In this document: positions 1-41,956 of the stretch, one piece after another | How positions within the stretch are numbered: the first letter of the stretch is position 1 | How the letters are laid out: every line of letters begins with the position of its first letter | DNA from: a virus | Virus record (IMG/VR): IMGVR_UViG_3300045131_001573 | Coordinates: 1-41,956 of that record | Direction: 5' to 3' (one strand) | Length of the DNA stretch: 41,956 bases | The notes under the pieces: generated by a model | Database searches by the model: none | Told to the model about the DNA's origin: nothing | The model's input: only the letters and a program-made list of their open reading frames with translations | Position numbers and translations under genes: made by a program

Positions 1-227
1 CCGATTGGGCCGACCAAGCCAAGGAATTATTGGGCGGCGGATCGGATGACAAGGATAAACAGGGCCAGCAAGCCGCACAACCCGCCGCAAAGCCCACCCC
101 CGCTGTTGACGTGCAGGGCCAGTACAACAGCGTCACGGTCCCCGCCACGGCCATTGACGGGCCTATTGTGGTCAATGGGGCGTATAACAACGTAACCGTC
201 ACAGAGCCAGCCTTCGCCGTGCAATGA
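1..227 (+). CDS. Membrane-anchored hypothetical protein, C-terminal fragment
   Basis: This is the 3' end of a gene cut by the window edge; it is open from the first base in the frame that ends at the TGA at 225-227. It is nearly identical to the C-terminal third of the complete protein at 37720-38394, including the GGGSDDKDKQGQQ linker, the Ala/Pro-rich stretch and the end resembling NSVTVPATAIDGP. Bases 1-112 match 38168-38279 exactly, and the first mismatch is at 113. The last residues differ (FAVQ here, FQTL there). The stop overlaps the ATG of the HNH gene by 4 bp (ATGA), so the two are translationally coupled. Function is unknown; see the complete copy. Confidence 0.8.
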   Translation, partial: DWADQAKELLGGGSDDKDKQGQQAAQPAAKPTPAVDVQGQYNSVTVPATAIDGPIVVNGAYNNVTVTEPAFAVQ

Positions 228-526
228 TAGCCTTCCTATGGCGTAACCCGCGCCTATTCACCGCCCCCCGAAAAGCGCGGGAGGTGATAGCGGCCATGCG
301 GTGTTACGCCCGGTCTAATCCCGTGTGCGCTTGGTGCGGCGGTGGGTCAATCGAAGTTCATCACGTTCTACCCGTCCACCTTGCCCCACAGCAGGCGAGC
401 GATCCGGCGAATATGCTAGGACTCTGCCGCCGCTGTCATTTCACTGTGGGGCATCTTGGCAGTTTTAAGCGGTATTGCAGCAACGTGCGGGCTATTTGCG
501 CGGCTAGACGAGAGTTTATCGGATGA
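224..526 (+). CDS. HNH endonuclease (first copy)
   Basis: A 100-residue protein with a compact HNH/zinc-finger layout: CAWCGG at about residues 36-41, the VHH pair of the HNH motif at about 45-47, an Asn in PANMLGLC and a second CRRCH knuckle at about 69-73, followed by VGH. This matches small phage HNH nucleases, which cut DNA with one catalytic metal; in tailed phages they often support packaging or homing. The start overlaps the stop of the upstream gene (ATGA) and the stop overlaps the DUF1353 gene. A homologue lies at 38391-38693. Unlike many phages, the HNH gene is far from the terminase genes. The family assignment is firm; the biological role is inferred. Confidence 0.85.
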   Translation: MIAFLWRNPRLFTAPRKAREVIAAMRCYARSNPVCAWCGGGSIEVHHVLPVHLAPQQASDPANMLGLCRRCHFTVGHLGSFKRYCSNVRAICAARREFIG

Positions 527-945
527 TAAAACACTACCCAATAATCACGCCACATAACAGCGATGACCTTTGGACGCTTGACGAAACTTTCGAGATTGAA
601 ATTCCCGGCGTTGGCTTGATGCGAATAATTAAGGGTTTTGTTTGCGATTTTGGAAGCATCCCAAAGTGGGCTTGGTTTTTGGTCGGACACCCCTTAACCA
701 TTATTTGCATGGTGGCATATCTAATCCACGATGCGCTTTATTCATCGAAGCTCTTAACCCGCAAACAGGCCGACAAAATACTTTTCCAGTTATTGCGAAT
801 GTACGGCGCGGGGATTGTCAGATCATCGGCCATTTATTCCGCCGTCCGTTTGGGCGGTCGGCTTGCTTGGACTTATCGCAAAGCATCCAGCGCGAAAGCC
901 TCCCGCCGATACGTCAAGCTGCATCCCTTTATGCCGGTTGGGTGA
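523..945 (+). CDS. DUF1353 family protein (first copy)
   Basis: A 140-residue protein with the hallmarks of DUF1353: an N-terminal beta-rich part (FEIEIPG, IIKGFVCDFGSIPKWAW), the conserved LIHDALY motif at about residues 67-73 and RKQADKIL at about 81-88. DUF1353 proteins are common in tailed phages but have no established biochemical function. The ATG overlaps the HNH stop by 4 bp, giving an HNH-DUF1353 pair repeated at 38391-39106. The two DUF1353 copies share an identical C-terminal RRYVKLHPFMPVG but diverge upstream, a sign of recombination at a conserved end. The gene converges on the leftward cluster, overlapping the next gene by 17 bp. Confidence 0.85.
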   Translation: MIKHYPIITPHNSDDLWTLDETFEIEIPGVGLMRIIKGFVCDFGSIPKWAWFLVGHPLTIICMVAYLIHDALYSSKLLTRKQADKILFQLLRMYGAGIVRSSAIYSAVRLGGRLAWTYRKASSAKASRRYVKLHPFMPVG

Positions 946-1129
946 CGGGCGGATCATCTTTCTTTTTGTATTGCGCCCTTACAAGCTGGCATTCGTATTC
1001 AACAAAAGCCTTGTCGTCTTCCCATCTAAAGAGCAATCCTTTTAACTCGCTTTCAATAAAGGAACTCATTAAAAAGGTGTGCGCTATTCTTTTTTGAATC
1101 TTGCGCGGTATTAATTTTGTCCAGTGCAT
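929..1129 (-). CDS. Small hypothetical protein
   Basis: A leftward ORF of 66 residues starting at the ATG at 1129 (MHWTKLIPRKIQ); an in-frame ATG at 1138 would add three residues. The 1129 start is preferred because AAGGTGGGA lies just upstream. The protein is rich in charged residues (FRWEDDKAFVEYECQ, QYKKKDD). It is the last gene of the leftward cluster and runs 17 bp into the end of the convergent DUF1353 gene. It has no counterpart in the second copy at 38.2-42 kb, so it belongs to the variable gene content of this cluster. No family was recognised. Confidence 0.55.
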   Translation of the reverse strand: MHWTKLIPRKIQKRIAHTFLMSSFIESELKGLLFRWEDDKAFVEYECQLVRAQYKKKDDPPVTQPA

Positions 1130-1335
1130 CGTTCCCACCTTCCAATAATTTTTGCTCTATACATCGGAAACGGCATTTTCGTAAGCAGTACGATCTTCCG
1201 CTTTTCCAGCCTCTCACAAGCCGCCGCCCTTGACGACGAATCAGAAATCCAAAAGCATGAAAGGCAACCGCGCTCTTTTATTTCCTCAATTATTTCGCGC
1301 TCCCGTCCCTTTCTTGTGCGTCGGTCGTATTTCAT
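1111..1335 (-). CDS. Small basic hypothetical protein
   Basis: A leftward ORF of 74 residues with a strongly basic N-terminus (YDRRTRKGREREI), a short Cys-containing centre and a basic C-terminal half. Its ATG overlaps the stop of the 30-residue gene upstream (1332-1424) by 4 bp, and its 3' end overlaps the next gene; this tight packing is typical of translationally coupled phage genes. It is absent from the second copy, where the 30-residue gene's homologue directly abuts the DUF1353 gene. No function was recognised. Confidence 0.55.
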   Translation of the reverse strand: MKYDRRTRKGREREIIEEIKERGCLSCFWISDSSSRAAACERLEKRKIVLLTKMPFPMYRAKIIGRWERCTGQN

Positions 1336-1424
1336 TTCTTCCGCCTTTTCCTGTTTTGGAATTTTGCGTAGAATGGACGATGCATCTCTTGCAATTCCTT
1401 GCGTGTTGGAATATGGAGGGTCAT
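1332..1424 (-). CDS. Short basic protein, truncated relative to second copy
   Basis: A 30-residue leftward ORF whose ATG overlaps the stop of the upstream gene (ATGA at 1421-1424). Its C-terminus PFYAKFQNRKRRKK is identical to the end of the 65-residue protein at 39107-39304, while the N-terminal half is replaced. The DNA from 1332 to about 1371 is also nearly identical to 39112-39151. This copy is therefore a shortened or recombinant allele. The basic tail suggests nucleic-acid contact, but the function is unknown. Confidence 0.5.
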   Translation of the reverse strand: MTLHIPTRKELQEMHRPFYAKFQNRKRRKK

Positions 1425-1627
1425 TTTACCCGCCCGTGTTTTGCCAGAAACTTTAGTTCAAACGGAGTGACCCCCGTGCAAAGTCTACGGGCCGAATAAA
1501 GATCAAGCGCAAAATTTAATTCGCGTTCCATCTTTCGGGCGTGGCTTTCCATGTCGGCATAACGAGGGAAAAATCCGTTACCCTTTGCTTTGTCGGATAC
1601 GGCGTCGGTTAGTGGGGTATCGCTCAT
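1421..1627 (-). CDS. Small conserved phage protein (SDTPLTDA type)
   Basis: 68 residues starting at the ATG at 1627 (MSDTPLTDAVSDKAKGN), immediately overlapping the stop of the zinc-finger gene upstream. A longer in-frame reading back to 1741 exists but would overlap most of that gene. The pattern SDTPLTDA followed by ADMESHARKMERELN resembles a widespread class of short phage proteins that begin TDTPRTDA and carry an amphipathic ARxMERELN helix. Their function is not known. No counterpart was seen in the second copy, where three different genes occupy this place. Confidence 0.65.
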   Translation of the reverse strand: MSDTPLTDAVSDKAKGNGFFPRYADMESHARKMERELNFALDLYSARRLCTGVTPFELKFLAKHGRVK

Positions 1628-1764
1628 TCCTTCACCTTTCCCTTCCTCGGCTTTTTCTTCCCCGCTCCCTTCTGTCCGCCTCTCCGTCCGACCTCGCAGG
1701 CGAAGTGAAACGGGCCTTTTGGCTTGCCGCAACACGGGCACAACTTGATTTTGGTCGCTCTCAT
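1624..1764 (-). CDS. Small zinc-finger-like basic protein
   Basis: A 46-residue leftward gene and the first of its operon. Translation gives MRATKIKLCPCCGKPKGPFH, then FACEVGRRGG and a very basic Lys/Gly/Arg tail. The CPCC knuckle plus a later Cys and His suggest a metal-binding finger followed by a nucleic-acid-binding tail. AAGGAAT lies just upstream of the ATG, and a conserved leftward promoter lies 37-65 bp upstream of it. The second copy has an almost identical gene at 40085-40231, although it sits at a different place within its operon. Function is unknown. Confidence 0.65.
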   Translation of the reverse strand: MRATKIKLCPCCGKPKGPFHFACEVGRRGGQKGAGKKKPRKGKVKE

Positions 1765-1800
1765 GTATTCCTTTTGGTTGTTATTTTTACCGACGCGCAA

Positions 1801-1829
1801 ACTGTATCAATTAATAGCCGCTTATTCAA
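1801..1829 (-). promoter_or_regulatory. Leftward promoter of the small-gene cluster
   Basis: On the minus strand TTGAAT (1829-1824), a 17-bp spacer and TACAGT (1806-1801) match the sigma70 pattern and would start transcription about 30 bp before the ATG at 1764. The same boxes and spacing are kept in the second copy at 40707-40735 although flanking bases differ. The spacer contains AATAGCCGCT (plus strand, 1813-1822), which recurs at 1923-1932 near the rightward start, so it may be an operator. Confidence 0.5.
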
Positions 1830-1868
1830 CAACTATTTATTCCGCCTATCGAAAGCGCAATAAACACC

Positions 1869-1898
1869 TTGATTCTATTGGCTATAGTGCCTTATAAA
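1869..1898 (+). promoter_or_regulatory. Rightward promoter of the early operon
   Basis: TTGATT (1869-1874), an 18-bp spacer and TATAAA (1893-1898) form a sigma70-like promoter pointing into the early genes. In the second copy the boxes are the same (40775-40780 and 40799-40804) while the middle of the spacer differs, which argues for selection on the boxes. Together with the leftward promoter this makes a divergent control region. No repressor gene is recognisable next to it. Confidence 0.5.
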
Positions 1899-1984
1899 AA
1901 AACTTAAAAACCCGGCTTTACAAATAGCCGCTATTATGTCATTCTATATCCATGCAAGCGGGAAACCAAACAAGCGAGGCGAAG

Positions 1985-2158
1985 ATGACAGTTAAACTCA
2001 ATAGCGGATTACAGGCGGCGGCGCGTATGGTTGACGGCAAACTTTGCGCCTTTCATTTCGTCAATCGCAAGCAAGCCCTTCGCAAGTTGTTTGAATTGGG
2101 CGTTGGCTGGCGGATTGAAAATCGCGGCGGTCCCTGCTTTTTTATTGTTCAGGCCTAA
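1985..2158 (+). CDS. Small hypothetical protein, first rightward early gene
   Basis: 57 residues from the ATG at 1985 (MTVKLNSGLQAAARM), preceded by GAGGCGAAG. An in-frame ATG at 1952 would add MQAGNQTSEAK; that leader is shared with the unrelated gene at 40858-41136, so it more likely belongs to the conserved upstream region. The C-terminus (VGWRIENRGGPCFFIVQA) resembles a small alpha/beta fold, but no family is recognised. The same position in the second copy holds a different protein, so this locus exchanges small genes behind a constant promoter. Confidence 0.55.
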   Translation: MTVKLNSGLQAAARMVDGKLCAFHFVNRKQALRKLFELGVGWRIENRGGPCFFIVQA

Positions 2159-2206
2159 ACACCCCCACCCCGACCCGGCGGGTTATCCGGGGGAAAGGAT
2201 GAGAGG

Positions 2207-2377
2207 ATGAAAGAACAACTCGAAAAACTATCAGATATGATCGACACGCGGATCAATGCAATTTTGGACGGCCAGCCAAGTGATAAGGCAAACGCTAAAA
2301 TTGAGGAATTGCAACTCGTAGACAGTTGGATACGGGATGCCATTGAAGCGGAAGAACAGAAAGAGAGCGATCAATGA
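2207..2377 (+). CDS. Small acidic helical protein (first copy)
   Basis: A 56-residue protein beginning MKEQLEKLSDMIDTRINAIL and ending acidic (AIEAEEQKESDQ); it is predicted to be mostly helical. GAGAGG precedes the ATG and the stop overlaps the next start by 4 bp. The copy at 41184-41354 differs by only two residues in the middle, so the gene is conserved between variants. A GC-rich palindromic stretch lies just upstream (2168-2193). Function is unknown. Confidence 0.65.
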   Translation: MKEQLEKLSDMIDTRINAILDGQPSDKANAKIEELQLVDSWIRDAIEAEEQKESDQ

Positions 2378-2511
2378 ACGAATATATCGACTCGATAGGC
2401 ATCATATTTGTTGGCGTCCTGCTGGCCATCACCGGCGCGTTAATCATTGCTGTCTGGCCCCCGTCCGTCCGGCGGGATGCTGGCGAGTGGGTTAAGCGGG
2501 TGTTAAAATGA
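2374..2511 (+). CDS. Single-pass membrane protein (first copy)
   Basis: 45 residues with one hydrophobic segment at about residues 8-29 (IIFVGVLLAITGALIIAVW) flanked by an acidic N-terminus and a basic C-terminal part (PPSVRRDAGEWVKRVLK), suggesting C-terminus in the cytoplasm. Its start and stop both overlap neighbours by 4 bp. The second copy is at 41351-41488 with substitutions only inside the membrane segment. It lies directly before the recombination exonuclease. Its role is unknown; exclusion or inhibition at the membrane is possible but unproven. Confidence 0.65.
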   Translation: MNEYIDSIGIIFVGVLLAITGALIIAVWPPSVRRDAGEWVKRVLK

Positions 2512-3329
2512 GAGAACTAACAGACACCATCCTAGACATCGCCGCACCGCCCCAACGTGCGACCTTGCGAGCGTCCGCCATTAAGGTGGGATACCTGAAA
2601 TCAATGCTGCATATGCGGCACTATATCGAACACGGGCGCGAAGATTCGCCCGGTATGCGGTTCGGTCGGCTGGTACACATGGCGGTTTTAGAGCCGGATA
2701 AAAAGCCGTCAATTTGGACGGGCAAAAAACGGCAAGGCGATAAATATGACGCTTGGCTTTTAGAGCAACCGAAAGACTGTGAGATTGCAACGGTTGACGA
2801 ATGGACGGAGGCCCAAGCGTGCGCCGGGTCTGTCGTGTCGAATGGCCGGGCGGTTGAATTACTGGACGGCACCAAGCGCGAAATGGCGTTGTTTTCAGAA
2901 GTGACGCAATACGGTAAAGTGTCCGCCCGGTTGGACGCATGGAAGCCCGGAGTGTTGCCGGACCTGAAAACTACCGGGCAGATTGACCGCCGCTCTCTCG
3001 AAAGAACGTGCGCTGGCATGGCGTATCATATTCAATTCGGCTGGTATAGCCGGATACTGGACGCGCTGAAATTGGATCACCTGCCTAACTGTTACGGGAT
3101 CTTCGTTGAGTCAAACCCGCCCTATGATGTGGCCGTTTATCCGATTGCCAAGGCGTCAGTAATGATGGGTATTATTGAGGCCGGTAAAATTGCGGAAAAA
3201 TATCGGGCTTGCGAACTTAGGCGCGAATGGCCGGGACAACAGACGGAAAGCGATCCTATCGAGTTGCCGGAATGGGCGTACAAAAATACTGGCGAAGATT
3301 TGGAAGCTGGGGATTTGGGCGAACTGTAA
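2508..3329 (+). CDS. RecE-like PD-(D/E)XK exonuclease (DUF3799 type)
   Basis: 273 residues resembling the nuclease domain of exodeoxyribonuclease VIII (RecE), the 5'-3' dsDNA exonuclease of phage recombination systems. Visible signatures are FGRLVHMAVLEP (residues 52-63, His56), ARLDAW (Asp143), PDLKTT (Asp152, Lys154: the D-x-K core) and YHIQFGWY (173-180). Length fits phage versions of this nuclease domain. The ATG overlaps the preceding stop. A RecT-type annealing protein would be expected as partner but none is recognisable; the two following genes are candidates for ssDNA-handling partners. The second copy at 41485 is cut by the window end. Confidence 0.85.
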   Translation: MRELTDTILDIAAPPQRATLRASAIKVGYLKSMLHMRHYIEHGREDSPGMRFGRLVHMAVLEPDKKPSIWTGKKRQGDKYDAWLLEQPKDCEIATVDEWTEAQACAGSVVSNGRAVELLDGTKREMALFSEVTQYGKVSARLDAWKPGVLPDLKTTGQIDRRSLERTCAGMAYHIQFGWYSRILDALKLDHLPNCYGIFVESNPPYDVAVYPIAKASVMMGIIEAGKIAEKYRACELRREWPGQQTESDPIELPEWAYKNTGEDLEAGDLGEL

Positions 3330-3347
3330 AACGAAAGGACGGTCATT

Positions 3348-3734
3348 ATGTCGGATCAAGTTCAAGCGGCGGAATGGAAAAATCTGCGGTGCCTGTACGC
3401 CGAAGATTTGAACGGAAAGCGGGTCACTGTTTGCGTTTCCGGTGTGCGGGAAACACCGAAAGAAGCGCGGCTGTTTTGCCAGTCGGGAACGTCCGAGGCG
3501 TGGGATGTTTGTTTTGACAAAAAAGACAAGGCCGGACGGACGACCTATATTCAGATCCCCAAGCCGAACGATTATGGAAAGGCGACCGGACTGTTACGGA
3601 CATACAAAGCGGCGACTGGTGGGGAGCCGGATCAATCGCACGTCGGGAAAGAGATCACCCTCATTCCGGTCAACTCGAAGAAAAGCGCAACGGGTGAGGC
3701 GATACGGATCGCCATACCGGAAAGGCACGCATAA
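3348..3734 (+). CDS. Hypothetical protein next to the exonuclease
   Basis: 128 residues, start supported by AAAGGA about ten bases upstream of the ATG. The sequence alternates beta-prone stretches (KRVTVCVSGVRE, EITLIPVNS, EAIRIAIPERHA) with charged loops and has no membrane segment or Cys pattern. A small beta-barrel would be consistent with this, and its place between a RecE-like nuclease and an SSB-like protein suggests a role in ssDNA handling. That is inference from context; no family was recognised. Confidence 0.6.
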   Translation: MSDQVQAAEWKNLRCLYAEDLNGKRVTVCVSGVRETPKEARLFCQSGTSEAWDVCFDKKDKAGRTTYIQIPKPNDYGKATGLLRTYKAATGGEPDQSHVGKEITLIPVNSKKSATGEAIRIAIPERHA

Positions 3735-3736
3735 TT

Positions 3737-4045
3737 ATGGCCGACAAGATTTACATCGGCACCGGCAAATCCCGCTTTTTTCAAGACGGCGGGGAGATCA
3801 TCGGCTTTCGGCTTTTTCGTGAGGACATCGAAAAGATCAACAGCCACATTGACGCACAAGGCGGCGTCAATATCGACATTTGCAAGCGTAAAAAGCCATC
3901 CGACAAGGGCCAGACTCACTACGGGACGATTAACCAGTGGCAACCGGACGGAAAACAGGCAGAAACACCGGCCGCAATGCCCACAGCGGCACGAACGGAC
4001 GGTGGGACGGTAGATGATAAGGGCGGCGAACAGTTGCCGTTTTAA
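3737..4045 (+). CDS. Putative SSB-like protein
   Basis: 102 residues. The N-terminal 65 residues are beta-rich and basic (KIYIGTGKSRFFQDGGEI, VNIDICKRKKPSDKGQTHY), followed by a flexible Ala/Thr/Gly linker and a C-terminal tip DDKGGEQLPF. The layout (beta domain, disordered linker, acidic tip ending in PF) is that of bacterial single-stranded-DNA-binding proteins, whose tip normally reads DDDIPF and recruits repair and replication proteins. Length is shorter than typical SSB. Its position beside a recombination nuclease supports this. The SSB-like role is inferred and no OB-fold can be proven by eye. Confidence 0.5.
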   Translation: MADKIYIGTGKSRFFQDGGEIIGFRLFREDIEKINSHIDAQGGVNIDICKRKKPSDKGQTHYGTINQWQPDGKQAETPAAMPTAARTDGGTVDDKGGEQLPF

Positions 4046-4053
4046 GGAGCGTT

Positions 4054-4467
4054 ATGAACCAATGGCTAACAATGTCGGAAGCGGCGCGGGCGTGCGGTCG
4101 GAAGCCGGGTGGGAATATCGGCAAGCTGATGAACAAGTGGGGCGTGGGGTGGACAATCTACAAAGGGAATAAGGGCTATTTAAAGGATGATGTTTCCCGC
4201 ATCCCCCACCTCCACCGCACGGCCACGGCACAAGCGGCAAATGATTACATAGACAAACAGACCAAGGGGCAAGCGGAGTTGCCGCTGACGGTCAAGCCCA
4301 CCGTCAAGCCGGTCGAAAAGGCGGTTAAGCAGGAAAGCAAGCCGCCCGAAACAATGGAGGAAGCATATATTATGTTTGCGCGTAAGGTTGTCACCCAGGC
4401 CGACGGATGCGACTACAAGCAAAAATATCAGGATTTAGTTAAGCGGCTGAACGAATTGAAAGGTTGA
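4054..4467 (+). CDS. Hypothetical protein with possible N-terminal HTH
   Basis: 137 residues; TAAGGAGC gives a strong ribosome site. The start MNQWLTMSEAARACG looks like the first helices of a small helix-turn-helix domain, continuing to about residue 50 (IYKGNKGYLKDDVSRI). A Pro/Lys/Val-rich linker at about 75-100 (VKPTVKPVEKAVKQ) separates it from a C-terminal helix (YKQKYQDLVKRLNELKG). This suggests a DNA-binding head and a coiled-coil tail. No specific family was recognised. Confidence 0.6.
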   Translation: MNQWLTMSEAARACGRKPGGNIGKLMNKWGVGWTIYKGNKGYLKDDVSRIPHLHRTATAQAANDYIDKQTKGQAELPLTVKPTVKPVEKAVKQESKPPETMEEAYIMFARKVVTQADGCDYKQKYQDLVKRLNELKG

Positions 4468-4471
4468 GCGG

Positions 4472-4750
4472 ATGAACGAATCAGCAATCAAACAGACGGT
4501 CACGGCGCGGATCGAAACGCTACTCGCACAACAGGAAGTTTTACAGGCCGCACTTGCGAACGAACAGCGGGAACTCCAAGCGCACAAAAAGGAGTTGATT
4601 AAACGCGACGGCGTATGCGAGGAAAAGGCGGCGGTCATTGACTCGTACAAGCGCAAGATCAAAGCTATCAAGACCGCTCTCAAAAATCCCGACAACGAAC
4701 AGATGCTTTTAACGCTTGCCGGGCCGGACTTCCAACCGCTGGGGGAATGA
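4472..4750 (+). CDS. Coiled-coil hypothetical protein
   Basis: 92 residues, dominated by a long charged helix rich in Gln, Glu, Lys and Ala from about residue 5 to 75 (ETLLAQQEVLQAALANEQRE and beyond), so a coiled coil is likely. The end is less helical (LTLAGPDFQPLGE). It starts four bases after the previous stop with GAGCGG upstream. It may be a structural or regulatory partner of the neighbouring early proteins. No function recognised. Confidence 0.6.
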   Translation: MNESAIKQTVTARIETLLAQQEVLQAALANEQRELQAHKKELIKRDGVCEEKAAVIDSYKRKIKAIKTALKNPDNEQMLLTLAGPDFQPLGE

Positions 4751-5161
4751 ATGAACGTACTACCATCAAACCCGTATGAACTCAGGGACCGCATTAACGC
4801 GATACCGTGCGAGCGCATACGGGAACACATACGGGCCTCAGCCTGGGCGAACTGGCGCGGGATGCAAAAAGGGTTGGACATTATCGCGGATGGCTGTGAT
4901 ATGAAACAGTCAATTAATCAATACGCGACGGCGGACGAGTTTCAGGAATACGGGGCGCAGGTCGGTTATCCTAAAAACATATTGGCCCGTTGCGTTTCGT
5001 GTATCCGAACGGCGGACGCGGCATCCGGCAAAACGACGCAGAACCCCGACTTGCGATTCTATAACGCAAAGGCACGGGCACGGATGAAAAAAGAAACAAC
5101 CCTCAAAAACAAGCGGGAACAGTTTGCCGCTATGATGGAGAAACGGGAGGCGGGAGTATGA
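4751..5161 (+). CDS. Hypothetical early protein
   Basis: 136 residues with an Arg/Glu-rich N-terminal helix (RDRINAIPCERIREHIRASA), a middle section with Trp and Cys residues and a strongly basic C-terminal helix (KARARMKKETTLKNKREQF). GGGGGAATG precedes the start. The gene overlaps the next start by 4 bp. The basic helix suggests nucleic-acid contact. No family was recognised. Confidence 0.6.
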   Translation: MNVLPSNPYELRDRINAIPCERIREHIRASAWANWRGMQKGLDIIADGCDMKQSINQYATADEFQEYGAQVGYPKNILARCVSCIRTADAASGKTTQNPDLRFYNAKARARMKKETTLKNKREQFAAMMEKREAGV

Positions 5162-5322
5162 AAGTCAAATGCGAGAACGCGGATAAATGTCCGGTTGATT
5201 GCGAGCATAAGCAGGAACACGGCCCGACAAGATGCACATGGGACGGATGCGATCATTCAAAAGGGATTCATGGAGCAATTTGTGTTCCTGTTGAAAAGTT
5301 GAAAGGCAAAAACAAATCATGA
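5158..5322 (+). CDS. Small Cys-rich protein, first of a pair
   Basis: 54 residues beginning MKVKCENADKCPVDCEHKQE, with further Cys and His (RCTWDGCDH). Five or more Cys residues in short spacing suggest a metal-binding knuckle. The ATG overlaps the preceding stop and the stop overlaps the next gene, whose N-terminus repeats KCENADKC. The two look like tandem paralogues. Phages often encode such Cys-rich minis ahead of DNA-metabolism genes; no function is known. Confidence 0.6.
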   Translation: MKVKCENADKCPVDCEHKQEHGPTRCTWDGCDHSKGIHGAICVPVEKLKGKNKS

Positions 5323-5498
5323 AGCACAAATGCGAGAACGCGGATAAGTGCGACATCGCTTGTATACACAATCGACCGCACAATCGGCTTTGGTCTTGTT
5401 CGCGGGAATACCGATGTAAAAAAGGCTTTTCATTATGCAAGCCCATTGTTCAATCATCCAACAAGCCGGACGCTTTGCCGGTCGGGGGTGGGGCGTGA
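5319..5498 (+). CDS. Small Cys-rich protein, second of a pair
   Basis: 59 residues beginning MKHKCENADKCDIACIHN and containing WSCSREYRC and SLCKPIVQ. It shares the N-terminal KCENADKC motif with the gene just upstream, pointing to duplication followed by divergence. Its stop overlaps the GTG start of the helicase gene (GTGA), so helicase translation is probably coupled to this gene. Function unknown; metal binding is inferred from Cys spacing. Confidence 0.6.
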   Translation: MKHKCENADKCDIACIHNRPHNRLWSCSREYRCKKGFSLCKPIVQSSNKPDALPVGGGA

Positions 5499-6865
5499 AT
5501 TACTCCGAATTTATCAACCGTAAAAAGATCGAAGTCGGATTGCACGGAATACCGAATCCACAGCTTTGCAATGAAATGCTTTTTGAGTTTCAAAAAGACA
5601 TTGTGAAATGGGCATTGCGATTAGGGCGGGCTTGCATATTTTCGGACTGCGGAACGGGAAAGTCGTTTATGCAAATTGAATGGGCGCGTCAAATACCGGG
5701 AAGCGTTTTAATACTTGCGCCTCTGGCAGTAGCACAACAGACCGTCGCGGAGGGCGTAAAGCTTGGCGTTGAAGTGCGCTATTGCCGGTCACAGTCAGAA
5801 GTTGCGGCAGGCATAACAATAACCAATTACGAGATGCTTCATAAATTCGATCCGGCATTCTTTAACGGCGTCGTTTTGGATGAATCGAGCATACTTAAAT
5901 CATTCATGGGGAAAACAAAACTTGAGATAATTCACGCCTTTGATTTAACGCCGTTTAAGCTGGCTTGCACGGCAACCCCGGCCCCAAACGATCACATGGA
6001 GATTGGAAACCATGCGGAGTTTATCGGGGTTATGAGGTCATCTGAAATGCTTGCGTCATTCTTTATTAACGACCCGTCGCACGTTGGGCGGTATCGAATA
6101 AAGGGACACGCTGTAAAACCGTTCTGGAAGTGGGTTGCGAGTTGGGCGGCAATGATTCGCAAGCCGTCCGATTTGGGATATAGCGACGAAGGGTTTAACT
6201 TGCCGCCTATCTCAATTAACTGGCACACGGTCAATGCAAGTAAGCCGCAAGATGGATATTTGTTTGAACTCCCGGCCGCATCGCTGGCAGAGAGAATATC
6301 AGCAAGGCGCAATTCAATTCATGAACGGGTTGAAAAGGCCGTTGAACTGGCAAACAGTAATAATGAACAATGGCTTATATTTTGCGCCTTGAATAATGAA
6401 AGCCACGAACTCGCAAAACAAATCAAAGATTCGATAGAGGTTGTCGGATCGGATTCAATCGAAAGCAAAACGTCGGCACTATTGGGATTCGCAAAGGGAG
6501 AAACGCGGGCACTTGTTAGCAAGCCGTCAATTTGCGGGTTTGGAATGAACTTTCAATCGTGCCATAATATTATATTTGTCGGCTTGACTGATTCATGGGA
6601 GCAATACTACCAGGCGAAAAGGAGGGTTTGGCGATTTGGTCAAAAGAAACCAGTTAACTGTCACATTATCACGGCGTCAACCGAGGGCGCGGTGGTATCG
6701 AATATTCTACGGAAGGAACAAGATGCCGAGCGTATGTTCGGCAGTTTGACGGCTGAAATCTCACAAATCAACAAGTCAATCATTCACGAAAGCAATCGGT
6801 TTATTCAGTCATATCACGCGCTGGATTCAATCAAGATGCCTAAATTTTTAAAGGGGGAAGCATGA
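5495..6865 (+). CDS. SNF2/DEAD-like superfamily 2 helicase
   Basis: 456 residues when started at the GTG at 5495, which overlaps the previous stop and has a G-rich ribosome site; an in-frame ATG at 5435 would overlap the preceding gene by 64 bp and is less likely. SF2 motifs are visible: motif I DCGTGKS (51-57), motif II LDESS (128-132, DESS instead of DEAH), motif III TATPAPN (159-165), and motif VI QAKRRVWRFGQ near residue 400. The RxxRFGQ form is typical of SNF2-type ATPases. Such helicases often precede a DNA methyltransferase in phages, as here (4-bp overlap). It probably remodels or unwinds DNA during replication. Confidence 0.88.
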   Translation: MNYSEFINRKKIEVGLHGIPNPQLCNEMLFEFQKDIVKWALRLGRACIFSDCGTGKSFMQIEWARQIPGSVLILAPLAVAQQTVAEGVKLGVEVRYCRSQSEVAAGITITNYEMLHKFDPAFFNGVVLDESSILKSFMGKTKLEIIHAFDLTPFKLACTATPAPNDHMEIGNHAEFIGVMRSSEMLASFFINDPSHVGRYRIKGHAVKPFWKWVASWAAMIRKPSDLGYSDEGFNLPPISINWHTVNASKPQDGYLFELPAASLAERISARRNSIHERVEKAVELANSNNEQWLIFCALNNESHELAKQIKDSIEVVGSDSIESKTSALLGFAKGETRALVSKPSICGFGMNFQSCHNIIFVGLTDSWEQYYQAKRRVWRFGQKKPVNCHIITASTEGAVVSNILRKEQDAERMFGSLTAEISQINKSIIHESNRFIQSYHALDSIKMPKFLKGEA

Positions 6866-7860
6866 AAACAATCAGTCAGGAAGTCGGTGAAAAGTGGGCT
6901 ATGTATAACGGGGACTGCGTGGAAGTTTGCGCCGGGATACCGGACGCAAGTATTCATTTTTCAATTTTTAGTCCTCCATTTATCGGGCTATATATTTACA
7001 GCGATAGCGAGCGCGATATGGGCAACTGTAAATCAGATAATGAGTTTTATCAGCATTTCGAGTTTTTAATCAAAGAGCTTTACCGCGTCACAATTCCAGG
7101 ACGATTGTGTGCCGTCCATTGCAAAGATTTGCCGTTATATTTTGGGAAAGATGAAGCGGCAGGCCTTAAAGACTTCCCCGGCGAAATCGTCCGCCTATTC
7201 AACGCGAATAAATGGACGTTTCATAGCCGGGTTACAATCTGGAAGTGTCCTGTTATTGAACGCGAGCGCACGAATAACAATGGGCTTTTACATAAGACAA
7301 TCTTACGGGATCGGTCACAATCACGGCAAGGCATGGCGGACTTTCTTTTAGTGTTTCGTAAGACGCCACAAGGAACGCTTTTGAGTGATCAACCCGTTAC
7401 GAGCAAGGCGGGACTTGAACGCTATTCTGGAATACCGGAAGCGGACCCCCGCCGCCGTGATAGCTTTCATCCTTCCCCGAACTCTCGAAAGTCAATCGCG
7501 GCCAACAATTCAATCAACATCTGGAGGCGGTACGCTGAGCCGGTTTGGTGGGATATAAATCAAATGGACGTTTTGAATTACAAGCTCGGACGTGACGAAA
7601 AAGACTGCAAGCATATCTGCCCTTTGCAACTCGGAGTGATCGAACGTGCGGTTGAACTCTGGACAAATCCGCTTGACGTTGTTCTTTCGCCTTTCGCCGG
7701 GATCGGAAGTGAGGGTTATGTTTCCGTAAATTGCGGTCGCAAGTTTCTTGGAATTGAACTCAAAAAATCCTACTACGATCAAGCCGTTAAAAACTTGAAA
7801 TGCGCGGAGCAAAGTAAAGAGGCGGATATGTTTGACGGCGGCAACACGGAACAGGAATAA
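6862..7860 (+). CDS. Beta-class DNA methyltransferase
   Basis: 332 residues. The catalytic motif IV is SPPF (37-40), and the AdoMet-binding motif I FAGIGSEG lies near residue 275, C-terminal to it; that order defines the beta class (N6-adenine or N4-cytosine). A serine first residue in motif IV is more usual in N4-cytosine enzymes, so cytosine-N4 is slightly favoured. The region between, with NIWRRYAEPVWWDINQ, is likely target recognition. The ATG overlaps the helicase stop. No restriction endonuclease is adjacent, so it is an orphan phage enzyme, probably for protection from host restriction or for regulation. Confidence 0.88.
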   Translation: MKTISQEVGEKWAMYNGDCVEVCAGIPDASIHFSIFSPPFIGLYIYSDSERDMGNCKSDNEFYQHFEFLIKELYRVTIPGRLCAVHCKDLPLYFGKDEAAGLKDFPGEIVRLFNANKWTFHSRVTIWKCPVIERERTNNNGLLHKTILRDRSQSRQGMADFLLVFRKTPQGTLLSDQPVTSKAGLERYSGIPEADPRRRDSFHPSPNSRKSIAANNSINIWRRYAEPVWWDINQMDVLNYKLGRDEKDCKHICPLQLGVIERAVELWTNPLDVVLSPFAGIGSEGYVSVNCGRKFLGIELKKSYYDQAVKNLKCAEQSKEADMFDGGNTEQE

Positions 7861-7880
7861 ATCATTGACGCCCCTCCCCA

Positions 7881-8017
7881 CCCCGGCCTATAGTGGCGGG
7901 GATGGGTGGACCATCGAACGGTGTCAGAGCCGTAAAATATGAAAAACATTTTCCCCCAGTACCGAAACGAAACATTAGGCGCAATACCTGATGCTCTGAC
8001 CGTTCACGGGCTGGGGG
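7881..8017 (+). ncRNA. Candidate pseudoknotted RNA in the leader of the HNH gene
   Basis: Four complementarities stack in this 187-bp gap. CCCCGGCC (7881-7888) pairs with GGCGGGG (7895-7901). GAACGGTGTCAGAGC (7916-7930) pairs with GCTCTGACCGTTC (7993-8005): 13 pairs with a 2-nt bulge. CATTAGG (7973-7979) pairs with CCTGATG (7987-7993, one G-U). CCCCCAG (7953-7959), inside the loop of the long stem, pairs with CTGGGGG (8011-8017) outside it, which makes an H-type pseudoknot. This is far more pairing than expected from chance. It lies 30 bp upstream of the HNH ATG. It could be a cis-acting leader or a free RNA. A 42-codon ORF (7939-8067, no clear ribosome site) overlaps it and is a weaker explanation. 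Confidence 0.45.
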
Positions 8018-8047
8018 TTCCTACGATCAGCGAAAGGCTAGGTCAAG

Positions 8048-8500
8048 ATGAGTCAATACAGCAGTAAACTCCGTGATCCCCGTTGGCAGAAAAAGCGTTT
8101 AGAGATTTTTGAGGCGGCCGGGTGGGAGTGCCAGCAATGCGGGGCGGAAACAAAAGAACTTCATGCCCATCACATGATTTATAGGCGCGGCAGGAATCCG
8201 TGGGAATACACAGAGAAAGAAATAGTTGCTCTATGCTCTGATTGCCACGAAAAGATTGGAATGGTTCAAGAGCAAATAAGCGCGGTCATGTTGGAATATG
8301 GTGAAAGAATAGGTCCGCTATCAGTTTATAATACCGTGCTTGGATTTTGCGAAGGCTTAATGGAAAAAGCTAAAAGTACAAACGAAAACTACGTCAAGGG
8401 GTTTAAGGCTGGAATGATGTTTGTTTATCAGGATTATGTCGATTACAGAACGCATACCACATTCGAAGAATCAAAGAAAAACGGTGAAAGCCATGAGTGA
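8048..8500 (+). CDS. HNH endonuclease
   Basis: 150 residues. The N-terminal half is a typical HNH domain: SSKLRDPRWQKKRLEIFE, CQQCG (residues 28-32), HAHH (39-42), a GRNPWEY segment and CSDCHEK (62-68), with the paired Cys positions holding zinc. The C-terminal half is helical and unassigned. AGG sits eight bases before the ATG, after the structured leader described above. It differs from the HNH proteins at 224 and 38391. It lacks the RuvC and PLMP domains of IscB-type proteins. Possible roles are homing, recombination or antirestriction; none can be chosen from sequence. Confidence 0.85.
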   Translation: MSQYSSKLRDPRWQKKRLEIFEAAGWECQQCGAETKELHAHHMIYRRGRNPWEYTEKEIVALCSDCHEKIGMVQEQISAVMLEYGERIGPLSVYNTVLGFCEGLMEKAKSTNENYVKGFKAGMMFVYQDYVDYRTHTTFEESKKNGESHE

Positions 8501-9383
8501 TTTGCCTTTCTACCGGATAAAAAACTGGTCCGATTATTTCGAGAATAACAGAACCCGAGAAATGGTTTCTATGAAATGGGTTCCGGTTCCAAATAAACAC
8601 GACGGAGAAGGATTCCAAACGATAATGTCTCAAAAAGACGGGATCATTATCTATGGATGCTGGCACTTGATTTTACAGGTTGCGTCAAAGGCGCACCCTC
8701 GCGGCACCCTCCTGCGGGAAGACGGAACGCCGATGACATCGAAGACCTTGAGCCTAAAAACCAACTGGAAGCGCGTTGAGGACTTCGATAGGGCGTTGCG
8801 TTTTTGTTCATCTTCCGAAGTTGGCTGGCTTGAATACATTACAGAGAACGGCGCACAAATCCCGCAGGAAGGTGCGGGAATCCCGCAGGAAGGTGCGCAG
8901 AAGGGAAGGGAAGGGAAGGGAATAGAAAAGAATGGAATAATAAAATACGCTTCGCTTTTAAGTGCCGGGTTAGTTCCTCAAAATTTAATCTTTGAAGTGT
9001 TTGGGGAGTCGTGGGATGATTTTGTGGATCACCGGAAGCAAATCAAAAAGCCCCTCACAGAACTTGCGGCAAAAAAGCTGCTACAGATATTATCTGAAAT
9101 GAGTCCGGTTGACGCGGTAACGGCAATCAATAATTCCATTGCGAACGGTTGGCAGGGGATATTTGAGCCTAAAGCTTCAAACCAAAAAAAGTCAGCGTCC
9201 GGCGATAAGCCGCTAGACCAGTGGACTATCTATGAACTCAATTCCACGATTGACGCCAAAAAATCAGAGATTGATAGTTTTTCTGAATCGGCAAACAATC
9301 CAAACAACCCGCGATATACGGAGTTTCGGAATTTATGGGATAGCTTAAACCGCCTAAAAGCCGAACGATCAAGGAGGGGGTGA
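8493..9383 (+). CDS. Replication initiator, lambda O-like
   Basis: 296 residues from the ATG at 8493 (MSDLPFYRIKNWSDYFE), which overlaps the HNH stop by 8 bp. The first ~110 residues look like a winged-helix domain of phage replication proteins (WKRVEDFDRALRFC, EVGWLEYI). A low-complexity linker follows (two IPQEGA repeats, then KGREGKGIEKNG), then a helical domain with VTAINNSIANGWQGIF, an arrangement usual at the C-terminal side of O/DnaD-type replisome organisers. The linker-coding DNA holds direct repeats and a G-rich tract resembling an origin. It probably recruits the host helicase loader. Family placement is by architecture and context. Confidence 0.65.
   Translation: MSDLPFYRIKNWSDYFENNRTREMVSMKWVPVPNKHDGEGFQTIMSQKDGIIIYGCWHLILQVASKAHPRGTLLREDGTPMTSKTLSLKTNWKRVEDFDRALRFCSSSEVGWLEYITENGAQIPQEGAGIPQEGAQKGREGKGIEKNGIIKYASLLSAGLVPQNLIFEVFGESWDDFVDHRKQIKKPLTELAAKKLLQILSEMSPVDAVTAINNSIANGWQGIFEPKASNQKKSASGDKPLDQWTIYELNSTIDAKKSEIDSFSESANNPNNPRYTEFRNLWDSLNRLKAERSRRG
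8704..8945 (+). other. Candidate replication origin inside the O-like gene
   Basis: The 16-mer TCCCGCAGGAAGGTGC occurs at 8860-8875 and again at 8881-8896 (exact, 21 bp apart), and once inverted at 8704-8719 with one mismatch. Directly after the repeats comes GGGAAGGGAAGGGAAGGG (8903-8920), a four-run G-quadruplex motif, and then an AT-rich stretch from 8921. In lambda the origin lies inside gene O as iterons followed by an AT-rich region, in the linker-coding part; the arrangement here is the same. Function is inferred. Confidence 0.5.
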
Positions 9384-9384
9384 A

Positions 9385-9444
9385 ATGACAACCGACCAAC
9401 TCCAAAACGCGCTACAGGACGCGGAAGGGCCGGGTGAGTGGTGA
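9385..9444 (+). CDS. 19-residue leader ORF coupled to the Mom-like gene
   Basis: A very short ORF (MTTDQLQNALQDAEGPGEW) with an unusually strong ribosome site, AAGGAGGGGG, ending in TGA that overlaps the GTG of the next gene. The Mom-like gene has little ribosome site of its own, so it is probably translated by reinitiation from this ORF. In phage Mu, mom translation depends on the overlapping upstream com gene; this ORF lacks the Com zinc finger, so only the architecture is comparable. Confidence 0.45.
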   Translation: MTTDQLQNALQDAEGPGEW

Positions 9445-10118
9445 GCGATCTAGTTGTTATTCCGATTGATTCACGGGATGCTTTTCAGTGGATATTGAAA
9501 CGGCATTACGCAAAAAGAATGTGCCCGATTTCTTTCGCGTTTGGGGCTTATAGAGGATCATCTTTAATAGGCGTCGTAACATACGGAACTCCGGCAAGCG
9601 CACCTTTGCGCGGCGGCGTTTGCGGCGAAAAGTGGGCCGATAGTGTTTTAGAACTAAATCGGCTTTGTTGTGAAAACTCAAAAAACATTGCAAGTTTGCT
9701 TGTGGGGCGCTCGCTTCGGTTGTGTCCAAAGCCTTCCGTTATTGTAAGCTATGCCGATACCGCACAAGGGCATATTGGATATGTTTACCAAGCCACAAAC
9801 TTTTTATATACCGGTCTTTCGGCAAAGCGCACAGATTGGAAAATTAAAGGCAGGGAGCATTTACACAGCGCAACCGTGGCCGACGAAAGCAGGGGAAAAG
9901 AACACAGGGCTGATTGGATGCGCGAAAAATACGGGGACGATTTTTATTTAATGGACAGACCGCGAAAGCATAGATACGTCTATTTTTGCGGAAACAAAAA
10001 CCAGCGCAATGAAATGCGATCAGTTTTGAGGTATTTTGTTGAGCCATACCCAAAAGGAAAAAGCGAAAGATACGACGCAAGCGCGGAAATAGAAACGCAG
10101 GGGGTATTATTTACATGA
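9441..10118 (+). CDS. Mom-like DNA modification enzyme
   Basis: 225 residues from the GTG at 9441. It resembles the Mom family (phage Mu momylase, GNAT-like fold), which converts adenine in DNA to N6-carbamoylmethyl-adenine to resist restriction. Matching features are the early HYAKR (22-26), the strand pattern FAFGAYRG and LIGVVTYG (32-49), ELNRLC (71-76), SYADTAQGHIGYVYQA (103-118) followed by TNFLYTG, and the late RPRKHRYVYF. Together these are the usual order of the family. The gene is coupled to a 19-residue leader ORF. Toxicity of premature modification would explain the coupling. Family fit is good; the exact modification is unproven. Confidence 0.75.
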   Translation: MSDLVVIPIDSRDAFQWILKRHYAKRMCPISFAFGAYRGSSLIGVVTYGTPASAPLRGGVCGEKWADSVLELNRLCCENSKNIASLLVGRSLRLCPKPSVIVSYADTAQGHIGYVYQATNFLYTGLSAKRTDWKIKGREHLHSATVADESRGKEHRADWMREKYGDDFYLMDRPRKHRYVYFCGNKNQRNEMRSVLRYFVEPYPKGKSERYDASAEIETQGVLFT

Positions 10119-10330
10119 CCAATCCAATCGAAAGCAAATTCGACTACATCCCCACCCCGTCCCCCGGCGATCCGGTCGGATGTTTTCGCGCTCATATCGG
10201 CGTATGCCCTAACAGCGATTGCCCGCACTACGGGCGGCATAAGTACGGGGCGGACTGCCGGACGGACGAATGTGGGGACGGGGAGAGGGAGTGCGTGGCG
10301 TGGAAGGATGACCAAAGGGAGGATGGATGA
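10115..10330 (+). CDS. Small Cys-rich protein
   Basis: 71 residues with seven Cys and several His (GVCPNSDCPHYGRHKYGADC, then DECGDGERECVAWKDD), a pattern suggesting one or two zinc sites. Start overlaps the Mom-like stop by 4 bp and the stop overlaps the next gene. The ending is similar in style to CEWKDDGEC in the leftward protein at 39720-40067. No function was recognised. Confidence 0.6.
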   Translation: MTNPIESKFDYIPTPSPGDPVGCFRAHIGVCPNSDCPHYGRHKYGADCRTDECGDGERECVAWKDDQREDG

Positions 10331-10551
10331 TTATGAGAATGAACGCATATTATTACAGTTTCGAAGAAACAGGAAACCCGCTAATTGACCGCATTCTTTC
10401 GGCGGTTGCGTGTGCTGGAAAATCGTACCATTTAACAGAAGACTGGAATAATGAATCAGAGGCATGGGATGGCCATACCGGAAATAGCCCGGTTGAATGG
10501 ATACAGAATGCGGCTAATGATGCGGCGAAAGAATTAAAGGCTGCACCGTGA
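10327..10551 (+). CDS. Small hypothetical protein
   Basis: 74 residues (MIMRMNAYYYSFEETGNPLI at the start). Three ATGs lie close together at 10327, 10333 and 10339; the first overlaps the previous stop and is taken as the start. The body is acidic and helical with several Trp residues (LTEDWNNESEAWDG, VEWIQNAANDAAKE). The stop overlaps the GTG of the nuclease gene. The short tyrosine run and SFEETGNPLIDRIL are reminiscent of small phage early proteins, but no function is known. Confidence 0.6.
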   Translation: MIMRMNAYYYSFEETGNPLIDRILSAVACAGKSYHLTEDWNNESEAWDGHTGNSPVEWIQNAANDAAKELKAAP

Positions 10552-11021
10552 AAGGCTGGACACTCGAAGACGCAAAGGCGCGGGGCTTTACCGAATGCAA
10601 CCCGCAAGGCGTATCCCGGTCGATGGGCGGGCTAATTGTTCCACGTGGGATTGACAAGCCGAAATCCGTCAAGGCCGGTAAAGAGTCACAGCTTCAAAAA
10701 GACGTTGAAGGTTGGCTCCGATTGCAAGGCTACCGGCCCCGCACGCCGTACGAAATCACGAGGCCGGGACAGTGCGCCGGGTGGTATATCCACCTGAACG
10801 GCAAACACGCGCAGGGCAACCCAATTATTTTGGATCTTCTGATTTTGAGCGCGGAAGGCTGGTATTGCGAAATCGAGTTGAAAAGCGAGACAGGCAAACC
10901 GACAACAGAACAGGAGGAATTGATTAGGCGCGGCGGGTATTTATGCCGGACGTTGGAGGAGGTTAAGTCGGCGATTTCAAGAACAGCCTATTATCACAGC
11001 GATTCAGGACGGGGTATATAA
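10548..11021 (+). CDS. VRR-NUC domain nuclease
   Basis: 157 residues from a GTG overlapping the previous stop. The C-terminal ~100 residues fit the VRR-NUC branch of PD-(D/E)XK nucleases: ESQLQKDVEGWLRLQGY (45-61), a buried acidic strand NPIILDLLIL (Asp at about 95), then CEIELKSETGKPTTEQE (E-x-K core) and LIRRGGYLCRTLEEV. These domains cut branched or flapped DNA; phage stand-alone versions are thought to act as Holliday-junction-type resolvases. The N-terminal 40 residues are an extension of unknown role. Confidence 0.8.
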   Translation: MKGWTLEDAKARGFTECNPQGVSRSMGGLIVPRGIDKPKSVKAGKESQLQKDVEGWLRLQGYRPRTPYEITRPGQCAGWYIHLNGKHAQGNPIILDLLILSAEGWYCEIELKSETGKPTTEQEELIRRGGYLCRTLEEVKSAISRTAYYHSDSGRGI

Positions 11022-11065
11022 CGTGACGGTTCAGAGGCGGGCAACCGCCGGAGAGGAACGATAGC

Positions 11066-11329
11066 ATGAACAATGAGGCAAAGTCGGCGGTTGACCGTAC
11101 TCTGGAACCGCTGGTACAACAATTCATAGACGGCGAGATCGTGCGGGTGTCTTTGCGGTCGTACTCGGAAACATCGCCACTCAAGATGCACATGGAACAG
11201 GCATTCCGCGCCGGGTACAACCAAGGGCTGTTGGTGCGCGAACGCCAGATCGGAGAGGCCCGCGCCGCTCTGTACCGGATCGGCGTAGAGGTGGATGTCG
11301 TGATGTCGAGACGAATTAATGGACGTTAG
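11066..11329 (+). CDS. Small hypothetical protein
   Basis: 87 residues preceded by GGAGAGGAACG. The sequence is mixed helical (KSAVDRTLEPLVQQFIDGEI, MEQAFRAGYNQGLLVRERQI) with a basic end (MSRRINGR). A 13-codon ORF (11023-11064) sits just upstream and may be only a leader. No family was recognised. Confidence 0.55.
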   Translation: MNNEAKSAVDRTLEPLVQQFIDGEIVRVSLRSYSETSPLKMHMEQAFRAGYNQGLLVRERQIGEARAALYRIGVEVDVVMSRRINGR

Positions 11330-11348
11330 AAGAAAAGGAGGGCGGGGG

Positions 11349-11540
11349 ATGAGTGACTCAAACCAAGGAATGCACTATTGCGCGGCACCTGTTATGCCGC
11401 TGTATTTTGACGATGCCGTCAAGATCATCGAGGCTGGTCGGATGATAGCCGAATCAGGCAACGGGCCGGACTTGTCGGATATTTGCGAACGGATAACCGA
11501 ACAGTGGCCGGAACTCAAAAAGGATATGGGTGGGGCATGA
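11349..11540 (+). CDS. Small hypothetical protein
   Basis: 63 residues from the ATG at 11349 (MSDSNQGMHYCAAPVMPLYF), chosen because AAAAGGAGGGCGGGGG lies directly upstream; an in-frame ATG at 11319 overlaps the previous gene. The C-terminal half is an acidic helix (ICERITEQWPELKKDMGG). The stop overlaps the next ATG. No function recognised. Confidence 0.55.
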   Translation: MSDSNQGMHYCAAPVMPLYFDDAVKIIEAGRMIAESGNGPDLSDICERITEQWPELKKDMGGA

Positions 11541-11710
11541 GAAAACTTGAACACTTGACGGACGTGGAACTTCGGGAATGCTATCAGGCGTACATCCGAT
11601 TCGCGCTTGAGGCACCATTGAGGGGGCTGGATGTGCTACCGTATGCAATCCACATTGGCGAGTGCGTTATTGAGGCGATTATCAGGGGTGTGGAGATTGG
11701 GAGGAAGTAA
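11537..11710 (+). CDS. Small hypothetical protein
   Basis: 57 residues (MRKLEHLTDVELRECYQAYI), starting inside the preceding stop codon (ATGA). The sequence looks like two or three helices with a central loop (APLRGLDVLPYAIH) and a hydrophobic C-terminal helix. It is the last gene of this early block before a new promoter at 11779. No family recognised. Confidence 0.55.
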   Translation: MRKLEHLTDVELRECYQAYIRFALEAPLRGLDVLPYAIHIGECVIEAIIRGVEIGRK

Positions 11711-11759
11711 AGGCTAACTGAAAGGCAGATCGGAAATGATTTTAAGGTGGGGGTCGGAG

Positions 11760-11807
11760 TTGTCAAGTATTAAAAATCTTGACAAAGCGCAACCGATAGC
11801 GCATTAT
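11760..11807 (+). promoter_or_regulatory. Promoter with overlapping operator palindrome
   Basis: TTGACA (11779-11784), a 17-bp spacer and CATTAT (11802-11807) form a sigma70-like promoter. The inverted repeat TTGTCAAG (11760-11767) and CTTGACAA (11778-11785), perfect over 8 bp, covers the -35 box, so a dimeric regulator bound there would block the promoter. The expected transcript start is at or next to the ATG at 11814, giving a very short or absent leader. Confidence 0.5.
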
Positions 11808-11813
11808 GCACAC

Positions 11814-11981
11814 ATGAATATAAATAAAGCGGCGGCTATAATGGGGCGCAAGGGCGGCAAGGCTGGTACTGGCAAGGCAAAGGCTAGGACTAGCGAACAG
11901 GCACGCAAGGCGGTTGCGGTTCGGTGGGAGAAGTATCGAAGGGAGAAGGGGGCGGCGATTTCATGTGTTTCGATAAAATAA
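11814..11981 (+). CDS. Small basic Gly/Lys/Ala-rich protein
   Basis: 55 residues (MNINKAAAIMGRKGGKAGTG, then KAKARTSEQARKAVAVRWEKYRREK). This glycine-lysine-alanine motif ending in ARxAVxxRW is found in many short phage and plasmid proteins and suggests DNA binding. An upstream in-frame ATG at 11736 would put the promoter inside the gene, so the 11814 start is preferred. The ATG lies just 7 bp after the -10 box, so the mRNA may be leaderless. It might bind the palindrome in its own promoter, but this is speculation. Confidence 0.55.
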   Translation: MNINKAAAIMGRKGGKAGTGKAKARTSEQARKAVAVRWEKYRREKGAAISCVSIK

Positions 11982-12178
11982 CCCTACGATGGCGAATGGA
12001 AGAAAGGCCAATAAGCGAACACCCATATTTTGCCAAGAGAACCAAAACCGGGAAGCCTTTTAAGAAGCGCGAAAAAGCGTTGAAGGAAATAATCTCGCAA
12101 GGGCTAGAATCGTATTACGTTGCGGTGATGTATCAAGAAACGGAAAAAGAGTCAAAGCAATGTCCTCAATCAAAATGA
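11963..12178 (+). CDS. Small basic hypothetical protein
   Basis: 71 residues from the ATG at 11963 (MCFDKITLRWRMEERPISEH), with GAAGGGGGCGGCG upstream; an in-frame ATG at 11924 overlaps the previous gene further. The centre is Lys-rich (KRTKTGKPFKKREKALKE) and the end charged (QETEKESKQCPQSK). The 5' end overlaps the previous gene by 19 bp and its 3' end overlaps the next gene by 19 bp. No family recognised. Confidence 0.5.
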   Translation: MCFDKITLRWRMEERPISEHPYFAKRTKTGKPFKKREKALKEIISQGLESYYVAVMYQETEKESKQCPQSK

Positions 12179-12531
12179 AATGCCCTTGCGGTGCGGAGTT
12201 CGACTGGCCAATAAACGACGAGACAACCAACACCGCGCCGAATGATCCTTCCGCCGTCAAACACGCCGACGCTTGGATTGAACGGCATAAAAATTGCGTT
12301 GCGTATCATGGATTCGGAGTCATCCATAACGACCGCCACGGGGAAGACGTCAAGATTATTGACGGGCCGGACGGGAAGCCATGCACCCTTGTAACCTTCA
12401 AGCCGATAAGCCAAGAAGAACCGAATGGAATCTTTCGGAAGCGAAGGGCAACGGTTTCGTATGATGGAAAAATTCCGTTGAAGATTGAAATGCGTTGCGC
12501 GTGCGGTCGGCTTAACTGCGTGGAATTGTAA
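12160..12531 (+). CDS. Hypothetical protein with zinc-knuckle ends
   Basis: 123 residues with CPCG near the N-terminus (MKCPCGAEFDWPI) and CACGRLNC near the C-terminus, so two Cys-containing knuckles frame a mixed alpha/beta middle (AWIERHKNCVAYHGFGVIH, GKPCTLVTFKPI). Metal binding is likely. It belongs to the block of small early proteins; no family recognised. Confidence 0.55.
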   Translation: MSSIKMKCPCGAEFDWPINDETTNTAPNDPSAVKHADAWIERHKNCVAYHGFGVIHNDRHGEDVKIIDGPDGKPCTLVTFKPISQEEPNGIFRKRRATVSYDGKIPLKIEMRCACGRLNCVEL

Positions 12532-12541
12532 AGGGAAAACA

Positions 12542-12709
12542 ATGAAAGCACCGAAGGAAATCCAATTTACTTTAAAGCTGAACACCAAGGCGTTCATGCG
12601 GGAGCTGAAAGTTTGTGGCCGCAAAATAAAAACATATCGCCAATCAATGCGTAAATTTCAGCGCGAAATCGCAAAGAGTATCGCGGCCAGCAAGAAAAGG
12701 ACGAAATGA
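12542..12709 (+). CDS. Small very basic protein
   Basis: 55 residues starting at the ATG at 12542 (MKAPKEIQFTLKLNTKAFMR). The C-terminal half is a basic helix (GRKIKTYRQSMRKFQREIAK and KKRTK at the end). Nucleic-acid binding or interaction with an acidic partner is plausible. AAAGGGAAAACA precedes the start. Function unknown. Confidence 0.5.
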   Translation: MKAPKEIQFTLKLNTKAFMRELKVCGRKIKTYRQSMRKFQREIAKSIAASKKRTK

Positions 12710-12734
12710 AAAGCGACCGAGTAAAGGCGAAAGA

Positions 12735-13034
12735 ATGAACATTTCCCTAACCACAAACCTAATCCTAGTATTGGCCGCGCTATTTTCCTTGCTAGGAATT
12801 CTGTTAATCGACTGGCACAATAAAAGAGCCAATCCATCATATAAGCGCGGGATTGAAATTAAAGCCGACACTTCTATTAGAATCGACCCGGCGTTTAACC
12901 TTTCCAAACACCCGCAAGGATTCTATTACGAGATTGAACACGGCAAGGAAGCTCGTATTGTTTGTCACCCAAAAGCCGAGGGAGAAGCGAAGGAAATTTT
13001 AAACATAGTAAAGAACGCCGGGAATTTCATCTAA
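12735..13034 (+). CDS. Membrane-anchored small protein
   Basis: 99 residues with one N-terminal membrane segment at about 8-26 (LILVLAALFSLLGILLI) followed by a basic stop-transfer (DWHNKRANPSYKRG) and a soluble beta-rich domain ending in a helix. Orientation is probably C-terminus inside. A 24-codon ORF follows (13035-13109) but has no support beyond its reading frame. Role unknown; superinfection exclusion or lysis control are possibilities without direct evidence. Confidence 0.55.
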   Translation: MNISLTTNLILVLAALFSLLGILLIDWHNKRANPSYKRGIEIKADTSIRIDPAFNLSKHPQGFYYEIEHGKEARIVCHPKAEGEAKEILNIVKNAGNFI

Positions 13035-13110
13035 ATGCCAATCGAGTTTCCTATTGACGCGCCGTTTAAAAAGTTGCACATTACAAGGAATCCTTTAAGC
13101 TGCCATTAAA

Positions 13111-13536
13111 ATGCCTATTAAAAAATATCGAGAGTGTCATTCGTGCAATCTAAAACCCGGACCGCATTGTTGGAAAAATCAATGCCTAGCAGAAAACGAA
13201 ACCCAAAGGCGTCATGGCGTCGTTTCGATTGAAAACATTATGAACACAATCCCTGACCCGAACTCGATTCCACACGAAAAAGAAAAAGATGTAATTGACT
13301 ATGACGCCGCGATACACTTTTTACGGGCGTTTTGCACCATGCGGATGGTTGACCGCGAGATTGTTTTCGGAAGAATGGCCGGAATGACGTTCAAGGAAAT
13401 TACCGCCCTATACAACGTCGGGACCGCCAAAAAGCTGACCATTGCGGCGGTCCACTTGCGGGCTAAAAAGATGGCGAATAGTAACCGGATATTTAAAGAG
13501 CTTTTTGAAAAGAGCGAACGGAAAAGCAAAGGATAA
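13111..13536 (+). CDS. Putative HTH regulator, sigma-region-4-like C-terminus
   Basis: 141 residues. The N-terminus has a Cys cluster (CHSCNLKPGPHCWKNQC) that may bind zinc. The C-terminal part reads DREIVFGRMAGMTFKEITAL, then YNVGTAKKLTIAAVHLRAKK, which has the spacing of a helix-turn-helix like sigma factor region 4 or LuxR-type domains. It is the second-last gene before a non-coding region with repeats and a consensus promoter, so it is a good candidate for the regulator that acts on the 18-bp iterons. That link is an inference. Confidence 0.5.
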   Translation: MPIKKYRECHSCNLKPGPHCWKNQCLAENETQRRHGVVSIENIMNTIPDPNSIPHEKEKDVIDYDAAIHFLRAFCTMRMVDREIVFGRMAGMTFKEITALYNVGTAKKLTIAAVHLRAKKMANSNRIFKELFEKSERKSKG

Positions 13537-13541
13537 ATAGT

Positions 13542-13790
13542 ATGGCAAATAAGACCAACATCGAACGGTTGCCTGAACTTCTGTCGGAACGATCCAAAGC
13601 GGAAACCTATTTGGCCGACACTAAAGCCGCTTTCAAGGCAAAGGTCCGTGCGGAACGCGACAAGAAAGACGAAAAGACAAACCTGTCAATCGGAGAAATT
13701 ATTGACGGATTAAAGACCAAGATCAAAAGCCTTGACGACGAAATCAGGCAAGCATGGACGCACCCTCACCAGTCAAATTTGGATATTTGA
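13542..13790 (+). CDS. Coiled-coil hypothetical protein
   Basis: 82 residues, highly charged and helical throughout (ERSKAETYLADTKAAFKAKV, GLKTKIKSLDDEIRQAW). It starts five bases after the previous stop and ends the early rightward block. It resembles small coiled-coil phage proteins; the possible partner is the regulator upstream. No function recognised. Confidence 0.55.
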   Translation: MANKTNIERLPELLSERSKAETYLADTKAAFKAKVRAERDKKDEKTNLSIGEIIDGLKTKIKSLDDEIRQAWTHPHQSNLDI

Positions 13791-13793
13791 AAA

Positions 13794-13863
13794 TTCCAAA
13801 AACCGTTTGACCAAAAATACTTTTTCCAATTTTCCAAAAACCGTTTGACCGCCAATACTTTTT
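13794..13863 (+). repeat. Tandem 32-bp direct repeat
   Basis: Two copies of a 32-bp AT-rich unit, 13794-13825 and 13832-13863, start with TTCCAAAAACCGTTTGACC and end in AATACTTTTT, differing at three positions. They lie just past the last early gene in the first part of the 500-bp non-coding region 13791-14289. Regulator binding is likely; no hairpin or terminator is obvious here. Confidence 0.7.
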
Positions 13864-13914
13864 AGAATTTACAAATAGAAAAATTAAACAGCTTTTCAAA
13901 AGAGACCAGTAATT

Positions 13915-14041
13915 CACAACGGACTGAATAGTCGGTTGCGAACAAGTCGTCGAACGCGACTAAATAGTCGCAATTAGTCTAATTGGTCATTTGTGCGCTT
14001 GTGGTCGATTGCGGTTGTTTTGTCGATTGCGACTATTTACC
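13915..14041 (+). repeat. 18-bp iteron array A
   Basis: About seven degenerate 18-bp units, starting at 13915, 13933, 13951, 13969, 13988, 14006 and 14024, with one 1-bp insertion. Best units read GTCGATTGCGACTATTT and close variants. The core TAGTCG-NNNN-CGACTA is an inverted repeat, so each unit can bind a dimer. The same iteron forms array B at 17331-17438. Array A lies about 215 bp upstream of a consensus promoter. The rest of 13791-14289 also has a small palindrome, ATAGCC/GGCTAT, at about 14090-14107. Confidence 0.6.
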
Positions 14042-14255
14042 CAATTTTGAGCATTTCGCCATTCTTGCCAATATTCCCAATATTGACACAATAGCCTTTT
14101 GTGGCTATCCGCCCGCAATTCTTACAATATGGCGATTTTATAGCGCCGCATAACTTCGCCGAAACAACACAAATCCCCCCCCGGATGGCTGGCGATTAGA
14201 TTGGAATAGAATTAGATCGTAAAGCCTCGCCATTAAAAAAGTTTAAAATCATCTA

Positions 14256-14283
14256 TTGACAATCGCTATCGCTTGCGTATAAT
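14256..14283 (+). promoter_or_regulatory. Consensus sigma70 promoter
   Basis: TTGACA (14256-14261), a 16-bp spacer and TATAAT (14278-14283): both boxes are perfect. This is the strongest promoter in the window and drives the clamp operon. The first ATG lies only 7 bp after the -10 box (14290). Confidence 0.75.
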
Positions 14284-14289
14284 AGCGGC

Positions 14290-14367
14290 ATGAAAACAAG
14301 GAACCAACAAACCAAAAACCCCGCCGACGGTCGGACCACACCGGCAGAAAGACAAAATGAACGATGA
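14290..14367 (+). CDS. 25-residue ORF, possibly leaderless
   Basis: MKTRNQQTKNPADGRTTPAE and five more residues, starting at or next to the expected transcript start of the consensus promoter. It overlaps the next gene's start by 11 bp. It could be a leaderless leader peptide or simply untranslated leader. The basic, unstructured sequence gives no function. Confidence is low because it rests only on position. Confidence 0.3.
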   Translation: MKTRNQQTKNPADGRTTPAERQNER

Positions 14368-14734
14368 AACATTAACAGCGGTAACCCGGCACGGTAAAAA
14401 TTTACTGGCAATCTTTCCGAATGCGAAAGATAAAGACCCGGTAAAGCTTTGTAAGAAATTGCGGAGAATTGAACGCAAGGCCCGCGAATTGACAACGGCG
14501 CTATGTAATGGGGAGGAGGAAGCTGGCAAACACGAGGATTATTTAGAAGACGTTTTAGACGATATCGAAAAGGTTTTGTCGGTATCAAGCGGGGTTATTC
14601 CCATTTTTATTAATCGCGATCCTAGAGGATACGCTTTAAAGATTGACTCCGATGTGGTTACAGCGCAAAAAATAACCATTTATCGGGATATGGGCGGCTA
14701 TGGGATTATAGCGCCCGATTTAACGGAGGGTTGA
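14357..14734 (+). CDS. Conserved phage protein of unknown function
   Basis: 125 residues. The pattern DPVKLCKKLRRIERKAREL, then an acidic middle, then IFINRDPRGYALKIDS and YRDMGGYGIIAPDL recurs in many unrelated phages and some bacterial genomes, usually in early operons. Its function has not been established. It is the first full gene after the consensus promoter. The start MNDETLTAV has only a weak ribosome site, which may mean translation from the upstream ORF. Confidence 0.7.
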   Translation: MNDETLTAVTRHGKNLLAIFPNAKDKDPVKLCKKLRRIERKARELTTALCNGEEEAGKHEDYLEDVLDDIEKVLSVSSGVIPIFINRDPRGYALKIDSDVVTAQKITIYRDMGGYGIIAPDLTEG

Positions 14735-14737
14735 AAT

Positions 14738-14965
14738 ATGAAAAAAAACAAATACGGGCCTTTTGCCGACATTATCGCCGAATACCAGAAAACAGCCTGT
14801 TTTCGTATTGTCCGGTTTTACCAGAACGGGCGCAAGCCCCGCACTATTAAGAACGGGTTAACAGAGGAGGAAGCAAAGGCCCATTGTCAGAGAGAGGATA
14901 CGCACGGGCCGGGATGGTTCGACGGTTTTGATTATATGCGAGGAGTCAAAGCCCCGAAGGATTGA
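14738..14965 (+). CDS. Small conserved phage protein
   Basis: 75 residues with a GGAGGG ribosome site. The pattern FRIVRFYQNGRKPRTIKNGL, then TEEEAKAHCQREDTHG and WFDGFDY is a recurring small phage protein, often next to the gene type found just upstream. Its role is unknown; a small beta-hairpin plus helix fold is likely. Confidence 0.65.
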   Translation: MKKNKYGPFADIIAEYQKTACFRIVRFYQNGRKPRTIKNGLTEEEAKAHCQREDTHGPGWFDGFDYMRGVKAPKD

Positions 14966-14999
14966 CCCCAACCCAAACCCAAACACGAAGGAAAACGCC

Positions 15000-15371
15000 A
15001 TGAACTACACAAAACGCCCATCTAAGGAATTCGCCCAAGTTATCGCCGCCACTTTTCCGGAATACCGCAAAAAGACGGTTTTTATCGGAGCCAGGGAAAC
15101 AGTCCGGTTGTCTGGTCTTAATTGGTCTGGAGGAAGCCGGAGCATATATCGCGCTTGCACACTGGACGGCCGCAAGTCCGGCAACCCACAGGTGAACACG
15201 AGCGGCCCCGCTCCGTGGAATAATCCCTACGAAGGATTAGAAATACCCGTGCCGGAAAACTGGGTAATTGTACAAGGCGGATGTTTTTGCGGAAAAGATG
15301 CAACATTATTTATCAGTTGCAACCTATCCAATATGCCGCAGCTTCTGACAGAGACCACCCCGAGCGCCTGA
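15000..15371 (+). CDS. Hypothetical protein
   Basis: 123 residues from the ATG at 15000 (MNYTKRPSKEFAQVIAATFP), supported by GAAGGAAAAC upstream; longer in-frame readings overlap the previous gene. The middle is Gly/Ser/Asn-rich (LNWSGGSRSIYRACTLDG) and the C-terminal part has Cys residues (GGCFCGKDATLFISC). No family recognised. It lies directly before the sliding clamp gene. Confidence 0.6.
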   Translation: MNYTKRPSKEFAQVIAATFPEYRKKTVFIGARETVRLSGLNWSGGSRSIYRACTLDGRKSGNPQVNTSGPAPWNNPYEGLEIPVPENWVIVQGGCFCGKDATLFISCNLSNMPQLLTETTPSA

Positions 15372-15415
15372 AACACACCAACGCGAATTGAACAACAAAA
15401 AAACAAGGTAAAAAA

Positions 15416-16519
15416 ATGAAAATAAATATCTCAATGACGGAATACAAACACGTTATATCGGGCTTGTCTAAAGTCGGGGAAACATCGAAGAAAAATAGGA
15501 TATTTTCGCCGGTTGTCATTACGGCGGATGAAAGCGGAGTTACCTTTTTGCGCGTGAACTTTTACGGATCGTCGGCGGCGATATACTCCGCCAATACAGC
15601 AATCGCTACAGAATACGGGCGGGCGGTGTTTACTTTAGACGCTGCAAAACTTACGGCGAAGCAAAAGGCAAAAGATATTACAATCGAATCGGACGGCGAA
15701 AAGTCGCAAGCGTTTATTGATGGAGTAACTATTCCGCTTGATGGATACGAAAAAGACGAGGAGATTATGGCGCTTCCGTTTTTTTCAGAAGATGCACCAT
15801 ACCAGGAAAGCGATAATTTTTTAGCCGGATACCGCCGATGCTTGACTTGTGTGTCAACGGATCAGTCGCGTATAAGCTTGCAAGGTGTTTACGTTGACAA
15901 TAACGGCGCGCTTGTTTCTACCGACGGGCGGCGGCTTATGGTTCAAAATTGCGACATAGCAACCGACTGCGAAGAGTTTAAGGGCCAGATCATTCCGCCG
16001 TCTGATTTTTTGGCATGGGAAAAGCTCGCCGGGCCTTGTGGCGTTGCGTTTGAAAAAAATCAAGCGTTTTTTATTGTCGGAGATTGGTCATTTTCAATAA
16101 AGACGATTGACGCAAGTTTCCCCAATTATAAGCAAGTGATCCCGCATTACCAGGAGGCGGATCGGGAACCTTTACGCATTGCCCCAGATGATGTAGTTCG
16201 ATTACTTCCGTTTTATTCGGCCCGTAAAGATGCAAAATTCTCAAGGGTAGTTTTAGACGGCACGGGCGGCGGAGTTGTCGCCACTATGGGAACCATGACG
16301 GCCGCCTTGCCAGCAAGCGAATACAAGGGCCGAATCGGGTTAGATGTCGGCTTTCTTTTCGACTTTATTGATTGCGGTTTTTTAGAGTTTTCCGCCGATA
16401 ATAAAGACGGGTCAAGAAATCCCATTGTAGGGATAAACTTAACCGGAACAGCGGTATTAATGCCAATTAAAATTGACGACGTGCCAGCACAAGATGCACG
16501 GAAGGAAGGGGCCGCATAA
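15416..16519 (+). CDS. DNA polymerase III beta-like sliding clamp
   Basis: 367 residues, the normal length of bacterial DnaN. The second of the three clamp domains is clear: RRCLTCVSTDQSRISLQGVY and VSTDGRRLMV (about 138-175) is the STDxTRxxLxGV...ATDGHRL signature of beta clamps. KTIDASFPNYKQVIP (about 228-242) is the equivalent of GRFPDYRRVIP. The protein would load on DNA as a ring to hold the polymerase. Few phages carry a DnaN-like clamp. No polymerase or clamp loader is recognisable in the window, so it presumably works with host proteins. Confidence 0.85.
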   Translation: MKINISMTEYKHVISGLSKVGETSKKNRIFSPVVITADESGVTFLRVNFYGSSAAIYSANTAIATEYGRAVFTLDAAKLTAKQKAKDITIESDGEKSQAFIDGVTIPLDGYEKDEEIMALPFFSEDAPYQESDNFLAGYRRCLTCVSTDQSRISLQGVYVDNNGALVSTDGRRLMVQNCDIATDCEEFKGQIIPPSDFLAWEKLAGPCGVAFEKNQAFFIVGDWSFSIKTIDASFPNYKQVIPHYQEADREPLRIAPDDVVRLLPFYSARKDAKFSRVVLDGTGGGVVATMGTMTAALPASEYKGRIGLDVGFLFDFIDCGFLEFSADNKDGSRNPIVGINLTGTAVLMPIKIDDVPAQDARKEGAA

Positions 16520-16860
16520 TGACAAGCGAACACAACACAAAAAACAAAACTGGTACATGGGTATTGACTCCCACAAATGAAGGATATTGCTTAACAACAG
16601 CAATTTTAGGGGGTGTTAAATTTATAACATATTTAACGGAATATTCTAAAAATATTCCGTTGTCACCGGCGGATGTTCGCCTGATTGCTTCCGCGCCTGA
16701 ATTATTAGCGGCGCTAAATGATGCGCGGGCAATGCTTAAAACGGCACGTCAATACTTCCCTAAATCAATTAGAAATTCAGATACATTTAGACTTCTCAAT
16801 GTACTCGCAAACACAATAGAGCCAGCTATTGCAAGGGCTAAAAAAGAAGAGGAGACCTAA
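16519..16860 (+). CDS. Conserved phage protein (APELLAAL type)
   Basis: 113 residues. After a variable N-terminus comes SPADVRLIASAPELLAALND, followed by a helical end. The motif DARLIAAAPELLEAL is found in a very widespread class of small phage proteins of unknown function. The start overlaps the clamp stop (TAATG). The region is more AT-rich than its neighbours. Confidence 0.7.
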   Translation: MTSEHNTKNKTGTWVLTPTNEGYCLTTAILGGVKFITYLTEYSKNIPLSPADVRLIASAPELLAALNDARAMLKTARQYFPKSIRNSDTFRLLNVLANTIEPAIARAKKEEET

Positions 16861-17012
16861 TGTCAGATAAAACCGATCTAAGCGGGCCAGGTTGCTTTCT
16901 GTTTGGCTTACTTGTCCTTATTGGCTGGCTAGTCTGGATACTTGCCAGCCTGATAATATGGATTATTAGCGGAGTGGTTAAGATGATACGCAAAACGGAG
17001 GAGAAAAAATGA
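16860..17012 (+). CDS. Small membrane protein
   Basis: 50 residues with a long hydrophobic, Trp-rich stretch (LVLIGWLVWILASLIIWIIS) that may span the membrane once or as a short hairpin, and a basic end (KMIRKTEEKK). Start overlaps the previous stop, stop overlaps the next ATG. Role unknown. Confidence 0.55.
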   Translation: MSDKTDLSGPGCFLFGLLVLIGWLVWILASLIIWIISGVVKMIRKTEEKK

Positions 17013-17179
17013 GCTTTATAAAGCGCTATTTAGAAAAAAATATTGAACAAATGGCTTATGATCTGGCTGATATTGACGGCGATTTTGACAAAATTCCAGA
17101 GTATATAGCGCGCATTATGGCCGCATGGGACAAGCGCCCAGAGTTTTTAGAACGGCTCGCGCGGTGGATGAGCCGCTAA
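17009..17179 (+). CDS. Small hypothetical protein
   Basis: 56 residues (MSFIKRYLEKNIEQMAYDLA), helical and with alternating acidic and basic residues (ERLARWMSR at the end). It is the last gene of the clamp operon and is followed by a terminator 27 bp downstream. No function recognised. Confidence 0.55.
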   Translation: MSFIKRYLEKNIEQMAYDLADIDGDFDKIPEYIARIMAAWDKRPEFLERLARWMSR

Positions 17180-17205
17180 ACATCCTACACACTAAACGCA
17201 AGCCC

Positions 17206-17234
17206 GCCCCGGTCTTAATGGCCGGGGCTTTTTT
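17206..17234 (+). terminator. Rho-independent terminator after the clamp operon
   Basis: GCCCCGG (17206-17212) and CCGGGGC (17222-17228) form a 7-bp perfect stem with a 9-nt loop, followed by six T residues (17229-17234). Confidence 0.85.
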
Positions 17235-17330
17235 GTGCCTTCATGCCGTCTAGGATGCCGCACGGCGCGCGATAAGCGCGCCTCCTGTGTGTTATCATGG
17301 TCGCCGATAATGCGCCCGCGCTTTTGTATT

Positions 17331-17438
17331 CGATTGTGACTATGCGGTCAGCTTTGATTTTATAGTCGATTGCGAATTAGTATTCGATTATGAACGTATA
17401 ACCGATTGCGCGTTTATGGTCTATTGCGACTATGTAGC
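17331..17438 (+). repeat. 18-bp iteron array B upstream of the terminase genes
   Basis: Units begin at 17331, 17349 (diverged), 17367, 17385, 17403 and 17421, at exactly 18-bp spacing. Four of the units begin CGATT and the last reads CTATTGCGACTATG. The unit is the same as in array A. The array sits within the 441-bp non-coding gap 17180-17620, about 180 bp upstream of the small terminase ATG. In lambda, cosB with its gpNu1-binding repeats lies directly upstream of Nu1, so this may be a packaging site; a transcriptional role is equally possible since array A is not near a terminase gene. Confidence 0.6.
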
Positions 17439-17500
17439 CAGTTGTATAGAAAATTCATAGGTTCTTATTTTTAAAAAACTTACGCAGGTGCGCCGAAGGC

Positions 17501-17530
17501 CCGCTTTCTTATTGCGAGCGGAGTTTTTTT
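17501..17530 (+). terminator. Possible weak terminator
   Basis: CCGCT (17501-17505) and AGCGG (17517-17521) with an 11-nt loop precede a run of seven T residues after AG. The stem is only 5 bp, so it may be weak or not functional. Confidence 0.35.
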
Positions 17531-17556
17531 AGGCATTACCGTTGAATGGCTTAATA

Positions 17557-17585
17557 TTGACGCAAAATAAGGGGTGTGCTATTGT
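17557..17585 (+). promoter_or_regulatory. Promoter of the packaging and head operon
   Basis: TTGACG (17557-17562), a 17-bp spacer and TATTGT (17580-17585) are a fair sigma70 match, about 35 bp upstream of the small terminase ATG and about 120 bp downstream of iteron array B. Confidence 0.5.
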
Positions 17586-17620
17586 TTTTATGCGGGCAAC
17601 CAATAAAGGCGCAAATCAAC

Positions 17621-18280
17621 ATGAACAAAAAGCCTGACAACTCTTTAAGCACAAGGGACTTAGCTGAAATTTTAGAAGTTACTTGCCAGACCATAGATTT
17701 ATGGATTCGGGACGGATTGCCGGTTTTTAAAAAAGGTCGCCTTAATTATTTCGACATTGCACGGGTGCGCGAGTACCTTGGGGCGAGCAAGCGGCTTAAC
17801 CGATATGTCGATAAACTTTCTCTTTCACCAAGCGCACAGGCGGCTTCATTGGCGGTGCTGGCGGCAAGCGAACCAGACAAGTATCGGCAGGACGTTGAAA
17901 GCGCGGTTGAACGGTGTAGAACAAAAGAAGCTATCGCTTGGGCTATGCTGGAAGATGCACGCAAGACAACCCCGGAAAAGGTGCCGCTTTTAATGGACTT
18001 GCACCGTGCCGAAACCGAACAGCGGCGGAAATGGGAAAAGGACTTTGCCGACATTGCATTTTCGATTGGGAACGCCATACCGTTCGACACGATTCAAAAG
18101 GCGTTAAGCGAGGCGATAGAGGCGGCTAAAAATGAAATGTTGTCGCTGTGCAATAGCCTTCCGCCAGACATCGAAAACAAGTCAGCGGCGGATATTGTGC
18201 CAATCCTAAAATCAGCTTTATTGGCAAGCTTGCGGCATCTATCCGTTGCTTCCCAAAAGATTGAAAAGCAGAAGGATTAG
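17621..18280 (+). CDS. Terminase small subunit (Nu1-like)
   Basis: 219 residues from the ATG at 17621 (MNKKPDNSLSTRDLAEILEV). The N-terminal 50 residues are a MerR-like winged helix: STRDLAEILEVTCQTIDLWI, then GLPVFKKGRLNYFDIARVREYL, as in gpNu1 of lambda. The rest is helical, for oligomerisation and contact with the large subunit. In lambda this protein binds cosB repeats and recruits the large subunit. An upstream GTG at 17576 in frame is possible but overlaps the promoter. The ribosome site is weak. Confidence 0.8.
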   Translation: MNKKPDNSLSTRDLAEILEVTCQTIDLWIRDGLPVFKKGRLNYFDIARVREYLGASKRLNRYVDKLSLSPSAQAASLAVLAASEPDKYRQDVESAVERCRTKEAIAWAMLEDARKTTPEKVPLLMDLHRAETEQRRKWEKDFADIAFSIGNAIPFDTIQKALSEAIEAAKNEMLSLCNSLPPDIENKSAADIVPILKSALLASLRHLSVASQKIEKQKD

Positions 18281-18283
18281 AAT

Positions 18284-20257
18284 ATGCAAAACAGGGGCAA
18301 AAGAATAGCGGACCTTTTTGCAAACGGATGGAAGCCCCCGTCCGACCAAAAGGCGCTTGAATGGTGCGAGTCAAATATTGTTATCCCTGCCGATACTGGA
18401 ACGCCTTGGCCCGGTCAGTACAAGACAACCCACACGCCTTGGGTGCGCGGATGGTATGAAGTTATCGAAGACCCGCGAACAAGGCTTTTTGCGGTTCAAA
18501 AGGGCAGTCAGGTTGCTTTCACGCAAACTGTCATGTGCGCCGAATTGCACCGGCAATGCGAAAACCCCGGCGCGGCTTGTTATGTCATGGATTCATTGGA
18601 CAATGCTCGCGATACGTCTAAATTGAGGCTTCAACCGATTATCAATGCGAGTTCGGCTATATCGCGACATTTGCGTCCACCGGACAGCGGAGAGCGTGCG
18701 GAAGACAGCTTGTCAAATGTTCTGTTCCGGTTTGATAGATCATACTTGCGGTTTATCGGCGCAAACTCGGTTGGCAAGGCGTCATCTTTTACTTACCGCG
18801 ATTTAATTTTAGAAGAGCCGGAAAAGTATCGCGACACCCTTGGGGAAGAGGGCAACGTCATCGAAAACTTAATGGAGCGAGTCAAGCGGATATGGAATAG
18901 CCTGATTTTGATTGGATGCACCCCGACCACAAAAACCGGGTTTATTCACAAGTATCTGAAATTGGGCGATTGGATGCGGTTTTTTGTGCCATGCCCGAAA
19001 TGCGGCAAAATGCAGGTTTTGGCGTTTAGCGAAGCACACCTTGGGTTTACGGGAGATGAATCAGCGCCGGTAATCGACGCCGCGCATATCGTATTTGATC
19101 CTGAATTGTCGCCAATCGAGGCGGCTAAGGGCGCGTTTTTAGAGTGTTGTAACCCTGAATGTCGCTACCATATCACCGATAAGGAAAAAAGGAAAATTGT
19201 CGATTTTGGGGTATGGCAATCAACCAAAAAGCCGGACGTGACAGGGTATCGCTCGGCAGAATTGGGGGGGCTTTACCCGAAAGACGAAAGCGCGTCTATT
19301 CGTGCGACGGTGGAAAAGTTTCTTTCCGTGAAAAGCAACCCGTCCGATTTGCGCGTTTTTGTCAATTCGCAGTTAGGCCAGCTATGGGATTACAGGCCGC
19401 AAAAAGAAATGGATAAGCGTTCTATTTGGGCGATACGGGACTTGCATAAATACCGGCGCGGAGTTGTCCCGATTAACGGTAAATTTTGGCTATGGCTATA
19501 CATTGACGTGCAAGAATACTTTTTGCCGTGGGCTGTCTATGCACAAGGCCCAAAAGACTTGGCGCTGATTGATTGGGGGCGCGTTAGCGGCACGGCTGAC
19601 ATAGAAACCATGCTTGATCGCGTTTGGCCTGTCATGGGCGGCAGGGATGCCAGCATCGACGCCATAATGATAGACTCAGGCTTCAAAACCGTGCAAGTGT
19701 ATAACTGGATACGGAAAAATATGCGGCGGGTCAAGATTATCCCGGTAAAAGGGCAAGGCGAACACGTCACGCAGGGCGAATTAGTCAAGGTTAGCCGGAT
19801 GCAAAGCTTTCCGTGGATCAATTTACATACCCTGCATAGGTCAAAATGGCACGATATGGCGGGGGATTTACTTGCAAAACTTGAACCAGAAGAGGGGCAA
19901 ACAATACTTGACGCATGGGAAAGTCGGTCAGCTAGGCTTTATTTACCACAAGAACTTGACAGGGATTTTGTTAGCGAGTTGACGGCGGAAGTATTGATGG
20001 AAGAGTATGACAAAAAGACAGGCCAAACAAAACGATTTTATAAGCGAATCCGTAAAAACAATCACCAATTCGACCTTTTCCGGTACGCATTGCTTACTCG
20101 CCACTTAATGAGAGAGGACTTTAATATTTTGAAGCCGGACGAAAAAGAAGTCGATCCGGCGCAAGAAAAAACAGAAGAAATACGCCAGCCTAAGAAGGTT
20201 TTTGATAGGTACGAAGAGTTTGACGAAGACGATAACGCCACATACAGCGAATTGTAA
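18284..20257 (+). CDS. Terminase large subunit (GpA family)
   Basis: 657 residues, close to lambda gpA (641). The ATPase part has a deviant Walker A, VQKGSQVAFTQT (71-82), a Walker B-like DLILEEPEKY (about 173-182) and a motif III region LILIGCTPTTKTGFIH. Two Cys pairs (CPKCGK and CCNPEC) are as found in GpA-type enzymes. The C-terminal nuclease part includes YIDVQE near residue 405 and IDAIMIDSG near 460. It cuts at cos and drives packaging. Start supported by AAGGATTAG. A cos site is therefore expected upstream of 17621 but cannot be located by eye. Confidence 0.9.
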   Translation: MQNRGKRIADLFANGWKPPSDQKALEWCESNIVIPADTGTPWPGQYKTTHTPWVRGWYEVIEDPRTRLFAVQKGSQVAFTQTVMCAELHRQCENPGAACYVMDSLDNARDTSKLRLQPIINASSAISRHLRPPDSGERAEDSLSNVLFRFDRSYLRFIGANSVGKASSFTYRDLILEEPEKYRDTLGEEGNVIENLMERVKRIWNSLILIGCTPTTKTGFIHKYLKLGDWMRFFVPCPKCGKMQVLAFSEAHLGFTGDESAPVIDAAHIVFDPELSPIEAAKGAFLECCNPECRYHITDKEKRKIVDFGVWQSTKKPDVTGYRSAELGGLYPKDESASIRATVEKFLSVKSNPSDLRVFVNSQLGQLWDYRPQKEMDKRSIWAIRDLHKYRRGVVPINGKFWLWLYIDVQEYFLPWAVYAQGPKDLALIDWGRVSGTADIETMLDRVWPVMGGRDASIDAIMIDSGFKTVQVYNWIRKNMRRVKIIPVKGQGEHVTQGELVKVSRMQSFPWINLHTLHRSKWHDMAGDLLAKLEPEEGQTILDAWESRSARLYLPQELDRDFVSELTAEVLMEEYDKKTGQTKRFYKRIRKNNHQFDLFRYALLTRHLMREDFNILKPDEKEVDPAQEKTEEIRQPKKVFDRYEEFDEDDNATYSEL

Positions 20258-20281
20258 AAACTTGATTTTTTGCCTATTTAT

Positions 20282-20527
20282 ATGGGCGCACTCACTATTG
20301 GACAGCTTGACGCCGATATTGCCGCAACCCGTCAAGCCATTACCGATGTTTTAACCGGATTGCAACAGGTTTCGCGGCCAGGTCTTTCGTATTCGCGTGC
20401 CGATTTGGGCCAATTACGCGAACATTTGAAATATTTATTGGCGCAACGCAATAAAATGTCTGGCGAAAGCGCAATTCTTTTTGTGCGCGAAAGCGGCGGA
20501 TCAACCAATGGTGGGATTGACGAATGA
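20282..20527 (+). CDS. gpW-like head-tail joining protein
   Basis: 81 residues between the large terminase and portal genes, the usual place of gpW. The sequence has two helices and a short beta part (DADIAATRQAITDVLTGLQQ, then SYSRADLGQLREHLKYLLAQ), which fits the gpW fold of lambda. gpW joins the head to the tail connector. No ribosome site is obvious before the ATG at 20282; an in-frame TTG at 20270 also exists. The end (ESGGSTNGGIDE) overlaps the portal start by 4 bp. Confidence 0.7.
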   Translation: MGALTIGQLDADIAATRQAITDVLTGLQQVSRPGLSYSRADLGQLREHLKYLLAQRNKMSGESAILFVRESGGSTNGGIDE

Positions 20528-22077
20528 GTCAAAAAAGCCGAAACATCCAACAGGCTAAACTTGAAAAGTTAAAGGCGGTTGCCACGGCGTCCATTGGAGA
20601 TTTCAGGAACGCTTTACAAGAGAATTTGCAACCGTCAAGGCTCAGGAAGCGTTCCGCGTCTATTCCCGGCCCGAAAGAGCGCGATTTTACCAGATTTGAC
20701 CGCGAAAAGTTGATTGGTATGTCTCGCGAGTTTTTTGACAAATTCCCGATTGTTAGAGCGATCATTTCTAATATGCAAGACACCATTGTCGGTACCGGCG
20801 CAAAACTGTCAATGCAGTCCGGCAATCCGAAATGGGATCAGGAAGTCGAAACGTGGTGGGCTTCCGTGCGGGACAGTCTTGATGTTCGCAATTTGAGGAC
20901 ATGGGGACAGCTTAACCGCGCATGGTGGTTACGACGGTTTGTTGACGGAGATGTCGGCGTTCACAAGATGAATGCTGAAAATGGCGGGTTGCGGCCACTT
21001 CGCACGATTGAAGCCGACCTTATTCGCCGTCGCAAGTATGACTACCTTGACGGAGCCGATACATCAAAAAGCGGCCAAACACAAGTCGATCAGGGCATTG
21101 AATATGACGCCAACGGCAGAGCCGTTTCGTATTATATCGGCCCTCGATTGAAAAATCAAATGGATATAAAGGCCGAACAAAAAACCGGACAGCGCATTTT
21201 GTCAGAAAACTTTGTCTTTTACGCCAACCTAGCGGATGAACGCATCGACAGCTTGCGCGGAACCCCGGGTCTATTGGTCAATATCGCCGTTATTCAGGAC
21301 ATTTCTGAGATTATGGAAAACGTAATCCAGAAAATCAAAAACGAAGCCTTTATTGGGCTGGCGTTTATGATGGATGCGTCATACGGCGGCACTTTTTTTG
21401 GCGGCGAAGGCGAAAAGGACAAAACCGACATTGACGGAACCAAGCGGCGGCACGTTAAAATGACTCCCGGCATGAATTTGAATCTTGGAACCGGCGAAAA
21501 GGTTGACTTGCTTGGAATGAAGTCACCCAATAGCGAATTGATGCCGTTTTTGCGGTTTTGCTTGCGGATTGCCGGTGCCGCTTATGGCTGGCCGCTTGAA
21601 ATGTTTTTGTTAGACGTTTCAGAGACTAACTATAGCGGAGGTCGGTTGCTTGTAGAAATGCAGAAAACCCGCGTAAAGGTTGAACAAGACTCGCTTGCGC
21701 GTGTTTGCTCAGATGTTTTCGTGTCTGAAATCGAATCAGCGATTGCGGCGAAGTCGATTGTCCCTCCTAAAGGGTTTAATCTGCGCCATAAATGGTCCAT
21801 GAAGGCTATGCCGTACTACGATCCAGCCAAGGAAGCTAACGCCAACGGCGCTAATTTAGACCGCTATTTGACAAGTCCACAGGCGATTTTGGCCGAAAGT
21901 GGCGACCGCGACTTACAGGACATCTTGGACGATTGGGCCGAATTCAAGCAGGAACTCGACAAGCGCGGCCTTAAAGAAATCAGCGAAAAGGAAGCGATTG
22001 TCATAGAAAAAGAGCCGACAAAAGAAAAGCAACCAAAAGGCAAAACTCAAAAAAAGGATAGCGACGATGAACAGTAA
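20524..22077 (+). CDS. Portal protein, lambda family
   Basis: 517 residues, similar in size to lambda gpB (533). Signatures of the lambda portal family are DTIVGTGAKLSMQ (about 87-99), WWLRRFVDGDVG, IEADLIRR, GIEYDANGRAVSYYIG (about 196-211) and ERIDSLRGTPGLLVN. The protein forms the dodecameric ring at the head vertex for DNA passage. The C-terminal Lys/Glu tail is disordered. Start overlaps the gpW-like stop and the end overlaps the protease gene by 11 bp. Confidence 0.88.
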   Translation: MSQKSRNIQQAKLEKLKAVATASIGDFRNALQENLQPSRLRKRSASIPGPKERDFTRFDREKLIGMSREFFDKFPIVRAIISNMQDTIVGTGAKLSMQSGNPKWDQEVETWWASVRDSLDVRNLRTWGQLNRAWWLRRFVDGDVGVHKMNAENGGLRPLRTIEADLIRRRKYDYLDGADTSKSGQTQVDQGIEYDANGRAVSYYIGPRLKNQMDIKAEQKTGQRILSENFVFYANLADERIDSLRGTPGLLVNIAVIQDISEIMENVIQKIKNEAFIGLAFMMDASYGGTFFGGEGEKDKTDIDGTKRRHVKMTPGMNLNLGTGEKVDLLGMKSPNSELMPFLRFCLRIAGAAYGWPLEMFLLDVSETNYSGGRLLVEMQKTRVKVEQDSLARVCSDVFVSEIESAIAAKSIVPPKGFNLRHKWSMKAMPYYDPAKEANANGANLDRYLTSPQAILAESGDRDLQDILDDWAEFKQELDKRGLKEISEKEAIVIEKEPTKEKQPKGKTQKKDSDDEQ

Positions 22078-23200
22078 ATCTTGGTTTTCGATGAAGTGCG
22101 TCAATGCCGCCGAAAAGCCGGACGAAGCGCAAGAAGTTGAAATTTGCATTTACGACGAAATCGGCATATGGGGCATTACGGCAAAGGATTTCGTTTCCGC
22201 TATCAAGCAATACCCCAAAGCCAAAACATTCAATATGCGGTTCAACACCCCCGGTGGGAGCATTTTTGACGGCTTTGCGATTTACAACTACATGAACGGT
22301 CTAGATGCCAAAATCGTCGGCTTTGTTGACGGCGTTTGTGCCAGCATGGGGTCGGTCATTTTGATGGCTTGCGACGAAATCGAAGTGCCGGAAAACGCTT
22401 TTGTAATGATTCATAATCCGGTCGGAACGGCCTTCATGGAAGACAGCGAGGGCTTGCGCGGAATGGCCGATTTGTTGGACAACATGAAAAAGGCCATTGT
22501 TGGGGCGTATGCGAAGCGTAGCGGCAAGAATGAAGATGAAATTTCCGGTTTGATGGACACCGTTACCTATATGAACGGCAAAGACGCTGTTGAAATGGGC
22601 TTTGCGGATCGTTGCGGCAAAGAGATTGATATGGCCGCTTGCGCCGATGTTTCGCGGCTTGAAAAATTACCGGAAGCCCTGCAAGCCAAGATTCAAACTT
22701 TGACGCCCCCCGCCGAAAAGCCGAGTGAAGAAGCTCCCCTCCCGGCTGATTCTCCGGCAAATGAAGCGGTTCCGGGCGTTCCCACTGTGCCGCAACCGGC
22801 TATCGAAGCTAAGGCGGTTGTCGAACCCGCCGCGCAAGTCGATCCCCGCGCCGAAGCCAAGGCGATGATCGAGTTGTTTGGCAAGGAAAAGGGCACACAA
22901 TATTTCGCGGATGGTTTGACTTTGCAGGAAGCCAAAGACAGATACCTTGGCGAACTCAAAGCCGAAAACGGGAAGCTCAAGGCACAGAATACGGAATTGG
23001 CGACGAATCTGGCGAAAATCCGCCTGAATCCCGCCATTCCCTTTCAGCCGCAAGCGGAATGTTTATCGGCATTGCGAGTTAGCGATGGAGAGTTTGAGGC
23101 GTATTGCAAAGCAAACGGAATCAGCGGAGAGAAAAAAGAAAAACTCCGTGCGTCATTAAAGGCTGACACGGAAAAACAAGAGGAGATCGAAAATGCGTAA
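22067..23200 (+). CDS. ClpP-like prohead protease with scaffold domain
   Basis: 377 residues. Residues 22-190 are a ClpP/S49-like serine protease: RFNTPGGSIFDGFAIYNY (58-75), nucleophile region VCASMGS (Ser93), His116 in FVMIHNPVG, and an acidic residue in GLMDTVTYMNG (Asp164). Residues 215-377 hold a Pro/Ala linker and a charged coiled-coil region (ELKAENGKLKAQNTELATNL), as expected for a fused capsid scaffold. Such proteins guide head assembly and then process the scaffold. AAAGGATAGCG precedes the ATG. Confidence 0.88.
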   Translation: MNSKSWFSMKCVNAAEKPDEAQEVEICIYDEIGIWGITAKDFVSAIKQYPKAKTFNMRFNTPGGSIFDGFAIYNYMNGLDAKIVGFVDGVCASMGSVILMACDEIEVPENAFVMIHNPVGTAFMEDSEGLRGMADLLDNMKKAIVGAYAKRSGKNEDEISGLMDTVTYMNGKDAVEMGFADRCGKEIDMAACADVSRLEKLPEALQAKIQTLTPPAEKPSEEAPLPADSPANEAVPGVPTVPQPAIEAKAVVEPAAQVDPRAEAKAMIELFGKEKGTQYFADGLTLQEAKDRYLGELKAENGKLKAQNTELATNLAKIRLNPAIPFQPQAECLSALRVSDGEFEAYCKANGISGEKKEKLRASLKADTEKQEEIENA

Positions 23201-23876
23201 GTTGTTTGTTGGACTGATTGCGGCTATTGCGGTTGCCAGCCTCGCTTTCGGCGCGGCTTTGACGGCGGAGCGGAATACCCCGTCGCGTGCTGGCACGGCT
23301 ATCGAAGTTGGCGTCAAAACCAATACGATTGTCTATGCCGGGTCGCTTGTGGCGATTGACATTTCGACCGGATACCTCGTTCCCGCCGCCGACACCAATA
23401 ACCTTGTGGTTATCGGTCGGTGCGTGAAAACGGTTGACAATCGCACCAATGCCTCCGGTGCCGGTGCGTCTGGCGCGTTAAAGGCGCAAGTTGAACGCGG
23501 AGTTTTCCAGTGGGGAAATAGCACGGGCGTCACCGATGCGGACATTGGAGCTTTCGCCTTTGTGAAAGACGACAATTCCGTTGACGATACCGCCACGGAT
23601 CATAGCGTTATCGCCGGCGTGATTGTTGACGTTGACGGCGGTGGCGTGTGGGTTGACACCTACAATGTTCCCGGCGCGGCTTCCAGCGTGACTACCCTTG
23701 CGGCTAGTGGTAACGCCACGGTGGGCGGGACGCTCGCTGTTACCGGCGCGGCTACCTTGACGGGCGGCATTGTCGGCGGCATGAGTGGCACCATCACCAA
23801 CGGGATCGGCGCGGCTTCAACCAACCGGATTTTCGTTGTTGGCGGCGTGATTTCTTCCAATGTTGTTTCGCCGTAA
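23193..23876 (+). CDS. Capsid decoration-like protein (DUF2190-like) with signal peptide
   Basis: 227 residues. Residues 30-160 resemble DUF2190-type capsid cement proteins: AGTAIEVGVKTNTIVYAGSL, VAIDISTGYLVPAADTN, RGVFQWGNS, FVKDDNSVDD and IAGVIVDVDGGGVWVD. The position between protease and major capsid genes fits. The N-terminus MRKLFVGLIAAIAVASLAFG is a textbook Sec signal peptide with AxA-type sites shortly after, which is unexpected for a protein that must meet capsids in the cytoplasm. The C-terminal 60 residues have fibre-like repeats (ATVGGTLAVTGAATLTGGIV). Start supported by GAGGAG. Confidence 0.7.
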   Translation: MRKLFVGLIAAIAVASLAFGAALTAERNTPSRAGTAIEVGVKTNTIVYAGSLVAIDISTGYLVPAADTNNLVVIGRCVKTVDNRTNASGAGASGALKAQVERGVFQWGNSTGVTDADIGAFAFVKDDNSVDDTATDHSVIAGVIVDVDGGGVWVDTYNVPGAASSVTTLAASGNATVGGTLAVTGAATLTGGIVGGMSGTITNGIGAASTNRIFVVGGVISSNVVSP

Positions 23877-23916
23877 TCGACTGTAACTAAACTTAAAAGG
23901 AAAGAGAGCAAATCAG

Positions 23917-24873
23917 ATGGACATCAATCGTGCGAACATGGACATTTTCTTCACCGAGTGCATGACGACCTTTTCGGACGGCATGAATGCTCGGCGCGAC
24001 AATCTCGTTCTGAACAAGGTCGGAATGCAGATTCCCAGCACCACGGCAGTCGCCGTGCATGGCTGGCTTTCGCAAATCCCCTCGATGCGTAAGTGGGTCG
24101 GGGAACGGAAAGCGCGTAACCTGAAATCCGGTAAACTGAGCGTGACCAATGCCAAGTTAGAGAACACCATCGAAATCACCCGCGACGAATTCGAGGATGA
24201 TATGCACCGGCTTTATCTGCCAACCTTTGGGTTGATGGGTCAGGACGCAATGGCGATGAAAGATCGTTGCCTTGTTGACGCGCTGTTACAAAACGGAAAT
24301 TGGGCTGATGCGGCGGCGTTTTTCGGCGACAGCCGCGTGTATGGCTCGGCTACTATCGACAACTACGATACTACCGCCTACAGCGAAGACGGTGCGGCGC
24401 TGAATACCGCCTTCACCAAAATGACCAGCTATCTCGGCGATGGCGGCGTGCCTTTAATGGTTCGCCCGTTCGCCATTCTGCATGGTCCGGCGTTGCGTGC
24501 TAAGGTTCAGAAGTCTCTCTCCGCTTACGGCGCGTTGCTTGCGTCGGCTACGCAGGTGGGTGGGATGATTGTGAACCCGAACGCGAATATCGTGACGCCC
24601 ATCGAATCGCCTTACCTGATTGACGGGTATGTCGATATGGACGGCAATACCTATGCCAACGCCGGGAAGCATTGGTTTTTGCTTGGCGAGGTCGGCGGCA
24701 TTAAAGGTCTGGTTTACCAGAGCCGGATTGAGCCTGAGATGCAGGATGCGCGGGCACGGCTGGACAGCGATTTCGCTTTCCAGAACGACAAGATTCAGTG
24801 GGGCGTGCGCGCCCGTGGCGCTGGCTTCCTGTCTCTCCCGCACCTGATCTATGGTTCGTTCGCCACGGCCTAA
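23917..24873 (+). CDS. Major capsid protein, Mu gpT-like
   Basis: 318 residues, close to Mu gpT (305). The family pattern is clear: HGWLSQIPSMRKWVGERKAR (about 48-67), then NAKLENTIEITRDEFEDD (about 77-94), a glycine-rich middle and PYLIDGYVDMDGNTYANA before the end. gpT-type proteins build the icosahedral head with an HK97-like fold. Pairing a Mu-type capsid with lambda-type terminase and portal shows mosaic ancestry. The ribosome site is AAAGGAAAGAGAG. A strong terminator follows, consistent with high-level expression. Confidence 0.88.
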   Translation: MDINRANMDIFFTECMTTFSDGMNARRDNLVLNKVGMQIPSTTAVAVHGWLSQIPSMRKWVGERKARNLKSGKLSVTNAKLENTIEITRDEFEDDMHRLYLPTFGLMGQDAMAMKDRCLVDALLQNGNWADAAAFFGDSRVYGSATIDNYDTTAYSEDGAALNTAFTKMTSYLGDGGVPLMVRPFAILHGPALRAKVQKSLSAYGALLASATQVGGMIVNPNANIVTPIESPYLIDGYVDMDGNTYANAGKHWFLLGEVGGIKGLVYQSRIEPEMQDARARLDSDFAFQNDKIQWGVRARGAGFLSLPHLIYGSFATA

Positions 24874-24892
24874 TCGCGAAGTAACAACCTAA

Positions 24893-24925
24893 GCGGCGGG
24901 CGGACAACCCCGCCCGCCGCTTTTT
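24893..24925 (+). terminator. Strong rho-independent terminator after the capsid gene
   Basis: GCGGCGGGCGG (24893-24903) and CCGCCCGCCGC (24910-24920) form a perfect 11-bp GC stem with a 6-nt loop, followed by TTTTT. It probably lowers read-through so that connector and tail proteins are made in smaller amounts than capsid protein. Confidence 0.9.
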
Positions 24926-24928
24926 AAT

Positions 24929-25243
24929 ATGACAATCGACTTGACAGTTTGGGATCGTGACGCGGTGGCAATCCAAAACGATTTGCCGGTTAGCGTCGTT
25001 TGGAAAAGCCAAACGTATCAAGCGATGCGTAGCGAGCGGACAAAGGGGCGCAATATCGAATTCGCTGGCACAGAAGAAACCCTGAGCGTAACGATTTTGG
25101 TTATTCACTCGATTTGGGTTAACGGCATTCCAAAAGAAAACGACATCGTTACCCTCGGATCGGATAAGTATCGGGTCATTGGCACGATTGATTCACCGGA
25201 TAATCTTTCAACTCAGTTGCAATGCGAAGAGGCCGACAAGTGA
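24929..25243 (+). CDS. Head-tail connector-like protein
   Basis: 104 residues with a beta-rich composition (DLPVSVVWKSQTYQAM, ETLSVTILVIHSIWV, DKYRVIGTIDSP). Size and position after the capsid gene fit small head-closure or adaptor proteins. The ATG follows the terminator's T run by only three bases and has no ribosome site, so translation may be weak or depend on a different start. The assignment is by position. Confidence 0.55.
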   Translation: MTIDLTVWDRDAVAIQNDLPVSVVWKSQTYQAMRSERTKGRNIEFAGTEETLSVTILVIHSIWVNGIPKENDIVTLGSDKYRVIGTIDSPDNLSTQLQCEEADK

Positions 25244-25944
25244 TTGCACCGCGAATCGAAATGGACATGACGGAGTTTAATGCGGCAGTGGCGCAATATG
25301 CCAATGCGACCAAGAAGACATTGGCGACCGCAACGAACCGTCAATTTGTCAATTTAACGATCCATGCGGTAAAGGATGCGAAAAAGGCACAGGCGGCAGA
25401 AATTCGGGCGGTTACTAAAAAGGATTTTTGGCCGAAAATGGTCGCAAGACACATTTCCCGTAAATTCGGAAAGCGGTTTGGGAAAAAGGCCGGGCAAGTC
25501 GCATGGCTTAAACAGCATGGCGGCATGCGCGGGATGAACAGATACGAAAAGCAGTGGTATCGGAAGTTGTACGAAAAGTATAGCCGTCAATTTTTGGCGC
25601 AACGGCTAGGCGCAATTCGGTATATCACCGTGTTTTTCAATATTATGTCAAACAAGGCCGAACAGATTACCGGGCTTCGCGCCCCTAAGATGCACGGCTT
25701 TACGGCAATAAGCCGATTTAAGTCCTATTTCCTTCCGGCGATTGACGGCAAAACCACAAAAGCCGAATCGCGCATTGAATACCCGTACAAGTATCGAAAA
25801 GATCGGGCCGTGCGTACTGCCGATGCGGAATTGGATTCGGCTCTTCAAAAAGCGATACCGGCGACTATCCGCGATATATCTGAATACGTTTTTAAGCAAC
25901 TTGATAAACAAGCAAAAATCAATTCCGCTAAGGGGGCTGCATAA
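25240..25944 (+). CDS. Minor tail/neck protein
   Basis: 234 residues from the GTG at 25240, which overlaps the previous stop. The protein is highly basic and helical in its first half (TKKDFWPKMVARHISRKFGK), with Tyr/Arg-rich stretches in the middle (EKQWYRKLYEKYSRQF). Position between connector-like and terminator-like genes suggests a neck or tail-completion protein comparable to lambda gpZ. No sequence motif proves this. Confidence 0.5.
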   Translation: MIAPRIEMDMTEFNAAVAQYANATKKTLATATNRQFVNLTIHAVKDAKKAQAAEIRAVTKKDFWPKMVARHISRKFGKRFGKKAGQVAWLKQHGGMRGMNRYEKQWYRKLYEKYSRQFLAQRLGAIRYITVFFNIMSNKAEQITGLRAPKMHGFTAISRFKSYFLPAIDGKTTKAESRIEYPYKYRKDRAVRTADAELDSALQKAIPATIRDISEYVFKQLDKQAKINSAKGAA

Positions 25945-26429
25945 TGGGACAGTGGCATACACCGCAGGCTAAAACGGAAGAGGCGCTCCGCAGGTTGTTT
26001 GCACATTCTGAGGATGATCTCCAAAGCGTGCAAGTGCTTTCCCGGTTTTCAAATAAGCCAATTACGCTTCCGATGATACGAATCCTGTGTCAAGCGGCTC
26101 CTTATGGCGCGGAAAGCGGAGATGCGATAACTAGCGGTAATTGGCGCGTTTCGGCAACTATCAGGGTAACTACGCATTACAAAAGCGCGGATGGCGATGG
26201 ATGCGATCCGACGGACGTTGAAGTCATTGAACACGACCGAATTGCGGCGGTTGTCATGGACTCGCTGTTTACCGACGATTTGCCGAAAACCCTTAACGAT
26301 CTTATGCAAGACGAGGATTTCACGGCTCAAATGTGGACTCCCGGTTCATGCGTATCTTCTGAGCCTTCCGATGGCCGCCTGATAACTGAAATATCATGCG
26401 AAATAGTAATGGCACCCTCACAGCTATAA
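25944..26429 (+). CDS. Tail terminator-like protein
   Basis: 161 residues, alpha/beta, with a shared-start overlap (TAATG). Strands WRVSATIRVTTHYKSA and LITEISCEIVMAPSQL frame a helical middle (DRIAAVVMDSLFTDDL). In many siphophages a protein of this size before the tail tube gene is the tail terminator (lambda gpU). The assignment is by size and position. Confidence 0.5.
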   Translation: MGQWHTPQAKTEEALRRLFAHSEDDLQSVQVLSRFSNKPITLPMIRILCQAAPYGAESGDAITSGNWRVSATIRVTTHYKSADGDGCDPTDVEVIEHDRIAAVVMDSLFTDDLPKTLNDLMQDEDFTAQMWTPGSCVSSEPSDGRLITEISCEIVMAPSQL

Positions 26430-26444
26430 CGAAAGGAAAACATC

Positions 26445-26837
26445 ATGCCCTCGGCGACAGTTACACAACGCGGTATTCCGGTGGTGGTTGGGTTTAACGG
26501 AGTGGCGAACTCGACTTGGTTTCAGATGGAAACGTCTGGCGAAAAGCCTACCGCCCGAACGAAGTTCATTCGCGACGAAAACAACAATCGTTGCACCATG
26601 CTTATTTCAAATAAGGGCGGCGAGTTTACCTTAACCGGGACAGTTAAAGACGATCCTACGCACACATTGTTAACGGCATTGCGAGCGCTAAATCGCGGAT
26701 CGCTTTTGACGGTTACGGCACCGGCTGGCGGGACGGCCAAAAAGTGCGCCATTCAAGACGTGGACTTGAAGTTTTCGCGCACGCAAGCAAGCGGTACGAT
26801 TACGGCGCGATACATCGTTGACATTGACCCCACCTAA
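26445..26837 (+). CDS. Tail tube-like protein 1
   Basis: 130 residues, start with AAAGGA. The sequence is beta-rich: IPVVVGFNGVANSTWFQMET, GEFTLTGTVKDDPTHTLL, GSLLTVTAP, CAIQDVDLKFSRTQASGTIT. It is clearly related to the next gene (GFNGV, SGEKP, EFTL/TIxG, D-x-x-L-x-F-x-R-x-x-A-x-GTI), so the two arose by duplication. Place and fold fit major and minor tail tube proteins. Confidence 0.6.
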   Translation: MPSATVTQRGIPVVVGFNGVANSTWFQMETSGEKPTARTKFIRDENNNRCTMLISNKGGEFTLTGTVKDDPTHTLLTALRALNRGSLLTVTAPAGGTAKKCAIQDVDLKFSRTQASGTITARYIVDIDPT

Positions 26838-26851
26838 AATAAAGGAAAACC

Positions 26852-27223
26852 ATGAGTACTGAAATCGCACAAAAAGGGCAAAAGGTTTTAGTCGGCTTTA
26901 ACGGCGTAACATATACGGGCTTCATCATGGATAGCTCCGGCGAAAAGCCGGTCGGCGATTTGGGATACATTCCCGATGACAACGACAATGACGCTACTCA
27001 GATTTTCAGTGATGACGGCACGGAATTTACGATTGCTGGCGTAATTAAAAACGTCTCCACAGAAGAGCTTGCCAATCTACGCCTGATTGAAATCGGAAGC
27101 GATCTTACGGTGAACAGCATTGCCTGTATTGTCACCGATGCAAATCTGAGCTTTCAGCGGCTTGACGCCACAGGGACGATTAGCTGTTCGTATTTACCGG
27201 CGATCAATGAAGCAGAAGCGTAA
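26852..27223 (+). CDS. Tail tube-like protein 2 (paralogue)
   Basis: 123 residues, start with AAAGGAAAACC. It shares with the previous gene KVLVGFNGV, SSGEKPVGD, TEFTIAGVIK, a leucine-rich middle, DANLSFQRLDATGTISC and similar length. One of the pair probably forms the tube and the other a specialised ring (initiator or end). Which is which cannot be told from sequence. Confidence 0.6.
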   Translation: MSTEIAQKGQKVLVGFNGVTYTGFIMDSSGEKPVGDLGYIPDDNDNDATQIFSDDGTEFTIAGVIKNVSTEELANLRLIEIGSDLTVNSIACIVTDANLSFQRLDATGTISCSYLPAINEAEA

Positions 27224-27244
27224 CACGCCGGGCGGAGGTGTCCG

Positions 27245-27793
27245 GTGCATTCGTGTTATGAAAAGGCTTTAATTCCGGGACGCATAACGATAATGGGGTT
27301 TGAAATGGCCCCATTGTCTCTTATGCATTGCTTTGTTTTGATGGGATTGAAGTCTCCGCTTGTCGATCCGAATACCACGGAAACCAATCTGTCGTTAGAA
27401 AACTTCATTACGGCAACCTGTATTTGTTCGCTTGATTACGACGGGATTGTCGCTTTTTTGGATAACCCCAATCGCAATAAGCAAATCGAACAGTGGCACG
27501 AAAAGATCAACAGGGAATCGCCAGACTTTTCGCAAGAGATAAACAGGTTTTTAGATTGGTTTTTTGGCGAAACGAAGTCTCACCCGCATTGGGACGAACG
27601 GAAGAAAAACGGGAAAATAACCGAGACTAGGAAAAGCGTGATTCCGTGGCCGATTAGAATCGCGTGGGCCTTGATTGCAAAACTTGAAGAACGCCGGGCG
27701 TGGAGTATGCCAATAGGTTTGGCGTTGTCCTATTATGCCGCCGTACAGGAAGAAAACGGCGACGATATGCTTATGTCGGAGGGGGAAGAATAA
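27245..27793 (+). CDS. Tail assembly chaperone-like protein
   Basis: 182 residues from a GTG at 27245 with GGCGGAGG upstream. The N-terminal part is hydrophobic (MAPLSLMHCFVLMGLKSPLV) and the remainder helical with an acidic end. Its position between tube and tape measure genes is that of tail assembly chaperones (lambda gpG). No ribosomal frameshift product was evident, although the tape-measure frame is open for 93 bp upstream of its ATG. Confidence 0.55.
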   Translation: MHSCYEKALIPGRITIMGFEMAPLSLMHCFVLMGLKSPLVDPNTTETNLSLENFITATCICSLDYDGIVAFLDNPNRNKQIEQWHEKINRESPDFSQEINRFLDWFFGETKSHPHWDERKKNGKITETRKSVIPWPIRIAWALIAKLEERRAWSMPIGLALSYYAAVQEENGDDMLMSEGEE

Positions 27794-29448
27794 TGGCTAC
27801 CGCAACACTCAATACTGTGGTCAAAGGCGATGCGTCCCAATATCACAAGACAATGGACGGGGTTAGCGATAAGGCCAAGCAAACAACGTCGGCGATTGGC
27901 GATTTGGGAAAATCCATAGGCGGTGCTTTTGTTGTCAAAAGAATAAATGATTGGATGACAGAACTTGGGAAATCAGCCGAGGCGGTTACTGATGTTGCGG
28001 CTGCTTTTGAAATATCGACCGAGCGGTTGCGAGCCATTTATGCGGTAGGTCTTTTTGCCGGTGTTGATGAAACTCAAAAAATTGACGTGATGCTTGGCAA
28101 ACTTGACAAGAAGCGCCAATCTGCATTAGCGGGCGACAGGGACGCCGTTGCTTCTTTCGCCGGATTGAAAGTCTCGATGCTTGACTTGGCTGGGCCGATG
28201 GACAACCTACTTGATGTTGTAATGAAAAACGCCCATGCGTTGAAAGCAAACAACGACGCTATGGACGGGCTTTACAATATTTTTGGAAAAAACACCGGCG
28301 CAATGAAAAAGTTTTTCAATGAAATGAAAGACGGCATTGATGTCGCGCAAGAAAAGTATCGCGAATTAGGACTGATTATAGATGATGAAACCACGGCAAA
28401 GCTTACGGCATGGAATGAACAGCAAAAGCAAACAACGGAAGTTTCCAAAAACCTTGCGTCTGTCGCCGTTGGATATGCGGTTTCATTAATCGGAAAGCTA
28501 TTTGAGGCGATGGAAAAGTTTGATTGGTGGTATCAGAGCAAATATTCTTCAGCTTCGCTTCTTGTTGATTTAGCAACCGGGATAGCGCCATATAGAGTCT
28601 CCCAAGGAATTGTCGAAGAACTAGCTGGCGACGGATTTCCAAAAAGCGATGTCCGGCTAAAATCGCGATATGAATTGGAAATGTCCCAGCCGGAAACAAT
28701 CGCGACGGCAGAGGGATCGGAAGAATGGCTAAAAAAACGAGAGACTGAGCGCGAGCGGCTTAGTGTAATTGTTCAAAAATTAGAAGATGCACGCGCTAGA
28801 GTGGATGCTAAAACACAGAAAGCAGGTAAAAACGACGGACTTTTCCCCGGCCTTTCAGATAAGGCACGCGATAAAGTGCGCGATACGTTTAACCAACGGT
28901 TGCAGTCGGCAGTTGCGGCGCTAAAGGAATACGAAGACGAAACCAACGTCATTTACCAGCGTGCCGCAGATGCCGAAATGACTATTCTCAATAAGCAGGC
29001 CGAGGCGCTTGACAAGGCGGCTAAAGAGCGCAAGGACCGACACGATAAGGAATTGAAAGAAGAATTGCGGACGATTGAAGAGCGGCAAAAGATTTATGAC
29101 GACGCCGGAAAGGAATTCGATTCCGCGGTAAAAGAGCGCATGGACATTGGTGCTGACCGCGATAAAATTCAAGCGCAATTTGAGAAAATCCGAAGCGGCG
29201 AAACATTGGGCGCAATCGACATTCGGGCGGCGGATCAGGTTACAAAGGTCGGCGGGCTATTGGGAAATCAGTTTGCCGGTTTATCGGATTTTGGGCGTAT
29301 GATTCAAATCAATGAACAGATCAGGGATTTTCAACGCGACAACAATATTAAGCTTTCAGAATTAGCCAATCGGTTTGTTGACAATATTGATAGGCTTAAC
29401 GACGCAACCGCCGCAATAGAAAAATTTACGACGGAGGTTACTGAATAA
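27793..29448 (+). CDS. Tail tape measure protein
   Basis: 551 residues from the ATG at 27793 (MATATLNTVVKGDASQYHKT), where TAATG overlaps the previous stop; SD GGAGGGGG. The N-terminal 100 residues carry the usual tape-measure start (ATLNTVVKGDASQYHKTMDG, KQTTSAIGDLGKSIGG). A short hydrophobic segment (LASVAVGYAVSLIGKLF, about residues 220-236) and long charged coiled-coil helices follow (DKEL, ERQK, KERMD). The length would set a comparatively short tail. Family placement rests on architecture and position. Confidence 0.72.
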   Translation: MATATLNTVVKGDASQYHKTMDGVSDKAKQTTSAIGDLGKSIGGAFVVKRINDWMTELGKSAEAVTDVAAAFEISTERLRAIYAVGLFAGVDETQKIDVMLGKLDKKRQSALAGDRDAVASFAGLKVSMLDLAGPMDNLLDVVMKNAHALKANNDAMDGLYNIFGKNTGAMKKFFNEMKDGIDVAQEKYRELGLIIDDETTAKLTAWNEQQKQTTEVSKNLASVAVGYAVSLIGKLFEAMEKFDWWYQSKYSSASLLVDLATGIAPYRVSQGIVEELAGDGFPKSDVRLKSRYELEMSQPETIATAEGSEEWLKKRETERERLSVIVQKLEDARARVDAKTQKAGKNDGLFPGLSDKARDKVRDTFNQRLQSAVAALKEYEDETNVIYQRAADAEMTILNKQAEALDKAAKERKDRHDKELKEELRTIEERQKIYDDAGKEFDSAVKERMDIGADRDKIQAQFEKIRSGETLGAIDIRAADQVTKVGGLLGNQFAGLSDFGRMIQINEQIRDFQRDNNIKLSELANRFVDNIDRLNDATAAIEKFTTEVTE

Positions 29449-30311
29449 TGAGTGCGCCAATAGCATTAAAAGGTCGATCAGATTTTGTTAAGCAAGTCGT
29501 TTCCGGCTCTACCGATTACACCAAAGGTTCCGGCGAAATCGTGCGCGACGAGTGGCACTACGGGGGCCAAAGCGAATCGGCTATTACCTCGTTTAAAAGC
29601 AACCTTAAAAACGCTGGATACGAAAACATCACCGTTAAGCGCGGCGTTCCGACCGTCATTTCGGCAACTTATGTTGATACGCTTAATAGCGGGGGGAGTG
29701 CGGCGGCGGATTTAAACGCCGTCAATGAGGCTGAATGGCTTTTGACTTATGTTACCGTTCAACGCGACATACGGACAAGCGATGATTTTCAGCGCAACCC
29801 CAAAATTAATGAACTGCTTGACTACATTGATGTTCTTAAAAAGAACAATACGCTAGGCCAGACAGATTTAAGCGGCGGCGAGGCTGACTTTATTGTTGTT
29901 AATGAGGTTACGATATGGGACTTTAACAATAATGCTTTACGCGATGCCATCGTTAGAGGCGCGGAAACGTACTACGATTATTACCGGGTCATTCGCCAAA
30001 CCATAACGACCAATTCTAAAACATTAATGAAGCTTTCCCATGATAATGCATTTCACAGGATTTCGCTTGCCGACATTGGCGTGCCTCCTCGGTATCAGGA
30101 AATTTACAACATTCAAGCACCGCGCCGTCAAATACGCAAGGGTCGCGAAGAGGATGTCCTTTGGCTAATTCAGCCTCCGCAATTTGTTCCGGTCGGAAGG
30201 CGTAAATATCAAATCGTCAAGGAATGGTGGGAAATACAGCCAGACAAGTTCCTTTACAAGCTGGCTGGCACAAACGATTGGCCGACATGGACGGCGGGGG
30301 ATGACGGATAA
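29448..30311 (+). CDS. Tail protein, probable baseplate or hub component
   Basis: 287 residues, start with GGAGG and TAATG overlap. It is beta-rich at both ends (HYGGQSESAITSF, RKYQIVKEWWEIQPDKFLYK) with a helical middle. Position right after the tape measure gene is that of distal tail or hub proteins. No specific motif was recognised. It also has an unusual run of Tyr/Asp residues (AETYYDYYRVIRQT). Confidence 0.5.
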   Translation: MSAPIALKGRSDFVKQVVSGSTDYTKGSGEIVRDEWHYGGQSESAITSFKSNLKNAGYENITVKRGVPTVISATYVDTLNSGGSAAADLNAVNEAEWLLTYVTVQRDIRTSDDFQRNPKINELLDYIDVLKKNNTLGQTDLSGGEADFIVVNEVTIWDFNNNALRDAIVRGAETYYDYYRVIRQTITTNSKTLMKLSHDNAFHRISLADIGVPPRYQEIYNIQAPRRQIRKGREEDVLWLIQPPQFVPVGRRKYQIVKEWWEIQPDKFLYKLAGTNDWPTWTAGDDG

Positions 30312-30832
30312 TGAAATCTGCGTTCATACTTCCTACAAAACTATTGCGTGGCGTTCATCGAAAGAAAATCAATGAAATACTTGATTATCTTGCCGGTGAG
30401 CGACTAAACGACACGCCGTCCGTGCGCTTTGATAGAACAACGGCTGGAATTTTTCCGACTGTACGGATACCGCAATCAAGCTCATTTGGAGAAATTGACA
30501 CATGGACCTATTTTGGCTTTCGGTTGTTAGGAACGTCAACGCTCGAAATCAAATCCCGTGCGGCAACCTTTCATTCAATCGGTTTTTCCGGCACGGTTGA
30601 ACAGCAAACCGTGGCGTTGACCGGAACAGAGGCATGGGTGTACGTCGAAATTGACCGGCGTGCAGTATCCGGAGGGGTGTTTCCCGTGCGGGTAGCCGCA
30701 TCCCGTCCGGGATCTGATCAAACCTTTTTAAATTGGACCCTCTACCGTTTTGACCTTTCGGGCGGATCGTACACCCTGGGGCACGTCGGGGCGTGGGATC
30801 TGAACATTGACAACCCGGTGGCCAGCACATGA
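30311..30832 (+). CDS. Tail-associated hypothetical protein
   Basis: 173 residues. After a basic N-terminus (MKSAFILPTKLLRGVHRKKI) the protein becomes beta-rich with Gly/Thr/Ser (EIDTWTYFGFRLLGTSTLEI, VEIDRRAVSGGVFPVRVAAS). It probably belongs to the tail tip or serves as a fibre base. From about 30650 the DNA becomes more GC-rich, leading into the next gene. Confidence 0.5.
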   Translation: MKSAFILPTKLLRGVHRKKINEILDYLAGERLNDTPSVRFDRTTAGIFPTVRIPQSSSFGEIDTWTYFGFRLLGTSTLEIKSRAATFHSIGFSGTVEQQTVALTGTEAWVYVEIDRRAVSGGVFPVRVAASRPGSDQTFLNWTLYRFDLSGGSYTLGHVGAWDLNIDNPVAST

Positions 30833-32934
30833 AACGGGCAATCATAATCCTTTGGGCAGTGGGGCTGGCTTGCCCTGTGCGGGGGCAAACGGGCTACCCC
30901 TATTCCAGTACCACCCAAACGACTTGGAACGCCTTTGAACGGCAATGGAGTCCGGTTTTGACGTGGTATAGCGGGCTGGTCGAACGGGCGGCTATCGTCG
31001 GGATCACAAACCCCCCGGCTCTGGTCCAATCGTTTACCGTGGCGACGGGGATAACGACCGCCGTTACCGGGCCGGTGACTAATGTGTTTGACGGGGTGAC
31101 GAACGTTTACTATTTCACCAATGTTTCGGCCATTGCTTATGGATCGGTGGTGGTGACCGGGTTGACCCCCTCAGCCTACGGGGTAACGATTGACGGGGTT
31201 TCGGGCGTATCCACGGCATTTCCAATCCTTACGGCTGTCCTGATAACCAACCTAGACACCTATCATGACGCGCTCTACCCGGCCTTTTGCCCCACGTCCG
31301 CCTGCTGGGGCGGATCTTACGCCTATTGGATGGACGCTTACACTAATCTGCACGGCGGGGTTGCATGGCGGACGCTGGGGGTCGATACGCCGGGGAACAA
31401 GGCGCAAACCTTCGAGGAGTCTGGCGTCGGGCTGGTATCCGGTCCCGAAACGAACGATCTCGGATGGATCACTAACGGCGCGGCCTTATGGTCCTCACCC
31501 ATGCGCGGATTCAGCGGTGGCGACTTCCGGCTGGCCAGCGTCAATGCCGAATTATCCTATGTGGCGACGGGCTTCCCGACGGCCGCCGGTATCGACTTCA
31601 ACGGGGTCTATCGGTGGGCGGATTCAGAAAACTACTACGATATTTTAGGCTTCGGGACTCCCCGGATGATGCCGGGCGCATTCTGGCGGGATCGGGTGAC
31701 GCCTAGCGTCAACATTTTCACCTTTGACGAAATCCCGAATTGCAGCTTTTACGAGGCTGGGGGGACCAATATTTTGTTGGGTTCGCCGTCCATTGCCGAT
31801 GTGGGCTGGGCGTTCAGTTTTGCGCTTGATGATAACAGCTTGCTTTATGGCTTCGGGAAGCCCACCGGAGCAACGAACTGGTTTGAGTGGAGCAGCGGGT
31901 TGACGACAAACCCGGTGCCCGGTTCGATTGCGCGTGGACTGGCTTGGAACTATCGGGCGGGCGGATCATGGATCAAGCCCGCCATGCCGCCGCAATCTAT
32001 CCCGACCCCCGCCGACAGTTGGCTTGTGACGAACGGGGCGGAAGTGCTGCGCTATTCGAGGCAGTCAACCAATTACGCGGCGGTTGACGTGACGATCAGC
32101 GGGTCCGCCTTTGCGCCGGGTGTGGGGTATTATGAGACTTCCGCTGTGGTTTCCGTGTCCGGTCCATTGACCGCCGTTCCGGTCACGTTCGCCGGGGTCA
32201 CGAACATGACGGCAAGCGGGGCGTTTACAAATGGAGACTCGATCACCCTCTGGATGACCAATCGCGAGCTTTACACCCTGAACGCAAGCACCTGGGGCAC
32301 GATCAATAAGCGGGCGATGGATGAACGGATTGCCGCATTGAAGCCGTTGCGGTGGACGGTAAAAACCGATTTCGCATTGACGGCCATCGAAACAAATATC
32401 TGGCAGGGATACAACGAAAACAGTTCAGCCAGTGAAGCGCAGGCGTACAGCAACGCCGTTGCCAGCATGGCTCCGGGGTTCACCGACTACGGAGCAACCC
32501 CCGCGTTGCCGGATAGCGAGGGGCACTACGGCTCGGCTTACATCGACACCTATTACACCGGGCACAAGTGCGAAATCGTGGTATTGCGAAAGTATTTTTC
32601 CTATTCGATCACCAATCTCCCGACCCATATCCCGCACTCGGTTGACGTGCTGATGAACGTGTCAACCATCCCCCAAAATGATATTGGCTATCCGCAATCA
32701 TTTTGGAGTGACATACCGGGCGGCGGGGTGCAAGGGCTGACTTTCGTTTATACCAATATCCCGTCATCTACGAACTCCGGCCACACGATCACCTTGCGCC
32801 CGGCCAATACGAACGCGCCGGCGGTTGATGAATACCCTACCTTTGACGAAGCGACGGCGAACGGTGGGCGGCTAATCAAAGGCTTTCAATCCCCACAGCT
32901 ACAAGCCGTCATCAAGTGGGAGCCGATGTTTTGA
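30829..32934 (+). CDS. Large secreted-type fibre-like protein
   Basis: 701 residues with a Sec-like N-terminus, MKRAIIILWAVGLACPVRG, followed by QTGYPY. The remainder is Thr/Asn/Gly/Val-rich, predicted all-beta, with repeated TN pairs (VTNVFDGVTNVYYFTNVSA) and aromatic positions, a composition common in secreted proteins of Verrucomicrobiota and relatives. The gene is GC-rich compared with the tail genes on either side, which suggests separate acquisition. It may be a fibre, receptor-binding protein or exported protein. The start overlaps the previous stop by 4 bp. Confidence 0.6.
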   Translation: MKRAIIILWAVGLACPVRGQTGYPYSSTTQTTWNAFERQWSPVLTWYSGLVERAAIVGITNPPALVQSFTVATGITTAVTGPVTNVFDGVTNVYYFTNVSAIAYGSVVVTGLTPSAYGVTIDGVSGVSTAFPILTAVLITNLDTYHDALYPAFCPTSACWGGSYAYWMDAYTNLHGGVAWRTLGVDTPGNKAQTFEESGVGLVSGPETNDLGWITNGAALWSSPMRGFSGGDFRLASVNAELSYVATGFPTAAGIDFNGVYRWADSENYYDILGFGTPRMMPGAFWRDRVTPSVNIFTFDEIPNCSFYEAGGTNILLGSPSIADVGWAFSFALDDNSLLYGFGKPTGATNWFEWSSGLTTNPVPGSIARGLAWNYRAGGSWIKPAMPPQSIPTPADSWLVTNGAEVLRYSRQSTNYAAVDVTISGSAFAPGVGYYETSAVVSVSGPLTAVPVTFAGVTNMTASGAFTNGDSITLWMTNRELYTLNASTWGTINKRAMDERIAALKPLRWTVKTDFALTAIETNIWQGYNENSSASEAQAYSNAVASMAPGFTDYGATPALPDSEGHYGSAYIDTYYTGHKCEIVVLRKYFSYSITNLPTHIPHSVDVLMNVSTIPQNDIGYPQSFWSDIPGGGVQGLTFVYTNIPSSTNSGHTITLRPANTNAPAVDEYPTFDEATANGGRLIKGFQSPQLQAVIKWEPMF

Positions 32935-32971
32935 AATTGACAAACGCATATAATAAAAGGAAGAATACGCC

Positions 32972-33415
32972 ATGAAAAAAATGATGCTCGCTTGTTTGGT
33001 TATCGCCGGGTTTGTTGCCGTTGTAATGGCCGCGAATGAGATCAATATTTCAGCGGGAATCGTAGCGCAGAAGGGTTACGCCAACGTCTACAAACAGCCG
33101 GGGAGTATCCCGATTACTTGGAACGGGTCGAAGGCATTTTCGACGATCCTGTCTTTGAGTGATGTTCCGGTCGCGCTGTCAAAGGGTGCCGTGGTCAATG
33201 TGGGGTACTGCTACGCACGGAATAACGACCAAACGAATACTGTTGCGCTTTCGAGTTTGGGTGTCACCAACCTGATATTCAAGCCGGGGGAGTTCGCCTT
33301 ATTCCGGTTATCCCCTGACATCGACATGACGGCCATTTATGCCAACTGCATAAGCAATGCCGTCGTGACGAATAACGGGCTGGCAGATTTCGAGTTCACC
33401 ATTTTGGAGGATTGA
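32972..33415 (+). CDS. Small secreted-type protein
   Basis: 147 residues with a clear signal peptide, MKKMMLACLVIAGFVAVVMA, then ANEINISAGI; AAAAGGAAG precedes the ATG. The mature part is beta-rich (KGAVVNVGYCYARNNDQTNT, FKPGEFALFRLSP) with one or two Cys pairs. It sits between two large signal-peptide proteins in the tail region, so it may be an accessory of the fibre or an exported protein. Confidence 0.6.
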   Translation: MKKMMLACLVIAGFVAVVMAANEINISAGIVAQKGYANVYKQPGSIPITWNGSKAFSTILSLSDVPVALSKGAVVNVGYCYARNNDQTNTVALSSLGVTNLIFKPGEFALFRLSPDIDMTAIYANCISNAVVTNNGLADFEFTILED

Positions 33416-33417
33416 CC

Positions 33418-35778
33418 ATGCGCTATATTATCGCCTTGCTTGTTTTATCATTAGCCGTCAATGCGTCTGATTTGGATGTGCGGCATTTATATATGACAAA
33501 CGACGTTACGGCAACACGTCCGGCTGTTGCGCCGTTAAAATGGTATGGCGGCGAATCGGTAAAGTTTGACTTGTGGGCGGTGCGAGGAACTAATCCGATT
33601 GACCTGTCGGCAAGTGGACTTTATGCTAGGTGGGAGTCATTTGGCACCAATTTAAGCCTTGCCTATATTATGTCAACCGGAACGATTTATAGCGCAAGCA
33701 ATGGGTGGGTTAAATTTGATTTGACCCCCGAAGCGGCAAACCTCCCGACCGGCACATATTCTAGTTTCGTTAAATTATATCAGCCAATAGGCGGCACTAA
33801 TCGCTATGTCGGCACAATCGCAAAAACTGACTTGCAAGTGCTTTGGGGGCCAAGCGCGTCAAGTGTAACTTATGCTGGACCATACGGAGGGGCGTTCGAT
33901 TACATCGCCTATTCAAACCTTGCGGCGGGGCTTAACATTCAGCTTGTGCGGTCCGGCTCCCTGTTGACCATAAATGGCGTTGTGACTAGCGGAGTAGCCG
34001 GAGTTTCGTCAGTCACAAATACAGCAGACATCGAGGCCACGGAAGGCGGCGTCGGGAATATCGGGCTTACATTGTCCGATGCAAGATTGGCAAGTCTTTT
34101 GAAAGCCGACTCTGCCCTAACAAACCCCGCGCAATTCGCAACGGCGGCACAAGGCGAGCGGGCTGACATGGCCCCCACCAATACGAGCGAAGCTTACCCC
34201 TTGACCGGCAACCCGTCCGGCTTCCTGTTACCCGCATCCACTCAAAACCTCGCAACGGTCGCGCAGTTATCTGGCTACGTTCCGACCAGCCGCACGGTAA
34301 CGATTAACGGGACGATTGGCAATTTCTCAAGCAATCTTGATTTCACCATTTCGGTTACGGGCGGGGCTGGCGTGGTTGGTGACTATGTGTCAAACGGCAT
34401 GGCCACGGTCAACGGCAACGCGATCAGCAACGGGGCGGCGATTTCTTTAACGGCGGCGAATGTTGGGGCGTTAGGATTGACGGGCGGAACACTCACCGGA
34501 AATCTATACATCCAAAAAACCCTTGGAATCGGGGTATGGGATAATTTACAGGATGAATCTTTTGTTGACGCAATATACTGGACTTCCAACCACGCCGGGA
34601 TAGTCACCCATGCCCTGCTAAACGAATTTACTATTCCCCCCGTTATGAGTGGGGCGGGAATATTGAGCGGCACGATTGCCAGCCAGCAAGTCGCCAGCGC
34701 AACCGACGACGCCTATCGCAACCCGACCACGATGGTAACAAGCGTCGAGGGGAGAGCCGGTCTTACAAACATTACTGGCATGACTGACGCTGTTATTCTT
34801 GGGTTGTCACTCCGAACACAGGATAGCTTGTACCGGGCTGATTTAGCTGTTACGAATTTTCAAACGGTCACACTCTATTCGACAAACCTAACCCCGTCCG
34901 GTTCTGAATTGCCTAGCCTGAATTATGTCCGAAGCCTGTTAAATAGCGGAGTGTATTATTACAACTCGACAAACACTATCGTCAATGGGTATTCGGCCAC
35001 CGGATACGTTTATCAGGCGACCACCCCCGCACCGTTCAATCGAAGTTACGGAATCGCCAGCAACAATCAATATGTCGGAGAGGTATTCACGCCGTCAATC
35101 CTGACAAACGCAACCGGACCCGCAACGGTCACAATTTACGCCAGAGTTTCAGGGGGTGGCAACCCGACTGTGACGATCAGTCCGGAACTGTATTTTACAG
35201 CAGATTTAACAAACACGATTTATGAGGCGGCTGATGTTCCATCGCAGACTATAGCGGCAAGCACAACAAGCAATTCATATCAATGGGTGTTTTCATTTCC
35301 GCAACAAACATCGCCCGTTTATGCCATGCGTCGGCTAAAAGTCATTTCGTTTTCAGGAACGCCGACGTTGACGCTGTACGGTGGGAGCAATCAGGTTTCG
35401 ACGCTGGCGATCAGCTCGTCATCTGGCGGCGGCAGCGGCACGGGCGGCGGCGCAACCGGCGAGGACATCACCAACGTGTTTAAGCAGGCCACTTGGACCC
35501 CCTACGCAATCCCCTACAGCACGAATATCACAGTAGACGTAACGAACGGCAACGCGCAGGCCTGCACCCTGACCGGACCGACGACGATCAACCTTTCGGC
35601 GGTGCAAACGAATCTTGGACAGACGATCTTTTTCGACCTGATAGCCGGGACGAACCCGGTCACCTGGGCGGCTTCAATTTCTAACAACTCCTCTATTTCT
35701 CCACGCGCTACAGGCACGACGCCGGTCAAATTCTCGCAACCGTTCATGCAGACTTATTGGAGGGTGAATAACCGATGA
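33418..35778 (+). CDS. Large modular fibre/baseplate-like protein with signal peptide
   Basis: 786 residues from the ATG at 33418, preceded by TTGGAGG. Signal peptide MRYIIALLVLSLAVNA, then SDLDVRH. Residues 20-150 resemble an N-terminal BppU-type domain (APLKWYGGESVKFDLWAVRG, ANLPTGTYSSFVKLYQP). A long fibre-like middle has SNGAAISLTAANVGALGLTG and GGTLTGNLYIQ, a motif typical of phage fibres. A Ser/Gly linker (SSSSGGGSGTGGG) then leads to a C-terminal domain of about 105 residues. DNA after the linker (35420 onward) is more GC-rich than before it, suggesting a swapped tip domain. Confidence 0.65.
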   Translation: MRYIIALLVLSLAVNASDLDVRHLYMTNDVTATRPAVAPLKWYGGESVKFDLWAVRGTNPIDLSASGLYARWESFGTNLSLAYIMSTGTIYSASNGWVKFDLTPEAANLPTGTYSSFVKLYQPIGGTNRYVGTIAKTDLQVLWGPSASSVTYAGPYGGAFDYIAYSNLAAGLNIQLVRSGSLLTINGVVTSGVAGVSSVTNTADIEATEGGVGNIGLTLSDARLASLLKADSALTNPAQFATAAQGERADMAPTNTSEAYPLTGNPSGFLLPASTQNLATVAQLSGYVPTSRTVTINGTIGNFSSNLDFTISVTGGAGVVGDYVSNGMATVNGNAISNGAAISLTAANVGALGLTGGTLTGNLYIQKTLGIGVWDNLQDESFVDAIYWTSNHAGIVTHALLNEFTIPPVMSGAGILSGTIASQQVASATDDAYRNPTTMVTSVEGRAGLTNITGMTDAVILGLSLRTQDSLYRADLAVTNFQTVTLYSTNLTPSGSELPSLNYVRSLLNSGVYYYNSTNTIVNGYSATGYVYQATTPAPFNRSYGIASNNQYVGEVFTPSILTNATGPATVTIYARVSGGGNPTVTISPELYFTADLTNTIYEAADVPSQTIAASTTSNSYQWVFSFPQQTSPVYAMRRLKVISFSGTPTLTLYGGSNQVSTLAISSSSGGGSGTGGGATGEDITNVFKQATWTPYAIPYSTNITVDVTNGNAQACTLTGPTTINLSAVQTNLGQTIFFDLIAGTNPVTWAASISNNSSISPRATGTTPVKFSQPFMQTYWRVNNR

Positions 35779-36284
35779 TAGCCAACTATTTAACGGGCGG
35801 AATAATGGACGGTGTGCCGGAGTCCTACGCAATGGCGGACGGCCGCTTTGTGAATCACCCAACGCTTGCGATCATGGCCCCGGACGGCTGGCGGCTGGTA
35901 TCGTCAAAGGCAGAACCCGAGTCCGGTTGGCGCGTCACGAAATGGAACGTACTACTGAACGACGGCGGGGAAACCGTGCGCCTTGAAATCGAAGAACAGG
36001 AAAACATCGCGGCGGTTGAACTCGCGGCGAACGGGGAACGGTGGGCACTTGATAATCGCTACATCGGGTATTGCGATCAGCTCAGAGTCGCGCTGGGTGG
36101 CCAGCAGACCAAGACCAAGCTGGGCTTTGAGGAACTCGAACCCATGATGCTGACACTCAAAGCGGCCTCCCTGCAATCGTACAACGATTTACGGGACGCC
36201 ATGCAAGTGGCGAACTCTGCGCTTATTCGTTTTGATGTGCGCTGGTGGGATAATTGCGTTTGGCATCCCGAGGTGGAAATATGA
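35775..36284 (+). CDS. Tail-region hypothetical protein
   Basis: 169 residues starting inside the previous stop (ATGA). It has an alpha/beta composition with many Trp and acidic residues (GWRVTKWNVLLNDGGETV, WWDNCVWHPEVEI) and no signal peptide, unlike its neighbours. It may be a chaperone or attachment protein for the fibre genes; no family recognised. Confidence 0.5.
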   Translation: MIANYLTGGIMDGVPESYAMADGRFVNHPTLAIMAPDGWRLVSSKAEPESGWRVTKWNVLLNDGGETVRLEIEEQENIAAVELAANGERWALDNRYIGYCDQLRVALGGQQTKTKLGFEELEPMMLTLKAASLQSYNDLRDAMQVANSALIRFDVRWWDNCVWHPEVEI

Positions 36285-36994
36285 TCAGATGGGCCGTCAT
36301 TCTTTCGCTGTTCGCAACGCTGGCCGGGGCGCAGGTTGCTCCGTTGCTTTTACGCGATAGCACGGAACCAGACCTTGCCATTGCTAGTGGACTTGTTGCC
36401 CATTACCCGTTTAATGGCACGGCGGCGAATACGGTTGACGGCACTCTCATCCCCAACTCGTCGTTTGCAGGGCCGGGAAGCAGGCAGGAATACTATCTGG
36501 CCAATCGCGTAACGAACGCCAATTTTAACGCGCTGTACGGCAAATCTTCAATGACGCTTTCGTGCTGGTGGCGGCTGGAAAATAAGACGACGCCGTTTTG
36601 CAGAGGGATCACCGTTGGCGCAAATGCAGGCGGAGTTTTGACCTTGATAACATCGTCAACGGGATCAACCATAGAACCCTATTTTCTAAACACATCGGCA
36701 CCAAGTTGGGAAAGATATTCATTGGGCGGAGTTTTTTCAACCGGCGTCTGGTTTCATTGCGCCGTAACCTATAACCTAACCGGCAATAATTGCCCCGTCC
36801 TCTACATCAATGGGATTCAACAGGCAACTACAAACGGGTTTATCGGGACCGCCGTGCCATTCACCGGAACGAACGTCCTAACGACCGGTCAGCTTCCCAG
36901 CGTTGCCCGTGTTCAGGGCGTGGCGATTTATGACCGCAACCTTTCGTCAAATGAAATTTGGACGCTCTATTCAGGATTCGTTGCGCCGCCATGA
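36281..36994 (+). CDS. LamG/concanavalin-like protein with signal peptide
   Basis: 237 residues from the ATG at 36281. Signal peptide MIRWAVILSLFATLAGA, then QVAPLLL. Residues 40-230 have the LamG/ConA-like pattern: ASGLVAHYPFNGTAAN, YGKSSMTLSCWWRLE, GVWFHCAVTYNLTGNNCPVL, YINGIQQATTNG and VQGVAIYDRNLSSNEIWTLY. Such domains bind sugars in receptor-binding and adhesive proteins. It is the last of the fibre-like genes, so recognition of surface glycans is likely. Confidence 0.8.
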   Translation: MIRWAVILSLFATLAGAQVAPLLLRDSTEPDLAIASGLVAHYPFNGTAANTVDGTLIPNSSFAGPGSRQEYYLANRVTNANFNALYGKSSMTLSCWWRLENKTTPFCRGITVGANAGGVLTLITSSTGSTIEPYFLNTSAPSWERYSLGGVFSTGVWFHCAVTYNLTGNNCPVLYINGIQQATTNGFIGTAVPFTGTNVLTTGQLPSVARVQGVAIYDRNLSSNEIWTLYSGFVAPP

Positions 36995-37119
36995 ATAGCG
37001 AACCAATAACCTGTTGGCGGCGGCTGTCAATCGGCGCGGTGTGGGCGTTGGCGATAACGGGCGCATGGTGTTTCGTGGTTTGGTTGGCGTGTGAAATATT
37101 CAAAGCTTGGAAGGGGTGA
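36991..37119 (+). CDS. Small membrane protein
   Basis: 42 residues with one hydrophobic segment (IGAVWALAITGAWCFVVWLA) after a basic start (CWRRLS). Its ATG overlaps the LamG stop. Together with the next three genes it forms a membrane-protein cluster at the end of the late region, where lysis genes usually lie. Confidence 0.55.
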   Translation: MNSEPITCWRRLSIGAVWALAITGAWCFVVWLACEIFKAWKG

Positions 37120-37121
37120 GA

Positions 37122-37451
37122 ATGATGACCGGGATCAAGTTTGTCGCAGCAAGCGCGTTTTTAGCAACGGCTGATTCAGTTGTCAGCATCCCCTACATTT
37201 CAGAAGTATCCCGCCTTGGCATCGTCGGCATTTTGGTGCTGGCCATTATTGCGCTGTGGCAAAACGCCGGGAAGCGTGAAGCGCAGGCCGACAAACGCGA
37301 GGACGAACTCAAAGCCCTGATCCGTGAAACCGCCGAAGCGTTGAAGGGCGTGGAAGAATCGCAACGGGAAGCCACGGCCATGCGTCGGCAAATGACCGAA
37401 TCAATGAATCACTTTGCGGTTGTGATCGAAAAATGTCGAGGGAACGACTAA
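37122..37451 (+). CDS. Membrane protein with coiled-coil tail (possible lysis protein)
   Basis: 109 residues from the ATG at 37122, preceded by GGAAGGGGTGAGA; a second ATG follows at 37125. A hydrophobic segment at about residues 31-47 (LGIVGILVLAIIALW) is followed by a long charged coiled coil (REAQADKREDELKALIRETA). This layout occurs in small phage holin or spanin-like proteins. Function is inferred from architecture and place. Confidence 0.55.
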   Translation: MMTGIKFVAASAFLATADSVVSIPYISEVSRLGIVGILVLAIIALWQNAGKREAQADKREDELKALIRETAEALKGVEESQREATAMRRQMTESMNHFAVVIEKCRGND

Positions 37452-37723
37452 TGAACAAAATCTTCGCATGGATGATCGGATCGACGCAATTCAAAAAGTG
37501 GTCCGGCGTGATCGGCGGCTTTTGTTTGGGCCTTTGGGTGTCGGCTAACTACTGGCGTGAGATCCGCGCAACGCTTGACGTGTGGGAGATCAGCCGGGAT
37601 CAGTGGCATGGCTTTCTTTTGGCGGTGGTCGGGGCAAGCGGTATAGCCCTATCGGTCGGATTAAGTGCGGCCAAAAAGCGGCAGGAAAAAACAGTGTCGG
37701 AACAACAAGAAGGTGGAAAATGA
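37451..37723 (+). CDS. Holin-like protein with two membrane segments
   Basis: 90 residues from the ATG at 37451 (TAATG overlap, GAGGGAACG upstream). Two hydrophobic segments (VIGGFCLGLWVSANYW at about 20-35, GFLLAVVGASGIALSVGLSA at about 54-73) and a basic, hydrophilic end are consistent with a class II holin. No endolysin gene was recognised nearby, so the call rests on topology only. Confidence 0.5.
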   Translation: MNKIFAWMIGSTQFKKWSGVIGGFCLGLWVSANYWREIRATLDVWEISRDQWHGFLLAVVGASGIALSVGLSAAKKRQEKTVSEQQEGGK

Positions 37724-38394
37724 AAAGTAGTTTCAGCAAGTGGATTGTTTCTCCTATCGACTCGCCGGAGTTTGACCCAACGCCTAAAATTATTTGGGTG
37801 ATCCTAATTATCATGTTTCTGGTATCCGTTTCGATGATTATGGCTCAGGACGTTCCGAAGGTGGGGGATACCGTACCGATTGCCAGCGGCACGGCGGCAG
37901 ACTTGGAAAAGACTCCGGCAACCGTTCCGGCAACCGGCAAGGCTGACGGCGGGATTGAAGTTCAGGTTGACGAAACCGGGTCACCCCGCTTTTTAGTTGA
38001 CATTGCCGCAATGGATTGGAAGAAACTCGAAGGCACGAAATGGTATGCGAAGCCCGTCGAAGTTGTGCGCCAGGTTGGGAGCAACACGGCGGAAAACGTC
38101 AAGGGCAACCCGTGGTCATATATCATCACCGCCGGGGCGGGGTATCTGATTGCCAGCGGTACAGCTTCCGATTGGGCCGACCAAGCCAAGGAATTATTGG
38201 GCGGCGGATCGGATGACAAGGATAAACAGGGCCAGCAAGCCGCACAACCCGCCGCAAAGCCCACCCCCGCTGTTGACGTTCAGGGCCAATACAACAGCGT
38301 CACGGTGCCCGCCACGGCCATTGACGGGCCGATTGTGGTTAATGGGGCGTATAACAACGTAACCGTGACCGAACCGGCCTTCCAAACTCTATGA
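37720..38394 (+). CDS. Membrane-anchored protein with repeat-like C-terminus (complete copy)
   Basis: 224 residues from the ATG at 37720, supported by AAGGTGGAAA. A hydrophobic N-terminal segment (IIWVILIIMFLVSVSMIM, about 22-39) acts as a signal anchor or signal peptide. A second weak hydrophobic patch lies near residue 130 (SYIITAGAGYLIASG). The C-terminal part is Ala/Pro-rich and ends with a short beta-like element repeating N-x-V-T-V. The fragment at 1-227 is the same protein from the other variant. Function unknown; the last gene of the membrane cluster. Confidence 0.65.
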   Translation: MKSSFSKWIVSPIDSPEFDPTPKIIWVILIIMFLVSVSMIMAQDVPKVGDTVPIASGTAADLEKTPATVPATGKADGGIEVQVDETGSPRFLVDIAAMDWKKLEGTKWYAKPVEVVRQVGSNTAENVKGNPWSYIITAGAGYLIASGTASDWADQAKELLGGGSDDKDKQGQQAAQPAAKPTPAVDVQGQYNSVTVPATAIDGPIVVNGAYNNVTVTEPAFQTL

Positions 38395-38693
38395 TTTCGT
38401 TCCTATGGCGTAACCCGCGCCTATTCACCGTCCCCCGAAAAGCGCGGGAAGTGATAGCGGCCATGCGGACGTTCGCCCGGTCCAACCCCGTGTGCGCTTG
38501 GTGTGGCGGCAGTAATATCGAAGTACACCATATCCAGCCTATCCACGTCGCCCCACAGCAGGCGAGCGATCCGGCGAATATGCTAGGACTCTGCCGCCGC
38601 TGTCATTTCACTGTGGGGCATCTGGGAAGCTTTAAGCGGTATTGCAGCAACGTTCGGGATATTTGCGCGGCTAGACAGGAGTTTTTGGTATGA
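38391..38693 (+). CDS. HNH endonuclease (second copy)
   Basis: 100 residues, homologous to 224-526: CAWCGG, VHH (in NIEVHHIQPIH), ANMLGLCRRCH and FTVGHLG are conserved. Substitutions cluster between the two knuckles (IEVHHVLPVH versus IEVHHIQPIH) and at the C-terminus. All HNH residues are kept in both alleles, so both look functional. The gene again overlaps both neighbours by 4 bp. Confidence 0.85.
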   Translation: MISFLWRNPRLFTVPRKAREVIAAMRTFARSNPVCAWCGGSNIEVHHIQPIHVAPQQASDPANMLGLCRRCHFTVGHLGSFKRYCSNVRDICAARQEFLV

Positions 38694-39106
38694 GATACCC
38701 CCACATTGAGGCCACAGACGGACCGGGCCAGATGTGGGGGCTTTTAGAGACTTTTGAAGTCAGTACGAGCGCGGGATTGATTCGGATCATCAAGGGCTTT
38801 CAGCTTGATTTCGGGTCAATCCCGCGTTTTGCTTGGGGGCTGGTCGGGCACCCTCTGGACAATGATTCGCAGGTGGGGTACCTGGTACACGACGCTTTTT
38901 ATTCGGCCAAACTCACAACCCGCAAACAGGCCGACGACCTGCTTTTAGAATTGATGCTGGCCTATGGCACGGGTACGATCCGGGCGCATACGATTTGGGG
39001 ATTCGTGCGGGCGTTCGGTTGGGTGCCGTGGAACCACCGCAAAATGTCATCCGTCCACGCGGCTAGGCGATACGTCAAGCTGCATCCCTTTATGCCGGTT
39101 GGGTGA
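38690..39106 (+). CDS. DUF1353 family protein (second copy)
   Basis: 138 residues with IIKGFQLDFGSIPRFAW, VHDAFYSAKLTTRKQADDLL and the same C-terminal RRYVKLHPFMPVG as the copy at 523-945. The N-terminal half differs considerably, so the two alleles are more diverged here than the HNH genes are. The stop is followed directly by the end of a convergent leftward gene. Confidence 0.85.
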   Translation: MRYPHIEATDGPGQMWGLLETFEVSTSAGLIRIIKGFQLDFGSIPRFAWGLVGHPLDNDSQVGYLVHDAFYSAKLTTRKQADDLLLELMLAYGTGTIRAHTIWGFVRAFGWVPWNHRKMSSVHAARRYVKLHPFMPVG

Positions 39107-39304
39107 TTATTTCTTCCGCCTTTTCCTGTTTTGGAATTTTGCGTAGAAAGGAAGTTCTGCCGCTTGCCGTTCCTTGCGCGTTAACAGGGGCCGAAAGTTC
39201 TCTTGTACATAGGTCGGCGTGATTGTGATTAATGCGCTTGTGTCCGGTATTCCGGCTAGGCTTGTTTCGTCGCAGATAAACACGATGCTTTTGCCGTTAT
39301 TCAC
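39107..39304 (-). CDS. Small leftward protein with basic tail
   Basis: 65 residues from a GTG at 39304 that overlaps the previous stop (GTGA) and has GGGGGAGA upstream; an in-frame ATG at 39346 would overlap the preceding gene by 46 bp. The protein reads KSIVFICDETSLAGIPDTSA, then a basic end PFYAKFQNRKRRKK shared with the 30-residue gene at 1332-1424. It appears to be the full-length form of that truncated gene. Confidence 0.55.
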   Translation of the reverse strand: MNNGKSIVFICDETSLAGIPDTSALITITPTYVQENFRPLLTRKERQAAELPFYAKFQNRKRRKK

Positions 39305-39723
39305 GTCTCCCCCTCGAACGGGCACGGGCACGGGCGGAAGCGGCATTCGGAAAACCTAATTGCACTAGTTCCAACTCTACACGCATCATAATATTCGAGT
39401 TCCAATTGTTTGACCTCAATTTCTTCTTTTGTGATCCAAAAAGAAACCGATTTGCCTTTATACAGTAGCCAATACTGGCCCGGCTTGTCGGGCGTCACGT
39501 CCTGCGATTCGGGCTTATTGAGTGCGGCAAGTAAGGCGTCAACCCGTTCTTGCGTAGGGTCGGTTTGATTGCGGCGGTGGTTGCTTAAAACCTCCTCGTG
39601 GTTGCCGTCATAGTACGGAATCATCGCCCTAAAAATCCACACTCCCTCCTCATCTCGAATACACCCCCAATCGTCGCACAATTCCCGCGAATGATGCAAC
39701 CGTCCTTTCCATGGATTATTCAT
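39301..39723 (-). CDS. Leftward hypothetical protein
   Basis: 140 residues. The N-terminal part has Trp/Asp-rich segments (DDWGCIRDEEGVWIFRAMIP), a long acidic middle and a Cys-rich end (ACRVGTSAIRFSECRFRPCP). It overlaps both neighbours by 4 bp. It has no counterpart in the first copy. No family recognised. Confidence 0.55.
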   Translation of the reverse strand: MNNPWKGRLHHSRELCDDWGCIRDEEGVWIFRAMIPYYDGNHEEVLSNHRRNQTDPTQERVDALLAALNKPESQDVTPDKPGQYWLLYKGKSVSFWITKEEIEVKQLELEYYDACRVGTSAIRFSECRFRPCPCPFEGET

Positions 39724-40067
39724 CCCGTCGCCTCCTTAATCGGTTTGCCGCAATACGGGCAGAACTTGTATCGGTTTTCATTGACGTTACCCGCCGCGAA
39801 ATAGTGAGCCGGTCCACATCCTGTCAGATAGCACTCCCCGTCATCCTTCCATTCGCACGCTTGCCCGTTCTGCTCGGGCGCGGATTTGATCCAGTAACCA
39901 TACCCGCCAGCAATCGCCATGCACGCATCAAGCATTTCGTCATTTGATGATGATAGGCATTTCGCCTTTAATTCGCACATATCGCAACAAAACATTATTC
40001 GGCCTTTTGGTTGCACTGCCTCGTGCCCTTCAAAAAACCCGGTCCCTTTAATGTTCGGCATGGTCAA
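39720..40067 (-). CDS. Cys-rich leftward protein with zinc ribbon
   Basis: 115 residues with at least three Cys clusters: FCCDMCELKAKC, CEWKDDGECYLTGC, and a terminal FCPYCGKPI, which is a typical zinc-ribbon half. Such proteins are frequent in phage early regions; some act in protein-protein or nucleic acid binding, but this one is unassigned. AAGGAAAGGC lies upstream of the ATG. Not present in the first copy. Confidence 0.6.
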   Translation of the reverse strand: MTMPNIKGTGFFEGHEAVQPKGRIMFCCDMCELKAKCLSSSNDEMLDACMAIAGGYGYWIKSAPEQNGQACEWKDDGECYLTGCGPAHYFAAGNVNENRYKFCPYCGKPIKEATG

Positions 40068-40084
40068 CCGCCTTTCCTTTGATT

Positions 40085-40231
40085 TTACGTTCCTTTAACA
40101 TCCTTCCCCTTCCTCGGCTTTTTCTTACCCTTGCCATTCCGACCGCCTCTCCGTCCGACCTCGCAGGCGAAGTGAAACGGGCCTTTGGGCTTACCGCAAC
40201 ACGGGCACAACTTGATTTTTGTCGCTCTCAT
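40085..40231 (-). CDS. Small zinc-finger-like basic protein (second copy)
   Basis: 48 residues, MRATKIKLCPCCGKPKGPFH as in 1624-1764, then FACEVGRRGG and a basic tail with a different end (KGKDVKGT). Conservation at nucleotide level is high across the finger, while neighbours differ, so the gene is moving as a unit among operons or is under stronger selection than its neighbours. Confidence 0.6.
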   Translation of the reverse strand: MRATKIKLCPCCGKPKGPFHFACEVGRRGGRNGKGKKKPRKGKDVKGT

Positions 40232-40235
40232 AATT

Positions 40236-40505
40236 TTAAGCTTTTGCCTTGCGTATCATTTTTTCGGTTTTGTTTTCACCCGTCTTGATCCGGCGCGAAA
40301 CCTCATCCATTAAGTCCAGCAGGCTAAACCGCTTCAATTCCTGCTGTGCTATTCTTTCGGCGTCAAATCGCTTATCAATCACGCCGCATATTTCAACTTC
40401 CGTAAATCCATAATTTGAATAGCGCACCTGAAAGGAAGTGGGGACAACGCTAACGCCTCCCATATTGGACTCGGCTAATAATAGGTAATTTGGCACCCCG
40501 TTCAT
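40236..40505 (-). CDS. Leftward hypothetical protein
   Basis: 89 residues from the ATG at 40505 (MNGVPNYLLLAESNMGGVSV), located one base after the stop of the gene upstream; a further in-frame ATG at 40541 overlaps that gene by 35 bp and is less likely. The C-terminal half is a basic helix (FSLLDLMDEVSRRIKTGENK, KMIRKAKA). Present only in the second copy. No family recognised. Confidence 0.55.
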   Translation of the reverse strand: MNGVPNYLLLAESNMGGVSVVPTSFQVRYSNYGFTEVEICGVIDKRFDAERIAQQELKRFSLLDLMDEVSRRIKTGENKTEKMIRKAKA

Positions 40506-40506
40506 T

Positions 40507-40662
40507 TCAAATCTCGTCAAGTTGTTTTTCCAATTCGGCAAGGCTGATTTTGATGGCCGCGATTTGGCGCAAAATGTTTTTCACCTGTTCGATTTTGGAT
40601 GAATTATCTTCCGCTTCAATTTCCTTCGCCGCCTGCTTGATGATTTCGCTTCGTGTTTTCAT
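40507..40662 (-). CDS. Small coiled-coil leftward protein
   Basis: 51 residues (MKTRSEIIKQAAKEIEAEDN, then a helix ending LAELEKQLDEI). Heptad-like hydrophobic spacing suggests a coiled coil. AAAGGCGGTC precedes the ATG. It is the first gene behind the leftward promoter at 40707-40735; in the first copy the zinc-finger gene takes this place. No function recognised. Confidence 0.5.
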   Translation of the reverse strand: MKTRSEIIKQAAKEIEAEDNSSKIEQVKNILRQIAAIKISLAELEKQLDEI

Positions 40663-40706
40663 TCCCGACCGCCTTTCGTTTGGTTGCTATTTTTACCGAC
40701 GCGCAA

Positions 40707-40804
40707 ACTGTAGCAATTAATAGCCGCTTATTCAACAATTATTTATTCAGCCTATCGAAATCGCGATAAACACCTTGATTCTATTGGGCGAAATGCTTTA
40801 TAAA
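40707..40804. promoter_or_regulatory. Divergent promoter region (second copy)
   Basis: Leftward: TTGAAT (40735-40730), 17 bp, TACAGT (40712-40707). Rightward: TTGATT (40775-40780), 18 bp, TATAAA (40799-40804). All four boxes and both spacings are kept relative to 1801-1898 while bases in between differ. The decamer AATAGCCGCT again occurs in the leftward spacer and once more downstream. No gene lies between 40663 and 40893. Confidence 0.5.
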
Positions 40805-40893
40805 AAAACTTAAAAACCCGGCTTTACAAATAGCCGCTATTATGTCATTCTATATCCATGCAAGCGGGAAACCAAACAACGGAGTGCGGGAAG

Positions 40894-41136
40894 ATGAAAC
40901 GATTAACACCCCATGACCAATTAGCAAGCGGACAGTCTGTTTCCATCCCCGGTTATATCGGCGTGGTTTTAAAAGCGGATTGCAAGCGCGATCAGCACGG
41001 CGGACCTATCATTGTTCACACGCTCAAATTGACGCATAAAACAATTTTGGGAATTGCGGGACACGTCAAGCGCGAATTGCTATTTAAGCCGATTACGAAG
41101 CAATGCAATTACAGCTTCATAAACGTACTTGCCTAA
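40894..41136 (+). CDS. Small hypothetical protein, first rightward gene of second copy
   Basis: 80 residues from the ATG at 40894 (MKRLTPHDQLASGQSVSIPG). An in-frame ATG at 40858 would add MQAGNQTTECGK, similar to the leader upstream of the unrelated gene at 1985. The sequence is beta-rich with a helix (IGVVLKADCKRDQHGGPIIV). It replaces the 1985-2158 gene in this variant. No function recognised. Confidence 0.55.
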   Translation: MKRLTPHDQLASGQSVSIPGYIGVVLKADCKRDQHGGPIIVHTLKLTHKTILGIAGHVKRELLFKPITKQCNYSFINVLA

Positions 41137-41183
41137 ACACCACGCCCCGACCCGGCGGGTAATCCGGGGGAAAGGATGACAGG

Positions 41184-41354
41184 ATGAAAGAACAACTCGA
41201 AAAACTATCAGATATGATCGACACGCGGATCAATGCAATTTTGGACGGCCAGCCAAGTGATGAGGGAATCGCTAAAATTGAGGAATTGCAACTCGTAGAC
41301 AGTTGGATACGGGATGCCATTGAAGCGGAAGAACAGAAAGAGAGCGATCAATGA
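41184..41354 (+). CDS. Small acidic helical protein (second copy)
   Basis: 56 residues, MKEQLEKLSDMIDTRINAIL, matching 2207-2377 except for a few central residues (SDEGIAKIEE versus SDKANAKIEE). The GC-rich palindromic element upstream is also kept (41145-41169). Start and stop contexts are unchanged. Strong conservation of this short gene between variants supports its being real. Confidence 0.65.
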   Translation: MKEQLEKLSDMIDTRINAILDGQPSDEGIAKIEELQLVDSWIRDAIEAEEQKESDQ

Positions 41355-41488
41355 ACGGATATATCGACGCGATAGGCATGATCTTAATCGCGGCACTGCT
41401 GGCCATAACCGGCGCGTTAATCATTGCGGTCTGGCCCCCGTCCGTCCGGCGGGATGCTGGCGAGTGGGTTAAGCGGGTGTTAAAATGA
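41351..41488 (+). CDS. Single-pass membrane protein (second copy)
   Basis: 45 residues; the membrane segment reads GMILIAALLAITGALIIAVW in place of GIIFVGVLLAITGALIIAVW. The flanks, including PPSVRRDAGEWVKRVLK, are identical to 2374-2511. Changes confined to hydrophobic substitutions support a membrane role under selection. Confidence 0.65.
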   Translation: MNGYIDAIGMILIAALLAITGALIIAVWPPSVRRDAGEWVKRVLK

Positions 41489-41956
41489 GAGAACTAACAG
41501 ACACCCTCCTAGACATCGCCGCACCGCCCCAGCGTGCGACCTTGCGAGCGTCCGCCATTAAGGTTGGCTACCTGAAAAGCATGTTGCACATGCGGCATTA
41601 CATCGAACACGGGCGGGAAGATTCGCCCGGTATGCTGTTCGGTCGGCTGGTGCACATGGCGGTTTTAGAGCCGGATAAAAAGCCGTCAATCTGGACAGGC
41701 GGACGAAAGGCCGGGAAAGAATATGATAACTGGCTATGCGAGCAACCTGAAGGCCGGGAACAAACGACAACGGCGGAATGGTCAGAGGTTCAGGCGTGCG
41801 CCGGATCGGTCCTATCGAACAAGCAGGCAGTTGAATTACTGGACGGCACCAAGCGCGAAATGGCGTTGTTTTCAGAAGTGACGCAATACGGTAAAGTGTC
41901 CGCCCGGTTGGACGCATGGAAGCCCGGAGTGTTGCCGGACCTGAAAACTACCGGGC
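41485..41956 (+). CDS. RecE-like exonuclease, 5' part (second copy)
   Basis: The first 157 codons of a homologue of the exonuclease at 2508-3329, cut by the window end just after PDLKTTG. The N-terminal motif FGRLVHMAVLEP and the ARLDAW Asp are conserved. Residues about 70-110 diverge (GGRKAGKEYDNWLCEQPEGR). The last 127 bases (41830-41956) are identical to 2853-2979. Confidence 0.85.
   Translation, partial: MRELTDTLLDIAAPPQRATLRASAIKVGYLKSMLHMRHYIEHGREDSPGMLFGRLVHMAVLEPDKKPSIWTGGRKAGKEYDNWLCEQPEGREQTTTAEWSEVQACAGSVLSNKQAVELLDGTKREMALFSEVTQYGKVSARLDAWKPGVLPDLKTTG

Follow-up and report, generated by a model that had tools for sequence, protein, structure and literature searches.

The locus and its late genes

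The window, by which we mean the whole stretch of DNA analysed here, comprises all 41,956 bases of a virus record in IMG/VR. Its late region encodes a large terminase, a portal, a ClpP-like protease, a virion protein of family phrog_1731 and a Mu gpT-like major capsid protein (MCP), and further includes a tape-measure-like gene and a fibre region. Judged by these core genes, the window phage is an ordinary tailed phage. The late features referred to below are as follows.

23193 to 23252, plus strand: Sec signal peptide of the decoration gene; cleavage likely after residue 20 or 21, helix at residues 2-20 in the AF2 model
23193 to 23876, plus strand: capsid-decoration protein; phrog_1731 domain at residues 21-155, then a fibre-like C-terminal extension
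23917 to 24873, plus strand: Mu gpT-like MCP, no signal; phrog_371 (E 9e-41), JBD30 capsid chain 8rkc (E 3e-23)
30829 to 32934, plus strand: 701-aa protein with a signal at 30829-30885; a signal-bearing gene lies at the same place in the sister phage L188
32972 to 33415, plus strand: 147-aa protein with a signal at 32972-33031; weakly similar to the signal-less L010:9698-10066
33418 to 35778, plus strand: 786-aa fibre-like protein with a signal at 33418-33465; C-terminal part shares 67% identity with the L188 fibre
35775 to 36284, plus strand: 169-aa signal-less protein between the fibre-like and adhesin genes; a gene of the same length lies at the same place in L188
36281 to 36994, plus strand: LamG-domain adhesin with a signal at 36281-36331; PF13385 (E 2e-13)

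The LamG assignment of the protein at 36281 in the original prediction was borne out by a match to PF13385 (LamG / Laminin_G_3) at 51.1 bits, above the curated cut-off of 27.6. The BppU-type start proposed for the protein at 33418 found no such backing, as this protein had no Pfam or PHROG match of its own; its relative in L188 matched the tail fibre family phrog_8147 weakly (E 0.003). The product of 35775 may be an assembly factor, perhaps a cytoplasmic fibre chaperone.

Several other features of the window were recorded. The genes at 26445-26837 and 26852-27223 are tandem paralogues (41% identical) that are tail-tube-like by position only. A Mom-family DNA-modification protein is encoded at 9438-10118 (PF25680, E 1e-40), as in phage Mu, and a phage-encoded sliding-clamp-like protein at 15416-16519 (PF02767, E 2e-5, slightly short of the curated threshold). 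The contig ends, 1-2979 and 38168-41956, are about 90% identical over several blocks, the opening 3 kb being present a second time in diverged form. The probable cause is an assembly that, on a circular or permuted genome, continued beyond its starting point with sequence of another strain; the true genome would then be about 38 kb long.

Signal peptides on five late genes

Sec-type (SPI) signal peptides open five late genes, namely 23193, 30829, 32972, 33418 and 36281. The N-termini, with cleavage sites that we read by eye and that differ from the top-scoring site of our signal rule in 23193 and 30829, are MRKLFVGLIAAIAVASLAFG followed by AALTAERN (23193), MKRAIIILWAVGLACPVRG followed by QTG (30829), MKKMMLACLVIAGFVAVVMA followed by ANE (32972), MRYIIALLVLSLAVNA followed by SDL (33418) and MIRWAVILSLFATLAGA followed by QVA (36281). 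The apolar runs span 22 residues in 23193, 18 in 32972 and 12-14 in the other three. The carriers comprise the decoration gene, the fibre-like gene, the LamG adhesin and two neighbours in the region to which no role is assigned.

Signals were called with a rule written for this analysis, distinct from SignalP, that looks for a positive n-region, a 9-residue apolar core and small residues at -3 and -1. It is strict, recovering seven out of 11 textbook E. coli signals. All five N-termini have these three elements, so that the signal peptides of the original prediction were found again by the rule. Five of the 20 late structural genes of the window were called, against a mean of 0.41 with shuffled N-termini, and none of 2000 shuffles reached five. 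At internal pseudo-starts the rule called 0.1%, and in control phage loci 30 of 583 genes (at least 80 aa), many of them lysis-type genes. No signal was called in the 15 remaining late genes, including those for TerL, portal, protease, MCP, tail completion, tube-like proteins and tape. One more call in the window, at 37122, falls on a gene that resembles a holin.

The signal of 23193 does not appear to be undone by a start codon further downstream, an objection that the original prediction had itself raised. Its signal-peptide ATG is preceded by a Shine-Dalgarno (SD) sequence, and no SD stands before any internal start codon close to the mature end. A wrong start codon was therefore rejected. 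Of the six signal-bearing relatives, every one except G276 has an SD match of 4-6 bases at the start; in G276 the SD stands before an in-frame ATG located two codons further on, which is also upstream of the apolar core.

The decoration gene

The protein at 23193 matched the phrog_1731 profile with an E-value of 1.1e-29 over positions 2-133 of 135, that is over the whole family length, in keeping with its description as decoration-like. The suggested likeness to DUF2190 is not supported, since no Pfam family was matched at E 0.1 and PF09956 (DUF2190) was therefore not among the matches. Over residues 22-155 the identity to JBD25 gp37 is 44%; gp37 starts M-ALTKDRNTP where the window reads ...SLAFGA-ALTAERNTP. 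The signal is placed exactly ahead of the phrog_1731 domain, and homologues in cultured phages open with M-ALTxxRNTP. The gene lies between the protease and the gpT-like MCP, as is usual for the family. It departs, by the added signal peptide, from the start M-(x)-ALT, which is typical of the family and not profile-defining. We filed it as a variant of phrog_1731, agreeing in profile and gene order and departing in the signal and the C-terminal extension.

In the AF2 model the signal forms a helix (residues 2-20), residues 22-157 fold confidently into a beta domain, and confidence is low for the C-terminal extension. Its best fold matches in the PDB were proteins of T1, Pam3, phi29 (gp8.5), HFTV1, lambda (gpD) and P21 (SHP), all of them capsid decoration or head-fibre-base proteins; the E-values were marginal (best 1.4e-3), with Foldseek probabilities near 1. 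The C-terminal extension (23673-23876, ASGNATVGGTLAVTGAATLTG...) is similar to fibre repeats. Such extensions are present in the signal-bearing decoration relatives except G276, and in some signal-less ones too. With its extension, the protein could be a head fibre.

Mass spectrometry of purified PaMx73 virions detected the product of ORF h, for which a role as a decoration protein was proposed; the gene is located between the protease/scaffold and major head genes (PMC4378225). The phrog_1731 homologue that we matched in the PaMx73 record is the gene at the ORF h position. From this homologue we infer that the phrog_1731 domain of 23193 is a virion protein.

Distribution of the signal in the decoration family

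Single-protein pattern searches with the MCP or TerL recovered no close relatives of the window, and L094 (IMGVR_UViG_3300021255_000142) had no 20-mer in common with it over the 14 kb of L094 compared. Among decoration homologues with a readable start, from cultured phages and 55 IMG/VR loci, a signal was found only in L010. In the MCP-based relatives L010, L090, L091 (near-identical to L092 and counted with it as one distinct relative) and L095, a signal-bearing decoration gene lies directly before the MCP, and the signal sequences differ from one another. Two Mu-like prophages, G276 (MKMQKKMIQFAAAAVMLLVATFALVGTFAPAPAGA...) and G458 (MRLLTALTLGIVATCVHA...), also encode a decoration protein with a signal. 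They belong to a class other than Lentisphaeria in the same phylum. In a tree of 52 sequences the signal-bearing decoration proteins formed one clade with support of 88/97, consisting of the window, four distinct IMG/VR contigs and the two chromosomal Mu-like prophages. Only one loss, in G260/G651, is needed within it.

The phage group probably infects Verrucomicrobiota, the host of the window phage being read from its relatives. The class of G276, which we take to be Kiritimatiellia as a guess from class size only, shares its phylum with a Victivallaceae MAG; this phylum is presumably Verrucomicrobiota in GTDB.

The trait was rejected as a generic one on two counts, both from prophage genes called by a simple script. 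It was absent from all of about 30 prophage decoration copies in Lentisphaeria, the neighbouring class that holds the Victivallaceae MAG. None of 24 DUF2190 cement proteins in the class of G276 carried a signal, which shows that it is no general feature of cement proteins there. Together with the signal-less phrog_1731 proteins of cultured phages, these DUF2190 proteins agree with the original view that such signals are unusual.

G276 and G458 carry signal-bearing fibre-like genes as well. No similarity could be detected between these fibres and the window proteins 30829, 33418 and 36281, so the signals were not inherited with the same fibre.

A sister phage and prophages with a second head family

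L188 (IMGVR_UViG_3300045131_001316) is a sister phage of the window, with 84-92% DNA identity in blocks within the fibre C-terminus, lysis and early genes. It differs in its head module, which has a phrog_1005 MCP, in the N-domain of its fibre and in its adhesin, which is glycine-rich where the window has LamG. The replacements bear signals too: a protein of 126 aa that immediately follows the MCP, the fibre, the adhesin and the gene in the place of 30829, whose signal was read by eye (MKTTILIYCSLVCMAAG). At the level of sequence, modules have been swapped between the two phages and the signal has been kept.

The signal-bearing head protein of L188 (L188:2849-3229), directly after the phrog_1005 capsid gene, belongs to a family of about 130 aa. 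The L188 copy had no PHROG match, and its AF2 model was uninformative (pLDDT 44). In prophages of one bacterial class, a signal-bearing gene of about 130 aa was found after the same type of MCP in G337, G290, G370, G484 and G538 by the rule and in G243 by eye, but not in G568. In addition, several prophages with a phrog_1005 MCP encode an ordinary cement-like protein, free of a signal, ahead of the MCP. Prophages of this type bear signal-carrying fibre-like genes, that of G290 including a tail-collar domain (PF07484, E 2e-19). In a survey of collar-domain proteins, most long ones had signals in the class of G276 compared with about one in Lentisphaeria, a pattern that is only suggestive as some of the proteins may be the host's. 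Two short elements, L220 and L223 (prophages of G460 and G381), carry several signal-bearing genes behind a capsid gene, and few of their genes can be recognised as tail genes. They are possibly remnants or satellites.

The sequences show that signal peptides are present in these phages and have been retained by selection, and they strongly imply that the five proteins of the window are exported and cleaved. With Sec signals on two unrelated head families and on several unrelated fibre and adhesin families, the pattern is hard to explain unless export is used.

Possible roles of the signal peptides

We consider it somewhat probable that the outer proteins are exported in late infection and fitted to particles when the inner membrane opens or at lysis. 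Assembly of capsid, portal, tail tube, tape and connector would take the cytoplasmic course of other tailed phages. Late in infection the decoration and fibre/adhesin proteins would leave the cytoplasm through cleavable Sec (SPI) signals, which would be removed. At the holin stage or at lysis these proteins would meet finished particles and bind them, an extracytoplasmic finishing step; that binding follows export is what we infer. The signal-bearing proteins look like the outermost, last-added components. In JBD30, decoration sites form only upon head expansion (PMC11445458), and T5 pb10 binds finished heads in vitro with picomolar affinity (PMC5292684). Such late sites and in vitro binding, together with the outermost, last-added look of the carriers and the occurrence of signals on unrelated families, lead us to favour export followed by fitting. 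JBD30 cryo-EM was set aside as a test of the family, since JBD30 has no member of phrog_1731 and its minor capsid protein, gp39, comes from a different gene.

Several points count against this explanation. The signal was lost in G260/G651, and the decoration family for the most part works without one; the signal-less 35775, which may encode a cytoplasmic fibre chaperone, sits between two fibre genes; addition in the periplasm or after lysis faces dilution; and the signals were called with our own rule, not with SignalP. A broader proposal is one that we hold more tentatively, as an appreciable possibility: that in a tailed-phage lineage infecting one class of Verrucomicrobiota the virions are finished beyond the cytoplasm, a Sec-secreted capsid-surface protein and receptor-binding fibres attaching to DNA-filled particles once the inner membrane has opened.

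The exported proteins might instead act at the host envelope and not on virions, which we regard as unlikely. Receptor-covering domains would then counter superinfection or re-adsorption to debris, or phage domains would have become surface proteins of a lysogen. Signals on all five proteins fit such a role, and LamG and Gly-rich domains suit carbohydrate binding. However, 23193 is the sole decoration gene found in the window and sits between protease and MCP, its homologue in PaMx73 is present in virions, and a further fibre set without signals is absent from the window.

Slow or partial export could leave a cytoplasmic pool for normal assembly, the signal serving as a brake or timer that would hold sticky outer proteins off immature heads and tails. 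Although decoration has to await head expansion (PMC11445458) and signal-less homologues are functional, the fibres and adhesins, which need no delay, bear signals as well, and the apolar cores are strong. We find this explanation, timer included, improbable.

Tethering of the proteins and of assembling particles to the inner membrane by uncleaved anchors is very improbable. The N-termini are hydrophobic and the apolar runs of 23193 and 32972 are long, but the short cores of the remaining three, the small-x-small motifs and the start of the decoration domain right behind the signal make assembly at a membrane anchor less likely. An artefact, from misplaced start codons or from N-termini that are hydrophobic by chance, for which the unannotated metagenomic contig and a TTG codon at the mature start of 23193 might speak, is hardly credible given the SD at the upstream start only, the shuffling result and the conservation of the signal in a clade and in integrated prophages.

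If outer virion proteins are secreted as favoured here, virion maturation would be split across two cell compartments, with decoration and host-range proteins fitted in the periplasm or outside. Phenotypic mixing between co-lysing phages would be possible, disulphides could form, and sticky fibres would be kept out of the cytoplasm. A signal peptide on decoration or fibre genes offers a sequence criterion for finding such phages, and the timing of outer-protein addition becomes directly testable.

Comparison with known systems

In the textbook account, tailed-phage assembly is wholly cytoplasmic. In the open-access literature searched, no previous description of signal peptides on decoration or fibre proteins of tailed phages came to light, though one could have been missed.

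Virion proteins with cleaved Sec signals are known from M13 (pIII and pVIII), a filamentous phage that assembles in the inner membrane and is extruded. M13 is unrelated to the window phage, whose core genes mark it as a tailed dsDNA phage, and nothing in the window points to a membrane assembly pathway of the filamentous type. Chronic-release Lentisphaerae phages (PMC11361711) were rejected as a parallel, since those seen extruding are filamentous and the window phage is tailed.

Lambda gpD, T5 pb10 and phi29 gp8.5 resemble the proposed system in being outer proteins that bind finished heads, and include fold matches to 23193. Unlike 23193, they are produced and bound in the cytoplasm and have no signal peptide. 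The phrog_1731 proteins of Pseudomonas Mu-like phages (D3112 orf34, JBD25 gp37 and PaMx73 ORF h) share the domain with 23193 over its full length and have the same gene place and a related MCP. They start with M-ALT, have no signal and end after the domain, whereas the window protein is longer by a signal of 21 residues in front and by a C-terminal extension of 70 residues.
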